Source of the DNA: a virus
Direction: 5' to 3' (one strand)
Length of the DNA: 40,896 nt
IMG/VR virus record: IMGVR_UViG_3300049259_000191
Coordinates: 1 to 40,896 of that record
Within the stretch, counting starts at the first letter, position 1. Each line of letters starts with the position of its first letter. Below the pieces are notes generated by a model. It made no database searches. It had not been told where the DNA came from and saw only the letters and a program-made list of their open reading frames with translations. Positions 1 to 40,896 of this stretch are shown one piece after another. Position numbers and translations under genes: made by a program.

Positions 1-99
1 GACTGGCAGCCGCTCGACGGCGGGATCTTCACGACCGCCGGCGGCCTCTACGCGGTGTCGTTCTTCATCCAGTTCACCGCGTCGGCCGACCTCGCCTGA
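1..99 (+). CDS. C-terminal end of an unidentified virion gene (5' truncated)
   Basis: The reading frame is open from the first base of the window and ends with TGA at 97-99, giving the last 32 residues of a protein. The tail is rich in aromatic and small residues (LYAVSFFIQF then TASADLA). It lies immediately before the head-tail connector genes, which in siphoviruses usually follow the major capsid or head accessory genes. A structural role is therefore inferred from position only; the fragment is too short to name. Confidence 0.6.
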   Translation, partial: DWQPLDGGIFTTAGGLYAVSFFIQFTASADLA

Positions 100-176
100 C
101 CGATCGATATCGCCTGCTATCCGCGCCAACGCTGAGGGCGCGACATCCCCCCGTCGAAAGCTCGAGGAGGTGCGCC

Positions 177-602
177 ATGGCTGCGTTCGCCGATCCCGAT
201 GTCGTCGAAGGACTGTGGCGCGAGCTCACCGAGTCGGAGGCCACGCAGGTTCTCAATCTCCTCGCGTTCGCGTCCGGTCTGATCCGCGCTCAGGTCCTCG
301 ACGTCGACGACCGCATCACCGACGGTCGGCTCGACGGCGAGTTCGTCGGCCAGATCACCGCGTTGATGGTCATCCGAGCGCTGAAGAACCCGGACGCCCA
401 TCGCGCTGAGTCGATCGACGACTTCAGCTACGAGATCGACGCAGCGCAAGCAACGGGGTCGGTGTACCTGTCCGACGACGAGCTCAAGGTTCTGCGCGGG
501 CGCCGTGCCCGGTCGTTCACAATCGCGACGGCGAGGTCGGCGCCGACGTTCGACGAGCTCGAGCGCGCTGCGGCGTTCCGCCGCGAGTGGGCCTGTCGAT
601 GA
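177..602 (+). CDS. Head-to-tail adaptor (Gp19/Gp15-type connector)
   Basis: This 141-residue protein resembles the actinophage Gp19/Gp15/Gp42 connector family, which sits under the portal and joins head to tail. Typical features are visible: an N-terminal helix starting with a position-counting motif (FADPDVVEGLWRELTESEA), an alanine-rich helical core, and a central S-I-D-D-F-S-Y-E-I-D segment followed by an LSDDEL motif near residues 80-105. The ATG is preceded by a strong Shine-Dalgarno (GAGGAGGTG, 167-175 region), which fixes the start. It is the first complete gene of the window. Its stop overlaps the next start (ATGA). The family assignment is by remembered pattern. Confidence 0.72.
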   Translation: MAAFADPDVVEGLWRELTESEATQVLNLLAFASGLIRAQVLDVDDRITDGRLDGEFVGQITALMVIRALKNPDAHRAESIDDFSYEIDAAQATGSVYLSDDELKVLRGRRARSFTIATARSAPTFDELERAAAFRREWACR

Positions 603-1003
603 GCGCCGAATCAGCGACCATCAGCGGGCGGCGGTCGTCGGAAGCGATCATGAAAGACACGTGCCGGATCACGCGCTCCGGCGGCCGGCCTGTCTATGAC
701 CCCGAGACCGAGCAGACCACCGTGCCCACGCCGTCGACGGTGTACGAGGGCAAGTGCAAGGTGCAGCAAACCTCGATGACGTCGCAGACCACCGAAGCCG
801 GTTCGCAGGTGGTCGAGCTGTACGCCACGCGGGTTGACGTGCCGATGTCGGTGGTGGACGTGAAGGTCGACGATGACATCGAGATCGTCACCTCGCTGCT
901 CGACGCGCGCCTCGTCGGTGCGCACTCGCGCGTCGACACCGTTCTTTCGAAGAGCTACGCGACTGCCCGCCGGCTCGGCTGCGTCGGGACGGTATCGACG
1001 TGA
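599..1003 (+). CDS. Head-to-tail stopper-like protein
   Basis: The protein has 134 residues from the ATG at 599, which overlaps the upstream stop as ATGA. An in-frame GTG at 587 would add only four residues and lie inside the upstream gene. Around residue 18 a motif DTCRITRSGG opens a beta-rich domain typical of actinophage stopper proteins (DUF6093-like), with a central YEGKCKVQ strand and a VVDVKVDDDIEIV strand. The stopper closes the DNA channel before tail attachment. The position between adaptor and neck genes supports this; the residue-level match is moderate. Confidence 0.6.
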   Translation: MSAESATISGRRSSEAIMKDTCRITRSGGRPVYDPETEQTTVPTPSTVYEGKCKVQQTSMTSQTTEAGSQVVELYATRVDVPMSVVDVKVDDDIEIVTSLLDARLVGAHSRVDTVLSKSYATARRLGCVGTVST

Positions 1004-1368
1004 CGCTCAAGGGTCTCGCCGCCGCCCTCTTCGCCGCAGGCGCCAAGGTGAACATCGAGGTCCGCGCGCTCGTCGAGCACACGGCCGGCGAGATCACCGA
1101 CGACGCCCGGGAACGCATGGCCCCGTCGAAGCATCCGCACCTTCCGTTCTACGTCGACTCGATCACCTACGACGTTGATTCGGCACTGGGCGTCGTCCGA
1201 GCGGAGATCGGCCCCGATGCGGACCTGCCGCAGGGCAAGCTCGGCGAGCTCCTCGAGCGCGGCTCGGCGGACAACGCTCCCGTCCCGCATCTCGGGCCCG
1301 CCGCGGACGACAAGGTGCCCGGGCTCTCCGGCGAGATTGGTGCCGTCGGAGCACGGGCGCTGCGATGA
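1000..1368 (+). CDS. Neck / tail-completion protein (HK97 gp10-like)
   Basis: This 122-residue protein starts at a GTG overlapping the previous stop (GTGA). It has an N-terminal helix and a pattern of short basic and glycine-rich motifs (ARERMAPSKHPHLP, then EIGPDADLPQGKLGELLERGS). That pattern resembles HK97 gp10-type neck proteins, where a G-x-L-x-x-x-L-E-x-G-S motif is common. It would help seal the head-tail joint. Position after the stopper and before the terminator-like gene matches the usual siphovirus order. Confidence 0.6.
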   Translation: MTLKGLAAALFAAGAKVNIEVRALVEHTAGEITDDARERMAPSKHPHLPFYVDSITYDVDSALGVVRAEIGPDADLPQGKLGELLERGSADNAPVPHLGPAADDKVPGLSGEIGAVGARALR

Positions 1369-1793
1369 CGACGACAGCTGTCGACCTCTATCCCCACGAC
1401 GAAGCTGTTCTCGAGGCGCTCAGCGGTCTGCACGTGCTGGTCGGCTACGCCGAGGCACCTGCGGGCGCGCTCGACTCTCTCCTCGACACTGCTGAGCCGC
1501 TCACCGAGTACCTGGTGCTCTACCCGATCGGCGGGACACGGTCGGGCTCGGCGATCGACCCGAACGAGGATGCGCACCTCACCTACCAGGTCACCGTGGT
1601 GGCGCTGCTCCCGGAGACAGCGCGCGCGCTCGTCAGCAGGATCGAATCTGCGCTTCGTACCGTGGACATCCCGGGGCGCGTGATCGTGAAGTTCGCGCCG
1701 GCCGACAGCGGCGGCGTTCGCCCCGACCCGATCAAGCCCGAGGCGTTCATCGCGACGCCGCGGTTCTCGTTCTGGACTACTCCCGCCCATTAG
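1365..1793 (+). CDS. Tail terminator-like protein
   Basis: This 142-residue protein begins at an ATG overlapping the upstream stop (ATGA). A paired beta segment (EYLVLYPIGG, then HLTYQVTVVALLPETARALVSRIESAL) fits the fold of tail terminator proteins. These cap the tail tube and fix tail length. It sits directly before a small structural gene and the tail tube gene, the usual place for a terminator. No residue motif is diagnostic, so the call leans on gene order and secondary-structure pattern. Confidence 0.55.
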   Translation: MTTTAVDLYPHDEAVLEALSGLHVLVGYAEAPAGALDSLLDTAEPLTEYLVLYPIGGTRSGSAIDPNEDAHLTYQVTVVALLPETARALVSRIESALRTVDIPGRVIVKFAPADSGGVRPDPIKPEAFIATPRFSFWTTPAH

Positions 1794-1805
1794 GAGGCGC
1801 ACGAC

Positions 1806-2126
1806 ATGACCACCTACAACGCCGATCACGTGACCGTTGCCGGTGTCGCTGCGACGTACCACGCAGCCGCCGCAGGCGACAAGGTCAAGCCCGGCGTCAC
1901 CCTCATTGTCAAGAACGCCAACGCCGCGACACGAACGCTCACACTCGTAACGCCTGGCACGCAGTACGGCCAGGCGATCGGCGATCAGGCGGTCGTGATC
2001 CCGGCGCTCACCGGCGAGCGGATCATCAAGGTCCCCGACGTCGGCTTCACCGGCAGCGACGGCCTGGTGCCGCTGGCCTGGTCGGCGACGGCGGACGTGA
2101 CCTTCGCAGTGCTGGACGTCGATTGA
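1806..2126 (+). CDS. Small beta-rich protein, probable virion accessory
   Basis: The 106-residue sequence is dominated by predicted beta strands (VTLIVKNANAATRTLTLVTPG and VTFAVLDVD at the end). An alternation of valine, threonine and glycine resembles phage decoration or fibre-head domains. The ATG follows a GGAGGCGCACGAC Shine-Dalgarno region at 1791-1805, so it is initiated independently despite lying inside the tail operon. No family is recognised with certainty. A decoration role on head or tail is inferred from composition and position only. Confidence 0.5.
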   Translation: MTTYNADHVTVAGVAATYHAAAAGDKVKPGVTLIVKNANAATRTLTLVTPGTQYGQAIGDQAVVIPALTGERIIKVPDVGFTGSDGLVPLAWSATADVTFAVLDVD

Positions 2127-2413
2127 TGCGCGCGTTGGATGTCGTTCACGACGACGGGCGCCGAGCTCGCATGTCCGAGAAGAGGTTCGCGGCGGTCCAG
2201 TCGGATGGATGGCGGCTCGAGAACCCCCAGAACCTTGTCGAGAGCACGGACGACAACATCGACCAGGTCCTCGCCGACGTCGGCAACGACCCCGTCAAGG
2301 CGGCCGCGGCCATGGACGTCGAGGCCGCCGGCAAGAACCGCCCGACGCTGATCAGCAGGCTCGCTGCCATCGCCGGCGGCACAGACCCGGGCACCACGCC
2401 CGAGAAGGAGTGA
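2126..2413 (+). CDS. Small acidic/helical protein of the tail operon, unknown
   Basis: The protein has 95 residues from the ATG in a TGATG junction at 2126; an in-frame TTG three bases upstream is less likely. It begins MRALDVVHDDGRRARMSEKRF and its middle section is acidic (ESTDDNIDQVLADVGND). The C-terminus is helical (RPTLISRLAAIAGG). Small proteins like this are common before the tail tube gene in actinophages and may contribute to head-tail joining. I recognise no specific family. Confidence 0.55.
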   Translation: MRALDVVHDDGRRARMSEKRFAAVQSDGWRLENPQNLVESTDDNIDQVLADVGNDPVKAAAAMDVEAAGKNRPTLISRLAAIAGGTDPGTTPEKE

Positions 2414-2416
2414 CCG

Positions 2417-2911
2417 ATGCCCGCCGGATACACCTATGACGGCCGCACCCGCATCTTCTGGCTCGACAACGATCCGGCGGATCCGTCGGCGCCGACGATG
2501 GGGGAGCTCACCGCCGGCGTCGACCTGTCGGGCTATCTCGTGCCCGGCAGCTTCAATCCGACGCCGTCGAACGCTCGGGTGAACAGCGGCGACGCGCTGA
2601 CCAGCTTCGACGCGCAGTCACCGGGTCGGTTCGGCTACGCGCCGACGTGTGCGTTCAAGTCGAAGCTCGTGAGCGGCGGAACCGTCGCGTGGGACACGCT
2701 CGGAGCTCGTCTCGTGTCGGGCTGCCTCGTGTTCTTCGAGGACGTCGACGAGGGCAGCGACGTCGCCGCCGGCGCCGAGTGCGACGTGTACATCTCGTGT
2801 CTCACCGGCGAACCACGCCGCCCGACCGTCGCTGACAACACGGAGCGCCGGTTTGAGGTGGACTTCATGTGCGGCGACCGACCGGCCATCGGTTCGACCG
2901 TCGCAGCGTGA
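2417..2911 (+). CDS. Major tail (tube) protein
   Basis: This 164-residue protein is placed directly before the tail assembly chaperones, as tail tube genes are. The start shows the family pattern: an aromatic strand (RIFWLDN), a PTMGELTAGVDLSGYL segment at about residues 27-43, and a beta-rich remainder ending in a strand with a C-G-D turn. The ATG at 2417 follows a GAGAAGGAGTGACCG Shine-Dalgarno. The subunit would polymerise into the tail tube around the tape measure protein. Its stop overlaps the next start (GTGA). Confidence 0.7.
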   Translation: MPAGYTYDGRTRIFWLDNDPADPSAPTMGELTAGVDLSGYLVPGSFNPTPSNARVNSGDALTSFDAQSPGRFGYAPTCAFKSKLVSGGTVAWDTLGARLVSGCLVFFEDVDEGSDVAAGAECDVYISCLTGEPRRPTVADNTERRFEVDFMCGDRPAIGSTVAA

Positions 2912-3444
2912 GCAGCGTCTTCGAGAACGCCCGCGGGAAGCCGGAGCGCTGCCGGCTCCTATTGGACGGCGCTCTTGCCGACGAGTACGAGCAGCTCGAA
3001 CAGGCGCTCGTCGACGCTACGGATGAGGCAGATCAGGAGATCCTCGCTCACCAGGTCGTCGACCTCGAGGCCCGCATGCGCGAGGCCGAGGTCGAGTTCG
3101 TGTTCATCGGGATAGGTCGCGGCGCTTGGCGACGACTCGTCGCGAAGCACCCCCCGTCCGAGGACGAGAAGGCAGCCGGCGCGGAGTTCTCGATCGACAA
3201 CTTCCCCATCGAGGCGATGTCGGCCTCGCTCGTCGAGCCGAAGCTCACCGTCGACGAGCTCCGCCGGCTGAACGACGAGATCCTCACCTTCGAGCAGTAC
3301 GGCCAACTGTGGTCCGCCTGCCTCCGAGCGAACGTCGGGTCAGGCAGCCGCCCGGAATCCCTGGCCGCCCGCGCCATTCTGGCGAACGGGGGCGGCAAAT
3401 CGCAGCAGCCATCAAAGTCGGAGTCGGCCGCAGCCTCCTCATAG
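2908..3444 (+). CDS. Tail assembly chaperone, short form (gpG-like)
   Basis: The protein has 178 residues from the GTG at 2908, which overlaps the tail tube stop (GTGA). A longer frame from 2869 would run back into that gene. It is highly charged and helical, with EYEQLEQAL, EARMREAEVEFVFIGIGRGAW and a C-terminal tail of Q, S and K. This is typical of the chaperone that binds the tape measure protein before tube assembly. It lies between the tail tube and tape measure genes, the invariant place for this pair. Near its 3' end the ribosome is expected to slip to the -1 frame, making the long form. Confidence 0.75.
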   Translation: MSSVFENARGKPERCRLLLDGALADEYEQLEQALVDATDEADQEILAHQVVDLEARMREAEVEFVFIGIGRGAWRRLVAKHPPSEDEKAAGAEFSIDNFPIEAMSASLVEPKLTVDELRRLNDEILTFEQYGQLWSACLRANVGSGSRPESLAARAILANGGGKSQQPSKSESAAASS

Positions 3445-3704
3445 GGGAGCGGAATGCGCCCGTCCCGGGCGTGGATCCGCTCTTCACCGACGAGGACGCG
3501 GCCGAGATCCTCGAGTTCCTCGAGGACGAGGTGCTCATCCACGCGGGCTGTGGTCAGCCCTTGTACGAGTCGACGGCGATCGAGAACTCGTACCGGTACG
3601 GGGCGCGGGCGATGCAGTGCCACGCATGCGCGGCAAAGGCGCGTCGGTTCCGAGGACTCGGCGACCGTGACGGCGTCGAGATGATCGTCGAGAAGTTCTT
3701 CTAG
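2908..3704 (+). CDS. Tail assembly chaperone, long form by -1 frameshift (gpGT-like)
   Basis: After the shared N-terminus, the -1 frame is open past the short-form stop at 3442-3444 to TAG at 3702-3704. The extension ends with a zinc-ribbon-like pattern: CGQP about 25 residues in, then CHAC (RAMQCHACAAKAR). This is the usual composition of the T part of gpGT in actinophages. An independent start is possible at GTG 3471 but has no convincing ribosome-binding site. The frame difference and gene order are seen directly; the slip itself is inferred. Confidence 0.65.
3387..3393 (+). promoter_or_regulatory. Candidate -1 frameshift site
   Basis: The bases read CGGGGGC with zero-frame codons GGG GGC. 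A -1 slip here joins the two chaperone frames. Only the A-site tRNA pairs well after slipping, because the P-site would meet CGG, so this is an imperfect version of the usual X-XXY-YYZ heptamer. No better heptamer is visible between 3380 and 3444. Confidence 0.4.
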
Positions 3705-3728
3705 CGAGCGGCGAGAGGTGATTCTCGG

Positions 3729-5969
3729 ATGGCGGATCGGCATGAGAGAGTCATCCTCGAAGCGATCACCGCGCTGTACGAGGCAGGCATGCGCCGCGCC
3801 GGTGTCGAGACCGAAGTTCTCGAGGCGAGGGTCGCGACGCTGAACAAGACGACCGGCGCGTTCGACGCTTCCGGCCGGGGCATCGTCAAGACACTGTCGG
3901 CGATGTCGTCGGGCGAGCTCGCGGTGGGCGCGGCTGCTGCCGTTGCAGGTGCAGTGATCCTGAAAATGACGAAGGACGGCGTTGCGGCATACGTCCATCT
4001 CGCCGATCAGGTCCGCCAGTACCAGCGCGTTACCGGCGACTCGGCCGAAGAGTCGTCGATCATGATCGAGCGGGCGAAGGTGCTCGGCGTCAGCACCGAT
4101 TCGCTCGCGCTTGCGGTGTTCCGGATGTCGAAGAACGTCGAGACAAACCGCGACCTCCTCCGTGCGCACGGTGTCGAGCTCGCCTACAACGCCGACGGAA
4201 GCCTGAATCTGACCCGCACGCTCGATGCGCTGAACGCCGCCCATCACCGCGCGGGCGGCGGCGCGAACTTCGACCGGGTCGCGCAAGCGGCACTAGGACG
4301 TGGCGCGCAGCGGCTGCTTCCCCTGCTCACCGCGACCCGCGAACGACTCGACGAGATCGACGCCGGCGCTCGCCGCCATCACATGGTGCTCAACGACCAC
4401 GATCTCGAGAACGCGCTCCAGTACAAGATCGCCGTGCACGAGATGCATGACGCGTGGATCGGCGTCGAGCAGGAGCTCGGCGCAGGTGTGCTGCCGCTCC
4501 TGACCGATCTAGCGCACTCGGTCGACGAGATCGTCACCACGCTCGACACCGCTGGCGCGAAGGTAAACGTGTTCACGAAGTCGTTCGGCGGTACCGGCAC
4601 GTTCGCTGGTGGAGTGTTCAAGGATCTGAATAAGCCGCTCGCCGTCGCGGTCGATCTGCTCCGCGGGCATTTCAAGGGTGCGCTCATCGACCTGATCCCG
4701 GCCGGCAACACGTTCCACAACGTGTTCGATCACCTTTTCGGCCATCACAACCACGACGCCGAAGAGGCGAAGCGCAAGGAACAGGAACTGAGGGATCAGT
4801 TCGCGGCGAATGAGCAAGCCGTCAAGGACTACAGCGAGTCGCTCGATCTGCTGTTCGCTGGGACGTTCGGCGTGTCATCTTCGACCGACAAGTTCGAGAC
4901 CGACCTCGCAGGCGCGTACACGGGCCTGAAGAAGGCGAAGGATGCTGGCGACGGGTTCGCCTCGTCGTTGTCGACCTCGTCGACGACCGGGTTGGCGAAC
5001 CGGGCGATGCTGCAGGGCCTCGAAACCGACCTGGCCAACGCGGCGAAGAAGTACAAGGAGCTGCATCCGCAGGCGACGGACGCTGAGATCCGCAAGGCGC
5101 TATCGGGTCAGATTGCCCAGCTGCAGGTGCTGCTCGGCTACTTCTCGGGCGACAACGCAGAAGCGCAGCGTCTGCGCGACGTCCTCAACGACATCGCCGG
5201 GATTGATCTGAGCAAGCCGGGCAAGACGTACCACTTCGGCTGGGGTGGGCACATCACCAACCCGTTCGGAGGCGACTCTTCGGCGCCGCCTCCCGCACCG
5301 CCGATCGACACGGGTGCGGACACGGGATCGAAGGCCGACGTCGGCGCGTTCCTGCAGTCGCTGTGGGAGCGGCGCATGGAGCAGGTCAAGAACCGGTTCC
5401 ACGAGGGCAGGGCAAGCCTCGCCGAGTACGAGCGGTCGCTCGACGAGCAGATGGCGCACGAGGCGCCGTGGACCGACAAGTGGGTGCAGTTGCAGCAGGA
5501 GAAGGCCGATGCTGTCCACTACTGGACCGACGCTGTCGCGGCGTACTTGCAGGCGCTGGCGTCGAAGCAGTCGCATCTCGAGGACAACATGTTCGAGGTT
5601 GGCGCCATCGGCACCGACGCCTACATCGATCTGCTGCAGAAGCGGCTCGCGGCGCTCCAGATGTACTCGGACGAGTGGGTTCGGGTCTTCAAGGAGATCG
5701 AGCACCTCCAGGGCGACGCGCTCGACCTCGAGCTCAAGCTCATCGCCGCCTACGACGCCGGCCGGCAGTTCCAGATCGGATTCGACGCCGCCGCCCAGCA
5801 ACGCGCCCTCTACGGCAGCCTTACGCCGGTCGCGAGTGGCGTGTCCAACGTGACCACCGTCAGCTACGGGCCGTCCTGGTCGCCGTCGTTCACCGCGGTC
5901 GGCAAGGACGCGCAGCAGGCGCTGGACCTGAGCTCCCAGAAGCTCCGCGACTTCGCGGTGAGCAGGTGA
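3729..5969 (+). CDS. Tape measure protein
   Basis: At 746 residues this is the largest protein of the tail block, and it follows the chaperone pair directly. The first 75 residues are helical. A hydrophobic membrane-like stretch (ELAVGAAAAVAGAVILKM) lies near residues 62-80, as in many tape measure proteins that enter the host membrane. A long alpha-helical middle follows, then a proline-rich hinge (SAPPPAPPIDTG, near residue 520) and another helical block. By the usual rule of about 0.15 nm per residue, the tail would be about 110 nm. The ATG has a GAGAGGTGATTCTCGG upstream region. Confidence 0.85.
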   Translation: MADRHERVILEAITALYEAGMRRAGVETEVLEARVATLNKTTGAFDASGRGIVKTLSAMSSGELAVGAAAAVAGAVILKMTKDGVAAYVHLADQVRQYQRVTGDSAEESSIMIERAKVLGVSTDSLALAVFRMSKNVETNRDLLRAHGVELAYNADGSLNLTRTLDALNAAHHRAGGGANFDRVAQAALGRGAQRLLPLLTATRERLDEIDAGARRHHMVLNDHDLENALQYKIAVHEMHDAWIGVEQELGAGVLPLLTDLAHSVDEIVTTLDTAGAKVNVFTKSFGGTGTFAGGVFKDLNKPLAVAVDLLRGHFKGALIDLIPAGNTFHNVFDHLFGHHNHDAEEAKRKEQELRDQFAANEQAVKDYSESLDLLFAGTFGVSSSTDKFETDLAGAYTGLKKAKDAGDGFASSLSTSSTTGLANRAMLQGLETDLANAAKKYKELHPQATDAEIRKALSGQIAQLQVLLGYFSGDNAEAQRLRDVLNDIAGIDLSKPGKTYHFGWGGHITNPFGGDSSAPPPAPPIDTGADTGSKADVGAFLQSLWERRMEQVKNRFHEGRASLAEYERSLDEQMAHEAPWTDKWVQLQQEKADAVHYWTDAVAAYLQALASKQSHLEDNMFEVGAIGTDAYIDLLQKRLAALQMYSDEWVRVFKEIEHLQGDALDLELKLIAAYDAGRQFQIGFDAAAQQRALYGSLTPVASGVSNVTTVSYGPSWSPSFTAVGKDAQQALDLSSQKLRDFAVSR

Positions 5970-5970
5970 C

Positions 5971-6456
5971 ATGCCCCCGATCCGACGCGAGTGGCTGACC
6001 GTCAACGCTCTCGACAGCTTCCTCGCCGTCGACTCGCACACCTTCGGTTGGAAGGTCGTCGACTACACCGCTCTCCGAGGCCGCACCCGCGTCGGGACCG
6101 ACCGCGCGATCCCTGGTCGTGCCGGTCGGGACCCGATCCCGCGCGAGTGGGATGAGCACCGACTCGCCCTCACCTGGAAGATCCAGGGCCTGTTCGACAA
6201 GGACGGGGCGCGCTACGCGGACTCCGGAATCGACACCTTCGACGGTGTGGATCTGAACCACCAGTTCATCCTCGACAACCTGGTAAACGCCCTCGACGAG
6301 CGCGACGTTCTGTTCCACCATCGCCAAGGCACCGAGTGGGACGGGTCGATCATCGTCGAGAACTGGGAACCGTCACCCGATCCCGACTCGGGCGGGGACG
6401 TCCTCATTGCGCCACTGACACTCGTCATCCCGGCCGGCTGGTTGACGCCAGCATGA
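5971..6456 (+). CDS. Distal tail protein-like (Dit family)
   Basis: This 161-residue protein starts one base after the tape measure stop. It has a beta-rich organisation starting with REWLTVNALDSF. The second gene after the tape measure is typically a distal tail or baseplate component. The Dit family forms a ring at the tail tip that connects the tube with the receptor-binding apparatus. The Trp-rich C-terminus (TEWDGSIIVENWEPS) and the pairing with a larger baseplate gene fit. The identification is by order and style, not by a diagnostic motif. Its stop overlaps the next start (ATGA). Confidence 0.65.
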   Translation: MPPIRREWLTVNALDSFLAVDSHTFGWKVVDYTALRGRTRVGTDRAIPGRAGRDPIPREWDEHRLALTWKIQGLFDKDGARYADSGIDTFDGVDLNHQFILDNLVNALDERDVLFHHRQGTEWDGSIIVENWEPSPDPDSGGDVLIAPLTLVIPAGWLTPA

Positions 6457-8039
6457 CCCGTCGGATCACCGTCGATGTCTACGAACCCGACAACATCACG
6501 TACGTCGGCACACTCGGATCCGACACGGGTCGCCAGTGGCTCGAAGATCTCGGCGGGGCTGGCTCCGGAACGGTCGAGTCACGTCTCGATCATGCCGACC
6601 GAGCGCTCCTCACCCATGGACGCATCCTCCGCTTTCTCATCGACGGGACGCCTCGCTGGCCCGGCTGCGAGTTCGAACTGAATCCCGTGCTCGCGGATCC
6701 GTCCGGCCGTGCCTCGGGGCGCGTGGTCGGACTCGCATGCCACGACCTCCTCGCGCTGTTCGACTACGCCGCCGTGTTGCCCGAGCTCGGGTTCGGCCGC
6801 ATCTCGCCGGACAGCCGATATCTCGGCTGGATGAGCCGCTACTACGACCACTCGTGGTGGGGCAACGCCGTGCAGCTGAAACAGCAGAACGATCCCGATC
6901 CCACGAAGCCGTGGTTCGGAGCGCCGAAGCCATGGCATGACGGGAACGCCTGGTGGATCGGCCCGGCCGGCGGCGACACGCCGCCCACCGATCCCGGAGA
7001 CATCTACTTCTACGGCACCTACACGATCCCGGTCGGCGAGGGCGGCGACTACCAGCTCGAGACCACCGCAGACGACGGATTCGAGTGGTACCGGGATGGC
7101 GACCGCGAAGCTCAGGAGATGCGCGTCGCCCTCTGGGGAGTCGCTCGCCAGATCCCATTCCTCGCTGATGAGGGAGCGCATTTCTTCGCGTCGAAGCTGA
7201 CGAACTTCGACCGCCCCAACCCGTTGACGAACGTGACCGCTCTGATCGCGTCGCTCGCGAAGATGCTGGGCGGCGGCGTCGCCGTCGGAGCCGTCGTGTC
7301 GGGCACGAGCGCCGGCACGAAGATGCTCGCCTACCCGGCCACCGAACCAGGCATGACGCCGGGCCACATCATGATCGTGCTGATCGGCGAGAACCAGGAT
7401 CTCGACTGGCAGACCGATCTCACCTGGGACTTCACCGAGACCGAGGATTCCGACGGCGTCGCATGGCCGAAGGAGATCAATGTCTCCTATCCCGTCGGCA
7501 CGTCGCTCTCTGAGGTGATGCGGCATCTCCGCGACATGAACGTCGCCGAGTTCGCTATGGACCCAGTCGGCAAAGTTCTGCACGCCTATGTGAAGAAGGG
7601 TGTCGATCGCAGCGCGACGGTCGCGGTGGAGTACGCGACGAACGTCGCTCGTCTCGGCATGAAGCAGGTGGGACCGGGAGCGAACACGACGGTTTCGCGT
7701 ACTGCCGAAGGCCGGTGGCTGCTCGAGGAAGACACGGCGGCGGTGGCGGCGTGGGGGCGCAGAATCATCGGTTTGTCTCTCGGGTCGGCACCGTCCGACG
7801 CTTCGGCGGCGGATCAGTCGGCGGCGTATTTCGATGATCATGCCGAGCCGATCGACGCGATCACGGATCTTCAGGTCGAAGACTCTCGCTTCGTTGACGG
7901 CACCGTCGCTACCGGCGACCTGGTCACCGGCCCGACGCCTGACGGGAGCACGGCGACCTATCGGGTCCACGGGTTGCGGTTCACCGAGGATGACGCCGGC
8001 TACCCGATCGTGACGCCCGAGTTGGTGAAGGAGCCGTAG
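6453..8039 (+). CDS. Minor tail / baseplate hub protein (ReqiPepy6 Gp37-like)
   Basis: The protein has 528 residues from the ATG at 6453, overlapping the upstream stop (ATGA). The longer frame to 6336 lies within the previous gene. It is beta-rich, with a segment at roughly residues 185-210 (GDIYFYGTYTIPVGEGG) that resembles a sugar-binding strand, and the pattern common to Gp37-like proteins of Gram-positive siphoviruses. These proteins link the tail tip to the fibre. The C-terminus (TYRVHGLRFTEDDAGYPIVTPE) is typical of this group. Confidence 0.6.
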   Translation: MTRRITVDVYEPDNITYVGTLGSDTGRQWLEDLGGAGSGTVESRLDHADRALLTHGRILRFLIDGTPRWPGCEFELNPVLADPSGRASGRVVGLACHDLLALFDYAAVLPELGFGRISPDSRYLGWMSRYYDHSWWGNAVQLKQQNDPDPTKPWFGAPKPWHDGNAWWIGPAGGDTPPTDPGDIYFYGTYTIPVGEGGDYQLETTADDGFEWYRDGDREAQEMRVALWGVARQIPFLADEGAHFFASKLTNFDRPNPLTNVTALIASLAKMLGGGVAVGAVVSGTSAGTKMLAYPATEPGMTPGHIMIVLIGENQDLDWQTDLTWDFTETEDSDGVAWPKEINVSYPVGTSLSEVMRHLRDMNVAEFAMDPVGKVLHAYVKKGVDRSATVAVEYATNVARLGMKQVGPGANTTVSRTAEGRWLLEEDTAAVAAWGRRIIGLSLGSAPSDASAADQSAAYFDDHAEPIDAITDLQVEDSRFVDGTVATGDLVTGPTPDGSTATYRVHGLRFTEDDAGYPIVTPELVKEP

Positions 8040-8041
8040 CC

Positions 8042-8758
8042 GTGCCGAAACTGCCGGGCTCGCTTGTGCAGCGGCTCACCACGATGCACCGGACCATGAA
8101 CCGGAACGCCGGTGGCGGGCGCTCGGCCCTCGTAGCGCCCGAACCGCGGCCCCTTACGCCGCCCGGTTCGCCGCTCGGTGATTCATACGATGCGCTCGCC
8201 CCGTGGGGTGTTGCTGGTGACAGCACCTGGCAGGGGCATCCGTGGTACGCGATCTTCGAGGATGCCGCGGCCGCTGCCGCGCAGTCGGGCGGCTCGTTCG
8301 ACTTCGGTATCAACCCGGCTGGTGATCCGTCGATCCCGGTCGGGTTCGCCTGGTCCCGTGACGCGCAGGACACCTCAGCCGGCTACGTGCAGTTCCTGCT
8401 GGGTGACGACTTCTGCTGGTTGCAGATGTATCCGAACTCGGCGTTTTGGGCCGAGTACGTCGTCGAGGCCGCGCAAGCCCATTGGGAGCTCGGCGGGTCG
8501 GGTGTCGCGCTCATCGAAGGGACCGCCACGTCGAACAACGGCAAGGTTCGGGTGACGGCTGGACCTAACAAGGTCGAGACATACGCCGACAACACCAACG
8601 ACAACGCGTGGATCGTGCTGTCGGCTTCCACCGCGCCCGGTTCCTTCACGCATCTCGGCGACGGCGTGCTCTTCATCCAGATCAACGTCGGGACCGGGAA
8701 GTACGAAGCAGTCATGCGCCTCAACGGCACGGATGTTGTGTTCGCGGTCGAGCCGTGA
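8042..8758 (+). CDS. Minor tail / fibre-associated protein
   Basis: The 238-residue protein starts at GTG 8042, two bases after the previous stop. It begins with a basic, proline-rich linker (PEPRPLTPPGSPLGD) and continues as a beta-rich domain with strands such as VRVTAGPNKVETY and ALIEGTATS. Such architecture is common for tail tip proteins and receptor-binding accessories. No named family can be assigned. Its stop is shared with the next short gene (GTGA). Confidence 0.55.
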   Translation: MPKLPGSLVQRLTTMHRTMNRNAGGGRSALVAPEPRPLTPPGSPLGDSYDALAPWGVAGDSTWQGHPWYAIFEDAAAAAAQSGGSFDFGINPAGDPSIPVGFAWSRDAQDTSAGYVQFLLGDDFCWLQMYPNSAFWAEYVVEAAQAHWELGGSGVALIEGTATSNNGKVRVTAGPNKVETYADNTNDNAWIVLSASTAPGSFTHLGDGVLFIQINVGTGKYEAVMRLNGTDVVFAVEP

Positions 8759-8895
8759 GCCCCGAAGAGGTCGCCGCCCTGCTGCGGCTGCTGGCCCGTC
8801 AGGCGGCGCTCATCGACCGACAGCACGCCGAGATCGTCGCGCTACGTGCACATGTGGTCGCGAGCGACGACGAACCCGTGCCCCCGTCGACGTGA
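8755..8895 (+). CDS. Short helical protein (46 aa), unknown
   Basis: From GTG 8755 (GTGA overlap) the frame gives a single amphipathic helix, EEVAALLRLLARQAALIDRQHAEIVALRAH, with leucine/alanine spacing compatible with a short coiled coil. An acidic tail follows. It lies between the tail-tip genes and the fibre and could be a virion assembly factor. I do not recognise it. Confidence 0.5.
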   Translation: MSPEEVAALLRLLARQAALIDRQHAEIVALRAHVVASDDEPVPPST

Positions 8896-9013
8896 AGACC
8901 CGCAGCGTCAGCGGCTCATAACTGAGTCGGACTGTCACCGCGGTCGTTCAACTGATCGTCCGCTCAACCGAGGCGTGGACCGCGTGCGCGAGCCCACGTC
9001 AAGGAGATGACCC
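8896..9013. other. 118-nt gap before the fibre gene
   Basis: No open frame of coding quality is visible here. The only clear signal is the ribosome-binding site AAGGAGATGACCC just before the fibre ATG at 9014. It contains a weakly repetitive phrase (GATCGTCCGCTCAACC, near 8956-8971) that partly resembles a phrase after the fibre gene at 11650, discussed in the findings. Confidence 0.5.
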
Positions 9014-11620
9014 ATGCCCACTGCCGAACTTCGCTACACCGCGTTCCCGCTGCACCTCAACCCAGGACAAACCCGCGTCCTGCACTGCGACTACGGCGAG
9101 TCCCTCGCCGGCAGAACATTCGCGGCGGTGTTCGACGACATCGACCTCGAGGTCACGATCAACGGCACCGTGGTCGATGTCGTCTTCGACGGCGCGCTGA
9201 CCGACGATCTATCGACCCGCGTCAAGCACGTGTGGTTCCTCTACGACATCACGTCCGGATCCGATCCGCCGCAAATCGAGTTCGGCGGACCCGCGCATCT
9301 CTCCACGAAGGGCGCCGAGCTCCCGGATGCCTCGGTGGTCGTCACCAGCCGAGACGTCACCGTCAACGTGGCGGTGCTCGGCGAACCCGGCCCGCCCGGA
9401 CCCGGCAGCGCGATCGACTCCGTGAACGGCCAGACCGGTGTTGTCGTTCTCGATGCCTCTGATGTGGGCGCCGACCCCGCCGGAACCGCTGCGACCGGTG
9501 ATGCCGCGCTCGACGTTCGGGTGGATGCGCTCGAGCTCGCCCCTCCGAACCATGCTTCCCGGCACGCCGACGGCGGCGCAGACGAGCTCGCTCTAGACGG
9601 CTCGCAGATCACGACCGGCACGGTCGCCGACGCTCGCGTCGCGTCGTCGATCGCCCGAGATTCGGAGGTCGCCACCGCCGTCGGCGTGGAAACCGCAGGT
9701 CGAGTGGCAGCCGACACTGCGCTCGACGGGCGGCTCGACACCGTCGAGGCCACGCTGCCGGCGAAGGCGGATCTCGTCGGCGGAGTCGTGCCAACGTCGC
9801 AGATGCCGTCGATCGCGGTTGTCGACCGGCGGCTTGTCGCCGATCAGGCCGCGCGGCTGGCACTGACGAACGTGCAGCCGGGTGATGTCGCTGTCCAGGC
9901 GGACATCGCCGAGACGTTCCTGCTGATCGACGCCGATCCGTCGCAGCTCGCGTCGTGGAAGGCGATCGATCACACGGCCGTCAACTCGGTCAACGGCCAG
10001 ACCGGCACGGTCGTGCTCGGGTACGCCGACGTCGGCGCCGCATCAACGAGCGACCCGCGGCTCAGCGACACGCGCACGCCGACCGACAACACCGTCTCCA
10101 CCGGGAAGCTCGTTGATCGGGCGGTCACGATCGCGAAGCTCCAGGCCATCGCGTCGGGCCGGTTCCTCGGCCGTGTCACCATCGCGAGCGGCGACATCGA
10201 GGAACTCACACCGGCGCAAGCGAAGACGCTGCTGGCGATCGTGCCGGGCGACATCGCCGGCTTCAACGCCGCAGCGATCGCGGCAGGCTCCGCCACGTAT
10301 GACGCGCTTGGCGCGGCAGCTGCTGCTCAGGCCGCGGCGGTGCAGCGGGCCAACCACACCGGTACGCAGCTCGCCTCGACTATCTCCGATTTCGCCGAGG
10401 CGGTGGACGATCGGGTCGGGCCGCTGTTCGCCGGGGATTCCGCCGATCTCGACTTCACCTACGACGACGCGGGCAACGCTGAGGGCGCCGTCATCAAACC
10501 CTCAGTGCTCTCCGCGTTCGGCCGCACCCTCACCGACGACGCCGATGCCGCCGCGGCCCGCACGACGCTCGGCGCGGTCGGTATCGACGTGTTCGAGGGG
10601 CTGCCGCTGTTCGGCTACGGCCACAGCTTCATGGCCGGCAACGCCGGCAGCCACTCCACGAACGCGAAGTACATCGACCGGATCAACCGCCGCCACGGCT
10701 TCGGGTCCTTGTCGAATCGGGGGATCGCCGCGCAGGAAGCGGCTCAGACGATGGTCGATGTCATCGGCAACGGGTTCGGCGCCGCCGCCTGGGCGCCGGG
10801 CACCAAAGGCGTCGTCGTGCTCGACATGGCGATCAACAACATTCGGCTGTACGGCTCTGACGCCAACGGGATCGCCGCGTTCAAGGACTCGCTGACCGCC
10901 GCCATCCGGGTGCTGCGCTCCTCGGTGCGGCGAGCCGAGAACCACGCGTCGCTCACCTACATGGGCGTGTGGACGGTCTCGAACGACGGCAACCTGCTCG
11001 ACAGCGCCGCCAAGTACTCGGGTACGGCCGGCAACAAGGTGGATATCGCCGTGTCGGGCTCGACCGAGTACACGATCCTGTCCGACCGGCTCAAGCAGGG
11101 CCTCGCCGCCGGCATCATCCAGGTCGCGGTCGATGGCGGCGCACCCATCGAAGCGTCGTGCGGCGGCGGACTGCCCGCATCCTCGCCGACGTTGTCGTGG
11201 CACGTGTTCGGGGTCACCGTGTCGGGCCTCTCGACCGGCGCCCACACGATCACCGTCACGAAGAAGGCCGGCGACGCCAACAACGTGTACGTGGACGGCT
11301 GGTGCGACCTCTCCACCACACCGCCGCTCGTCGTCGTGCTCAAAGACCCGGTGCTCAACACCTGGACGGGGATCGGCGCGCCGTACAACAACGGCTCCGA
11401 CGCCGCCCAAGCCCTCTACGCCACCGCCATCGATGATGTCGTCGCCCTCTTTCCGGCGACCGAGGTGATCGCCGCCACGCCTGTCGGCTGGGACAAAACC
11501 ACCATGATCAGTTCGGACACCGTGCATCCGAACGACAAGGGCATGGCCGCCATCGCCGCCGGGCTCGACGCGGCGCTCGCCACGATCACCGCGTACCGCA
11601 ACGGACTCCACGTCCTCTAA
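9014..11620 (+). CDS. Tail fibre with C-terminal SGNH/GDSL hydrolase
   Basis: The 868-residue protein starts at an ATG with a strong RBS. A short collagen-like stretch (GEPGPPGPG) near residue 125 is followed by two copies of a fibre repeat (SVNGQTG...V..ADVGA, starting at Ser136 and Ser325), joined by long Ala/Asp-rich linkers. The last 330 residues have the four blocks of an SGNH hydrolase: GHS with Ser538 (GDS in the classical family), an NRGIAAQEA block II, INN with Asn608, and DTVHP with Asp835 and His838. The domain probably removes acetyl or acyl groups from host surface polysaccharide during adsorption. Confidence 0.85.
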   Translation: MPTAELRYTAFPLHLNPGQTRVLHCDYGESLAGRTFAAVFDDIDLEVTINGTVVDVVFDGALTDDLSTRVKHVWFLYDITSGSDPPQIEFGGPAHLSTKGAELPDASVVVTSRDVTVNVAVLGEPGPPGPGSAIDSVNGQTGVVVLDASDVGADPAGTAATGDAALDVRVDALELAPPNHASRHADGGADELALDGSQITTGTVADARVASSIARDSEVATAVGVETAGRVAADTALDGRLDTVEATLPAKADLVGGVVPTSQMPSIAVVDRRLVADQAARLALTNVQPGDVAVQADIAETFLLIDADPSQLASWKAIDHTAVNSVNGQTGTVVLGYADVGAASTSDPRLSDTRTPTDNTVSTGKLVDRAVTIAKLQAIASGRFLGRVTIASGDIEELTPAQAKTLLAIVPGDIAGFNAAAIAAGSATYDALGAAAAAQAAAVQRANHTGTQLASTISDFAEAVDDRVGPLFAGDSADLDFTYDDAGNAEGAVIKPSVLSAFGRTLTDDADAAAARTTLGAVGIDVFEGLPLFGYGHSFMAGNAGSHSTNAKYIDRINRRHGFGSLSNRGIAAQEAAQTMVDVIGNGFGAAAWAPGTKGVVVLDMAINNIRLYGSDANGIAAFKDSLTAAIRVLRSSVRRAENHASLTYMGVWTVSNDGNLLDSAAKYSGTAGNKVDIAVSGSTEYTILSDRLKQGLAAGIIQVAVDGGAPIEASCGGGLPASSPTLSWHVFGVTVSGLSTGAHTITVTKKAGDANNVYVDGWCDLSTTPPLVVVLKDPVLNTWTGIGAPYNNGSDAAQALYATAIDDVVALFPATEVIAATPVGWDKTTMISSDTVHPNDKGMAAIAAGLDAALATITAYRNGLHVL

Positions 11621-11782
11621 CCGATCCATAGGCCCAGAAGTCCGGTGAGTTGAGCGTCCGTTGGGTTGACCGCCGAAGCCGGCAGAGAGGACCGTAGCGA
11701 GCGACAACTGAAGCGGACCCCGAACAGCGCGCCAACGCTGCCCGGGGCCCTGTGACGACGACCCTCTGGAGGTCAATCGCCC
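11621..11782. other. Intergenic region after the fibre gene
   Basis: About 160 nt without a coding frame. It carries a strong hairpin at about 11715-11749 (arms CCCCG and CGGGG with an inner AGCG/CGCT pair) but no run of T after it. A Shine-Dalgarno (CTGGAGGTC) at 11764-11773 precedes the recombinase ATG at 11783. The hairpin could reduce read-through or affect message stability. Confidence 0.5.
11715..11749 (+). terminator. Hairpin between fibre and recombinase genes
   Basis: Left arm: CCCCG at 11718-11722 and AGCG at 11726-11729. Right arm: CGCT at 11736-11739 and CGGGG at 11743-11747. These are perfectly complementary. There is no T tract, so intrinsic termination would be weak; an RNA-stability or pausing role is equally possible. 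Confidence 0.35.
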
Positions 11783-12697
11783 ATGCTGCTGGACGCTACT
11801 TCTGCGCCTCTTCCCGATCTCGGGACCACGCCACGACGCCAGGCCGAACTCGTGGGCGGAGCGTTCATCGCCGGCTACTCCTCACCGCACACCAGGGACG
11901 CCTACCGGATCGATCTGAGGCTCTGGCTCACGTTCCTCGACGAACTCGACGTCGCCGATCCGATCCACGACGTGACTCGCAGTCATGTCGAGCTGTTCAT
12001 GCGCGACATGGAGCTGCGCGGCCGCATGCCGTCGACGATCGCGCGACGCATCGGCACGCTCTCTCGCTTCTACGAGTGGCTCGTCGACGAGGAGTACCTC
12101 GACCGCAACCCGACCCGCCGGGTCAAACGGCCAGCAGTGTCATCCGACTCCAACACGCCGTGGCTGTCCCGCCGGCAGTTGGCCGACTGGATTGACGCCG
12201 GCGAAGAGCTCGGCGGCTATGACGCCATCGTCGCCCTGGTCCTCGGCCTCAACGCGTTGCGCGTCGGCGAGCTCTGCTCATGCAACGTCGAGAGCCTCGG
12301 CGAGGACCGCTACCACCACACGCTCCGGTTCATCGGCAAGGGGTCGCAGCCCGCAGTGGTGCCGCTGCCGCCGCGCTCGATGCAGACCATCGCCCGGACG
12401 CTCGACGGCCGCACGTCGGGTCCGCTCGTGCTCAACCGCTACGGCAACCGATCGACGAGGATCAACGTCGCCCGGTCAGTGAGCCGCATAGCGCGATCCG
12501 CCGGGATCGGCGTGCACATCTCGCCGCACTCGATCCGCCATTCAGCGGTGACCGCCGCGTTCGAGGCCGGTCACACCCAACGCGACGTTCAGGCGTTCGC
12601 GCGGCACCGCGACCCTCGCAGCACACAGATCTACGACCGCTCCCGCGAGTCGCTCGACCGCCATGTCGCCTACGCCCTCGTGCGCGATCTCGCCTGA
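11783..12697 (+). CDS. Small XerC/D-like tyrosine recombinase
   Basis: This 304-residue protein has all catalytic residues of the tyrosine recombinase family: Arg160 (in NALRVGEL), Lys186 (IGKGSQ), the H-x-x-R of box II (SPHSIRH, His249 and Arg252), His275, and the nucleophile Tyr284 (RSTQIYDR). The N-terminal core-binding domain shows the usual SPHTRDAY and L-SRFYEWL segments. It is much smaller than the second integrase at 17723. It lies between the tail fibre and the endolysin, away from the attP. A role in site-specific inversion, multimer resolution or target choice is open. Confidence 0.9.
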   Translation: MLLDATSAPLPDLGTTPRRQAELVGGAFIAGYSSPHTRDAYRIDLRLWLTFLDELDVADPIHDVTRSHVELFMRDMELRGRMPSTIARRIGTLSRFYEWLVDEEYLDRNPTRRVKRPAVSSDSNTPWLSRRQLADWIDAGEELGGYDAIVALVLGLNALRVGELCSCNVESLGEDRYHHTLRFIGKGSQPAVVPLPPRSMQTIARTLDGRTSGPLVLNRYGNRSTRINVARSVSRIARSAGIGVHISPHSIRHSAVTAAFEAGHTQRDVQAFARHRDPRSTQIYDRSRESLDRHVAYALVRDLA

Positions 12698-12719
12698 CTC
12701 CCCGACCGAGGAGATGCCG

Positions 12720-14474
12720 GTGACCCACATCGAGGACGTGCTGCTCTTCGCGATCAGCGAGAAGGGCGTCCGCTATGTGTTCGGTGCCGAAGCCTCTGTA
12801 CGCGAGGACCATCCCGGGCGGATCGACTGCTGCCTTGTGGCCGGGACTCTCATAACGACCGCCCGCGGCGCGATCCCGATCGAGGAAGTCGCATCCGGCG
12901 ATCTGACGGCAACCTGGGACGCCGGGGCGCTCTCGTGGCGGAAGGTGATCGCTGCCGAGCCGCAGACAGAGCAGCCCGTGTTCAAGGTCCGCACTCGGAG
13001 TCGGGCACTCGTCGGCTCGAGCAATCACCCCGTGCTCCGGCTCGTCCGGGGCGACCGTCCGCGGATTGGTGTCGAGGTCTCGTGGGGCGTCGAGTGGGCA
13101 CGGATCGACGAGCTCCAGCGGGGCGATTTGATCGTCACGTCGGAGCACTACGACATCACATCGGGTGAGCCGCATGCCCTGGATGATGGAACACCCATCG
13201 ACGCCGACGTTGCATGGCTTGTGGGCCTCGCACTCGGCGACGGTCACGTTTCTCATGGCGGACTGAATGTCTGCGTCTACGGAGCTACAGCCGATCGAGC
13301 GGCGACGATCATCGAGCGGACATGGCATTGCAGCACGCGCCGCACGGCGTCGCATGGCGTCATCAGTCCCAAGGCGACCAGCGCGGCCTTCCTACCGCTC
13401 CTGGCGAAGTCACATCTCAAGCAAGTACCGGCGTGGGTGTGGAAGTCGCCGGCGCATCTGGTGCGCTCGTTCCTCGCCGGCTACGCCGCTGCTGACGGCC
13501 ATCACGACAAACGTGGGCACGTCGCCTACCACTCATCCTCACGACGATTGGTCGCCGAGGCCCGGGCACTTCATCTCATGCTCGGCGACCGCGTATCGAA
13601 CATCACGACAACCGAGCGCCGGCATCCGATCACAATCAAGGGAAAGCTCGTCAAGAACGCCCTGCCGCTGCATTCCGTGACCTGGTATCCCGACTCGGTC
13701 CGCCGCAACCAGACGATGCTGGACACCTACGGCGCTCGTCGTGCGCTGCCCGACCGGCGCTTCGGCGCGGAGCGCGTGCTCACCGTCGAGTCAGCGGGCG
13801 AGGCGATGACCTACGACCTCGAGATCGAGGGCACGCACAACTACGTCGCTGACGGAATCGTCGTCCACAACTCCGAGCTCGTGGAGTGGTCCTGCGGGAA
13901 GGCGGGCGTGCAGCCCACCGTCCCGGATGGCTCCTACAACCAGTTCGCCCACTGCCAGCGCAACAACACCGTCCTCTCCGTAGACCGTGCGCTGCACACG
14001 CGTGGCGCCCTCATGTTCATCACCGAGAAGAACGGCGTGATCGGCCATGTCGCGTGCTCGCTCGGCGACGGCACGACGATGGAAGCGAAGGGCGCCGCCT
14101 ACGGCGTAGGCACCTTCACCGCCTACCGCTCGGACGGCAGGCTCCGCTTCGACAAGGCCGGCCTCATTCCCGGCGTCGACTACTTCTCGCCCCGCAAGCA
14201 GCTACCGCCACCTCCGGAGGACCAGATGGCCGCAACGAAAACCGTGAAGGTGACCTGCGCCGCGAAGACAGGGCACGGCCAAGCCCCCGTCCCCGGTGTT
14301 CACAGGGAGACGGTGTTGAGCGCGTCGTGTCTCGCCGGCCGCGACGGCTCAGTCGCGAAGGTCGGCATCCATCCCGATCTGAGCATCGACGGCTTCGCAC
14401 AGGTGTGCGCCGACGTCGGCGGGCCCACGCCCATTCCGGTTGAGGTGACGTGCTTCGTCGCCTTCAATCCGTGA
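12720..14474 (+). CDS. NlpC/P60 endolysin interrupted by a homing-endonuclease intein
   Basis: The precursor has 584 residues from GTG 12720, which has GAGGAG at 12708-12713 at correct spacing. The in-frame ATG at 12714 lies too close to that site. Extein: VRYVFGA leads to Asp36-Cys37, the catalytic cysteine of NlpC/P60 peptidases, then resumes SELVEWSCGKAGV after the intein. The later GHVACSLGDG supplies the catalytic His, and MEAKG the third polar site. The intein occupies residues 38-384. Spliced, the enzyme would be 237 residues and cut peptidoglycan stem peptides at lysis. A C-terminal domain after a PPPPE hinge, with four Cys, may bind the wall. Confidence 0.88.
   Translation: MTHIEDVLLFAISEKGVRYVFGAEASVREDHPGRIDCCLVAGTLITTARGAIPIEEVASGDLTATWDAGALSWRKVIAAEPQTEQPVFKVRTRSRALVGSSNHPVLRLVRGDRPRIGVEVSWGVEWARIDELQRGDLIVTSEHYDITSGEPHALDDGTPIDADVAWLVGLALGDGHVSHGGLNVCVYGATADRAATIIERTWHCSTRRTASHGVISPKATSAAFLPLLAKSHLKQVPAWVWKSPAHLVRSFLAGYAAADGHHDKRGHVAYHSSSRRLVAEARALHLMLGDRVSNITTTERRHPITIKGKLVKNALPLHSVTWYPDSVRRNQTMLDTYGARRALPDRRFGAERVLTVESAGEAMTYDLEIEGTHNYVADGIVVHNSELVEWSCGKAGVQPTVPDGSYNQFAHCQRNNTVLSVDRALHTRGALMFITEKNGVIGHVACSLGDGTTMEAKGAAYGVGTFTAYRSDGRLRFDKAGLIPGVDYFSPRKQLPPPPEDQMAATKTVKVTCAAKTGHGQAPVPGVHRETVLSASCLAGRDGSVAKVGIHPDLSIDGFAQVCADVGGPTPIPVEVTCFVAFNP
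12831..13871 (+). mobile_element. Intein with LAGLIDADG homing endonuclease, inserted after the lysin catalytic Cys
   Basis: The 347-residue element starts with Cys1 (CLVAGTLI, block A) and ends with His346-Asn347 (VVHN, block G), followed by Ser+1 of the extein. Block B has the catalytic His66 (SSNHP). Two LAGLIDADG-like motifs (LVGLALGDG at intein residues 130-138 and FLAGYAAADG at 214-223) frame a DOD homing endonuclease region. Block F is present (TYDLEIEGTHNYVADG). All splicing residues are intact, so splicing is expected. The insertion point is directly between Cys37 and Ser of the active-site DCS motif. Confidence 0.9.
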
Positions 14475-14475
14475 C

Positions 14476-14835
14476 ATGGCACGCGTGATGCTCGTGGAGG
14501 ACAACGACGATGTCCGCTACCTCGCCGCCTTCGTCCTCGCCGCCGCCGGTCACGAAGTCATCGAGCCGGCATCGTGGGCATCGCTGCTCGAACCGGAACC
14601 GTGGACCAACATCGACGTGGCGGTCGTCGACCTGTTCCTCGCGGACGTCGTCAACGGCGCCCACATCCTCGCCTACCTCGCGGAGCACCATCCGCACATC
14701 CGCCGGATCGTGTTCACGTCATCGTTGGACGAGTCGGCCGGCGAGCCTGCCTATGAGGAAGCGCTCGCCTTGTCGGACGTGTTCGTCTCGAAGTTCGACG
14801 CGGCCGGAGGGTTGATCGAAGCGGTGAACGGATGA
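14476..14835 (+). CDS. CheY-like response-regulator receiver protein
   Basis: The 119 residues form a single receiver domain. Every key residue is present: acidic pair Glu8-Asp9 (MLVEDND), phosphoacceptor Asp52 (AVVDLFL), Thr81 (VFTSS) and Lys106 (FVSKFD). There is no output domain. It starts one base after the endolysin stop and its own stop overlaps the next start (ATGA), so it is translated within the lysis operon. No kinase gene is visible in the window. It might sense a host histidine kinase, bind a host partner or be an acquired accessory; function is not deducible. Confidence 0.85.
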   Translation: MARVMLVEDNDDVRYLAAFVLAAAGHEVIEPASWASLLEPEPWTNIDVAVVDLFLADVVNGAHILAYLAEHHPHIRRIVFTSSLDESAGEPAYEEALALSDVFVSKFDAAGGLIEAVNG

Positions 14836-15188
14836 CCACGCCCACGGCGGGAATCGCACGACTCGAAGCGAAGATCGACGATCTCAACAAGGGCCAGTCA
14901 GCGATCCTCGAGCGGCTGGCCTCGATCGAGGCGACTCACAAGGCCGAAGCCACCGAGCGCGCCACGATCCATTCCTTCACCCAGTCGGCGCTCGACGCGC
15001 TGCAGAAGCAGATCGACGAGGAGAAGGTGAGCCGCCAAGAAGCGATCAAGGCCGAAGCGCAGGCGCGCCGCCTGGAACGTGAGGCCGATCTCGTCATGCG
15101 CCGCTGGATCATCGGGCTCGCGGTCTCGGGCTTCCTGTTCCCGATCGTCGTGGGCTTGTTGTTCCTTCTCGTGAATGGCCACACATGA
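14832..15188 (+). CDS. Coiled-coil protein with C-terminal membrane segment, probable lysis factor
   Basis: This 118-residue protein has a long charged helix (residues 10-92, rich in E, K, Q, A), then one membrane segment at about residues 93-114 (IIGLAVSGFLFPIVVGLLFLLV). It lies between the receiver protein and another single-pass protein. The orientation with a large N-terminal coiled coil outside or inside is unknown. Holin, spanin-like or membrane tether are all possible. It overlaps its neighbours on both sides (ATGA). Confidence 0.55.
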   Translation: MTTPTAGIARLEAKIDDLNKGQSAILERLASIEATHKAEATERATIHSFTQSALDALQKQIDEEKVSRQEAIKAEAQARRLEREADLVMRRWIIGLAVSGFLFPIVVGLLFLLVNGHT

Positions 15189-15607
15189 GCCGGCTCGCGC
15201 GCGTCGTCCTCATTGCGCTCGCCATTGTCGGCTTCGACGTGCTCGTGGCGGTGCTCGGGGTCGGGTTTGTCACCTCGCAACAGAACGCCCGGGACGCGAT
15301 CAAGGCGCAGCGGGCGCAAGCCGAGTCAGCAACGAAGCGGATCTCGGAGTACCGGCTGCAACAGGCTCAGGACCACGCCACGATCGAAGCCCTCGTCGCG
15401 TCGCAGGACGAGCAGGACCGGCAGCGGATCGCGGCGGCCGCGGCGCAGGCGTCGATCACGCAAGCCCAGAAACGGGTGCCGGCCAGACGCTCGACCTCGA
15501 CGACGCAGCCATCGACCACCACGACCACGCGCCCGCCGAGCACAACCACGACCGCGACTCCGCCCAAGCCATGCGCCGTGCCCGTGGACGGCGTCTGTCT
15601 CAGGTGA
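15185..15607 (+). CDS. Membrane-anchored coiled coil with Thr/Pro-rich tail, probable lysis factor
   Basis: This 140-residue protein has an N-terminal membrane segment (residues 5-30), a Gln/Ala-rich coiled coil, then a low-complexity Thr/Pro linker (STTTTTTRPPSTTTTAT) and a short end containing two Cys (PCAVPVDGVC). The layout resembles spanin-type or wall-associated lysis proteins whose linker crosses the wall. It starts at an ATGA overlap with the previous gene. No named family is recognised. Confidence 0.5.
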   Translation: MSRLARVVLIALAIVGFDVLVAVLGVGFVTSQQNARDAIKAQRAQAESATKRISEYRLQQAQDHATIEALVASQDEQDRQRIAAAAAQASITQAQKRVPARRSTSTTQPSTTTTTRPPSTTTTATPPKPCAVPVDGVCLR

Positions 15608-15611
15608 ACGG

Positions 15612-15752
15612 GTGGACGACGACGAATGGCTGCTGTTGCTGCTCGACATCTACGACGCGCTCCTCATCGACCACACCACCGAAGACGCGAAACGCCTCGC
15701 CGTTCAGCAGCTGAACAGGATCCGCGAAGCGTGGACCGAAGGAGATCGCTGA
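15612..15752 (+). CDS. Small acidic helical protein (46 aa) in the lysis operon
   Basis: The frame from GTG 15612 to TGA 15752 encodes one helix with a run of leucines (DEWLLLLLDIYDALLI), then a charged tail. It starts four bases after the previous stop and its stop overlaps the next start (TGATG). Such tiny proteins are common in actinophage lysis cassettes. It may be a regulator of the holin; this is inferred from position. Confidence 0.45.
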   Translation: MDDDEWLLLLLDIYDALLIDHTTEDAKRLAVQQLNRIREAWTEGDR

Positions 15753-16027
15753 TGCCAACGAAGAAGCAGCCGGCCATCACCGGCCCCTCATCCGATCCGA
15801 AGCCGCCGGTGGTCACCACCGGGTCGGTCGCCGCTCCTGTCATCCGCACTGGCGTGCAGGGCATCGGCGCCGGCTGGATCGTCGACGGCATCGACATCTG
15901 GAACGTCGCCCACCTCTCCGACCGTCAACAGGTGTGGCTCCTCGTCGGCCTCACCGCCCTGCTGTCCTTCGCCCAGAACATGGTCGAGAAGCGCGCTGGA
16001 CGTCGCCTCATCGGCGCAGCGTCATGA
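15752..16027 (+). CDS. Membrane protein, holin candidate
   Basis: This 91-residue protein has two hydrophobic segments: residues 25-48 (VAAPVIRTGVQGIGAGWIV) and 58-75 (QQVWLLVGLTALLSFA), joined by a short turn and ended by a basic tail (EKRAGRRLIG). Two-pass topology, length and place after the endolysin are typical of an actinophage holin. It starts in a TGATG junction with the preceding small protein. Other membrane proteins in this operon compete for the holin role, so the assignment is moderate. Confidence 0.6.
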   Translation: MPTKKQPAITGPSSDPKPPVVTTGSVAAPVIRTGVQGIGAGWIVDGIDIWNVAHLSDRQQVWLLVGLTALLSFAQNMVEKRAGRRLIGAAS

Positions 16028-16119
16028 CCGACGCCGAGACGCTCGAGGCGTGGCTCGCCGAAGCCGACGTCACCGGTGACTGGCATCACACCATCGTCAA
16101 CGGCGTGCTCGTGCGGTGA
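16024..16119 (+). CDS. Tiny protein (31 aa), unknown
   Basis: ATG at 16024 overlaps the previous stop (ATGA), and the frame ends exactly where the next gene starts (GTGA). It encodes an acidic start (TDAETLEAWLAEAD) and a hydrophobic end. The two perfect overlaps are the main support. No family is recognised. Confidence 0.4.
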   Translation: MTDAETLEAWLAEADVTGDWHHTIVNGVLVR

Positions 16120-16400
16120 GCGACATCCCAGACCTGACCGACAGCGAACGGCTCGCCCTTCAGTCCGTCGTCCGGTTCGACGAGAAGGTGCAGGACCTCC
16201 GCGACGCCGAAGCCGGCCTGCACGAAGCCGTCGGCCGCGTCCATGCCGCGACCGCTGACCTCGGCCGCACGGTCAAGGACGCACGCGACGCCGTAAAGCA
16301 ACTCGCCCGCGAAGAAGTCCGCAAGTACCTCGCCAAAGAATCCGAGCGCATCGCGCAGACGATCCGTGAGGACATCAAACGCGGAAGGCGCGTCGAATGA
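16116..16400 (+). CDS. Coiled-coil protein (94 aa) in the lysis cassette
   Basis: From GTG 16116 (GTGA overlap) the sequence is almost entirely a charged alpha helix with heptad-like spacing (AVGRVHAATADLGRTVKDARDAVKQLAREEVRKYLAKES). It has no membrane segment. Its stop overlaps the next start (ATGA). It is probably a structural or regulatory partner of the membrane proteins around it, but the role is unknown. Confidence 0.5.
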   Translation: MSDIPDLTDSERLALQSVVRFDEKVQDLRDAEAGLHEAVGRVHAATADLGRTVKDARDAVKQLAREEVRKYLAKESERIAQTIREDIKRGRRVE

Positions 16401-16477
16401 AGCCCTGGGACCGTTGGGCGCTCAGCCTCGTCGGGCTGTGCGTCGGCGGCTTCCTGCTGCTCCGGCACTTCACCTGA
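16397..16477 (+). CDS. 26-residue membrane peptide ending the lysis cassette
   Basis: ATG at 16397 overlaps the previous stop as ATGA. The peptide is a basic/aromatic start (MKPWDRWA) followed by a single hydrophobic helix (LSLVGLCVGGFLLL) and an RHFT tail. Single-span peptides at the end of lysis operons can act as holin regulators or pinholin-like factors. The evidence is the composition and the perfect overlap. Confidence 0.5.
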   Translation: MKPWDRWALSLVGLCVGGFLLLRHFT

Positions 16478-16492
16478 CGACCCTGATCTCTG

Positions 16493-16546
16493 AGAGCTCC
16501 TCGCCCGTCCTTCTGCCCTTCGCCGGGTAGAGGGGCGGGCTCTTTC
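16493..16546 (+). terminator. Candidate terminator between convergent genes
   Basis: AGAGC (16493-16497) pairs with GCTCT (16539-16543), and CGCCC (16502-16506) pairs with GGGCG (16533-16537), with a large loop between. A short TCTTTCG follows on the plus strand. It separates the rightward lysis cassette from the leftward gene ending at 16557, so termination is expected there, but the T tract is weak. Confidence 0.5.
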
Positions 16547-16556
16547 GCGTTCCTGA

Positions 16557-17198
16557 TCAGGTCGCGGTGTAATGCGCGCTGCATTCGGCCCACACCGGAT
16601 CGTTGGGCACCCAGTGCATGACCACTTTCACGTCACCGCTGTCACCGACTTCGACCGGGAACGAGTAGCTGTAGCTGCCGGCCGCGTCGGTCTTGCCGAT
16701 CTTGTTCCGGTCCTTCGTCGGCGCACTGATCAGCACAGCAAGCGTGTCCCGAATCACGTTCGACCGCACGGTCGCCATAATCGACGAGCCCACCGCAGCA
16801 CTGGTCGGCACCGTCACGGTGCACCAGCACGATGACCTTGTCGCGTACGTGCAGCCCGCCGCCGGCGCTTCGCTCGTTCTCGTCACCGCGGCGACCGTGG
16901 AGGACGTGGTCGACGTCGATGAGGTAGTCGACGCGGGCACTGCGCCCGGCGCAGCAGCGGTCACAGACGGTGTGGGTCCGGCGGTCGCCGGCGTCCTGGG
17001 CGTGGTCGTTGCAACGGTCGCGAGCGTCGAGGAGGTCGAACTCTCCGGCACGGCGGTCAGCCCGATCTCAGCGGCGATCGTTGTCGAAGTCGCTGTCGGA
17101 CCGGCGGTCGGATCGTTTCCGCCTGCGCCGGCGATGTGGACGACGCCCACGATCGTGCCCACAACGACGGCCGCGGCGACGAGGTGCTTGACCTGCAT
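16557..17198 (-). CDS. Secreted or membrane-anchored Thr/Ser-rich protein, probable lysogenic accessory
   Basis: This 213-residue leftward protein has a hydrophobic N-terminus (residues 6-24, VAAAVVVGTIVGVVHIA) that could be a signal or anchor. A long low-complexity Thr/Ser/Pro/Ala linker follows (30-110). The folded C-terminal domain has Cys116, Cys124, Cys126 and Cys206. Such architecture places the domain outside the cytoplasmic membrane. The leftward orientation between lysis genes and integrase is typical of genes expressed from the prophage. A surface role such as blocking superinfection is inferred, not shown. Confidence 0.6.
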   Translation of the reverse strand: MQVKHLVAAAVVVGTIVGVVHIAGAGGNDPTAGPTATSTTIAAEIGLTAVPESSTSSTLATVATTTPRTPATAGPTPSVTAAAPGAVPASTTSSTSTTSSTVAAVTRTSEAPAAGCTYATRSSCWCTVTVPTSAAVGSSIMATVRSNVIRDTLAVLISAPTKDRNKIGKTDAAGSYSYSFPVEVGDSGDVKVVMHWVPNDPVWAECSAHYTAT

Positions 17199-17256
17199 GA
17201 GCGCCAGTGTCCGGGCCGGCCTGTCTGGACGCTATGGCCCGAATGGGTCGTTCCGG

Positions 17257-17406
17257 TCAACCCCCGTCAGCGGATCCCCACCCGGCGTAGTGCTCACGCA
17301 TGCCGTCGACCATCGCGCGTGAGCGGCGGGCGATCTCGAAGGCCTCGGGCGTGAGTTGGTCGATCGGCGTCGGCCAGTCCTCCGGCGGCTCCTCGAACAG
17401 CTCCAC
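17257..17406 (-). CDS. Small leftward protein (49 aa), unknown
   Basis: A leftward frame starting at GTG (17406) and ending at TGA (17257) encodes an acidic start (ELFEEPPEDWPTPI), a helical middle (PEAFEIARRSRAMVDGMREH) and a Gly/Trp end. The composition looks like real protein. It sits between the secreted protein gene and the attP side, in the same direction as both neighbours. No family is recognised. Confidence 0.5.
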   Translation of the reverse strand: MELFEEPPEDWPTPIDQLTPEAFEIARRSRAMVDGMREHYAGWGSADGG

Positions 17407-17436
17407 TGCACGATCATGGTCGAGGGGTACGACAGG

Positions 17437-17520
17437 TCACCGAGGAGTCACGAACGTCACGCCCCCACACGCCTTCTCGCCGTCCCGGCGCACCTCCACC
17501 GTTCGGCGACGCGTATCCAT
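17437..17520 (-). CDS. Possible 27-residue leftward peptide
   Basis: ATG at 17520 opens a short leftward frame (MDTRRRTVEVRRDG, then ending VTFVTPR) that stops 30 bases before the next leftward gene start. A longer version back to 17655 would cross the tRNA-like attP core and is an artefact of antisense tRNA sequence. It overlaps one of the arm-type repeats. Weak call. Confidence 0.3.
   Translation of the reverse strand: MDTRRRTVEVRRDGEKACGGVTFVTPR
17445..17456 (+). repeat. Candidate arm-type integrase site, left copy
   Basis: GAGTCACGAACG occurs here and again identically at 17674-17685. The two copies flank the attP core on either side, 113 and 59 bases away from the core ends. GTCAC-like partial copies are adjacent. 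This is the expected layout of arm sites for a tyrosine integrase. Confidence 0.5.
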
Positions 17521-17569
17521 GGCGAGACGTGACGGCCACCGATACCTTCTGACGGTCCCGAAGCACGTG

Positions 17570-17614
17570 TTGCCAAGGTTGGGGTCGCGGGTTCGAATCC
17601 CGTCGTCCGCTCCA
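17570..17614 (+). other. attP: attP core: 3' 45 nt of a tRNA-Gly(GCC)
   Basis: The sequence begins with the anticodon loop TTGCCAA, holds a T-arm with GGGTTCGAATCCC and ends with CGTCCGC-T-CCA, matching the end of an actinobacterial tRNA-Gly(GCC). The 5' half of a tRNA is missing, so it is not a gene. Phage integrases commonly use the 3' part of a tRNA so that insertion restores it. It lies 108 bases before the integrase start. Phage genes are on both sides, so this is attP and not attL or attR. Confidence 0.85.
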
Positions 17615-17625
17615 CGTTTCCCCAG

Positions 17626-17644
17626 GTCAGACCCACAATCTGAC
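17626..17644 (+). repeat. Inverted repeat between attP core and integrase gene
   Basis: GTCAGA (17626-17631) and TCTGAC (17639-17644) are perfect inverted copies separated by seven bases (CCCACAA). It lies between the core and the integrase start. It may be an operator, an accessory factor site (excisionase or integration factor), or a short hairpin in the integrase leader. Confidence 0.4.
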
Positions 17645-17673
17645 GTATCGGCCATAAGTGCCCACGGACCCGC

Positions 17674-17685
17674 GAGTCACGAACG
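17674..17685 (+). repeat. Candidate arm-type integrase site, right copy
   Basis: Identical 12-base copy GAGTCACGAACG of the site at 17445-17456, followed at once by a degenerate copy (GGCTCACGGAACG). Its place just upstream of the integrase gene and beyond the core fits a P' arm site, and binding here could also repress the integrase promoter. Confidence 0.5.
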
Positions 17686-17722
17686 GCTCACGGAACGCTG
17701 CAACACGAGCCCGAGGGACAAC

Positions 17723-18949
17723 ATGACCGAACGCCGACTCGGCAGCATCCGCCCGCGCGGAACGAACCGCTGGCAACTCGTCGCCGAAGGACCGCCCGAC
17801 CCGCGCACCGGCCGGCGGAGGCAACGGACCCGCATCTTCCGCGGAAGCCGCCGCGACGGCGAGAAGGCCCTCACCCGCTTCATCGTCGAGGTCACCAACA
17901 CGACGATCTCGTCGGAGACCGCCACCGTCGACCAGCTCGTCGACGAGTACCTCGCCGTCGCCGGCCCGGACATGTCACCGGGTGCGGTCGCCGGCGCCCG
18001 TTGGAACTACGACGCCCACGCCCGGCACGTCATCGGCCACCTCCAGGTCGCCAAGCTTCAGGGCCACCACCTCGAGCACCTCTACGCCGACCTACGCGAC
18101 CACGGCGGCCGCTGCCGGCTCGGACCCAAGCGCCGGTGCACGAGCATCCCGTGTGACCACGGCGGCGGGAAGCCGCTCGCAGCGTCCACCGTGCGACGAG
18201 TCCACGCTGTGCTCCACGCCGCGCTCGAGCAGGCCTGCCGGTGGAACTGGATCACCCGCAACCCCGCCGACAACGTCAAGAAGAGCAAGCGCATCACCGT
18301 CAAGAGGAAGAAGCCGGTCCCCGCCACGTCGGCCGACATCGCCGCGCTCACACGATGGCTCGCCGAACATGATCCCGAACTGTGGGCGTTCGTCGTCATC
18401 TCATCCCGGCGCGGCCCGCGTCCCGGCGAGGTCTGCGCGCTCCGCTGGACCGACATCAACGTCGACGCCGGCGAGATCACCTTCGCCCGCAACATCGCCC
18501 ATGCACCCGGACGACGGCCCGCCTGGATCGAGAAGACGACGAAGACCGACGAGGGGCGAACCGTCGCGCTGGTCGGCGTCGCCCTCGCCGCTGTGCAAAC
18601 TCACCGCCGTCGCTGCGCCGAACGCTCGCTCGCCCTCGGTGCCGGCCTGGCCGACGACGAGTTCCTGTTCAACCACGGGCCCGGACGTCCCTGGCTGCCC
18701 GGCAGCTACCTGTCGAAGAAGATGCGCACGGCGCGCGCATCCGCCGAGGTCGGCCCCATCACCTTCCGTGCTCTGCGGCATTACGTGGCGACGACGCTTG
18801 TGAGCCGAGGAGTTGATCCTGTCGCCGTCGCCGGCGTGCTCGGCCACTCACGGCCGTCCATGACCCTCGATGTGTACAGCGACTGGCAACCCGCGCGCGA
18901 CGCCGCAGTCGCGGGGATCCTCGACGAGGAGCTCGACGGGACCGGCTAG
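17723..18949 (+). CDS. int: Phage tyrosine integrase
   Basis: The protein is 408 residues from ATG 17723. Residues 1-60 form an AP2-like arm-binding domain with a typical GSIRPRGTNRWQLV start. Residues 65-180 are the core-binding domain, and the rest is catalytic: Arg233 (RPGEVCALRW), Lys271/274, Arg352 (box II), His375 (LGHS) and nucleophile Tyr385 (LDVYSDW). The box II histidine is replaced by Arg349 (RALRH instead of HxLRH). The attP core lies just upstream, which pairs the gene with the tRNA-Gly target. The downstream lipoprotein gene overlaps its stop on the opposite strand. Confidence 0.93.
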   Translation: MTERRLGSIRPRGTNRWQLVAEGPPDPRTGRRRQRTRIFRGSRRDGEKALTRFIVEVTNTTISSETATVDQLVDEYLAVAGPDMSPGAVAGARWNYDAHARHVIGHLQVAKLQGHHLEHLYADLRDHGGRCRLGPKRRCTSIPCDHGGGKPLAASTVRRVHAVLHAALEQACRWNWITRNPADNVKKSKRITVKRKKPVPATSADIAALTRWLAEHDPELWAFVVISSRRGPRPGEVCALRWTDINVDAGEITFARNIAHAPGRRPAWIEKTTKTDEGRTVALVGVALAAVQTHRRRCAERSLALGAGLADDEFLFNHGPGRPWLPGSYLSKKMRTARASAEVGPITFRALRHYVATTLVSRGVDPVAVAGVLGHSRPSMTLDVYSDWQPARDAAVAGILDEELDGTG

Positions 18950-19305
18950 GTATCGATCGCTAAACAGTCGTCGAGGAAGGACATGATCGGCTTGCCGCCC
19001 GAGAGCAGGTCCGGCGCGCGGCTGAAGAACTCGATGTGGTCATCGAACGGACGAATCGACGCGGTGAGCGCGTCGTCGCCTTGTCCCGCGTCCTTCGCCA
19101 TCTCGATGTCGTCGCGTGCCCGTGTCAGGAATGGCGTCGGGTCGCCCTTGTCTCGTTGAGCGTTCGCAGCATCGACGACATCAACACACGCGCTGCGGAC
19201 GTGACGGATCACGCTCGCCTTCGCTCTGTCGCTGTCGGATTGTGAACATCCGCTTGCCAGCATGACGATCCCAAGGCTCGCCACGATCACGAGTAGCCGG
19301 CGCAC
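18946..19305 (-). CDS. Small lipoprotein, probable lysogenic (superinfection) factor
   Basis: The leftward protein is 119 residues from GTG 19305, with an AGAGGA ribosome-binding site at correct spacing. A longer frame from 19368 would place an unlikely leader before the signal. The start reads MRRLLVIVASLGIVMLASGC, with a lipobox (ASG then Cys20). A soluble domain of about 95 residues with two further Cys follows. Small lipoproteins next to prophage repressors can block DNA entry of related phages, as in Streptococcus phage TP-J34; this is a guess by analogy. The stop overlaps that of the integrase (CTAG). Confidence 0.7.
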   Translation of the reverse strand: MRRLLVIVASLGIVMLASGCSQSDSDRAKASVIRHVRSACVDVVDAANAQRDKGDPTPFLTRARDDIEMAKDAGQGDDALTASIRPFDDHIEFFSRAPDLLSGGKPIMSFLDDCLAIDT

Positions 19306-19463
19306 GATCGATCCTCTACGCCGATCCGTCGTTCGGGCATCGGTTCGCGGCAGCGTCGCGACAGACATGGCGGGCAGCGTTCAGACGAATCACACGCCTG
19401 TAATTGTCGTACCCCCTCTCATAGGTTGCAGCTAGGAGATGGGGCGAAGACACGAGGTGAACG

Positions 19464-19607
19464 ATGGAAGCGGACGAACGGGTGCGTGAACTCGAGGCGG
19501 AGAATGCGACCCTCAAGATGGCGCTCCGAGCAATCGGAGCCGTGCTAGCGGTCACGGAGTACAGCTCCGAGGACGTTGAGCATGATGTCCCGGCCATCAG
19601 CGTCTAG
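19464..19607 (+). CDS. Small protein (47 aa), antisense to the repressor 3' end
   Basis: ATG 19464 is preceded by GAGGTGAACG, a good ribosome-binding site. The product is an acidic helix with heptad-like leucines (RVRELEAENATLKMALRAIGAVL) followed by an acidic tail. The last 63 bases overlap the leftward repressor coding region on the opposite strand. It could be real and act as a regulator or be accidental; the RBS and heptad are the main support. Confidence 0.45.
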   Translation: MEADERVRELEAENATLKMALRAIGAVLAVTEYSSEDVEHDVPAISV

Positions 19608-19904
19608 CTCCTCCGCCGCGAGGATCGCGTCCCTCAAGGACCGGATCGGTCGACTCGAAGCTGGCACCCAGCCGAGATGCCGGGAGAGGGTCCCCGGAGC
19701 AAGCTCGAGCACCTGCTCCATGGCCAGAACCTTCGTTCTCGTGGGCTCGTTCTCGCCTGATACCCACTGGCTGATGGCGCCATCGGAGACGGACTCACCC
19801 GAGAGCGCCTTCACCTCGACGGCGAACTCCGGGCGCCCGAACCCTTTTAGATGCTTGGCCAACGCCTTCCCGAATGCCTGGCGCTGTTCCTTCGTGCTGT
19901 CCAC
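19545..19904 (-). CDS. Repressor-like HTH protein (XRE type)
   Basis: The leftward protein has 119 residues from GTG 19904. It carries a helix-turn-helix near residues 32-60, seen as SGESVSDGAISQWVSGENEP, where the recognition helix has the typical ISQWVSG pattern. A C-terminal helical tail (RDAILAAEELDADGRDIML) follows. It is divergent from the Cro-like gene at 20041, with a region of candidate operators between. This is the usual position of an immunity repressor. No cleavage site for RecA-stimulated autoproteolysis is visible, so another switch mechanism is likely. Confidence 0.7.
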   Translation of the reverse strand: MDSTKEQRQAFGKALAKHLKGFGRPEFAVEVKALSGESVSDGAISQWVSGENEPTRTKVLAMEQVLELAPGTLSRHLGWVPASSRPIRSLRDAILAAEELDADGRDIMLNVLGAVLRDR

Positions 19905-19935
19905 GCCGAGAGTGTCGCATGTCCTCTGACCTGCA

Positions 19936-19941
19936 TCTATA
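19936..19941 (-). promoter_or_regulatory. Candidate -10 for the repressor-like gene
   Basis: On the minus strand the bases read TATAGA, about 32 nt upstream of the GTG start. The -35 region is poor (AACTAC at 17-nt spacing). A weak -35 is common for a repressor-activated or basal promoter. Confidence 0.35.
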
Positions 19942-19954
19942 AGGACTGATAAGG
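19939..19954. repeat. Candidate operator: ATAAGG direct repeat at 10-bp spacing
   Basis: ATAAGG at 19939-19944 and at 19949-19954 repeat with a 10-bp period, about one helical turn. It overlaps the minus-strand -10. Such repeats between repressor and Cro-like genes are typical operator candidates. Confidence 0.4.
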
Positions 19955-19994
19955 GGCTGTAGTTCCACTCGTGTAGTTGGCCTGGGCCTCTCTT

Positions 19995-20010
19995 AAGTCG
20001 TACTTGACTT
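19995..20010. repeat. Candidate operator: AAGTC-N6-GACTT
   Basis: AAGTC (19995-19999) and GACTT (20006-20010) form an inverted repeat with six bases between. It overlaps the -35 of the rightward promoter (20004-20009), so a bound protein would block transcription of the early operon. Confidence 0.4.
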
Positions 20011-20033
20011 TTATTAGGTGACACTGGGATAGT
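20004..20033 (+). promoter_or_regulatory. Candidate early rightward promoter, leaderless
   Basis: TTGACT at 20004-20009 is a close match to the -35 consensus, with an 18-base spacer to GATAGT at 20028-20033. The Cro-like GTG at 20041 lies seven bases past the -10, and there is no good ribosome-binding site, so the message would be leaderless, as is common in actinobacteria. Confidence 0.55.
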
Positions 20034-20040
20034 TCCTCTG

Positions 20041-20346
20041 GTGTCCCGTTCAGCCGCACTATCCGAAGCGCTCTCACCAGAGGTGATCGCCGAACTTATG
20101 AAGACGCCGGGCGGGCGTCTGAAGTTCATGCGCCTCGCCGCCGGTCTGACGCAGGTGTCCATCGCTCGGGCCGTTCACGTCACGCAGCCCGCCGTGAGCC
20201 AGTGGGAGAAGAACCTCTGGCTGCCGGAGCTCGACGTGCAGTTCGCCCTCGCTGATCTGCTCGGCACGACGCGCGCGTTCATCTTCGGCGACAGCACCAA
20301 GCCCGTCATCGCCCCGTCGCACGCACCGGCGGTCGCAAATGGTTGA
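20041..20346 (+). CDS. Cro-like HTH regulator (XRE type)
   Basis: The 101-residue protein has a classical XRE helix-turn-helix at about residues 30-70: LKFMRLAAGLTQVSIARAVHVTQPAVSQWEKNLWLP. It is the first gene of the rightward early operon. GTG 20041 is used in a leaderless manner. It faces the leftward repressor-like gene across shared candidate operators. By position and strand it would be the Cro-like or early regulator. Its last bases overlap the next gene start. Confidence 0.75.
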   Translation: MSRSAALSEALSPEVIAELMKTPGGRLKFMRLAAGLTQVSIARAVHVTQPAVSQWEKNLWLPELDVQFALADLLGTTRAFIFGDSTKPVIAPSHAPAVANG

Positions 20347-20788
20347 GCGCTCGTACGCGGCGGGTGCGATCACGCGGGGGCAGGACGGATTCTCCGCCGC
20401 GGCCGCCGCGTCGATCAGCGGTGCGACCTACCGGCAGGTCGACTACTGGGCGCGGACCGGTCTGCTCGAGCCGAGCATGCGGACGGGTCATGGCAGCGGA
20501 TCGCAGCGCCGCTACGCCTACGACGACATCGTGGCGCTCACCGTTCTCGCCGGTGTGGACGCGAGCAAGCGCCGATCGATGGCGGCTGTGCTGCGCTCGC
20601 AGCCCCTGACGGCGGACCTCTGCATCGTCGTGCAGCCTGGCGTCGCATCGCTCATGTCGAAGCCTGATGCGATCAGCGTCGTCGGGGACAGCGACGACGT
20701 GGTCACGATCGTGCCGCTCGCACCGGTGATCACGTACGTGAACTCGCAGATCGAGCACGTACCTGTTCGAGAGGCCGTCAATGGCTGA
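20339..20788 (+). CDS. MerR-type transcription regulator
   Basis: This 149-residue protein has a MerR winged-helix DNA-binding domain at about residues 15-80: ISGATYRQVDYWARTGLLEPSMR then GSQRRYAYDDIVALTVL. That reproduces the typical R-x-L-x-Y-W-x-x-x-G-L pattern and the basic wing. A C-terminal section of about 65 residues is beta-rich and shows no effector-binding motif. It overlaps the upstream gene by eight bases. Second regulator of the early operon. Confidence 0.75.
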   Translation: MVERSYAAGAITRGQDGFSAAAAASISGATYRQVDYWARTGLLEPSMRTGHGSGSQRRYAYDDIVALTVLAGVDASKRRSMAAVLRSQPLTADLCIVVQPGVASLMSKPDAISVVGDSDDVVTIVPLAPVITYVNSQIEHVPVREAVNG

Positions 20789-21125
20789 GCTGCACCCGTT
20801 CGGAGACATCGATCCGACGCGCGGAGCGCGGGTGATGATCTCCGTTGACTTCGATCTCGTCGAGCGCCTGGTCGACACCCTCGATCGCGCGACCGGGATC
20901 ATCTCCGAGCAAGAGCGCCGACTCGCTGAGACAAGAAGGCCGAGCGGACTCTCGATCCGCGACGCAGCGCACGAGCTCGGCGTGAGCGTGTCGACGGTCG
21001 AGCGGATGACCGCCGCGGGCGAGATCACACCCGTTCGGCTCGCCGGCCGTCGCATCTATCCGCGGCACGAGATCGATCGAGTGCTCGGCGCCACGATCGC
21101 GTCGCCGGTTCGGAGCGTCTCGTGA
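20781..21125 (+). CDS. Excisionase-like HTH protein
   Basis: The 114-residue protein has a helix-turn-helix at about residues 54-100 (LSIRDAAHELGVSVSTVERMTAAGEITPVRLAGRRIYPRHEID). This matches the MerR-like excisionase pattern with the A-G-R-R-x-Y wing. The N-terminal half is a helix with leucine spacing. As a recombination directionality factor it would bind near attP and favour excision; it could also be an early regulator. It starts in an overlap with the MerR gene and ends in a GTGA. Confidence 0.65.
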   Translation: MAELHPFGDIDPTRGARVMISVDFDLVERLVDTLDRATGIISEQERRLAETRRPSGLSIRDAAHELGVSVSTVERMTAAGEITPVRLAGRRIYPRHEIDRVLGATIASPVRSVS

Positions 21126-21634
21126 GCGAGCACGCCTTTGTCGACCCGCCGGTGCGGGTTCCCGCGGTTGCGTTCACCTCGCCGGCGTCCGTACCCCAGC
21201 ATGAGGTCCCGGCCATAGCCGTCGGTGGGGTGAACGGAGCCACGGAGGCCATCGCGTTGCTGCATCTGCGCGACGACCTGCTCGAGCGCGCCGGCCATCA
21301 CGTCACGTCTCTGTACGTCGAGACGTACTGGCTGCCCGTTCTCGGGCCGTCATCGATCTGGCTGCTTCGGCACGCCAGTCATCACCTCCCGGCAGAGGGC
21401 CGCTACGTCGTTGAGGCCGAGGTCTTGGGGAAGTGCCTCGGCCTCGACGGCGGCGGCCATCACAGTGCTCTTCACCGGACACTCCATCGGCTCGTGAGGT
21501 TCGGGGCCGCCGTCGATGACGGGAACTCCGTGTGGCGTCTCCGATCGCATCTTGCGGTGCTGTCGCGGAGGCAGTTGGCGCGGCTGCCGCTCGTTCTGCA
21601 GCGGGAGCACGCCGTGCATCACCCGTCGGGATAG
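21122..21634 (+). CDS. Winged-helix-like protein, unknown
   Basis: The 170-residue protein starts at GTG 21122 (GTGA overlap). A central region (YVETYWLPVLGPSSIWLLRHASHHL) and a following basic part (HRTLHRLVRFGAAV then VWRLRSHLAVLSRRQLARLP) resemble winged-helix proteins of actinophage early operons. There is no nuclease or ATPase motif. It may regulate replication or transcription; name withheld. Confidence 0.5.
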   Translation: MSEHAFVDPPVRVPAVAFTSPASVPQHEVPAIAVGGVNGATEAIALLHLRDDLLERAGHHVTSLYVETYWLPVLGPSSIWLLRHASHHLPAEGRYVVEAEVLGKCLGLDGGGHHSALHRTLHRLVRFGAAVDDGNSVWRLRSHLAVLSRRQLARLPLVLQREHAVHHPSG

Positions 21635-21725
21635 CTCCGCCGGTCCATCTGTCAACCCATCTGCTCGAGGTTCGCCCGCCGAGGGCGTGTCGTTGTCGAC
21701 CCCGCAAACGCATGAGGAGGCCGTG
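21635..21725. other. 91-nt gap with ribosome-binding site
   Basis: No coding frame is convincing. GAGGAGGCC at 21715-21723 is a strong Shine-Dalgarno for the next ATG at 21726. Confidence 0.5.
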
Positions 21726-22154
21726 ATGGCCCAGCAAGACGAAGTGCAGATCCCGCAGTTGCCCGAGCATCACGGTCAGGTGCCGGTGGGCGTCGTGACG
21801 TCGATCACCGGCACATCGAGCCGCCTCTTCCGGCCGCTCTCGACCGACGAGAAGGTGCTGCTTCTCGTCGAGGCGACCGTGAAGGAGGAAGGCCATCGCA
21901 GCGTCATCGACGGACTGCACCGGATCCACAAGCTCCAGGTCGTCGACCTGTTCGAGCTCACCGGCGACAAGGGCCAGAAGTTGCTCGGCGACGCGAAGCG
22001 GCAGGCCGGGAAGCTCGACGATCTCATGAAGGCGCGCGAGCCGCTGCCCGGAATCAACGACGGCGAAGACCAGGTCGATGACGACGACCTCGATGACGAC
22101 GACCCGCTCAAGGACATCGTCGACGATGGCGGCCCGAAGGGCGGCCGCAAGTGA
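21726..22154 (+). CDS. Unknown early protein with acidic tail
   Basis: The 142-residue protein starts at an ATG with a strong RBS. Its N-terminal half is a mixed helical region (TDEKVLLLVEATVKEEGHRSVIDGLHRIHKLQVVDLFEL). The C-terminus is a run of acidic residues (DDDDLDDDDPLKDI). Position before a small basic protein and a RecT-like gene suggests a role in DNA processing, perhaps as a partner. No named family. Confidence 0.6.
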   Translation: MAQQDEVQIPQLPEHHGQVPVGVVTSITGTSSRLFRPLSTDEKVLLLVEATVKEEGHRSVIDGLHRIHKLQVVDLFELTGDKGQKLLGDAKRQAGKLDDLMKAREPLPGINDGEDQVDDDDLDDDDPLKDIVDDGGPKGGRK

Positions 22155-22408
22155 AGGGCACGCCGATCAACGACGTGAAGGTCGGCGCCCGCCGACTGCG
22201 AGTCGACGACGTCGTGAAGGTGAAGGGCCTTCGCGGAGCCTTCCGCATCACAGGTATGCGCGACCTTGGCGGCGACAACGGTGACGCGCCGAACGTCGAG
22301 GTCACGCTGTACGGCGGGAACCACGGCGGCGTGCAGATGTACCGCACCGTCATGGTCGAGCGCATCGGTACACGGAAGGCGCTCGCAGGAGCGGGGGCGC
22401 AGTCATGA
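22151..22408 (+). CDS. Small KOW/SH3-like protein, unknown
   Basis: The 85-residue protein, from GTG 22151 (GTGA overlap), contains a motif typical of small beta-barrel domains (RVDDVVKVKGLRGAFRITGMRDLG). Such domains bind nucleic acid or proteins. It directly precedes the RecT-like gene and its stop overlaps that start. Family name not assignable. Confidence 0.5.
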   Translation: MKGTPINDVKVGARRLRVDDVVKVKGLRGAFRITGMRDLGGDNGDAPNVEVTLYGGNHGGVQMYRTVMVERIGTRKALAGAGAQS

Positions 22409-23796
22409 CCGACGTCGTCCCGTTCCCGCACACTGAGACCGGCGGCGAGCTCGATCTTCACGAGGGTGATCGTCGCCGCCTGAACGCGCTGTATCGCGAG
22501 TGCATGCGGATCGCGAACTCGAAGTTCGTCCCCGACGCGTACAAGGGCGACGCCGACACGATCTTCGCTCTGGCCCGCTACGGCGAGCAGTACGGCCTGG
22601 CGCCGATGCACTCGCTGTCCCGGCTCTACATCATCCAGGGGCGGATCGAGCCGAGCTACGACGTCGTCCTCGGCGTTGTGATGAGCCACGGCCATGAGGT
22701 CCGCATGGAGGAGACGTCATCGGAGCGGTGCACGGTCGCTCTGCGCCGGGTCGACTCGGACTTCTGGCAGCGGGTGACCTTCACGATCGCCGACGCGAAG
22801 CGCGCCGGTCTCCTCGACGTGTGGGTCGAGAAGTGGCAGAGCTCGCAGTCCGGCAAGAAGTTCAAGCAGGAGTACGTCATCGGGACGCTCGACGTCGCCG
22901 GCGAGCCTGAGCTCAAGGCCGAGCTCGTCGACAATGCGCCCGGATGGGCGACGGAGCTCATCGAGAAGCGCGAGTTCAGGTTCCGGGACAACTGGCGTCG
23001 TCATCCGGACGACATGCTCGCCTCGAAGGCGATCCGCCGCGCGGCGAAGCGGTTCTGCCCGGATGCGTTGCTGAACCTCACCGACGAGGGCGAGGGGATG
23101 CCGATCGACGATCTGCAGCGCGTCGATCAGCCGGTCTCGCACGACCACGACCAGGCCGGCGACGACGACATCGTCGACGCAGAGATCGTCGACGAGACCG
23201 GCGAGGACGGGACTCCACAGAAGGGCACCGGTACTGACGGTGCGGACACGGAGGAGAGGCCCGCCGCCACGGCGACAGCGGGCGATGGTGCCGACGGCCA
23301 GGACGTCGGACGTGCCGCATCCGAGCCGAGCCCACCGGCAGGGGATGAGGGGGCGGAGGAACCTTCTGCCGCCGTGGAGGCGCCCGAGCCCCCTCCTCCA
23401 TCCACCGCAGAGGGGCGAGTCGAGGAGCTGACGGAGCAGCTCGAGCAGAGCGTGACCGCGGCACGAGAGGCCCGGCGCGCGGCCGCGGCGTCGCCCGAGC
23501 CCGAGGAGGAGGACCTCGAGGTCGTCGCCGACGAGGACGTGCCTCTCGCCGGCGCCACGTTCGTGCGGTCATTCGCGATCCAGGTTCGCGAGTCGGACGA
23601 TGTGCACGGTCGACGGTTCGATGACGAGGACCGGCATGCGATCGTCGCTCACGTCACCGAGGGACGCACGCGCTCGACGAAGGAGGTCCGGCTCTCCGAG
23701 GTGTCGGACTGCTTCGCCACGCTGTCGCAGCTCGTGAAGGGACGCTTCGAGTCGATCGACATCGACGGACTCCGCACGATCCGGCCGGTCAAGTGA
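22405..23796 (+). CDS. RecT-like single-strand annealing protein with acidic linker
   Basis: The 463-residue protein shows the RecT pattern: YGEQYGLAPMHSLSRLYIIQGRI around residues 54-76, SYDVVLGVVMSHGHEV after it, and the conserved VTFTIADAKRAGL and MLASKAIRRAAKRF segments (about 125-220). RecT proteins anneal complementary single strands in recombination and replication. A disordered acidic/Pro/Ala linker (residues 250-385) joins an extra C-terminal domain of about 80 residues of unknown function. No RecE-like exonuclease is seen nearby. Confidence 0.75.
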   Translation: MTDVVPFPHTETGGELDLHEGDRRRLNALYRECMRIANSKFVPDAYKGDADTIFALARYGEQYGLAPMHSLSRLYIIQGRIEPSYDVVLGVVMSHGHEVRMEETSSERCTVALRRVDSDFWQRVTFTIADAKRAGLLDVWVEKWQSSQSGKKFKQEYVIGTLDVAGEPELKAELVDNAPGWATELIEKREFRFRDNWRRHPDDMLASKAIRRAAKRFCPDALLNLTDEGEGMPIDDLQRVDQPVSHDHDQAGDDDIVDAEIVDETGEDGTPQKGTGTDGADTEERPAATATAGDGADGQDVGRAASEPSPPAGDEGAEEPSAAVEAPEPPPPSTAEGRVEELTEQLEQSVTAAREARRAAAASPEPEEEDLEVVADEDVPLAGATFVRSFAIQVRESDDVHGRRFDDEDRHAIVAHVTEGRTRSTKEVRLSEVSDCFATLSQLVKGRFESIDIDGLRTIRPVK

Positions 23797-24071
23797 TGAA
23801 CCTGCGAATTGCCCGCGTCTCCGTACTTCACCGCCCATCGAGCTACGAGCTGCACACGGGAGCAGATCCGCTGGCGATCGCCGTGGAGTTGCAGGACGTC
23901 ACGTGGGCCGACGCTTCAGTCGAAGAGCACCAGGAGCAAATAGCGCTGACCCTTCGCCACATCAAGGACCACGAGCGCGTTATCCACCTGCATGAGCTGG
24001 CGATCGAGACGATCGGCGTATCTGGCGACAGGACTCTGCGCGCGGCGGCTGACTCGGGAGCGAAGCGGTGA
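23796..24071 (+). CDS. Unknown early protein (91 aa)
   Basis: The start is ATG 23796 in a TGATG junction. A basic/hydrophobic strand at the start (NLRIARVSVLHR) is followed by a helix rich in H and E (EEHQEQIALTLRHIKDHERVIHLHELAIE). It overlaps both neighbours. No family is recognised. Confidence 0.5.
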   Translation: MNLRIARVSVLHRPSSYELHTGADPLAIAVELQDVTWADASVEEHQEQIALTLRHIKDHERVIHLHELAIETIGVSGDRTLRAAADSGAKR

Positions 24072-24676
24072 GCGCCCGCTACTCATCCGACAACCCCGGA
24101 CTCGCCATGGGTCGCAAAGTTCGAGTCCAAGCTGCCATGGAGATCGTGCTCCTCGAAGGGATTCAGTGGGCCGACGACAACCGCGACCCGTGGGATCTCT
24201 GCACCGACAAGGCGGTCGGGCGCGCGTGCGGACATCGTGACGCGACGTCATGCGTGCTGGAGTCGCTCCAATTCTTTCTCCTAGCGCGAACCGACCCTGA
24301 GAGGTACGGGCATCTCGCCAAGCCGCCAAGCGATCCGGCCGAAAGAAGCGGTGCGCCGTCTACGCCGAGCGTCCTCCGTGCGAAACGGCTCGATGAAGGG
24401 GTCATGTTCTACTTCGACGGCGACATCCCGGCGGATGGCGTCACCAATGAACGCATGGTCGCCGCCTTTGCCGAACTGGAACGGTGCGAGAACGACTCCG
24501 TGCGCGCGGATATCGCCATCCTTGAGGCTGAGCTCGCCGGTATCGATGACGCGATCCTCGACGCCCAGCGCGAGTTGCGCGTCGAGGAATGGATGCAGCT
24601 CATGCGCCGCCGCGACCTGTTGCCGGGGCTGATCAACGAGCTGCGTCGCTCCGTCGAAAACGGAGCCAAGGCATGA
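24068..24676 (+). CDS. Unknown early protein (202 aa)
   Basis: Starts at GTG 24068 (GTGA overlap). The middle contains scattered Cys residues (CTDKAVGRACGHRDATSC, residues 45-65) that could bind a metal. The C-terminal half is a long helix with E/R/L spacing (DIAILEAELAGIDDAILDAQ). No similarity is recognised. Confidence 0.5.
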   Translation: MSARYSSDNPGLAMGRKVRVQAAMEIVLLEGIQWADDNRDPWDLCTDKAVGRACGHRDATSCVLESLQFFLLARTDPERYGHLAKPPSDPAERSGAPSTPSVLRAKRLDEGVMFYFDGDIPADGVTNERMVAAFAELERCENDSVRADIAILEAELAGIDDAILDAQRELRVEEWMQLMRRRDLLPGLINELRRSVENGAKA

Positions 24677-25041
24677 GCGCCGTGGACCCCGATCTCGTCG
24701 AGCTGGGCTGCTGCGTGTACGCCCTCGACCTCAACACACAAACGGACGCTGACGCCAACCAGGTGCAGGGCGGGATCGTGTTCGCGATCGAGTCGCACGT
24801 CGACCCCGATACCGGGGAGGTCGAGCGGCGGTTCATCACCGCGACGCCGTGGCGCGGCCAGGTGCGGTTCGACGTCGTGCTCGCCGACGAGGTCAAGCAG
24901 ATCGAGTTGCCGAACTCGGCGATGATCCGCTCGCTCATCCGGCAAGCCGGGAAGGTCGTCGCGCAGTCCAAGCGCGCCATGGGAACCGACGTCGCGCGCT
25001 GCGTGTCGCTGCAGCAGACACTGATGGGGATCCTCGGGTGA
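24673..25041 (+). CDS. Unknown early protein (122 aa)
   Basis: Starts at ATG 24673 in an ATGA overlap; longer frames lie within the upstream gene. It is a small globular protein with a beta-rich middle (GIVFAIESHVDPDTGEVERRF) and a helix rich in Q and A. No family is recognised. Confidence 0.5.
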   Translation: MSAVDPDLVELGCCVYALDLNTQTDADANQVQGGIVFAIESHVDPDTGEVERRFITATPWRGQVRFDVVLADEVKQIELPNSAMIRSLIRQAGKVVAQSKRAMGTDVARCVSLQQTLMGILG

Positions 25042-25400
25042 GCGTCGATGTCATGTTCGCCGAGACCCTGAGTGCTGCGCGTCGCGGCGAGACACTGAAC
25101 TTCAAGTGGTACGCCGGTTATCTCCATCAACTGCCGCGTCCGAACACGACGAGAAAGGTCACGGCGGTCGCGTGTCACTACTGCGAGCAGACGTATGAGT
25201 CGGCGAACTGGAGCCAACTGGCCCGCGAGCTAGCTCACCTTGGGTGGAACGAGGTGCTTGACGCCGCCCTCGCTCTTCCCGGTGGTCGGTGGTCTCGGCA
25301 TCCCAAACCGAAGGTGATCGTCTGCAATCACTGCATCACGACGTGGCACCGCGAGCGCCTTCGTAGGCAGCGCCTGGTCTTCTCCCCGGCGGCGTCGTGA
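25038..25400 (+). CDS. CxxC-rich protein, possible zinc-binding
   Basis: From GTG 25038 (GTGA overlap) the protein has 120 residues with two CxxC pairs: CHYC (about residue 50) and CNHC (about residue 96), suggesting a zinc ribbon. The C-terminus is basic (RERLRRQRL). No named family. The TGATG junction links it with the next Cys-rich gene. Confidence 0.5.
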   Translation: MSVDVMFAETLSAARRGETLNFKWYAGYLHQLPRPNTTRKVTAVACHYCEQTYESANWSQLARELAHLGWNEVLDAALALPGGRWSRHPKPKVIVCNHCITTWHRERLRRQRLVFSPAAS

Positions 25401-25696
25401 TGAGCGATCTAGCCGTGTGCTCTGTCTGCGAAGCAGCGTTCGAGAGCGGAGATCGGTTCGTCGAGGCGACGTACTTCTGGCTCATTGGAGCGGTGACGTC
25501 GACGACTCGGCGGCACGCGGATTGCACGCCGGTCTATGTCGGATCTTCCTGTGAGGACTGCGGCGCGACGGGCCCGCTCCGGAACGGGTTCTGCCGCCCG
25601 TGTTTTCGAGTCCATCTGAACCACTGCAGCTGCGAAGGCAGGAACGACGGCGACGACTGCTCGCTGCAACCCGAGTGGATGGGGAGAGTGACATGA
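25400..25696 (+). CDS. Cysteine-rich small protein, zinc-binding-like
   Basis: Starts at ATG 25400 in a TGATG junction. It has 98 residues with several Cys pairs (CSVC, CEDC, CRPC, HCSCEG), typical of double zinc-finger proteins. Such proteins occur widely in phage early operons; no name can be assigned. Overlaps the next start (ATGA). Confidence 0.5.
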   Translation: MSDLAVCSVCEAAFESGDRFVEATYFWLIGAVTSTTRRHADCTPVYVGSSCEDCGATGPLRNGFCRPCFRVHLNHCSCEGRNDGDDCSLQPEWMGRVT

Positions 25697-26037
25697 GGCG
25701 GACATGGCCCTCGATGCTCAGCTTCTTCGACGACGACCCGAAGCGGGGCCGGTCGGCGGAGGTCGACTACGGCACCTGGTGGCGGGAGGAGGGCCGCGGT
25801 AGTCCGCACTGGCGGGTGTCGTTCGTCGTCGCGACCGGCGAGCTCTACGCCGTCTGCATGGCGGGTCCGTGGTGCGCCTACTCCGGGCAGGTCGAGTTGC
25901 TCGCGGTTCTGCCGACGGCCGGTGACGCGCGCGCTACGGCGGCGTGGTTCATGGCCGGCTGGGTGGAGCATCACGCTGAGGGCAACGGCCTGAGCTGGAT
26001 CCGTACGCAAGCGCATCGGTGCGGGGTTGCCGCGTGA
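25693..26037 (+). CDS. Unknown early protein (114 aa)
   Basis: Starts at ATG 25693 (ATGA overlap). Features a Trp-rich beta pattern (YGTWWREEGRGSPHWRVSFVVATGELYAV) and a short helical section. Composition is soluble. It is linked translationally to both neighbours. No family known to me. Confidence 0.5.
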   Translation: MRRTWPSMLSFFDDDPKRGRSAEVDYGTWWREEGRGSPHWRVSFVVATGELYAVCMAGPWCAYSGQVELLAVLPTAGDARATAAWFMAGWVEHHAEGNGLSWIRTQAHRCGVAA

Positions 26038-26627
26038 CCGCGGAGGCGTTGCCGTCCATCCCGTCGCTGATGAGGATCCTCGACGAGGTCTACGAGGTGC
26101 GCGCCGTCGAGGTCGGGGACCTGGGTGAAGCGGAGCTTCCGCTCACGTCGTGGTGCACGGTGCTCTCCGAGGATCTCGGCGCGGTGTCGCGCTCGACGCT
26201 CGCCGCCGAGCAGTCGGGAGCTCTCGACGACGTTCGAGCGCGCGCCCTGCGCCTGGTCGTCGACAGCGTCGCTCTTGTCGAGCAGCTCGATCGATCGACC
26301 GGTCGTCACGGAGATCTCGACGACGTGAGTCCCGAACGCACGCCTACTCCCGAGCCCATCGTGCGCGCAGCGCCGGAGCTCGAGGAGCCCGAGCCGCCCC
26401 CGTTGCCGATCAGCGACGTCGCCGGCGACGAGTCATGGTGGAACGGCGACCGGTGGCGTGACCTTCTCCGCCGCAACGGTGTTCGTGTCGCTGACGCGAT
26501 CCGGCAAGGGCAAGCGATCGCCCGCACGCTCGGCCAGCCCGAGCCGGCCACGCTCGACGTCGTCTCGCCGGCGATCGCAGCGCAGCTTCGCGCCTGGGTC
26601 GAGTCGAGATCGGCCGGTGTCGCATGA
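26034..26627 (+). CDS. Unknown early protein (197 aa)
   Basis: Starts at GTG 26034 (GTGA overlap). Helical N-terminus, a Pro-rich hinge with acidic residues (EPEPPPLPI, near residue 120) and a C-terminal domain with WWNGDRWRDLLRRNGVR at about 135-152. No diagnostic motif. Confidence 0.5.
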   Translation: MTAEALPSIPSLMRILDEVYEVRAVEVGDLGEAELPLTSWCTVLSEDLGAVSRSTLAAEQSGALDDVRARALRLVVDSVALVEQLDRSTGRHGDLDDVSPERTPTPEPIVRAAPELEEPEPPPLPISDVAGDESWWNGDRWRDLLRRNGVRVADAIRQGQAIARTLGQPEPATLDVVSPAIAAQLRAWVESRSAGVA

Positions 26628-26908
26628 CCGTCACCGTCACCATTCCCGCTGGTCTGCTCCTCGTCCCGCGTCGCATCAACGGCGTCACGAAGCCGGTGTG
26701 GGACATCGTCCACAAGGGGTCGAAGAGGCCCGTGATCAAGGATTGCGGTACCCGCGACGGCGCGCTGGCGACGTCCGTGTCGCTCGGCGGGATCGACTGG
26801 GAGCGCGACACCGACGTGATCCTCTCCGATGCGACGGCGCGAGCCGTGGCGCTCGCTGTCCAGTCAGAGGTGTGGGGCGAGTCGACGGCCTCGAGGCGGG
26901 CACGGTGA
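26624..26908 (+). CDS. Small protein (94 aa) preceding the RuvC-like gene
   Basis: Starts at ATG 26624 (ATGA overlap). Beta-rich pattern at the start (VTVTIPAGLLLVPRRI) with basic residues, then an acidic part (DWERDTDVIL). Its stop overlaps the RuvC-like start (GTGA). Unknown. Confidence 0.5.
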   Translation: MTVTVTIPAGLLLVPRRINGVTKPVWDIVHKGSKRPVIKDCGTRDGALATSVSLGGIDWERDTDVILSDATARAVALAVQSEVWGESTASRRAR

Positions 26909-27411
26909 GGGTCGTCGGCCTCGACGTCTCGTCGACGTGCACCGGCGTTGCCGACGCGCGTGGACGCACGTGCCTGGTCCAACCGCGCACCAAGGGCGTC
27001 GGTAGTCGGCTCGATGAGACCGTCACCGGCGTCATCCGCGCCCTCGGGGCCGGAGGTGGTGCCGACATGGCGGTCATCGAGGGCTACAACCCGCGCGGCG
27101 CGCAGGGCTTCACGATGTGCCGGCTCGCCGAGGCCGGCGGGATCGTCCGCTGGGCGCTTTGGCGGGACAGCGTGAAGATCGTCGAGCTCGCACCGACGAG
27201 CCTCAAGAAGCTCGCTACCGGTCACGGCAACGCCGACAAGGACGCCGTGCGCGCCGCCGCGACGACGTGGCTCGGCTACGAGGGGAAGTCGTACGACGAA
27301 GCAGACGCGTTATGGGCGCGCGAGGCGGCGCTGCAGGCGTACAGCAGCTCGTCGGTGACGTTGCCGGCCGAGCATCTCGAGGCCCTCAAAGCCGTGAGGT
27401 GGCCAAGCTGA
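26905..27411 (+). CDS. RuvC-like Holliday junction resolvase
   Basis: This 168-residue protein has a RuvC-type RNase H fold core. The catalytic acids appear in their usual places: Asp7 (VVGLDVSS), Glu59 (MAVIEGY) and Asp131 and Asp134 (SYDEADAL) near the C-terminus. RuvC resolves Holliday junctions or branched DNA before packaging. GTG 26905 overlaps the previous stop. The RecT-like gene upstream and helicase downstream make a recombination module. Its stop overlaps the next gene in a TGATG. Confidence 0.8.
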   Translation: MRVVGLDVSSTCTGVADARGRTCLVQPRTKGVGSRLDETVTGVIRALGAGGGADMAVIEGYNPRGAQGFTMCRLAEAGGIVRWALWRDSVKIVELAPTSLKKLATGHGNADKDAVRAAATTWLGYEGKSYDEADALWAREAALQAYSSSSVTLPAEHLEALKAVRWPS

Positions 27412-27929
27412 TGTTGACGGAACATGGCGAGCGGAAGATCGATCGGTTCTTCTGGCTGTTGATCGCGGTGGCCGTGCTGTACCTGATCGGGCACCTGGTC
27501 GTGGCGTTCACCCGCGAGGCGTTCGAGACGCCGTCGATTCCGCTGCGGCCGATCCCGGCGTCAGCACCGGCGGCGGCGGACTATGCCGAGCCGATCACAT
27601 CGACCCCATCCACGTCGGTGAAGGCTGCCGCCCGTCGTTCCGTGGTCACGTCGTCGACGTTCGATCTGCTGGCGGACTGCGAATCCGGGGAGTGGGATCG
27701 CAACGGCAACCCCATCCCGGGCACCGCACGGTGGGACGATCAGCGCGGAGATTACGAGGGCGGACTGCACTTTGCTCCGTCGACTTGGGCGCGCGCTGGC
27801 GGCCTCCGCTACGCTCCGCACGCCTACCTAGCGACGCGCGTGGAGCAGATCGAGATCGCTGAGGCGTGGCTGGCGCGTACGAGCTGGCGGCAATGGCCCG
27901 TCTGCTCCCGAAAGATCGGCGTCCGGTGA
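27411..27929 (+). CDS. Membrane-anchored Rpf-like transglycosylase
   Basis: The 172-residue protein has a membrane segment at residues 13-33 (FFWLLIAVAVLYLIGHLVVAF), a Pro/Ala-rich linker, and a C-terminal domain (85-172) matching resuscitation-promoting factor domains: DLLADCESGEW with catalytic Glu91, GGLHFAPSTW, YAPHAYLATRVEQIEIAEAWL and WPVCSRKIG. Cys90 and Cys165 can form the conserved disulfide. Such domains cut peptidoglycan glycan strands in actinobacteria. Placement between a RuvC-like and a helicase gene is unexpected for a cell-wall enzyme. Confidence 0.85.
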   Translation: MLTEHGERKIDRFFWLLIAVAVLYLIGHLVVAFTREAFETPSIPLRPIPASAPAAADYAEPITSTPSTSVKAAARRSVVTSSTFDLLADCESGEWDRNGNPIPGTARWDDQRGDYEGGLHFAPSTWARAGGLRYAPHAYLATRVEQIEIAEAWLARTSWRQWPVCSRKIGVR

Positions 27930-30900
27930 GCGCGCTCGCCGAATGGACAGACGAGACGAGTCCGTCCGCTCATCTCACCGAAGTGCCCCGCCCGGTCGAC
28001 CGGTTCGAGCTGCCAGCCGCGACCCTCGCCGCTGCGGCAGCCGCCGCGAGGGTTGACGCGGGCGTGCTCCACGAGGCGGTGCGGCTCGCGCTGTCCGGCG
28101 GACCCGACGAGGAGCTCCCCGGCTGGCAGGAGGACGGCCTCTGCCGCAGCGGCGGTGACGTCGACAGCTACTTCCCCGCGCTCGGCTCGGGACGAGAGTT
28201 CCGAAGCCTCCTTGACCGCTGTGCGGGCTGTCCTGTGCAGTCGGCGTGTCTCGCGTCGGCGCTGTCGGCTGGTGATCGTTGGGGCATATGGGGCGGAACC
28301 TCGGAGAACGGCCGGCGGAAGCTGCGGAAGGTGCTGCGCAAGGCCGGGGTGATGGGCGTCACCGGAGAGGACGCGTTCCTCGCCTGGATGGCGCCGGGCG
28401 CTGATCGAGAGCCTGCGCATCGCGACGAGCTCCTGCTGGTCGGGATCACGCCGCGGCCGCATCAACGCGAGGCGGTCGCTGCGGTGTGCGCCGAGATCGC
28501 CAGTGGTGGCCCGTGTCAGATCGCGATGGCGACCGCGTCCGGGAAGACGCACGTCGGGCTCTGGGTCGCCGAGCATCTCGACGCGCGACGCGTGCTCGTG
28601 CTCGTACCGAACCTCGCTCTCGTCGCGCAAACCGCCGAGTTGTGGCAGGCGGTGACGAGCAGGTCGATCGAGACGCTCGCCGTGTGCAGCGACACCGGGG
28701 AACTGACGATCGAAACGACCACTGAAGTCGGCGTCGTCCGTGACTTCCTGCAGCACGCCGACCGGGCCGTCGTGTTCGCCACCTACCAATCCTCGGCTGT
28801 CGTCGCTGCCGCCGGCGTGCCGTTCGACCTGACGATCGCCGACGAGGCTCACCATCTCGCGGGCGAGACCGGCAAGGCGTTCGCGTCGGTCCTGCGCGGC
28901 GAGATCCCGACCGCCCGCACGCTGTTCATGACGGCGACGCCGCGGCGGTTCCATCGACACAACGGCGACGTCGACCTGGTCGGGATGGATGACGAGGCGT
29001 TCGGACCTCGGGTGTACGAGCTCAATCTGTCCGACGCGGTCGCCGCCGGGATCGTCGCCGACTACCGAGTGATCGTCGCAGCCGTCGACCGTGACACGTT
29101 CGATCGGGTCGCGGCACATCCTGAGCTCGGCGACGTCGATCCGCATCTCCTGGCCGGCGCGATCGCTGTCGTGCGCGCCATGGGCGACTCCGATCTCCGC
29201 AGCTGCATCAGCTTCCACACCCGGGTGGAACGGGCTCGCACGTTCGCCTCGCTGGTCGGGCTCGTCGCCGAGCAGCTGCCGGGCGCGACGCCGGCGGGCC
29301 CGGGCTGGTCCGGGTTCCTGAACGGTGACGCGTCGATGCGGATCCGCCGTCGGCTCCTCGCCCGGCTGGTCGACGACGTGACGTGGGGTGTGATCGCCAA
29401 CGCCAAGACCCTCGGCGAAGGCGTCGATGTTCCCGCTCTGGACTCGATCGCGATCGTGGACCCGAAGACATCCGAGCAGGACGTCATGCAGGCCGTCGGT
29501 CGCGCTCTTCGCCGACCAGGCGCCAAGGCGAAGGTCGGGACGGTCCTCCTGCCTGTCCTGCTCACCGGCGACGCTGATCCAGACGATCCGCTCGCCGGGG
29601 TCGACGATCGCAGTGTCGACATCATCGCCGGCGTCCTCCGTGCGCTACGGGCGCACGACGCCGACCTCGGCAGCCGGCTCGACCGAGCTCGCCGCCGGAT
29701 CGGCGTGCCCTCGAGCGCTCGGACGAGCACCCCTCGTCTTCTCCGCTCGTTGTTGCGGGGCCGCGCAGCGCGTGGGCTGCTGCGCAGCCGGGTGCAGTTG
29801 TGGCTTCCGGGTGGCGCTACCGGTGACCTCGCCGGCGCGCTCTCGCTGCGGTTGATACGCGAGTCGACCGCCAGCTGGGAGGAGTCGTACAGCCGTCTGT
29901 GCGCGTGGGTCGAGCAGCACGGTTCGCTTCCCGCTCAGGGCGTGAAGGTGCCGGACGAGACGGGCACGTTCGCCCTGGGCGCGTGGATGGGCAAGCAGCG
30001 CACTCTCTGCAAGCGAGGGATGCTCGCCTCCGATCGGATCGCACGCCTCGAGGCACTCGCAGGGTGGACGTGGAACGCGAGGGACGAGCACTGGTGGCGG
30101 AAGTTCGAGCTGCTCACCGAGTACGTCGAGCGTCACGGTTGGCCACCCGCACGCGCCGGCGCTGGCATGTGGCGCGGATCAAGCATGGCGAACTTCGTCA
30201 GAGGCTGCCGTGCCGGGTACACCGTCGACGGCAAGGAAGGCGGGTGGCTTCGCCAGTTCCCGGATCGGATCGCCGCGCTCGAGGCGATGCCCGGCTGGGT
30301 GTGGAACGAGCTCGACGCCGCTTGGGAGGAGCATTTCGACCAGCTGCGCCGCTGGGCGACTGTCACGGGTCATGCGGATCCGGCGTTCGCGGACGAGATC
30401 GATGGGTTCCGGATCGGAGCCTGGACGATCAAGCAGCGCGCCAAGATCCGGCGCGGCCAACTCGATGAGGAGCGTGCGGCGCGGTTACGCGCGCTACCCG
30501 GCTGGCGTGACGAGATTCGTGAGGCCGGCTACGTCGTGACGTGGGACGAGAACGTCGAGATCGTCGCTCGTTGGATGGCCGAGCATGATGGTCAACAGCC
30601 GCCACAGACGCTCGCGCTCGACAGCGGCTTCCGCATCGGGCACTGGTGCGCAAAGCAGCGAAATGCGCGCCGATCGGGAGCGCTTTCAGCCGCCCGGGAG
30701 GCCCGCTTGTCGGCGATTCCCGGATGGCAGTGGCAGGTCCGAGTCGAACGATGGGACGCGTTCTACGACGCCCTCGTCGAGCACGTGCAGGCCGGCGGAT
30801 CCGCCGGCAGCATCCCCAGAGAGCTGCGGCCAGGCGGGATCAACCTCGGCAACTGGGCGACGACGCAGCGGTTGATGTACGAGCGGGGGACGCTCACGCG

Positions 30901-30964
30901 CCGGCGGATTGAGCGGCTCGAGGCGGTCCCGGGTTGGCGCTGGCTGCGGGGGACCGCGTCATGA
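27926..30964 (+). CDS. WhiB domain + SF2 helicase + five helicase-associated repeats
   Basis: The protein has 1012 residues from GTG 27926 (GTGA overlap). Residues 65-135 form a WhiB-like iron-sulfur domain: Cys73, Cys99, Cys102, Cys108 and the G-x-W-G-G turn (GIWGGTSE, 120-127). Residues 175-560 are a superfamily 2 helicase: ATASGKTH (202-209), DEAH (306-309), TAT (336-338), and QAVGRALRR (522-530). From about 651 five helicase-associated repeats follow, each ending in a pattern such as RLEALAGWTW. It is a three-part fusion I do not recall as a named protein. It might couple redox or nitric oxide sensing to DNA unwinding; that is inference. Confidence 0.85.
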   Translation: MSALAEWTDETSPSAHLTEVPRPVDRFELPAATLAAAAAAARVDAGVLHEAVRLALSGGPDEELPGWQEDGLCRSGGDVDSYFPALGSGREFRSLLDRCAGCPVQSACLASALSAGDRWGIWGGTSENGRRKLRKVLRKAGVMGVTGEDAFLAWMAPGADREPAHRDELLLVGITPRPHQREAVAAVCAEIASGGPCQIAMATASGKTHVGLWVAEHLDARRVLVLVPNLALVAQTAELWQAVTSRSIETLAVCSDTGELTIETTTEVGVVRDFLQHADRAVVFATYQSSAVVAAAGVPFDLTIADEAHHLAGETGKAFASVLRGEIPTARTLFMTATPRRFHRHNGDVDLVGMDDEAFGPRVYELNLSDAVAAGIVADYRVIVAAVDRDTFDRVAAHPELGDVDPHLLAGAIAVVRAMGDSDLRSCISFHTRVERARTFASLVGLVAEQLPGATPAGPGWSGFLNGDASMRIRRRLLARLVDDVTWGVIANAKTLGEGVDVPALDSIAIVDPKTSEQDVMQAVGRALRRPGAKAKVGTVLLPVLLTGDADPDDPLAGVDDRSVDIIAGVLRALRAHDADLGSRLDRARRRIGVPSSARTSTPRLLRSLLRGRAARGLLRSRVQLWLPGGATGDLAGALSLRLIRESTASWEESYSRLCAWVEQHGSLPAQGVKVPDETGTFALGAWMGKQRTLCKRGMLASDRIARLEALAGWTWNARDEHWWRKFELLTEYVERHGWPPARAGAGMWRGSSMANFVRGCRAGYTVDGKEGGWLRQFPDRIAALEAMPGWVWNELDAAWEEHFDQLRRWATVTGHADPAFADEIDGFRIGAWTIKQRAKIRRGQLDEERAARLRALPGWRDEIREAGYVVTWDENVEIVARWMAEHDGQQPPQTLALDSGFRIGHWCAKQRNARRSGALSAAREARLSAIPGWQWQVRVERWDAFYDALVEHVQAGGSAGSIPRELRPGGINLGNWATTQRLMYERGTLTRRRIERLEAVPGWRWLRGTAS

Positions 30965-31440
30965 CGCTCACGCCGACACTTGCGCTCGATCCCGAACTGC
31001 TCCTCAACCCCGGCCAGGTTGCTCGTCTGTTCCGTGTAGCTCCGAAAACGGTTCTCGGATGGTGCGCGAGCGGGGATCTTCGTCACTACCGCCTGAGTGC
31101 TCGCGTCATTCGAATCGATCCCAATGATCTGGACGACTTCGCACGACTCCGTTCAGTGCGCGCTGCGGAGATGGATCAACGCCAGTCCGAACCGGTCGTG
31201 TCGCATCCTCCGTCCGACGTCGGCAGGCGGTTCGGCGAACGCGTCGAAGCTCTCCTCACGGAGCTCGGCTGGTCACGCCGGCGACTGGCGCGCGAGACCG
31301 GGCTGTCGGTCGGAACCGTCAACTCCTTCCTCGTCGAGCGACGCTGCCCACGCGTCGACACCGCCTACCGGATCGCCCTCGCGCTCGACACGACCCTCGA
31401 TGACCTTCTCGATCCGTTCGGCCGATCGGAACCGACGTGA
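30961..31440 (+). CDS. Two-HTH regulator (excisionase-type plus XRE-type)
   Basis: From ATG 30961 (ATGA overlap) the 159-residue protein has an excisionase-type HTH at about 13-60 (LLLNPGQVARLFRVAPKTVLGWCASGDLRHYR) and an XRE-type HTH at about 85-150 (LLTELGWSRRRLARETGLSVGTVNSFLVERRCPR). This order of two different HTH domains is uncommon. It could regulate the operon it is in or a host promoter. Confidence 0.7.
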   Translation: MTLTPTLALDPELLLNPGQVARLFRVAPKTVLGWCASGDLRHYRLSARVIRIDPNDLDDFARLRSVRAAEMDQRQSEPVVSHPPSDVGRRFGERVEALLTELGWSRRRLARETGLSVGTVNSFLVERRCPRVDTAYRIALALDTTLDDLLDPFGRSEPT

Positions 31441-31646
31441 GCGAACGCGTCGAATTGGACTGCGGCTGCATCGTGCTGGCCGATCACGAGCGAGGCGATC
31501 GCCTCGTGCACTGCCCAGGCAACGAGGGCGCTACGCCGTGCGAGGGCGGGATCCGCCACGCCGTCCACGCCACCGAGGTGTCGATCTTCGTGTACGAGAG
31601 CCGCCGACTCGATCCGATACCCGTCGCCGACGAGGGGGCCGACTGA
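31437..31646 (+). CDS. Small Cys-containing protein (69 aa), unknown
   Basis: GTG 31437 overlaps the previous stop. The sequence carries CGC and HCPG motifs (VELDCGCIVLADHERGDRLVHCPG) that could bind a metal. A similar C-G-C start appears in the next gene (MACGCVVDI), suggesting a duplicated domain. Unknown role. Confidence 0.5.
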   Translation: MSERVELDCGCIVLADHERGDRLVHCPGNEGATPCEGGIRHAVHATEVSIFVYESRRLDPIPVADEGAD

Positions 31647-32179
31647 TGGGTATGGGCGAAGGCGCGATCGAGATGGCCTGCGGTTGTGTCGTCGACATCG
31701 CGCAACTCAGTGCCGGTTCGGCCGTTGAGTGCTCTGGCCACGGGATTCGATGGGCGGTTCGATCAGAAGCGCAGCCGTGCACTCATTGTCCCGTGATCAT
31801 GTGGGGCTACTTCGCGGACCCCGGCACCCGGACAGGTGAGCAGGCGATCCGACGCGACGAGAGGCAACGCGTTGCGAAGGCGTTGCGAGGTGACCTTGCC
31901 GTAGTTGCGCGCGTGCTGTCATCGGTACTCGCGAACCCCGCGGCGACTCGTGATCATCGCCAGGCGATTGCGCAGTTCCTGAGCAAGGATCAGCGGGACA
32001 AGCTTCGACGTCTGCTCGACGGCGATTTCGCACGGATGGGCCTGTTCCTCGCTGCGCTGGTTGAGGAGGTCGATGATCCGTCTACTCGTCTGTCCTCTAC
32101 TCCGGAACGCCATCGACCCGTTCAGGATCATCGACCGGCGATCGCCGCCTTCCTCAACCAGGAGTCCGACGATGAATGA
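31646..32179 (+). CDS. Unknown early protein (177 aa) with paired Cys start
   Basis: ATG 31646 is in a TGATG junction. It begins with an EMACGCVVD segment like the neighbour upstream, and a CTHC pair near residue 51. The rest is a long helical section (AVVARVLSSVLANPAATRDHRQAIAQFL). No family is recognised. Confidence 0.5.
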   Translation: MGMGEGAIEMACGCVVDIAQLSAGSAVECSGHGIRWAVRSEAQPCTHCPVIMWGYFADPGTRTGEQAIRRDERQRVAKALRGDLAVVARVLSSVLANPAATRDHRQAIAQFLSKDQRDKLRRLLDGDFARMGLFLAALVEEVDDPSTRLSSTPERHRPVQDHRPAIAAFLNQESDDE

Positions 32180-32363
32180 GCATCTGATGAAGGCGAAGGC
32201 GGCGCTCGCCGATGCGCGCGACCTCGACATCCTCGATCCGCAATACACCGAGCTCCTCATCTGCGCACGTGTCCAAGCAGAGGTCGCCCAGGCCGACGCG
32301 CTCGAACGGATCGCGGCGGTGCTGGAGCAGATCGTGCCCGAGGTGGTGTGCATCAATGGCTGA
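32172..32363 (+). CDS. Small helical protein (63 aa)
   Basis: ATG 32172 overlaps the previous gene by eight bases. The product is a helix-rich small protein (KAKAALADARDLDIL, then RVQAEVAQADALERIAAVLEQIV). Alternating leucines suggest dimerisation. Unknown. Confidence 0.5.
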   Translation: MNEHLMKAKAALADARDLDILDPQYTELLICARVQAEVAQADALERIAAVLEQIVPEVVCING

Positions 32364-32670
32364 CGGTCCGCTCGCTGCTGGGTTCCGACACATCGACGAA
32401 GGCAACCCCGGCGTCGCCACACTCCTCGCGACAATGCTCTGCCGTCACGACCTCCACGCGGTAGCCGACGACGACGGCGTCACCGCCACGACGGGCGGGA
32501 TCGTCATCAAGATCAGCCATCGGCAGATCAAGGCGATCGTCGACCGCGCTCTCGACGCCGACGGCATGACGTTCTCGCAGGCGATCTCGGCTGAGGTGCA
32601 TCTCACCGTCCAGATGATCATCGAGGCCGCCTCGACGATCGATCACGCGCTCCTGGACGGGACGCCGTGA
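32356..32670 (+). CDS. Unknown early protein (104 aa)
   Basis: ATG 32356 overlaps the previous gene. It has a beta strand pair (GVTATTGGIVIKI) and a helical end (TVQMIIEAASTIDHALL). No family is recognised. Confidence 0.45.
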   Translation: MADGPLAAGFRHIDEGNPGVATLLATMLCRHDLHAVADDDGVTATTGGIVIKISHRQIKAIVDRALDADGMTFSQAISAEVHLTVQMIIEAASTIDHALLDGTP

Positions 32671-33362
32671 TGAGGCGACTACTGGAACGGGCCCGCCCGC
32701 TGCTCGATCGACTTCCGCACGACACGCTCATGATCGGCGGCAAGCCCTACATGCGGCGCTGGTACCTCTTCGGCTACGCGCCCGACCCCGAGGATGTCGA
32801 CAAGCGCATGATCTGTGCTGTCTGCAGCGGTGACGTCTACCGCGCCGAGAACACGGCCGGCTCGTGGTGGGCGCATGCCGGTCACGGCGGTGGAGTACTC
32901 GACGAGCGCCACTCCGCCGTTGCGATCTCCGCGTCCCGGCCGGGCTGGTGGTGGCGCGATCACGGCATCGGCGCGGTGCGAGTGCACGAGATCGTCGCCG
33001 GCGACGACAGCCGAGCCTTCCACGATCATCCGTGGGCATTCCTCGCCATCGGACTGAGCGGCTCGTACATCGAAGAAACCCCGGACCCCGGCCTCGTCGA
33101 GCACGACGCGGCCGGTGTCGTCACGCAGTGTCCGCTCCCGGGAATCTGGTGGAACCGCAAGCGCCGGTTCACGGCCCCGTTCGTCAACGTCAAGCGCGCT
33201 ACCGATCTGCACGTACTCGACGTGCACGACGGTCCCGTCTGGACGCTGTTCCTCACCCGTCCGAAGACGCGCAGTTGGGGATTCGCCGGCCCGTTCGGAT
33301 GGATGGGCTGGCGCGACTTCGACTCCGCGTTCCCCGAACGAGACGCATGGACCGACGCGTGA
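32670..33362 (+). CDS. Cupin-like protein
   Basis: ATG 32670 in a TGATG junction gives 230 residues. The central part has a cupin-type metal-binding pattern: FHDHPWAFLAIGLSGSYIEE at about 115-135, followed by a beta-barrel segment with DLHVLDVHDGPVWTLFLTRPKTRSWGF. The H-D-H pair suggests a metal centre. It may modify a small molecule, sugar or DNA; the exact substrate is unknown. A CAVC pair near residue 50 is also present. Confidence 0.6.
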   Translation: MRRLLERARPLLDRLPHDTLMIGGKPYMRRWYLFGYAPDPEDVDKRMICAVCSGDVYRAENTAGSWWAHAGHGGGVLDERHSAVAISASRPGWWWRDHGIGAVRVHEIVAGDDSRAFHDHPWAFLAIGLSGSYIEETPDPGLVEHDAAGVVTQCPLPGIWWNRKRRFTAPFVNVKRATDLHVLDVHDGPVWTLFLTRPKTRSWGFAGPFGWMGWRDFDSAFPERDAWTDA

Positions 33363-33526
33363 CCGCCGAAGCGCGCAGCCTTGTCGACCTGCTGTCGATC
33401 GAGCAGCACGGCCGACTCGATGGGCGTGAACGGCTCGCGTCGATCGTGTTCCCGAACGGGTCGATCGCCAGTGTCCCGCCTGAACTTTCCGTCTCGGTAT
33501 GGCGCGGGATGCGTGACCAGTCGTGA
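33359..33526 (+). CDS. Small protein (55 aa), unknown
   Basis: GTG 33359 overlaps the previous stop (GTGA), preferred over ATG 33347. The product is acidic at the start then beta-like (RLASIVFPNGSIASVPPEL). Its stop again overlaps the following gene. Unknown. Confidence 0.45.
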   Translation: MTAEARSLVDLLSIEQHGRLDGRERLASIVFPNGSIASVPPELSVSVWRGMRDQS

Positions 33527-33696
33527 CCGACAAAGCCGCGCAATGCCCGCGCGTCGTAGGCGGATCCGATGGCGGCCTTACGAGGTGCGGCAACGAAATG
33601 CCGTGCCCGGATCATCGACGTCTCGACGGCGTCCCGACCGAGGAACTCGAGGCGGAGCTCACTCGCCGAAAGCAGGACCCGAACGATGGCAGCTGA
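33523..33696 (+). CDS. Small Cys/His-rich protein (57 aa)
   Basis: GTG 33523 overlaps the previous stop (GTGA). It has CPRVVGG, RCGNEMPCPDHRR and an acidic helix, a likely zinc-ribbon pattern. The end overlaps the HerA-like start by 11 bases. Unknown function. Confidence 0.5.
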   Translation: MTDKAAQCPRVVGGSDGGLTRCGNEMPCPDHRRLDGVPTEELEAELTRRKQDPNDGS

Positions 33697-35470
33697 ACTC
33701 CGCATCTCGCCTGACCTGTCGCTGCCGCTCGAGGCCGCGACGGAGACGTTCGCCATCCTCGCCGTGAAGCGGGCTGGCAAGAGCAACGCGGCAGTCGTGA
33801 TGGCCGAGGAGATGTACGACGTCGGGATCCCGTGGGTCGCCATCGACGCCAAGGGCGATTGGTGGGGCGTTCGTGCCGCCGGCGACGGCGAGGCGGCGGG
33901 TCTCTCGGTCCTCGTGTTCGGTGGCCTGCACGGTGACGTGCCGCTCGAGCCTGGGAGCGGGCGTCTCGTGGCCGATCTCGTTGTCGAGCAGCGGATCACG
34001 TGCGTCCTCGATGTGTCAGAGATGACGAAGGCCGACCAGCGCCGGTTCCTGATCGACTTCGCTGACCGGCTCTACCGGCGCAACACCGAACCGCTCCACG
34101 TCTTCTGTGAGGAAGCCGACGAGTACATCCCGCAGCGGGTCCTCGGTGAGATGGCGAAGCTCGTCGGGGCGTTCGAGACGCTCGTGAAGCGAGGCGGGTT
34201 CCGAGGCATCGGCATCACGCTCATCACACAGCGCAGCGCCTCGCTCAACAAGGACGTGCTCACGCAAGCCGGGACGCTCATCGCCATGCGGACGCCGAGC
34301 CCGCAGGACCGGAAGGCCGTCCTGGCGTGGATCGATTACCACCAGGCCGGCAAGGAGGTCGTTGACGAGCTGCCATTGCTCGAGGACGGCGAGGCGTGGG
34401 TGTTTTCGCCGCAGTGGCTCCGCACGTTGCAGAAGATTCGGTTCCGTCGGCGTCGTACGTTCGATTCCGGTGCGACGCCGAAGGTTGGCGGCAAGCCGCG
34501 GCCTCCTGCCCGCTTGGCCGACGTCGATCTCGCCGCCATCAAGGAGCAGATGGCCGAGACGATCGAGCGAGCGAAGGCCGATGATCCGAAGGAGCTCCGC
34601 AAGCAGATCAAGCAGCTGCAGCAGCAGCTCGGCGAACGTCCGGCGGAGCGCGAGGTCGTCGAGATCGAAGTGCCGATCGTGCCCGCCGAGGTGCGCGACG
34701 CCGTCGTAGCGATCGGCCAGATCGCCGACCGGGCGTCGATCAACCTCCAGGAGGCGATCGCCAAGGTCTTCGGCGACATCCTCGAGCAGACCGTCGGCCT
34801 GGTCGCCGGCGGCTGGGGGATTCAGGCCGAGCGCACTGCGAGCGTGATCGACGCCGGCGAGCGCTTCACAGATCGTTCGGGCAGGGCGAAACGGACAGCC
34901 CCTACTCCGCCTGCTTCCGTCGCACGTCGGGGAGACATCCCGATGGCACCCCGCCCTGCCCGAACGAACACCGTCGAGGGCGTGAACGAGCCGAGGCAGC
35001 GGATCCTCGACGCGATCGCCTGGTACAACTCGGTCGGCGTCGCCACGCCCCGCCGCGGCCACGTCGCCTTCGTCGCAGGTACTTCGCCGGCGTCATCGGG
35101 TTTCGAGAAGAACCTCGGCGCGCTGCGCACCGCCGGCCTCGTGCACTATCCGGAGCCCGGCACCGTCGCGCTCACGCCTGACGGCGCTGAGGTAGCCCGG
35201 CCCTCCGTGCAGATCAGCACGACCGCCGAGCTCATCGACGCGCTCGGTGCGCGGCTCGGGAAGCCGAAGGCGGCGATCCTGCGCGCACTCGTCGACGTGT
35301 ACCCCGAACCGATGGACCGCGTCGAACTCGCCGAGCGCGTGGGCGTGTCGCCGCAGTCCAGCGGATTCGAGAAGAACATCGGGTCGCTGCGAGGCCTCGG
35401 ATTTGTCGCCTACCCCGGCCCCGGGCTCGTCGTCGCGACGGATCTGCTGTTCATCGACGGTGACCGATGA
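33686..35470 (+). CDS. HerA/FtsK-like ATPase with tandem C-terminal repeats
   Basis: The 594-residue protein starts at ATG 33686. Walker A is AVKRAGKSN (residues 26-34), Walker B is LHVFCEEADEY (137-147), and a TQR sensor (181-183) follows, the layout of HerA/FtsK DNA-translocating ATPases. A helical/coiled-coil middle (300-350) follows, then two similar C-terminal repeats (PASSGFEKNLGALRTAGLVHYPEPG near 470-495 and PQSSGFEKNIGSLRGLGFVAYPGPG near 555-580), probably winged helices. No nuclease partner is recognised beside it. Confidence 0.75.
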   Translation: MAAELRISPDLSLPLEAATETFAILAVKRAGKSNAAVVMAEEMYDVGIPWVAIDAKGDWWGVRAAGDGEAAGLSVLVFGGLHGDVPLEPGSGRLVADLVVEQRITCVLDVSEMTKADQRRFLIDFADRLYRRNTEPLHVFCEEADEYIPQRVLGEMAKLVGAFETLVKRGGFRGIGITLITQRSASLNKDVLTQAGTLIAMRTPSPQDRKAVLAWIDYHQAGKEVVDELPLLEDGEAWVFSPQWLRTLQKIRFRRRRTFDSGATPKVGGKPRPPARLADVDLAAIKEQMAETIERAKADDPKELRKQIKQLQQQLGERPAEREVVEIEVPIVPAEVRDAVVAIGQIADRASINLQEAIAKVFGDILEQTVGLVAGGWGIQAERTASVIDAGERFTDRSGRAKRTAPTPPASVARRGDIPMAPRPARTNTVEGVNEPRQRILDAIAWYNSVGVATPRRGHVAFVAGTSPASSGFEKNLGALRTAGLVHYPEPGTVALTPDGAEVARPSVQISTTAELIDALGARLGKPKAAILRALVDVYPEPMDRVELAERVGVSPQSSGFEKNIGSLRGLGFVAYPGPGLVVATDLLFIDGDR

Positions 35471-35730
35471 CGACGATCGCCGAATGCACACACGGAATGC
35501 CGTCGCCGCGCGCGTGCATCGAGTGCATGGAGGCCGGACCGGTCGGCGCGCCGACATCATGGCACCGCGTCGGTAGCCCGTTCCGTGCCGCCTATCCCGC
35601 CTACTGCTCAGGATGCGGACATCTGGTCGCTGTCGGCGCGCTGATCCAGCGGTGGGACTGGGCCGACGACCGCACCGTCTACACGCACGAGGCCTGCACG
35701 CCCACCACATCGCCGAAGGAGCAGCAGTGA
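35467..35730 (+). CDS. Small Cys-rich protein (87 aa)
   Basis: ATG 35467 overlaps the ATPase stop (ATGA). Cys pairs are CTHG, CIEC, CSGC and HEAC, so it may bind zinc. It is short and soluble. Its stop overlaps the next start (GTGA). No family. Confidence 0.5.
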   Translation: MTTIAECTHGMPSPRACIECMEAGPVGAPTSWHRVGSPFRAAYPAYCSGCGHLVAVGALIQRWDWADDRTVYTHEACTPTTSPKEQQ

Positions 35731-35840
35731 CCAGAACAGCGACGCGCCCATACCCCCCCCCCACGGACGGCACGGCCCTCCGTGGTGCCCAACCGCTCGC
35801 ACTGGCGGAGACGATCAGTGACCGCGCCCCAGCACGCTGA
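35727..35840 (+). CDS. Short protein (37 aa) with poly-C tract, doubtful
   Basis: GTG 35727 overlaps the previous stop. The frame has a Y-P-P-P stretch from a C10 run and then DGTALRGAQPLALAETISD. Its stop at 35838-35840 lies inside the ParB-like gene. If the C run has 11 bases instead of 10, this frame would end in a CAGTGA, exactly overlapping the parB GTG. Either version is possible. Confidence 0.35.
   Translation: MTRTATRPYPPPTDGTALRGAQPLALAETISDRAPAR
35753..35762 (+). repeat. Poly-C tract (C10)
   Basis: Ten consecutive C (after TA at 35751-35752) lie inside the short gene before the ParB-like gene. Homopolymer runs of this length can vary by one base during replication or sequencing, so gene frame here is uncertain. 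Confidence 0.8.
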
Positions 35841-36555
35841 CGTCGCGCCCGGAATCCTCATGCTGCCTGTCGACCAGCTGACGATCGGGCTCGACTTCCG
35901 CCTCGACGACGACCCTGAGGACCTCGAGGAGCTCGCGCTGTCGATCGGCGAGCTCGGAGTACTCCAGGCGCTCGTCGTGCGCCAGGTCAAGGACGGCTGG
36001 GAGGTTGTCGCCGGGCGTCGGCGTCTCGCTGCGGCGCGTATCGCTGGCCTGTCGTCGGTGCCCTGCATGCTTCGAACGCTCACCGCTGACGAGGCGGCCG
36101 ATGTCGCCCTGGCCGAGAACATGCACCGCCGGGATCTATCCGCCGTCGAGATCGCGCTCGCGTACGCGCGGTTGCGCGACCGAGGGCTCCTGCAGAAGGA
36201 GATCGCGAAAAGGGTCGGGAAGTCCGAGGGTCACGTCTCGCTCCTGCTGACGCTCCTCGAGATCCCGGAGGAGCTCCGCGACAAGGTCCACCGCCGCGAG
36301 ATGAGCTACCGCACCGCGGTCGACCGGTGGCGCCGGCGGGGTGACCATGGCGGAGGAGCCGGCACGCACGGGAAGCTGACCGGCGATACCGCTGAGCTGG
36401 TAACCCATTGGCGGCGCCGGCACGACCGGCTCCTCGCCGGCATCCACCAGGTCGTCAAGGCGAAGACCGACACGATCGCCATGCGGTCGATGCTGAACCG
36501 GCTGCTGCAGGTCGATCGCGAGCCGCTCGCTGAGCAGGACGGACGGCAGCGATGA
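35818..36555 (+). CDS. ParB/Spo0J-like protein
   Basis: The protein is 245 residues from GTG 35818, preceded by GGCGGAGACGATCA. It has the ParB N-terminal box: LPVDQLTIGLDFRLD, ELGVLQALVVR, AGRRRLAAARIAG and ENMHRRDLSAVEIA, then an HTH (LQKEIAKRVGKSEGHVSLLLTLLEIP) at about 120-150. ParB binds centromere-like sites and partitions DNA; phage versions can be regulators or nucleases. No ParA gene is near. It is coupled to the next small gene by an ATGA overlap. Confidence 0.8.
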   Translation: MTAPQHADVAPGILMLPVDQLTIGLDFRLDDDPEDLEELALSIGELGVLQALVVRQVKDGWEVVAGRRRLAAARIAGLSSVPCMLRTLTADEAADVALAENMHRRDLSAVEIALAYARLRDRGLLQKEIAKRVGKSEGHVSLLLTLLEIPEELRDKVHRREMSYRTAVDRWRRRGDHGGGAGTHGKLTGDTAELVTHWRRRHDRLLAGIHQVVKAKTDTIAMRSMLNRLLQVDREPLAEQDGRQR

Positions 36556-36740
36556 GGCTTCGCCGATGGCAGCTCGTCTGGTCGAAGGCGAACGGCAAGA
36601 GGACGCCGGGAGCGCGGTTCTTCTTCCGCCGAAACGCCGAACGTCACGCACGTGCTCTCTTCTACGAGATGGGCTTCCACGTGCCGCCGATCGACGACAT
36701 GCCGACCCGGCCGCGCAACGTCGAGGTCGAACATGTCTGA
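36552..36740 (+). CDS. Small basic protein (62 aa)
   Basis: ATG 36552 overlaps the ParB-like stop. It starts with MRLRRWQLVWSKANGKRTPGARFFFRR, strongly basic, and ends neutral. It is a possible nucleic-acid-binding protein. Unknown. Confidence 0.5.
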   Translation: MRLRRWQLVWSKANGKRTPGARFFFRRNAERHARALFYEMGFHVPPIDDMPTRPRNVEVEHV

Positions 36741-36969
36741 GCACGCGCCGGCCGGCGAGCGAGTCGAGATGACCGTGGCCGAGGTCGAGGAACTGTGCCG
36801 CCTCGCAGCGACCGAGGCGGTCACGACCGCGCTCGACGGGCTGCGTGCGCTTCCCGTCGAGCAGCGAATGGACGCGATGGGGATGCAGCGGGTCGAAGGG
36901 ATGGTCGACATGGAAGTTCTGATGCAGCGCGGCGTTCTCTGGGCGCCCAGAGAGGAATGGCCCACATGA
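36733..36969 (+). CDS. Acidic helical protein (78 aa)
   Basis: ATG 36733 overlaps the previous gene by eight bases. The sequence is helical and Met-rich (EMTVAEVEELCRLAATEAVTTAL then MDAMGMQRVEGMVDMEVLM). It ends before the pseudogene with an ATGA overlap. No family. Confidence 0.45.
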   Translation: MSEHAPAGERVEMTVAEVEELCRLAATEAVTTALDGLRALPVEQRMDAMGMQRVEGMVDMEVLMQRGVLWAPREEWPT

Positions 36970-37311
36970 CCCGGCCGGCACGTCACGACCCGGCCGGTGG
37001 TAGCGGTTGGTCGCTCATCAGCCTCATGTTCTCTGCGCCGCTCATCGGCGTGCGTCTGCGGTGGCCGAACGTGCTGCACGCCATCGACATGGATGGCCTG
37101 CCGATCAAGAGCTGGCCGAACGGGAAGGCGCGTTCCGTCTGCGGCCTCAGCGGTCTCCGTGTCGTCGCATCGGGGCGACTCGATTGGCCTGTGGCCTCCC
37201 CGGCTGCGCGGCCTTCCGAACGGAACGATCCGGTGCGAGGAGTGCCACCAGGCGATGGGCCGGAAGCGCCCGCGCTCGACGTTCAAGCCGAAGGAGATGG
37301 CGGATGCGTAA
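36966..37311 (+). pseudogene. Frameshifted gene with a 7-bp near-tandem duplication
   Basis: From ATG 36966 the frame codes a good protein up to RLDWP near 37190. The +1 frame then carries PPRLRGLPNG, TIRCEECHQAMGRKRPRS and ends at TAA 37309-37311. TGGCCTG (37185-37191) is followed at once by TGGCCTC (37192-37198). Removing seven bases restores one frame of 112 residues reading DWPPRLRGLP. The Cys pair CEEC and the HAIDMDG and CGLSGLRVV segments are common in such actinophage proteins. The break may be real, or a sequencing or assembly error. Confidence 0.65.
37185..37198 (+). repeat. 7-bp imperfect tandem duplication causing the frameshift
   Basis: TGGCCTG then TGGCCTC; the last base differs. 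Its length of seven bases shifts the frame by +1. Confidence 0.7.
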
Positions 37312-37326
37312 CCAGCGGACGGCCAC

Positions 37327-38187
37327 GTGAAGAACGGTGTGTACAGAGGCCATAGCGCCGGCACGATCGCCATGATCAACACATCGTTCGCGACGCTGAC
37401 CAAGACCGCCGTCGACGTGGCGATGACGTACTCGATCGACCTCGGGATCGTCCATCAGATGTTCGCCTCGGCCGAGCTCGACGGCTGCGCGGCGTGGGTG
37501 AAGGCCGACCCCGATCGGCTGCTCGTGCTGTCAGTGCGGGGCATCGCGTCGGATCTCGCCCGACAGTGGGACAACACCCGCGACGACGCGAAGCATCTCG
37601 CGTTGGCGCACGACCTCAAGGCGCGGGGGATCGCAGCGCGCACCGTCATTCGCTACGGCTGGGAGATGCAGGGCAGTTGGTTCCCGTGGGGACCCACCAA
37701 GACCGGTGATGGGACGCAGGCGCCGGGCTTCGTGCGGATGTTCCGTCGTGTCGCCAAGCTGTACCGCGCGGTGCCGGAGCTGCGCATCAACTGGTGCGCG
37801 AACGGCTGCCCTCAGAACGCCGGCGCCTGGTGGCCGGGTGACGACGTGGTCGACATCGTGGGGATGGACCGCTACGACGCCTGGGTCGGGAACATCCTCG
37901 ACCCGGCGAAACGGTGGGCCAGGGTCGGCGCCGACTTCGACCGTCAGGCCGCGTTCGCCGACGCGCACGGGAAGGCGAAGTCGCTCGACGAGTGGGCGTG
38001 CTGGCACACCGGCTCACCGGCCTACGGCGGTGGGGACTCGCCGTACTTCGTGACCAGCGTGGCGAAGCATCTCGCCGACCACGGCTACTTGTACTCAACC
38101 TACTTCGACAGCTCAGCCGGCGGTGTCGGCGTGACGTTGGCGGATTGTCCGAAGGCGCGCGCCGCGTACATGGCGGCGTTCGCATGA
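37327..38187 (+). CDS. GH26-like glycoside hydrolase
   Basis: The protein has 286 residues from GTG 37327, with a weak ribosome-binding site. It shows a TIM-barrel glycosidase pattern: RYGWEMQGSWFPWG with acid/base Glu113, then DDVVDIVGMDRYDAW and a SLDEWACW segment with nucleophile Glu222. GH26 enzymes are beta-mannanases or related. There is no signal peptide or fibre domain. A role could be degradation of host surface polysaccharide at lysis or in adsorption, or modification of an intracellular glycan; not decidable. Confidence 0.7.
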   Translation: MKNGVYRGHSAGTIAMINTSFATLTKTAVDVAMTYSIDLGIVHQMFASAELDGCAAWVKADPDRLLVLSVRGIASDLARQWDNTRDDAKHLALAHDLKARGIAARTVIRYGWEMQGSWFPWGPTKTGDGTQAPGFVRMFRRVAKLYRAVPELRINWCANGCPQNAGAWWPGDDVVDIVGMDRYDAWVGNILDPAKRWARVGADFDRQAAFADAHGKAKSLDEWACWHTGSPAYGGGDSPYFVTSVAKHLADHGYLYSTYFDSSAGGVGVTLADCPKARAAYMAAFA

Positions 38188-38205
38188 CGCGGGCGGGAGG
38201 TAGTC

Positions 38206-38745
38206 GTGTCCGAGGGTGATGGACTCCACGCCGCGCTCCCGCGTTCGTTCGAGCGGTTAGCGGACGATCTTGTCGTGGGTCGCCATGGCGAGCCGCACGT
38301 CGCCTTTGCCGTCCTGATCTACCCCGACCGGGAGCCCGCCGTCGTGGCGGTCACCGAACGCGGCGCCGGCACATGCGACCTATCGAAGATCGTCTCCGGC
38401 AATGAGGACGACCGCGACCGGGAGGGCCGGTTCTTCTCGCTCGCCGATCTCGAGGAAGCCGAGGACGCGCTACGAGACGCCCTCATGGGCATCCGCACGT
38501 TCGGCTACACGAAGCGCGTCTGCGGACTGGGTGAGCACGTCGGCGACTGGATCAAAGACCAGTGGGTCGCTCGTCGTGACCGCCGCCTGGAAGCCGAGAT
38601 GGAGAAGGCCGCGCACGACGCGAAGTACGCCCACAAGTGCGAGTTCTGCGGCTCCGGGTTCACCGAGCGCGGGCTGGGGATGCACCAGACCCGCTCGCTT
38701 CCGTGCAGCCGCCGCAAAGCCGAGAAGGAGGCCGCAAATGCCTGA
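38206..38745 (+). CDS. Protein with C-terminal C2H2-like zinc finger
   Basis: GTG 38206 has a GGGAGG Shine-Dalgarno. The 179-residue product has a beta-rich N-terminus, a helical middle with many charged residues, and a C-terminal zinc-finger motif (HKCEFCGSGFTERGLGMHQTRSLPC) at about 147-171. This looks like a C-x2-C...H...C finger. It might bind DNA. Overlaps the next start. Confidence 0.55.
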   Translation: MSEGDGLHAALPRSFERLADDLVVGRHGEPHVAFAVLIYPDREPAVVAVTERGAGTCDLSKIVSGNEDDRDREGRFFSLADLEEAEDALRDALMGIRTFGYTKRVCGLGEHVGDWIKDQWVARRDRRLEAEMEKAAHDAKYAHKCEFCGSGFTERGLGMHQTRSLPCSRRKAEKEAANA

Positions 38746-38878
38746 GCGGGCGGGGCAGCGCATCACCTGGCAGCGCATCGAGGAGGACGAGATACCGCGC
38801 GAAGTGGCGCAGCAGTTGGACGCACTCGCTGCGCTCGACGAGAAGGGTCACGAGTGCTGGTGGATGGTGGCCCGATGA
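38738..38878 (+). CDS. Small protein (46 aa)
   Basis: ATG 38738 overlaps the previous gene by eight bases. The product is acidic/helical (IEEDEIPREVAQQLDALAALDEKG) and ends with a Trp pair (ECWWMVAR). Unknown. Confidence 0.45.
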   Translation: MPERAGQRITWQRIEEDEIPREVAQQLDALAALDEKGHECWWMVAR

Positions 38879-39024
38879 TGAAGCAGGCCCGTTCCGTCCT
38901 TGAGTTGAAGCCCGCCGACGACGGGCGCTGGACCGTCACGGAAACGATCGAGATCGAGCTGGGGCGTTGGGCGTCGTACTCCGAAGCGCGACGCGCCTAC
39001 AAGGAGGCCAGCGGGGATGCCTGA
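38878..39024 (+). CDS. Small protein (48 aa)
   Basis: ATG 38878 in a TGATG junction (ATG 38875 is an alternative). The product is MKQARSVLELKPADDGRWTV followed by an ETIEIELGRWASYSEARRAY segment. Compact, probably folded. Its end overlaps the next start by eight bases. Unknown. Confidence 0.45.
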   Translation: MKQARSVLELKPADDGRWTVTETIEIELGRWASYSEARRAYKEASGDA

Positions 39025-39244
39025 ACAACCGAGGGCGGAGCAGGTGCTGATCCGAAAGCTGACGTTCCCCTGGTGGCAACAACTACTCGCCGTCCTGGTG
39101 GTAGCGCCTGTCTACGTCTGCGCCATCACGCTGACCGACAACTTCTGGCTTCGGGTCGTCGGCTTGGCCTACACCCACTTCCTCGGTTACGGCATCAACT
39201 ACGCCATCGCCGCCGCGCGAGCAGGAGCTACTCGTGACTACTGA
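39017..39244 (+). CDS. Small two-pass membrane protein (75 aa)
   Basis: ATG 39017. Two hydrophobic segments lie at about residues 20-41 (WWQQLLAVLVVAPVYVCAITL) and 45-68 (LRVVGLAYTHFLGYGINYAIAA). It lies in the early region, not with the lysis genes. It could be a superinfection or host-membrane factor. No family is recognised. Confidence 0.5.
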   Translation: MPEQPRAEQVLIRKLTFPWWQQLLAVLVVAPVYVCAITLTDNFWLRVVGLAYTHFLGYGINYAIAAARAGATRDY

Positions 39245-39264
39245 ATCCCGGGGCGGGAGGCAGC

Positions 39265-39573
39265 GTGTTCGACTCTGACGGATCGACGAAGAACACGCCT
39301 CTCTGCGAGTGCGGAAGATGGGCTGAGATCACCGAGGACGCCGAGAAGCGGCGCAAGGGTCCGCCGTGGCGTCGTCGCACCGAGTCGAAGTGGACATGGC
39401 TGTTGAAGCGCCCCGATCCGATCATGCCGTTCGGGTTCTCCGTCGCCGCATCGGGCAGCGCCTGGTCGTATCTCGACGCGCTTCGCGCCGCCATCGAGAA
39501 GCACGACTGGTGGCACGACTGGGACCGCCGCCAGGCCGAGCAGCGCACCATCAACTTCGGAGGAGAGCGATGA
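39265..39573 (+). CDS. Unknown early protein (102 aa)
   Basis: GTG 39265 follows a GGGAGG Shine-Dalgarno. The product has a Cys pair (LCECGRW) near residue 14, a basic middle (KRRKGPPWRRRTESKW) and aromatic residues. Unknown function. It overlaps the next start (ATG in GCGATGA). Confidence 0.5.
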   Translation: MFDSDGSTKNTPLCECGRWAEITEDAEKRRKGPPWRRRTESKWTWLLKRPDPIMPFGFSVAASGSAWSYLDALRAAIEKHDWWHDWDRRQAEQRTINFGGER

Positions 39574-39791
39574 ACGCAGGCGTCTACGAACACAAGGGCC
39601 ATCCGTACCTGCTGATCGGCTTGTGCCGACTGCACGACGGCTCGTGCGTCAGCGAGGAGGTCGGGGACGAGTTTGTCGCCTACGTGCCGCTCCGCACCGA
39701 ACCCGAATGGTCGGGCACCGCACGCATCGCGCTGCGCACCGTGGAGGACTTCGAGGCCAACTTCGAGTGGGTCGGGGATCGGCTCCCATGA
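39570..39791 (+). CDS. Small protein (73 aa), DUF1653-like
   Basis: ATG 39570. The start GVYEHKGHPYLLIGLCRLHD and an RTEPEW segment resemble the DUF1653 family, small beta-rich proteins of unknown role. Its stop overlaps the next start (ATGA). Confidence 0.5.
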   Translation: MNAGVYEHKGHPYLLIGLCRLHDGSCVSEEVGDEFVAYVPLRTEPEWSGTARIALRTVEDFEANFEWVGDRLP

Positions 39792-39943
39792 GCGGGGCGG
39801 CAAAGCCACAGACCCGACTCGTGCAGATCGGGTGGCAAGACGAACACGGCGTGATGTGCGACTGCCCGGTGTACGAGACGTCGCCGCACGCCAACAGCAA
39901 GCCCGTGTACCGAGAAGAACCAACCAAGGAGAAGAAGCCATGA
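39788..39943 (+). CDS. Small protein (51 aa)
   Basis: ATG 39788 (ATGA overlap). Contains a Cys pair (MCDC) and a basic, Lys-rich tail (EEPTKEKKP). Unknown. Confidence 0.45.
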   Translation: MSGAAKPQTRLVQIGWQDEHGVMCDCPVYETSPHANSKPVYREEPTKEKKP

Positions 39944-40149
39944 CGTGGAGTGCGCGTTTCCAAGTGCAGGACGTGAGCGATGGGCCGGCCCCGATCGACG
40001 TGATCGCGGTCGCCCAGGTCGAGGACGGCACGCTCATCCAGAACACCGAGAAGGCCAAGTCGATGGAGTTACGCATCCAGCTCGACACCGACGAGACGGC
40101 CATCAAGATCGGTGACGAGATCACCGGCTCCGGCCACTTCCAAAGCTGA
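39940..40149 (+). CDS. Small beta-rich protein (69 aa)
   Basis: ATG 39940 (ATGA overlap). Beta pattern (DVIAVAQVEDGTLIQNTEKAK, then MELRIQLDTDETAIKIGDEITGSG). Its stop is shared with the next start (TGATG). Unknown. Confidence 0.45.
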   Translation: MTWSARFQVQDVSDGPAPIDVIAVAQVEDGTLIQNTEKAKSMELRIQLDTDETAIKIGDEITGSGHFQS

Positions 40150-40328
40150 TGGGCCGCTCGTCGTTGCCCGTCGGGAAGGCGTGCTGTGGCTGCACGGGCA
40201 ACCTCGGCGAGCCGAACGTGAAGTTCATCGCCTGCATCGCTGGACGCTCGGTAGTCATTTCCTGCGAGTGCCAGTGCCATGAGGCGACGTTGCGGCCCGG
40301 TTGGTCGAAGGAGCGTCGTCGTGTCTGA
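40149..40328 (+). CDS. Small Cys-rich protein (59 aa)
   Basis: ATG 40149 in a TGATG junction. Features CCGC, CIAG and CECQCH, i.e. many Cys/His that may bind zinc or iron. It is short and ends inside the next start region. Unknown. Confidence 0.5.
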   Translation: MGRSSLPVGKACCGCTGNLGEPNVKFIACIAGRSVVISCECQCHEATLRPGWSKERRRV

Positions 40329-40548
40329 GGAGCTGAGCCGAGAGCGCACACCGATGCGCAAGATCCCCGGCCGATCGGGAGGCCGTCGTCAGGTGGTGAC
40401 CGGCTTCACCTGGCTTCCGCCCGAGCAGGTGCCGGGGGCGATCTTGTCGCCGAAGGCGCAGCGCGAACTGCAAGAGAAGCTCGACGCGCTGCGCGAGTGG
40501 GAAGCCAGGTCACGAGCGTCAGCGAGGTCCTATGTCATCTACCGATGA
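40321..40548 (+). CDS. Small protein (75 aa)
   Basis: GTG 40321 overlaps the previous gene by eight bases. Basic start (RKIPGRSGGRRQVV), hydrophobic middle and a charged helical end (RELQEKLDALREWEARS). Unknown. Confidence 0.45.
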   Translation: MSEELSRERTPMRKIPGRSGGRRQVVTGFTWLPPEQVPGAILSPKAQRELQEKLDALREWEARSRASARSYVIYR

Positions 40549-40792
40549 CGGCCGGGCGGCTACTGGACCGATCGAAGGGGGCGTGATGCCTGCACGATTC
40601 GACTCGACATCAGCACCGAAGACGGCGCCACCTCGAACGACGATCTGCATGGAGTGCCTGTCATCGTTCGAGGGCGCAGGCGGCTACCACCCGTACCTGT
40701 ACTGCGAGCTGATCAAGCTCGGCCATATCGACCCTGAGAAGTACCTGGCGTCATACGGGTTCATCCGCCGTCCGCTGCGAGCCTCGGCATGA
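40532..40792 (+). CDS. Small protein (86 aa) with a Cys pair
   Basis: ATG 40532 (alternative ATG 40586, which has AAGGGGGCG upstream). The product has CMEC and YCEL segments and a Tyr-rich C-terminus (DPEKYLASYGFIRR). Unknown. The start choice is uncertain. Confidence 0.45.
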   Translation: MSSTDDGRAATGPIEGGVMPARFDSTSAPKTAPPRTTICMECLSSFEGAGGYHPYLYCELIKLGHIDPEKYLASYGFIRRPLRASA

Positions 40793-40823
40793 GGGCGGCA
40801 TACCAACGAGAAGGAGAACTGAC

Positions 40824-40896
40824 ATGAAGCTCACGTTCGAGATCGAGACGCACCGTGACAAGGCCGGAAACTTCGTGGCGCAGGTCGTGCTGGACG
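40824..40896 (+). CDS. 5' end of a gene running off the window
   Basis: ATG 40824 follows a strong AAGGAGAACT ribosome-binding site. The visible part is MKLTFEIETHRDKAGNFVAQ and continues to the end. Too short to identify. Confidence 0.55.
   Translation, partial: MKLTFEIETHRDKAGNFVAQVVLD

Follow-up and report, generated by a model that had tools for sequence, protein, structure and literature searches.

A WhiB-type domain heads a type ISP-like SF2 motor with helicase-associated repeats in three phage genomes

WhiB-like (Wbl) proteins, such as WhiB, WhiB1, WhiB3, and the WhiB proteins of phages (e.g., that of TM4), are small, separate proteins that share four cysteines, a GxWGG turn, and a basic tail. 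Their clusters are known sensors of O2 and NO (PMC5741622, PMC3390391). A survey of WhiB in actinophages termed the functions of the phage proteins "largely enigmatic," and mentioned helicases once, as neighbors of whiB in cluster EK (PMC8612146). Among DNA motors, the type ISP enzymes LlaBIII and LlaGI carry an SF2 translocase core together with an Mrr nuclease, a methyltransferase, and target recognition, and both are dsDNA translocases (PMC7049714). Actinobacterial proteins annotated as "DEAD/DEAH box helicase / Helicase associated domain protein" combine an SF2 core with an array of helicase-associated (HA) repeats. DNA helicases of the XPD/DinG type are SF2 motors with a 4Fe-4S cluster, the four cysteines of which are located within the first RecA domain. 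In kind, the closest precedent for the protein described here is the Ku-Lsr2 fusion of cluster J mycobacteriophages (Omega, Corndog), which circularizes incoming phage DNA and in which an actinophage likewise couples a regulator domain of host type with an enzyme that processes DNA (PMC8612146), although there the regulator is Lsr2 and the enzyme Ku.

The stretch of DNA analyzed here (the window) comprises all 40,896 nucleotides of IMG/VR record IMGVR_UViG_3300049259_000191. The original prediction, made from the sequence alone, was that a single frame of 1012 residues joins a WhiB domain, an SF2 helicase, and five HA repeats, and this is borne out by Pfam, in which PF02467, DEAD/ResIII, and PF03457 all matched the one protein above their curated cut-offs. 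The WhiB match, at residues 67–133, reached 52.8 bits against a cut-off of 23.6 (E = 6.1e-14), and the HA repeats matched in five stretches with 186.6 bits against a cut-off of 28.4 (E = 8.5e-56), while the core was covered by ResIII (174–341), DEAD (178–340), and Helicase_C (465–529). The four cysteines (73, 99, 102, and 108), the GIWGG turn (120–124), and the helicase motifs to which the prediction pointed are present in the translation, SF2 motifs I (ASGKT, 204), II (DEAH, 306–309), III (TAT, 336–338), and VI (QAVGRALRR, 522) being intact. GC3 ranges from 0.76 to 0.90 over the whole gene and shows no break where the WhiB domain meets the helicase. The GTG start is supported by one of the relatives described below (G1145), whose protein opens with the same GTGAGCGCGC as that of the window.

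Compared with the described systems, the protein takes its parts from separate families. The solved structures nearest to its N-terminal part are WhiB, WhiB3, WhiB1, WhiB7, and WhiB4, with 8dy9 (WhiB) as the best. As the domain is fused to a motor, which it heads, and is not small and stand-alone, the protein contains a Wbl domain but is not a classical Wbl protein. Its predicted 4Fe-4S cluster and SF2 motor recall XPD and DinG, but the cysteines, which sit in a Wbl fold, all precede motif I and are not inserted in the first RecA domain. The remainder is nearest by sequence to the type ISP enzymes LlaGI and LlaBIII, followed by RadD. In a model of residues 1–600, the SF2 core was confident and its best fold match was LlaBIII (E = 6e-26), followed by RadD and XPB; by homology to LlaBIII, the protein is probably an ATP-driven dsDNA translocase. 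The WhiB part of this AlphaFold model, over which the alignment has just two rows, is of low confidence (pLDDT mostly 27–52), and so is its packing against the motor. The HA array was modeled as confident helical repeats (mean pLDDT 85), for which a fold search returned no significant solved match, a Bacteroides domain (2kta) being a weak one. Pfam detected no methyltransferase, nuclease, or target-recognition domain in the protein: HA repeats follow the motor, and the WhiB domain occupies the place of the N-terminal Mrr nuclease.

Table 1. Position of the fusion gene, its domains, and selected neighbors in the window.
Feature	Position (nt)	Strand	Remarks
WhiB-SF2-HA CDS	27926..30964	+	1012 aa, GTG start; open frame
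N-terminal helical extension, residues 31-66	28016..28123	+	two helices predicted; kept in relatives
WhiB (Wbl) domain, residues 67-133; Cys73, Cys99, Cys102, Cys108; W67, Y82, F83, W122	28124..28324	+	Pfam E=6e-14
Basic tail and linker, residues 134-166 (RKVLRKAG..GVTGEDA..AW)	28325..28423	+	15/33 positions invariant, three phages
SF2 ATPase/translocase core, residues 174-600, type ISP-like	28445..29725	+	Pfam; LlaGI/LlaBIII by sequence and fold
Five helicase-associated (HA) repeats, residues 641-1004	29846..30937	+	PF03457, five stretches; helical repeats in model
Transglycosylase-like gene (PF06737), upstream, coupled	27408..27929	+	stop overlaps GTG start (GTGA)
HTH_17 and Cro/C1-type HTH regulator, downstream, coupled	30964..31440	+	its ATG overlaps the stop of the fusion gene
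RecT-like annealing protein, upstream, early region	22405..23796	+	PHROG 4171 E=6e-20

When viral and genome contigs were scanned with a single protein, no relatives of the fusion emerged; alignment-based scans were needed to find them. A scan of IMG/VR with a WhiB profile detected IMGVR_UViG_3300028578_000005 (G431), in which the match falls within an open frame of 1150 residues that also encodes SF2 and HA domains, and a scan with the parts common to the window and G431 proteins detected IMGVR_UViG_3300049004_000093 (G1145). The same order (WhiB, linker, SF2, HA) is thus found in two further phage contigs. Pfam identified all three domains in both proteins, which also keep the four cysteines and the common linker. 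The window and G431 proteins align end to end with 54% identity, and the pairwise identities among the three are 53.4, 56.6, and 54.1%. A last viral scan with a different query region returned the same two contigs and nothing further. The family therefore has at least three members in the collections searched, where it is rare; the WhiB-SF2-HA fusion is real and conserved. In line with the original prediction, to which no described system of this form was known, our literature search, which had most subscription papers and all preprints outside its reach, found no paper describing the combination.

Conservation is unevenly distributed over the three proteins. Within the WhiB domain, which is less conserved than the motor, 22 of 67 positions are invariant, and these include P84, G123, and G124 as well as all four cysteines, W67, and W122 (hypergeometric P = 7e-4 for the last six). 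Positions 82 and 83 are aromatic in all three (YF, YF, and FY), while position 121 in the turn varies (GIWGG, GVWGG, and GWWGG). The turn is followed in each by an Arg/Lys-rich tail, and after it by a linker, VLR.AG..GV.GE.A..AW; the proportion of invariant positions given for this region in Table 1 exceeds that of the WhiB domain. Positions 67, 82/83, and 122 correspond to W3, F17/F18, and W60 of WhiB1. In WhiB3, single alanine mutations of F31, F32, and W76 (equivalent to F17, F18, and W60 of WhiB1) abolish binding to region 4 of sigma-A (PMC10245118). However, such aromatic residues, including W3 in WhiB1, also shield the cluster (PMC10245118), so that their conservation is no proof of sigma binding. 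Between the window and G431, pN was lower than pS in every part (WhiB, 0.33 and 0.50; SF2, 0.26 and 0.52), which, with synonymous sites close to saturation, gives no more than a rough indication of purifying selection.

A tree of 69 SF2 cores placed the three fused proteins in one clade with a long stem (SH-aLRT 100), separate from the SF2-HA helicases of plasmids and chromosomes; on the evidence of this tree, the fusion is shown to have a single origin. In a tree of WhiB domains, the fused domains could not be placed, as the columns were too few. In a direct search of three partly overlapping samples of Actinomycetota genomes (396, 395, and 395), no helicase match extended over the WhiB cysteines, and the fusion is therefore so far known from phage contigs only. 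Long open frames containing WhiB do occur in bacterial genomes, and in those that were checked, WhiB was either a genuine short gene or lay at the end of a spurious frame with high GC.

The SF2-HA relatives without a WhiB domain are widespread, with matches in 734 plasmid records, and those of actinobacterial plasmids and chromosomes are ~29–35% identical over motor and repeats. In these bacterial proteins the chain starts at the motor or has a short N-terminus, or else an Mrr_cat_2 nuclease stands in the place of WhiB; none of those checked had a WhiB domain. Three loci (L093, L107, and L111, near 4410–8345) represent such a bacterial family, with Mrr_cat_2, SF2, and many HA repeats, and without a methyltransferase. 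In one linear genome, an SF2-HA relative occurs close to either end, with the copies pointing inwards. TtrA, a putative helicase that is required for SLP2 conjugation, is placed likewise (PMC8743542), and, judging by its position, this relative may be TtrA. On two Mycolicibacterium plasmids (L371, 2541–7790, and L374, 705–7790), an SF2-HA helicase gene follows one annotated as a type ISP restriction enzyme, and one of these loci also contains SIR2 and DUF87 genes; they may be defense clusters. An unfused counterpart was seen once, on a plasmid of Candidatus Mycobacterium methanotrophicum (L203, 10053–12931; NZ_CP097321, 176052–178930), where 44 bp separate whiB from an SF2-HA helicase gene downstream of it. 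WhiB genes were found near a helicase in 3 of the loci scanned, against ~0.8 expected by a rough count (Poisson P about 0.05), and none was listed near an SF2-HA helicase on five further plasmids. A conserved linkage of separate whiB genes with these helicases is not taken as evidence here.

The window is a fragment of a temperate phage, with genes for a head-tail adaptor, a tape measure protein, a tail protein, two integrases, HTH regulators, a RecT-like protein, a HerA-like ATPase (33569–35470), and ParB. An actinobacterial host is inferred from the WhiB domain and a GC content of 67–73%. The fusion gene overlaps both of its neighbors at start and stop and is therefore probably part of an operon; G1145 has a lysozyme-like reading (by eye) upstream of it. 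In G431, also a temperate phage, an integrase, HTH genes, RecE-like and RecT genes, and a DnaQ-like exonuclease gene precede the fusion gene across the contig ends, and a separate WhiB, terminase, portal, protease, and capsid follow. This contig starts and ends within the same tandem repeat, and is therefore probably circular. RecT-type recombination genes thus lie upstream of the fusion in the early region of two of the phages, which supports in part the replication role suggested originally, in the sense of replication or recombination.

Besides the fusion, frame-to-frame BLASTP showed that the window shares chiefly HerA and a weak integrase match with G1145, and an integrase and small HTH genes with G431, while G431 and G1145 share terminase, portal, and the separate WhiB. 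The HerA-like gene of G1145 (L376, 4224–5933), upstream of the fusion, is 39% identical to that of the window and has one in-frame TAG. The separate WhiB genes lie on the terminase side of the fusion, downstream of it in G1145 (31659–32261; L355, 8102–8662, in G431), and the window has none. Otherwise the three genomes are largely dissimilar, and the fusion is the longest and among the most similar of their common genes.

Several other features of the window were observed in passing. An intein with Hint and LAGLIDADG matches (12663–14474) seems, by eye, to split an NlpC/P60-like lysin just after its catalytic cysteine (..RIDC/C..VHN/SELVEW..), and a lone response-regulator receiver domain (PF00072; 14476–14835) adjoins the lysin gene. 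The two tyrosine integrases on this one phage fragment (11783–12697 and 17300–18949) differ from each other, and a glycosyl hydrolase family 26 domain is encoded at 37327–38187.

Taken together, we consider the protein most likely (with a probability of about 0.4) to be an early-region dsDNA translocase of the type ISP/SF2-HA kind, in which a Wbl head in the nuclease slot docks on host RNA polymerase in a cluster-dependent manner. The slot that holds an Mrr nuclease in many bacterial relatives is here taken by a Wbl domain with a predicted [4Fe-4S] cluster, connected to the motor by the conserved linker. The HA array and SF2 core would bind dsDNA and pump along it with ATP, while the head, with its cluster intact, would dock like a stand-alone Wbl protein on region 4 of the principal sigma factor in the RNA polymerase holoenzyme. 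Docking would bring the motor to promoters bound by RNA polymerase, which it may then clear or remodel for phage transcription, or for the opening and processing of phage DNA. Docking is preferred because the aromatic residues by which WhiB1 and WhiB3 bind region 4 of sigma-A are kept. The invariant cysteines and aromatics in full-length relatives of 53–57% identity, the single clade of the fused proteins, the Mrr domain in the same slot of bacterial proteins, the closeness of the motor to LlaBIII and LlaGI, the RecT-like gene upstream in the window and RecE-, RecT-, and DnaQ-like genes upstream in G431, and the TtrA-like placement of relatives are all consistent with this reading. Against it stand the variable position 121, the lower conservation of the WhiB domain than of the motor, the low confidence of the modeled WhiB part, and the cluster shielding that could also explain the aromatic residues; in addition, the separate WhiB gene of two of the three phages could perform the sigma job.

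Two alternatives, both rather unlikely in our estimation, keep the translocase and assign a different role to its head. The motor could be gated by redox state or NO, akin to the redox- or stress-gated helicase suggested originally, with loss or nitrosylation of the cluster altering the WhiB fold and a rigid, conserved linker switching the ATPase on or off. The sensing of O2 and NO by Wbl clusters speaks for such a mechanism, as does a linker that is more conserved than the WhiB domain, as a signal-transmitting part would be expected to be; the linker could, however, just as well hold a docking head in the right geometry. The conserved sigma-contact residues favor docking and the conserved linker communication, and the two are not mutually exclusive. 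Fe-S domains play a part in DNA binding or loading in some DNA helicases, and it is similarly improbable, though conceivable, that the head is only a small fold, held together by the cluster, with a basic tail to grip DNA and load the motor, transcription being uninvolved. The Arg/Lys-rich tail of all three proteins and the early recombination context would suit such a pure DNA-processing role, which leaves the kept sigma-binding aromatic face unexplained unless shielding of the cluster accounts for it.

The original prediction also considered defense or anti-defense, but this part found no support. A defense or counter-defense enzyme derived from restriction systems is very unlikely: the best PADLOC matches are to motors of type IIG and type I restriction enzymes, and relatives adjoin a type ISP gene on the two Mycolicibacterium plasmids, yet these matches span only the generic motor core, with no full-length match to a system-specific component, the protein has no nuclease, methyltransferase, or recognition domain, and no restriction gene adjoins it among the window genes tested with Pfam and PHROGs. 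Finally, an assembly join of two genes is ruled out because two independent contigs encode full-length relatives with the same junction and linker, and a recent, functionless chance fusion, with which rarity would agree, is practically dismissed by the same three contigs and by the excess of synonymous over nonsynonymous change in all parts.

While each of the domain families was known already, the SF2-HA motor with a Wbl head is new as far as the literature searched goes. Wbl proteins are usually studied as separate transcription factors, and the fusion physically links this Fe-S and sigma-docking module to DNA processing, such that a single protein could report the state of the cluster as a readout of ATPase activity or translocation. 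The N-terminal slot of the type ISP-like SF2-HA motors is also shown to be interchangeable, as it can hold a nuclease, nothing, or a regulator, and, taken with Ku-Lsr2, the fusion suggests that actinophages equip DNA enzymes with host regulator domains in order to target them. Tentatively, we put forward a new kind of phage enzyme, a dsDNA translocase that would use its Wbl [4Fe-4S] head to dock on host RNA polymerase and would be active only while the cluster is intact. If true, motor activity would be tied to the redox or NO state of the host and to promoters during phage takeover or replication.
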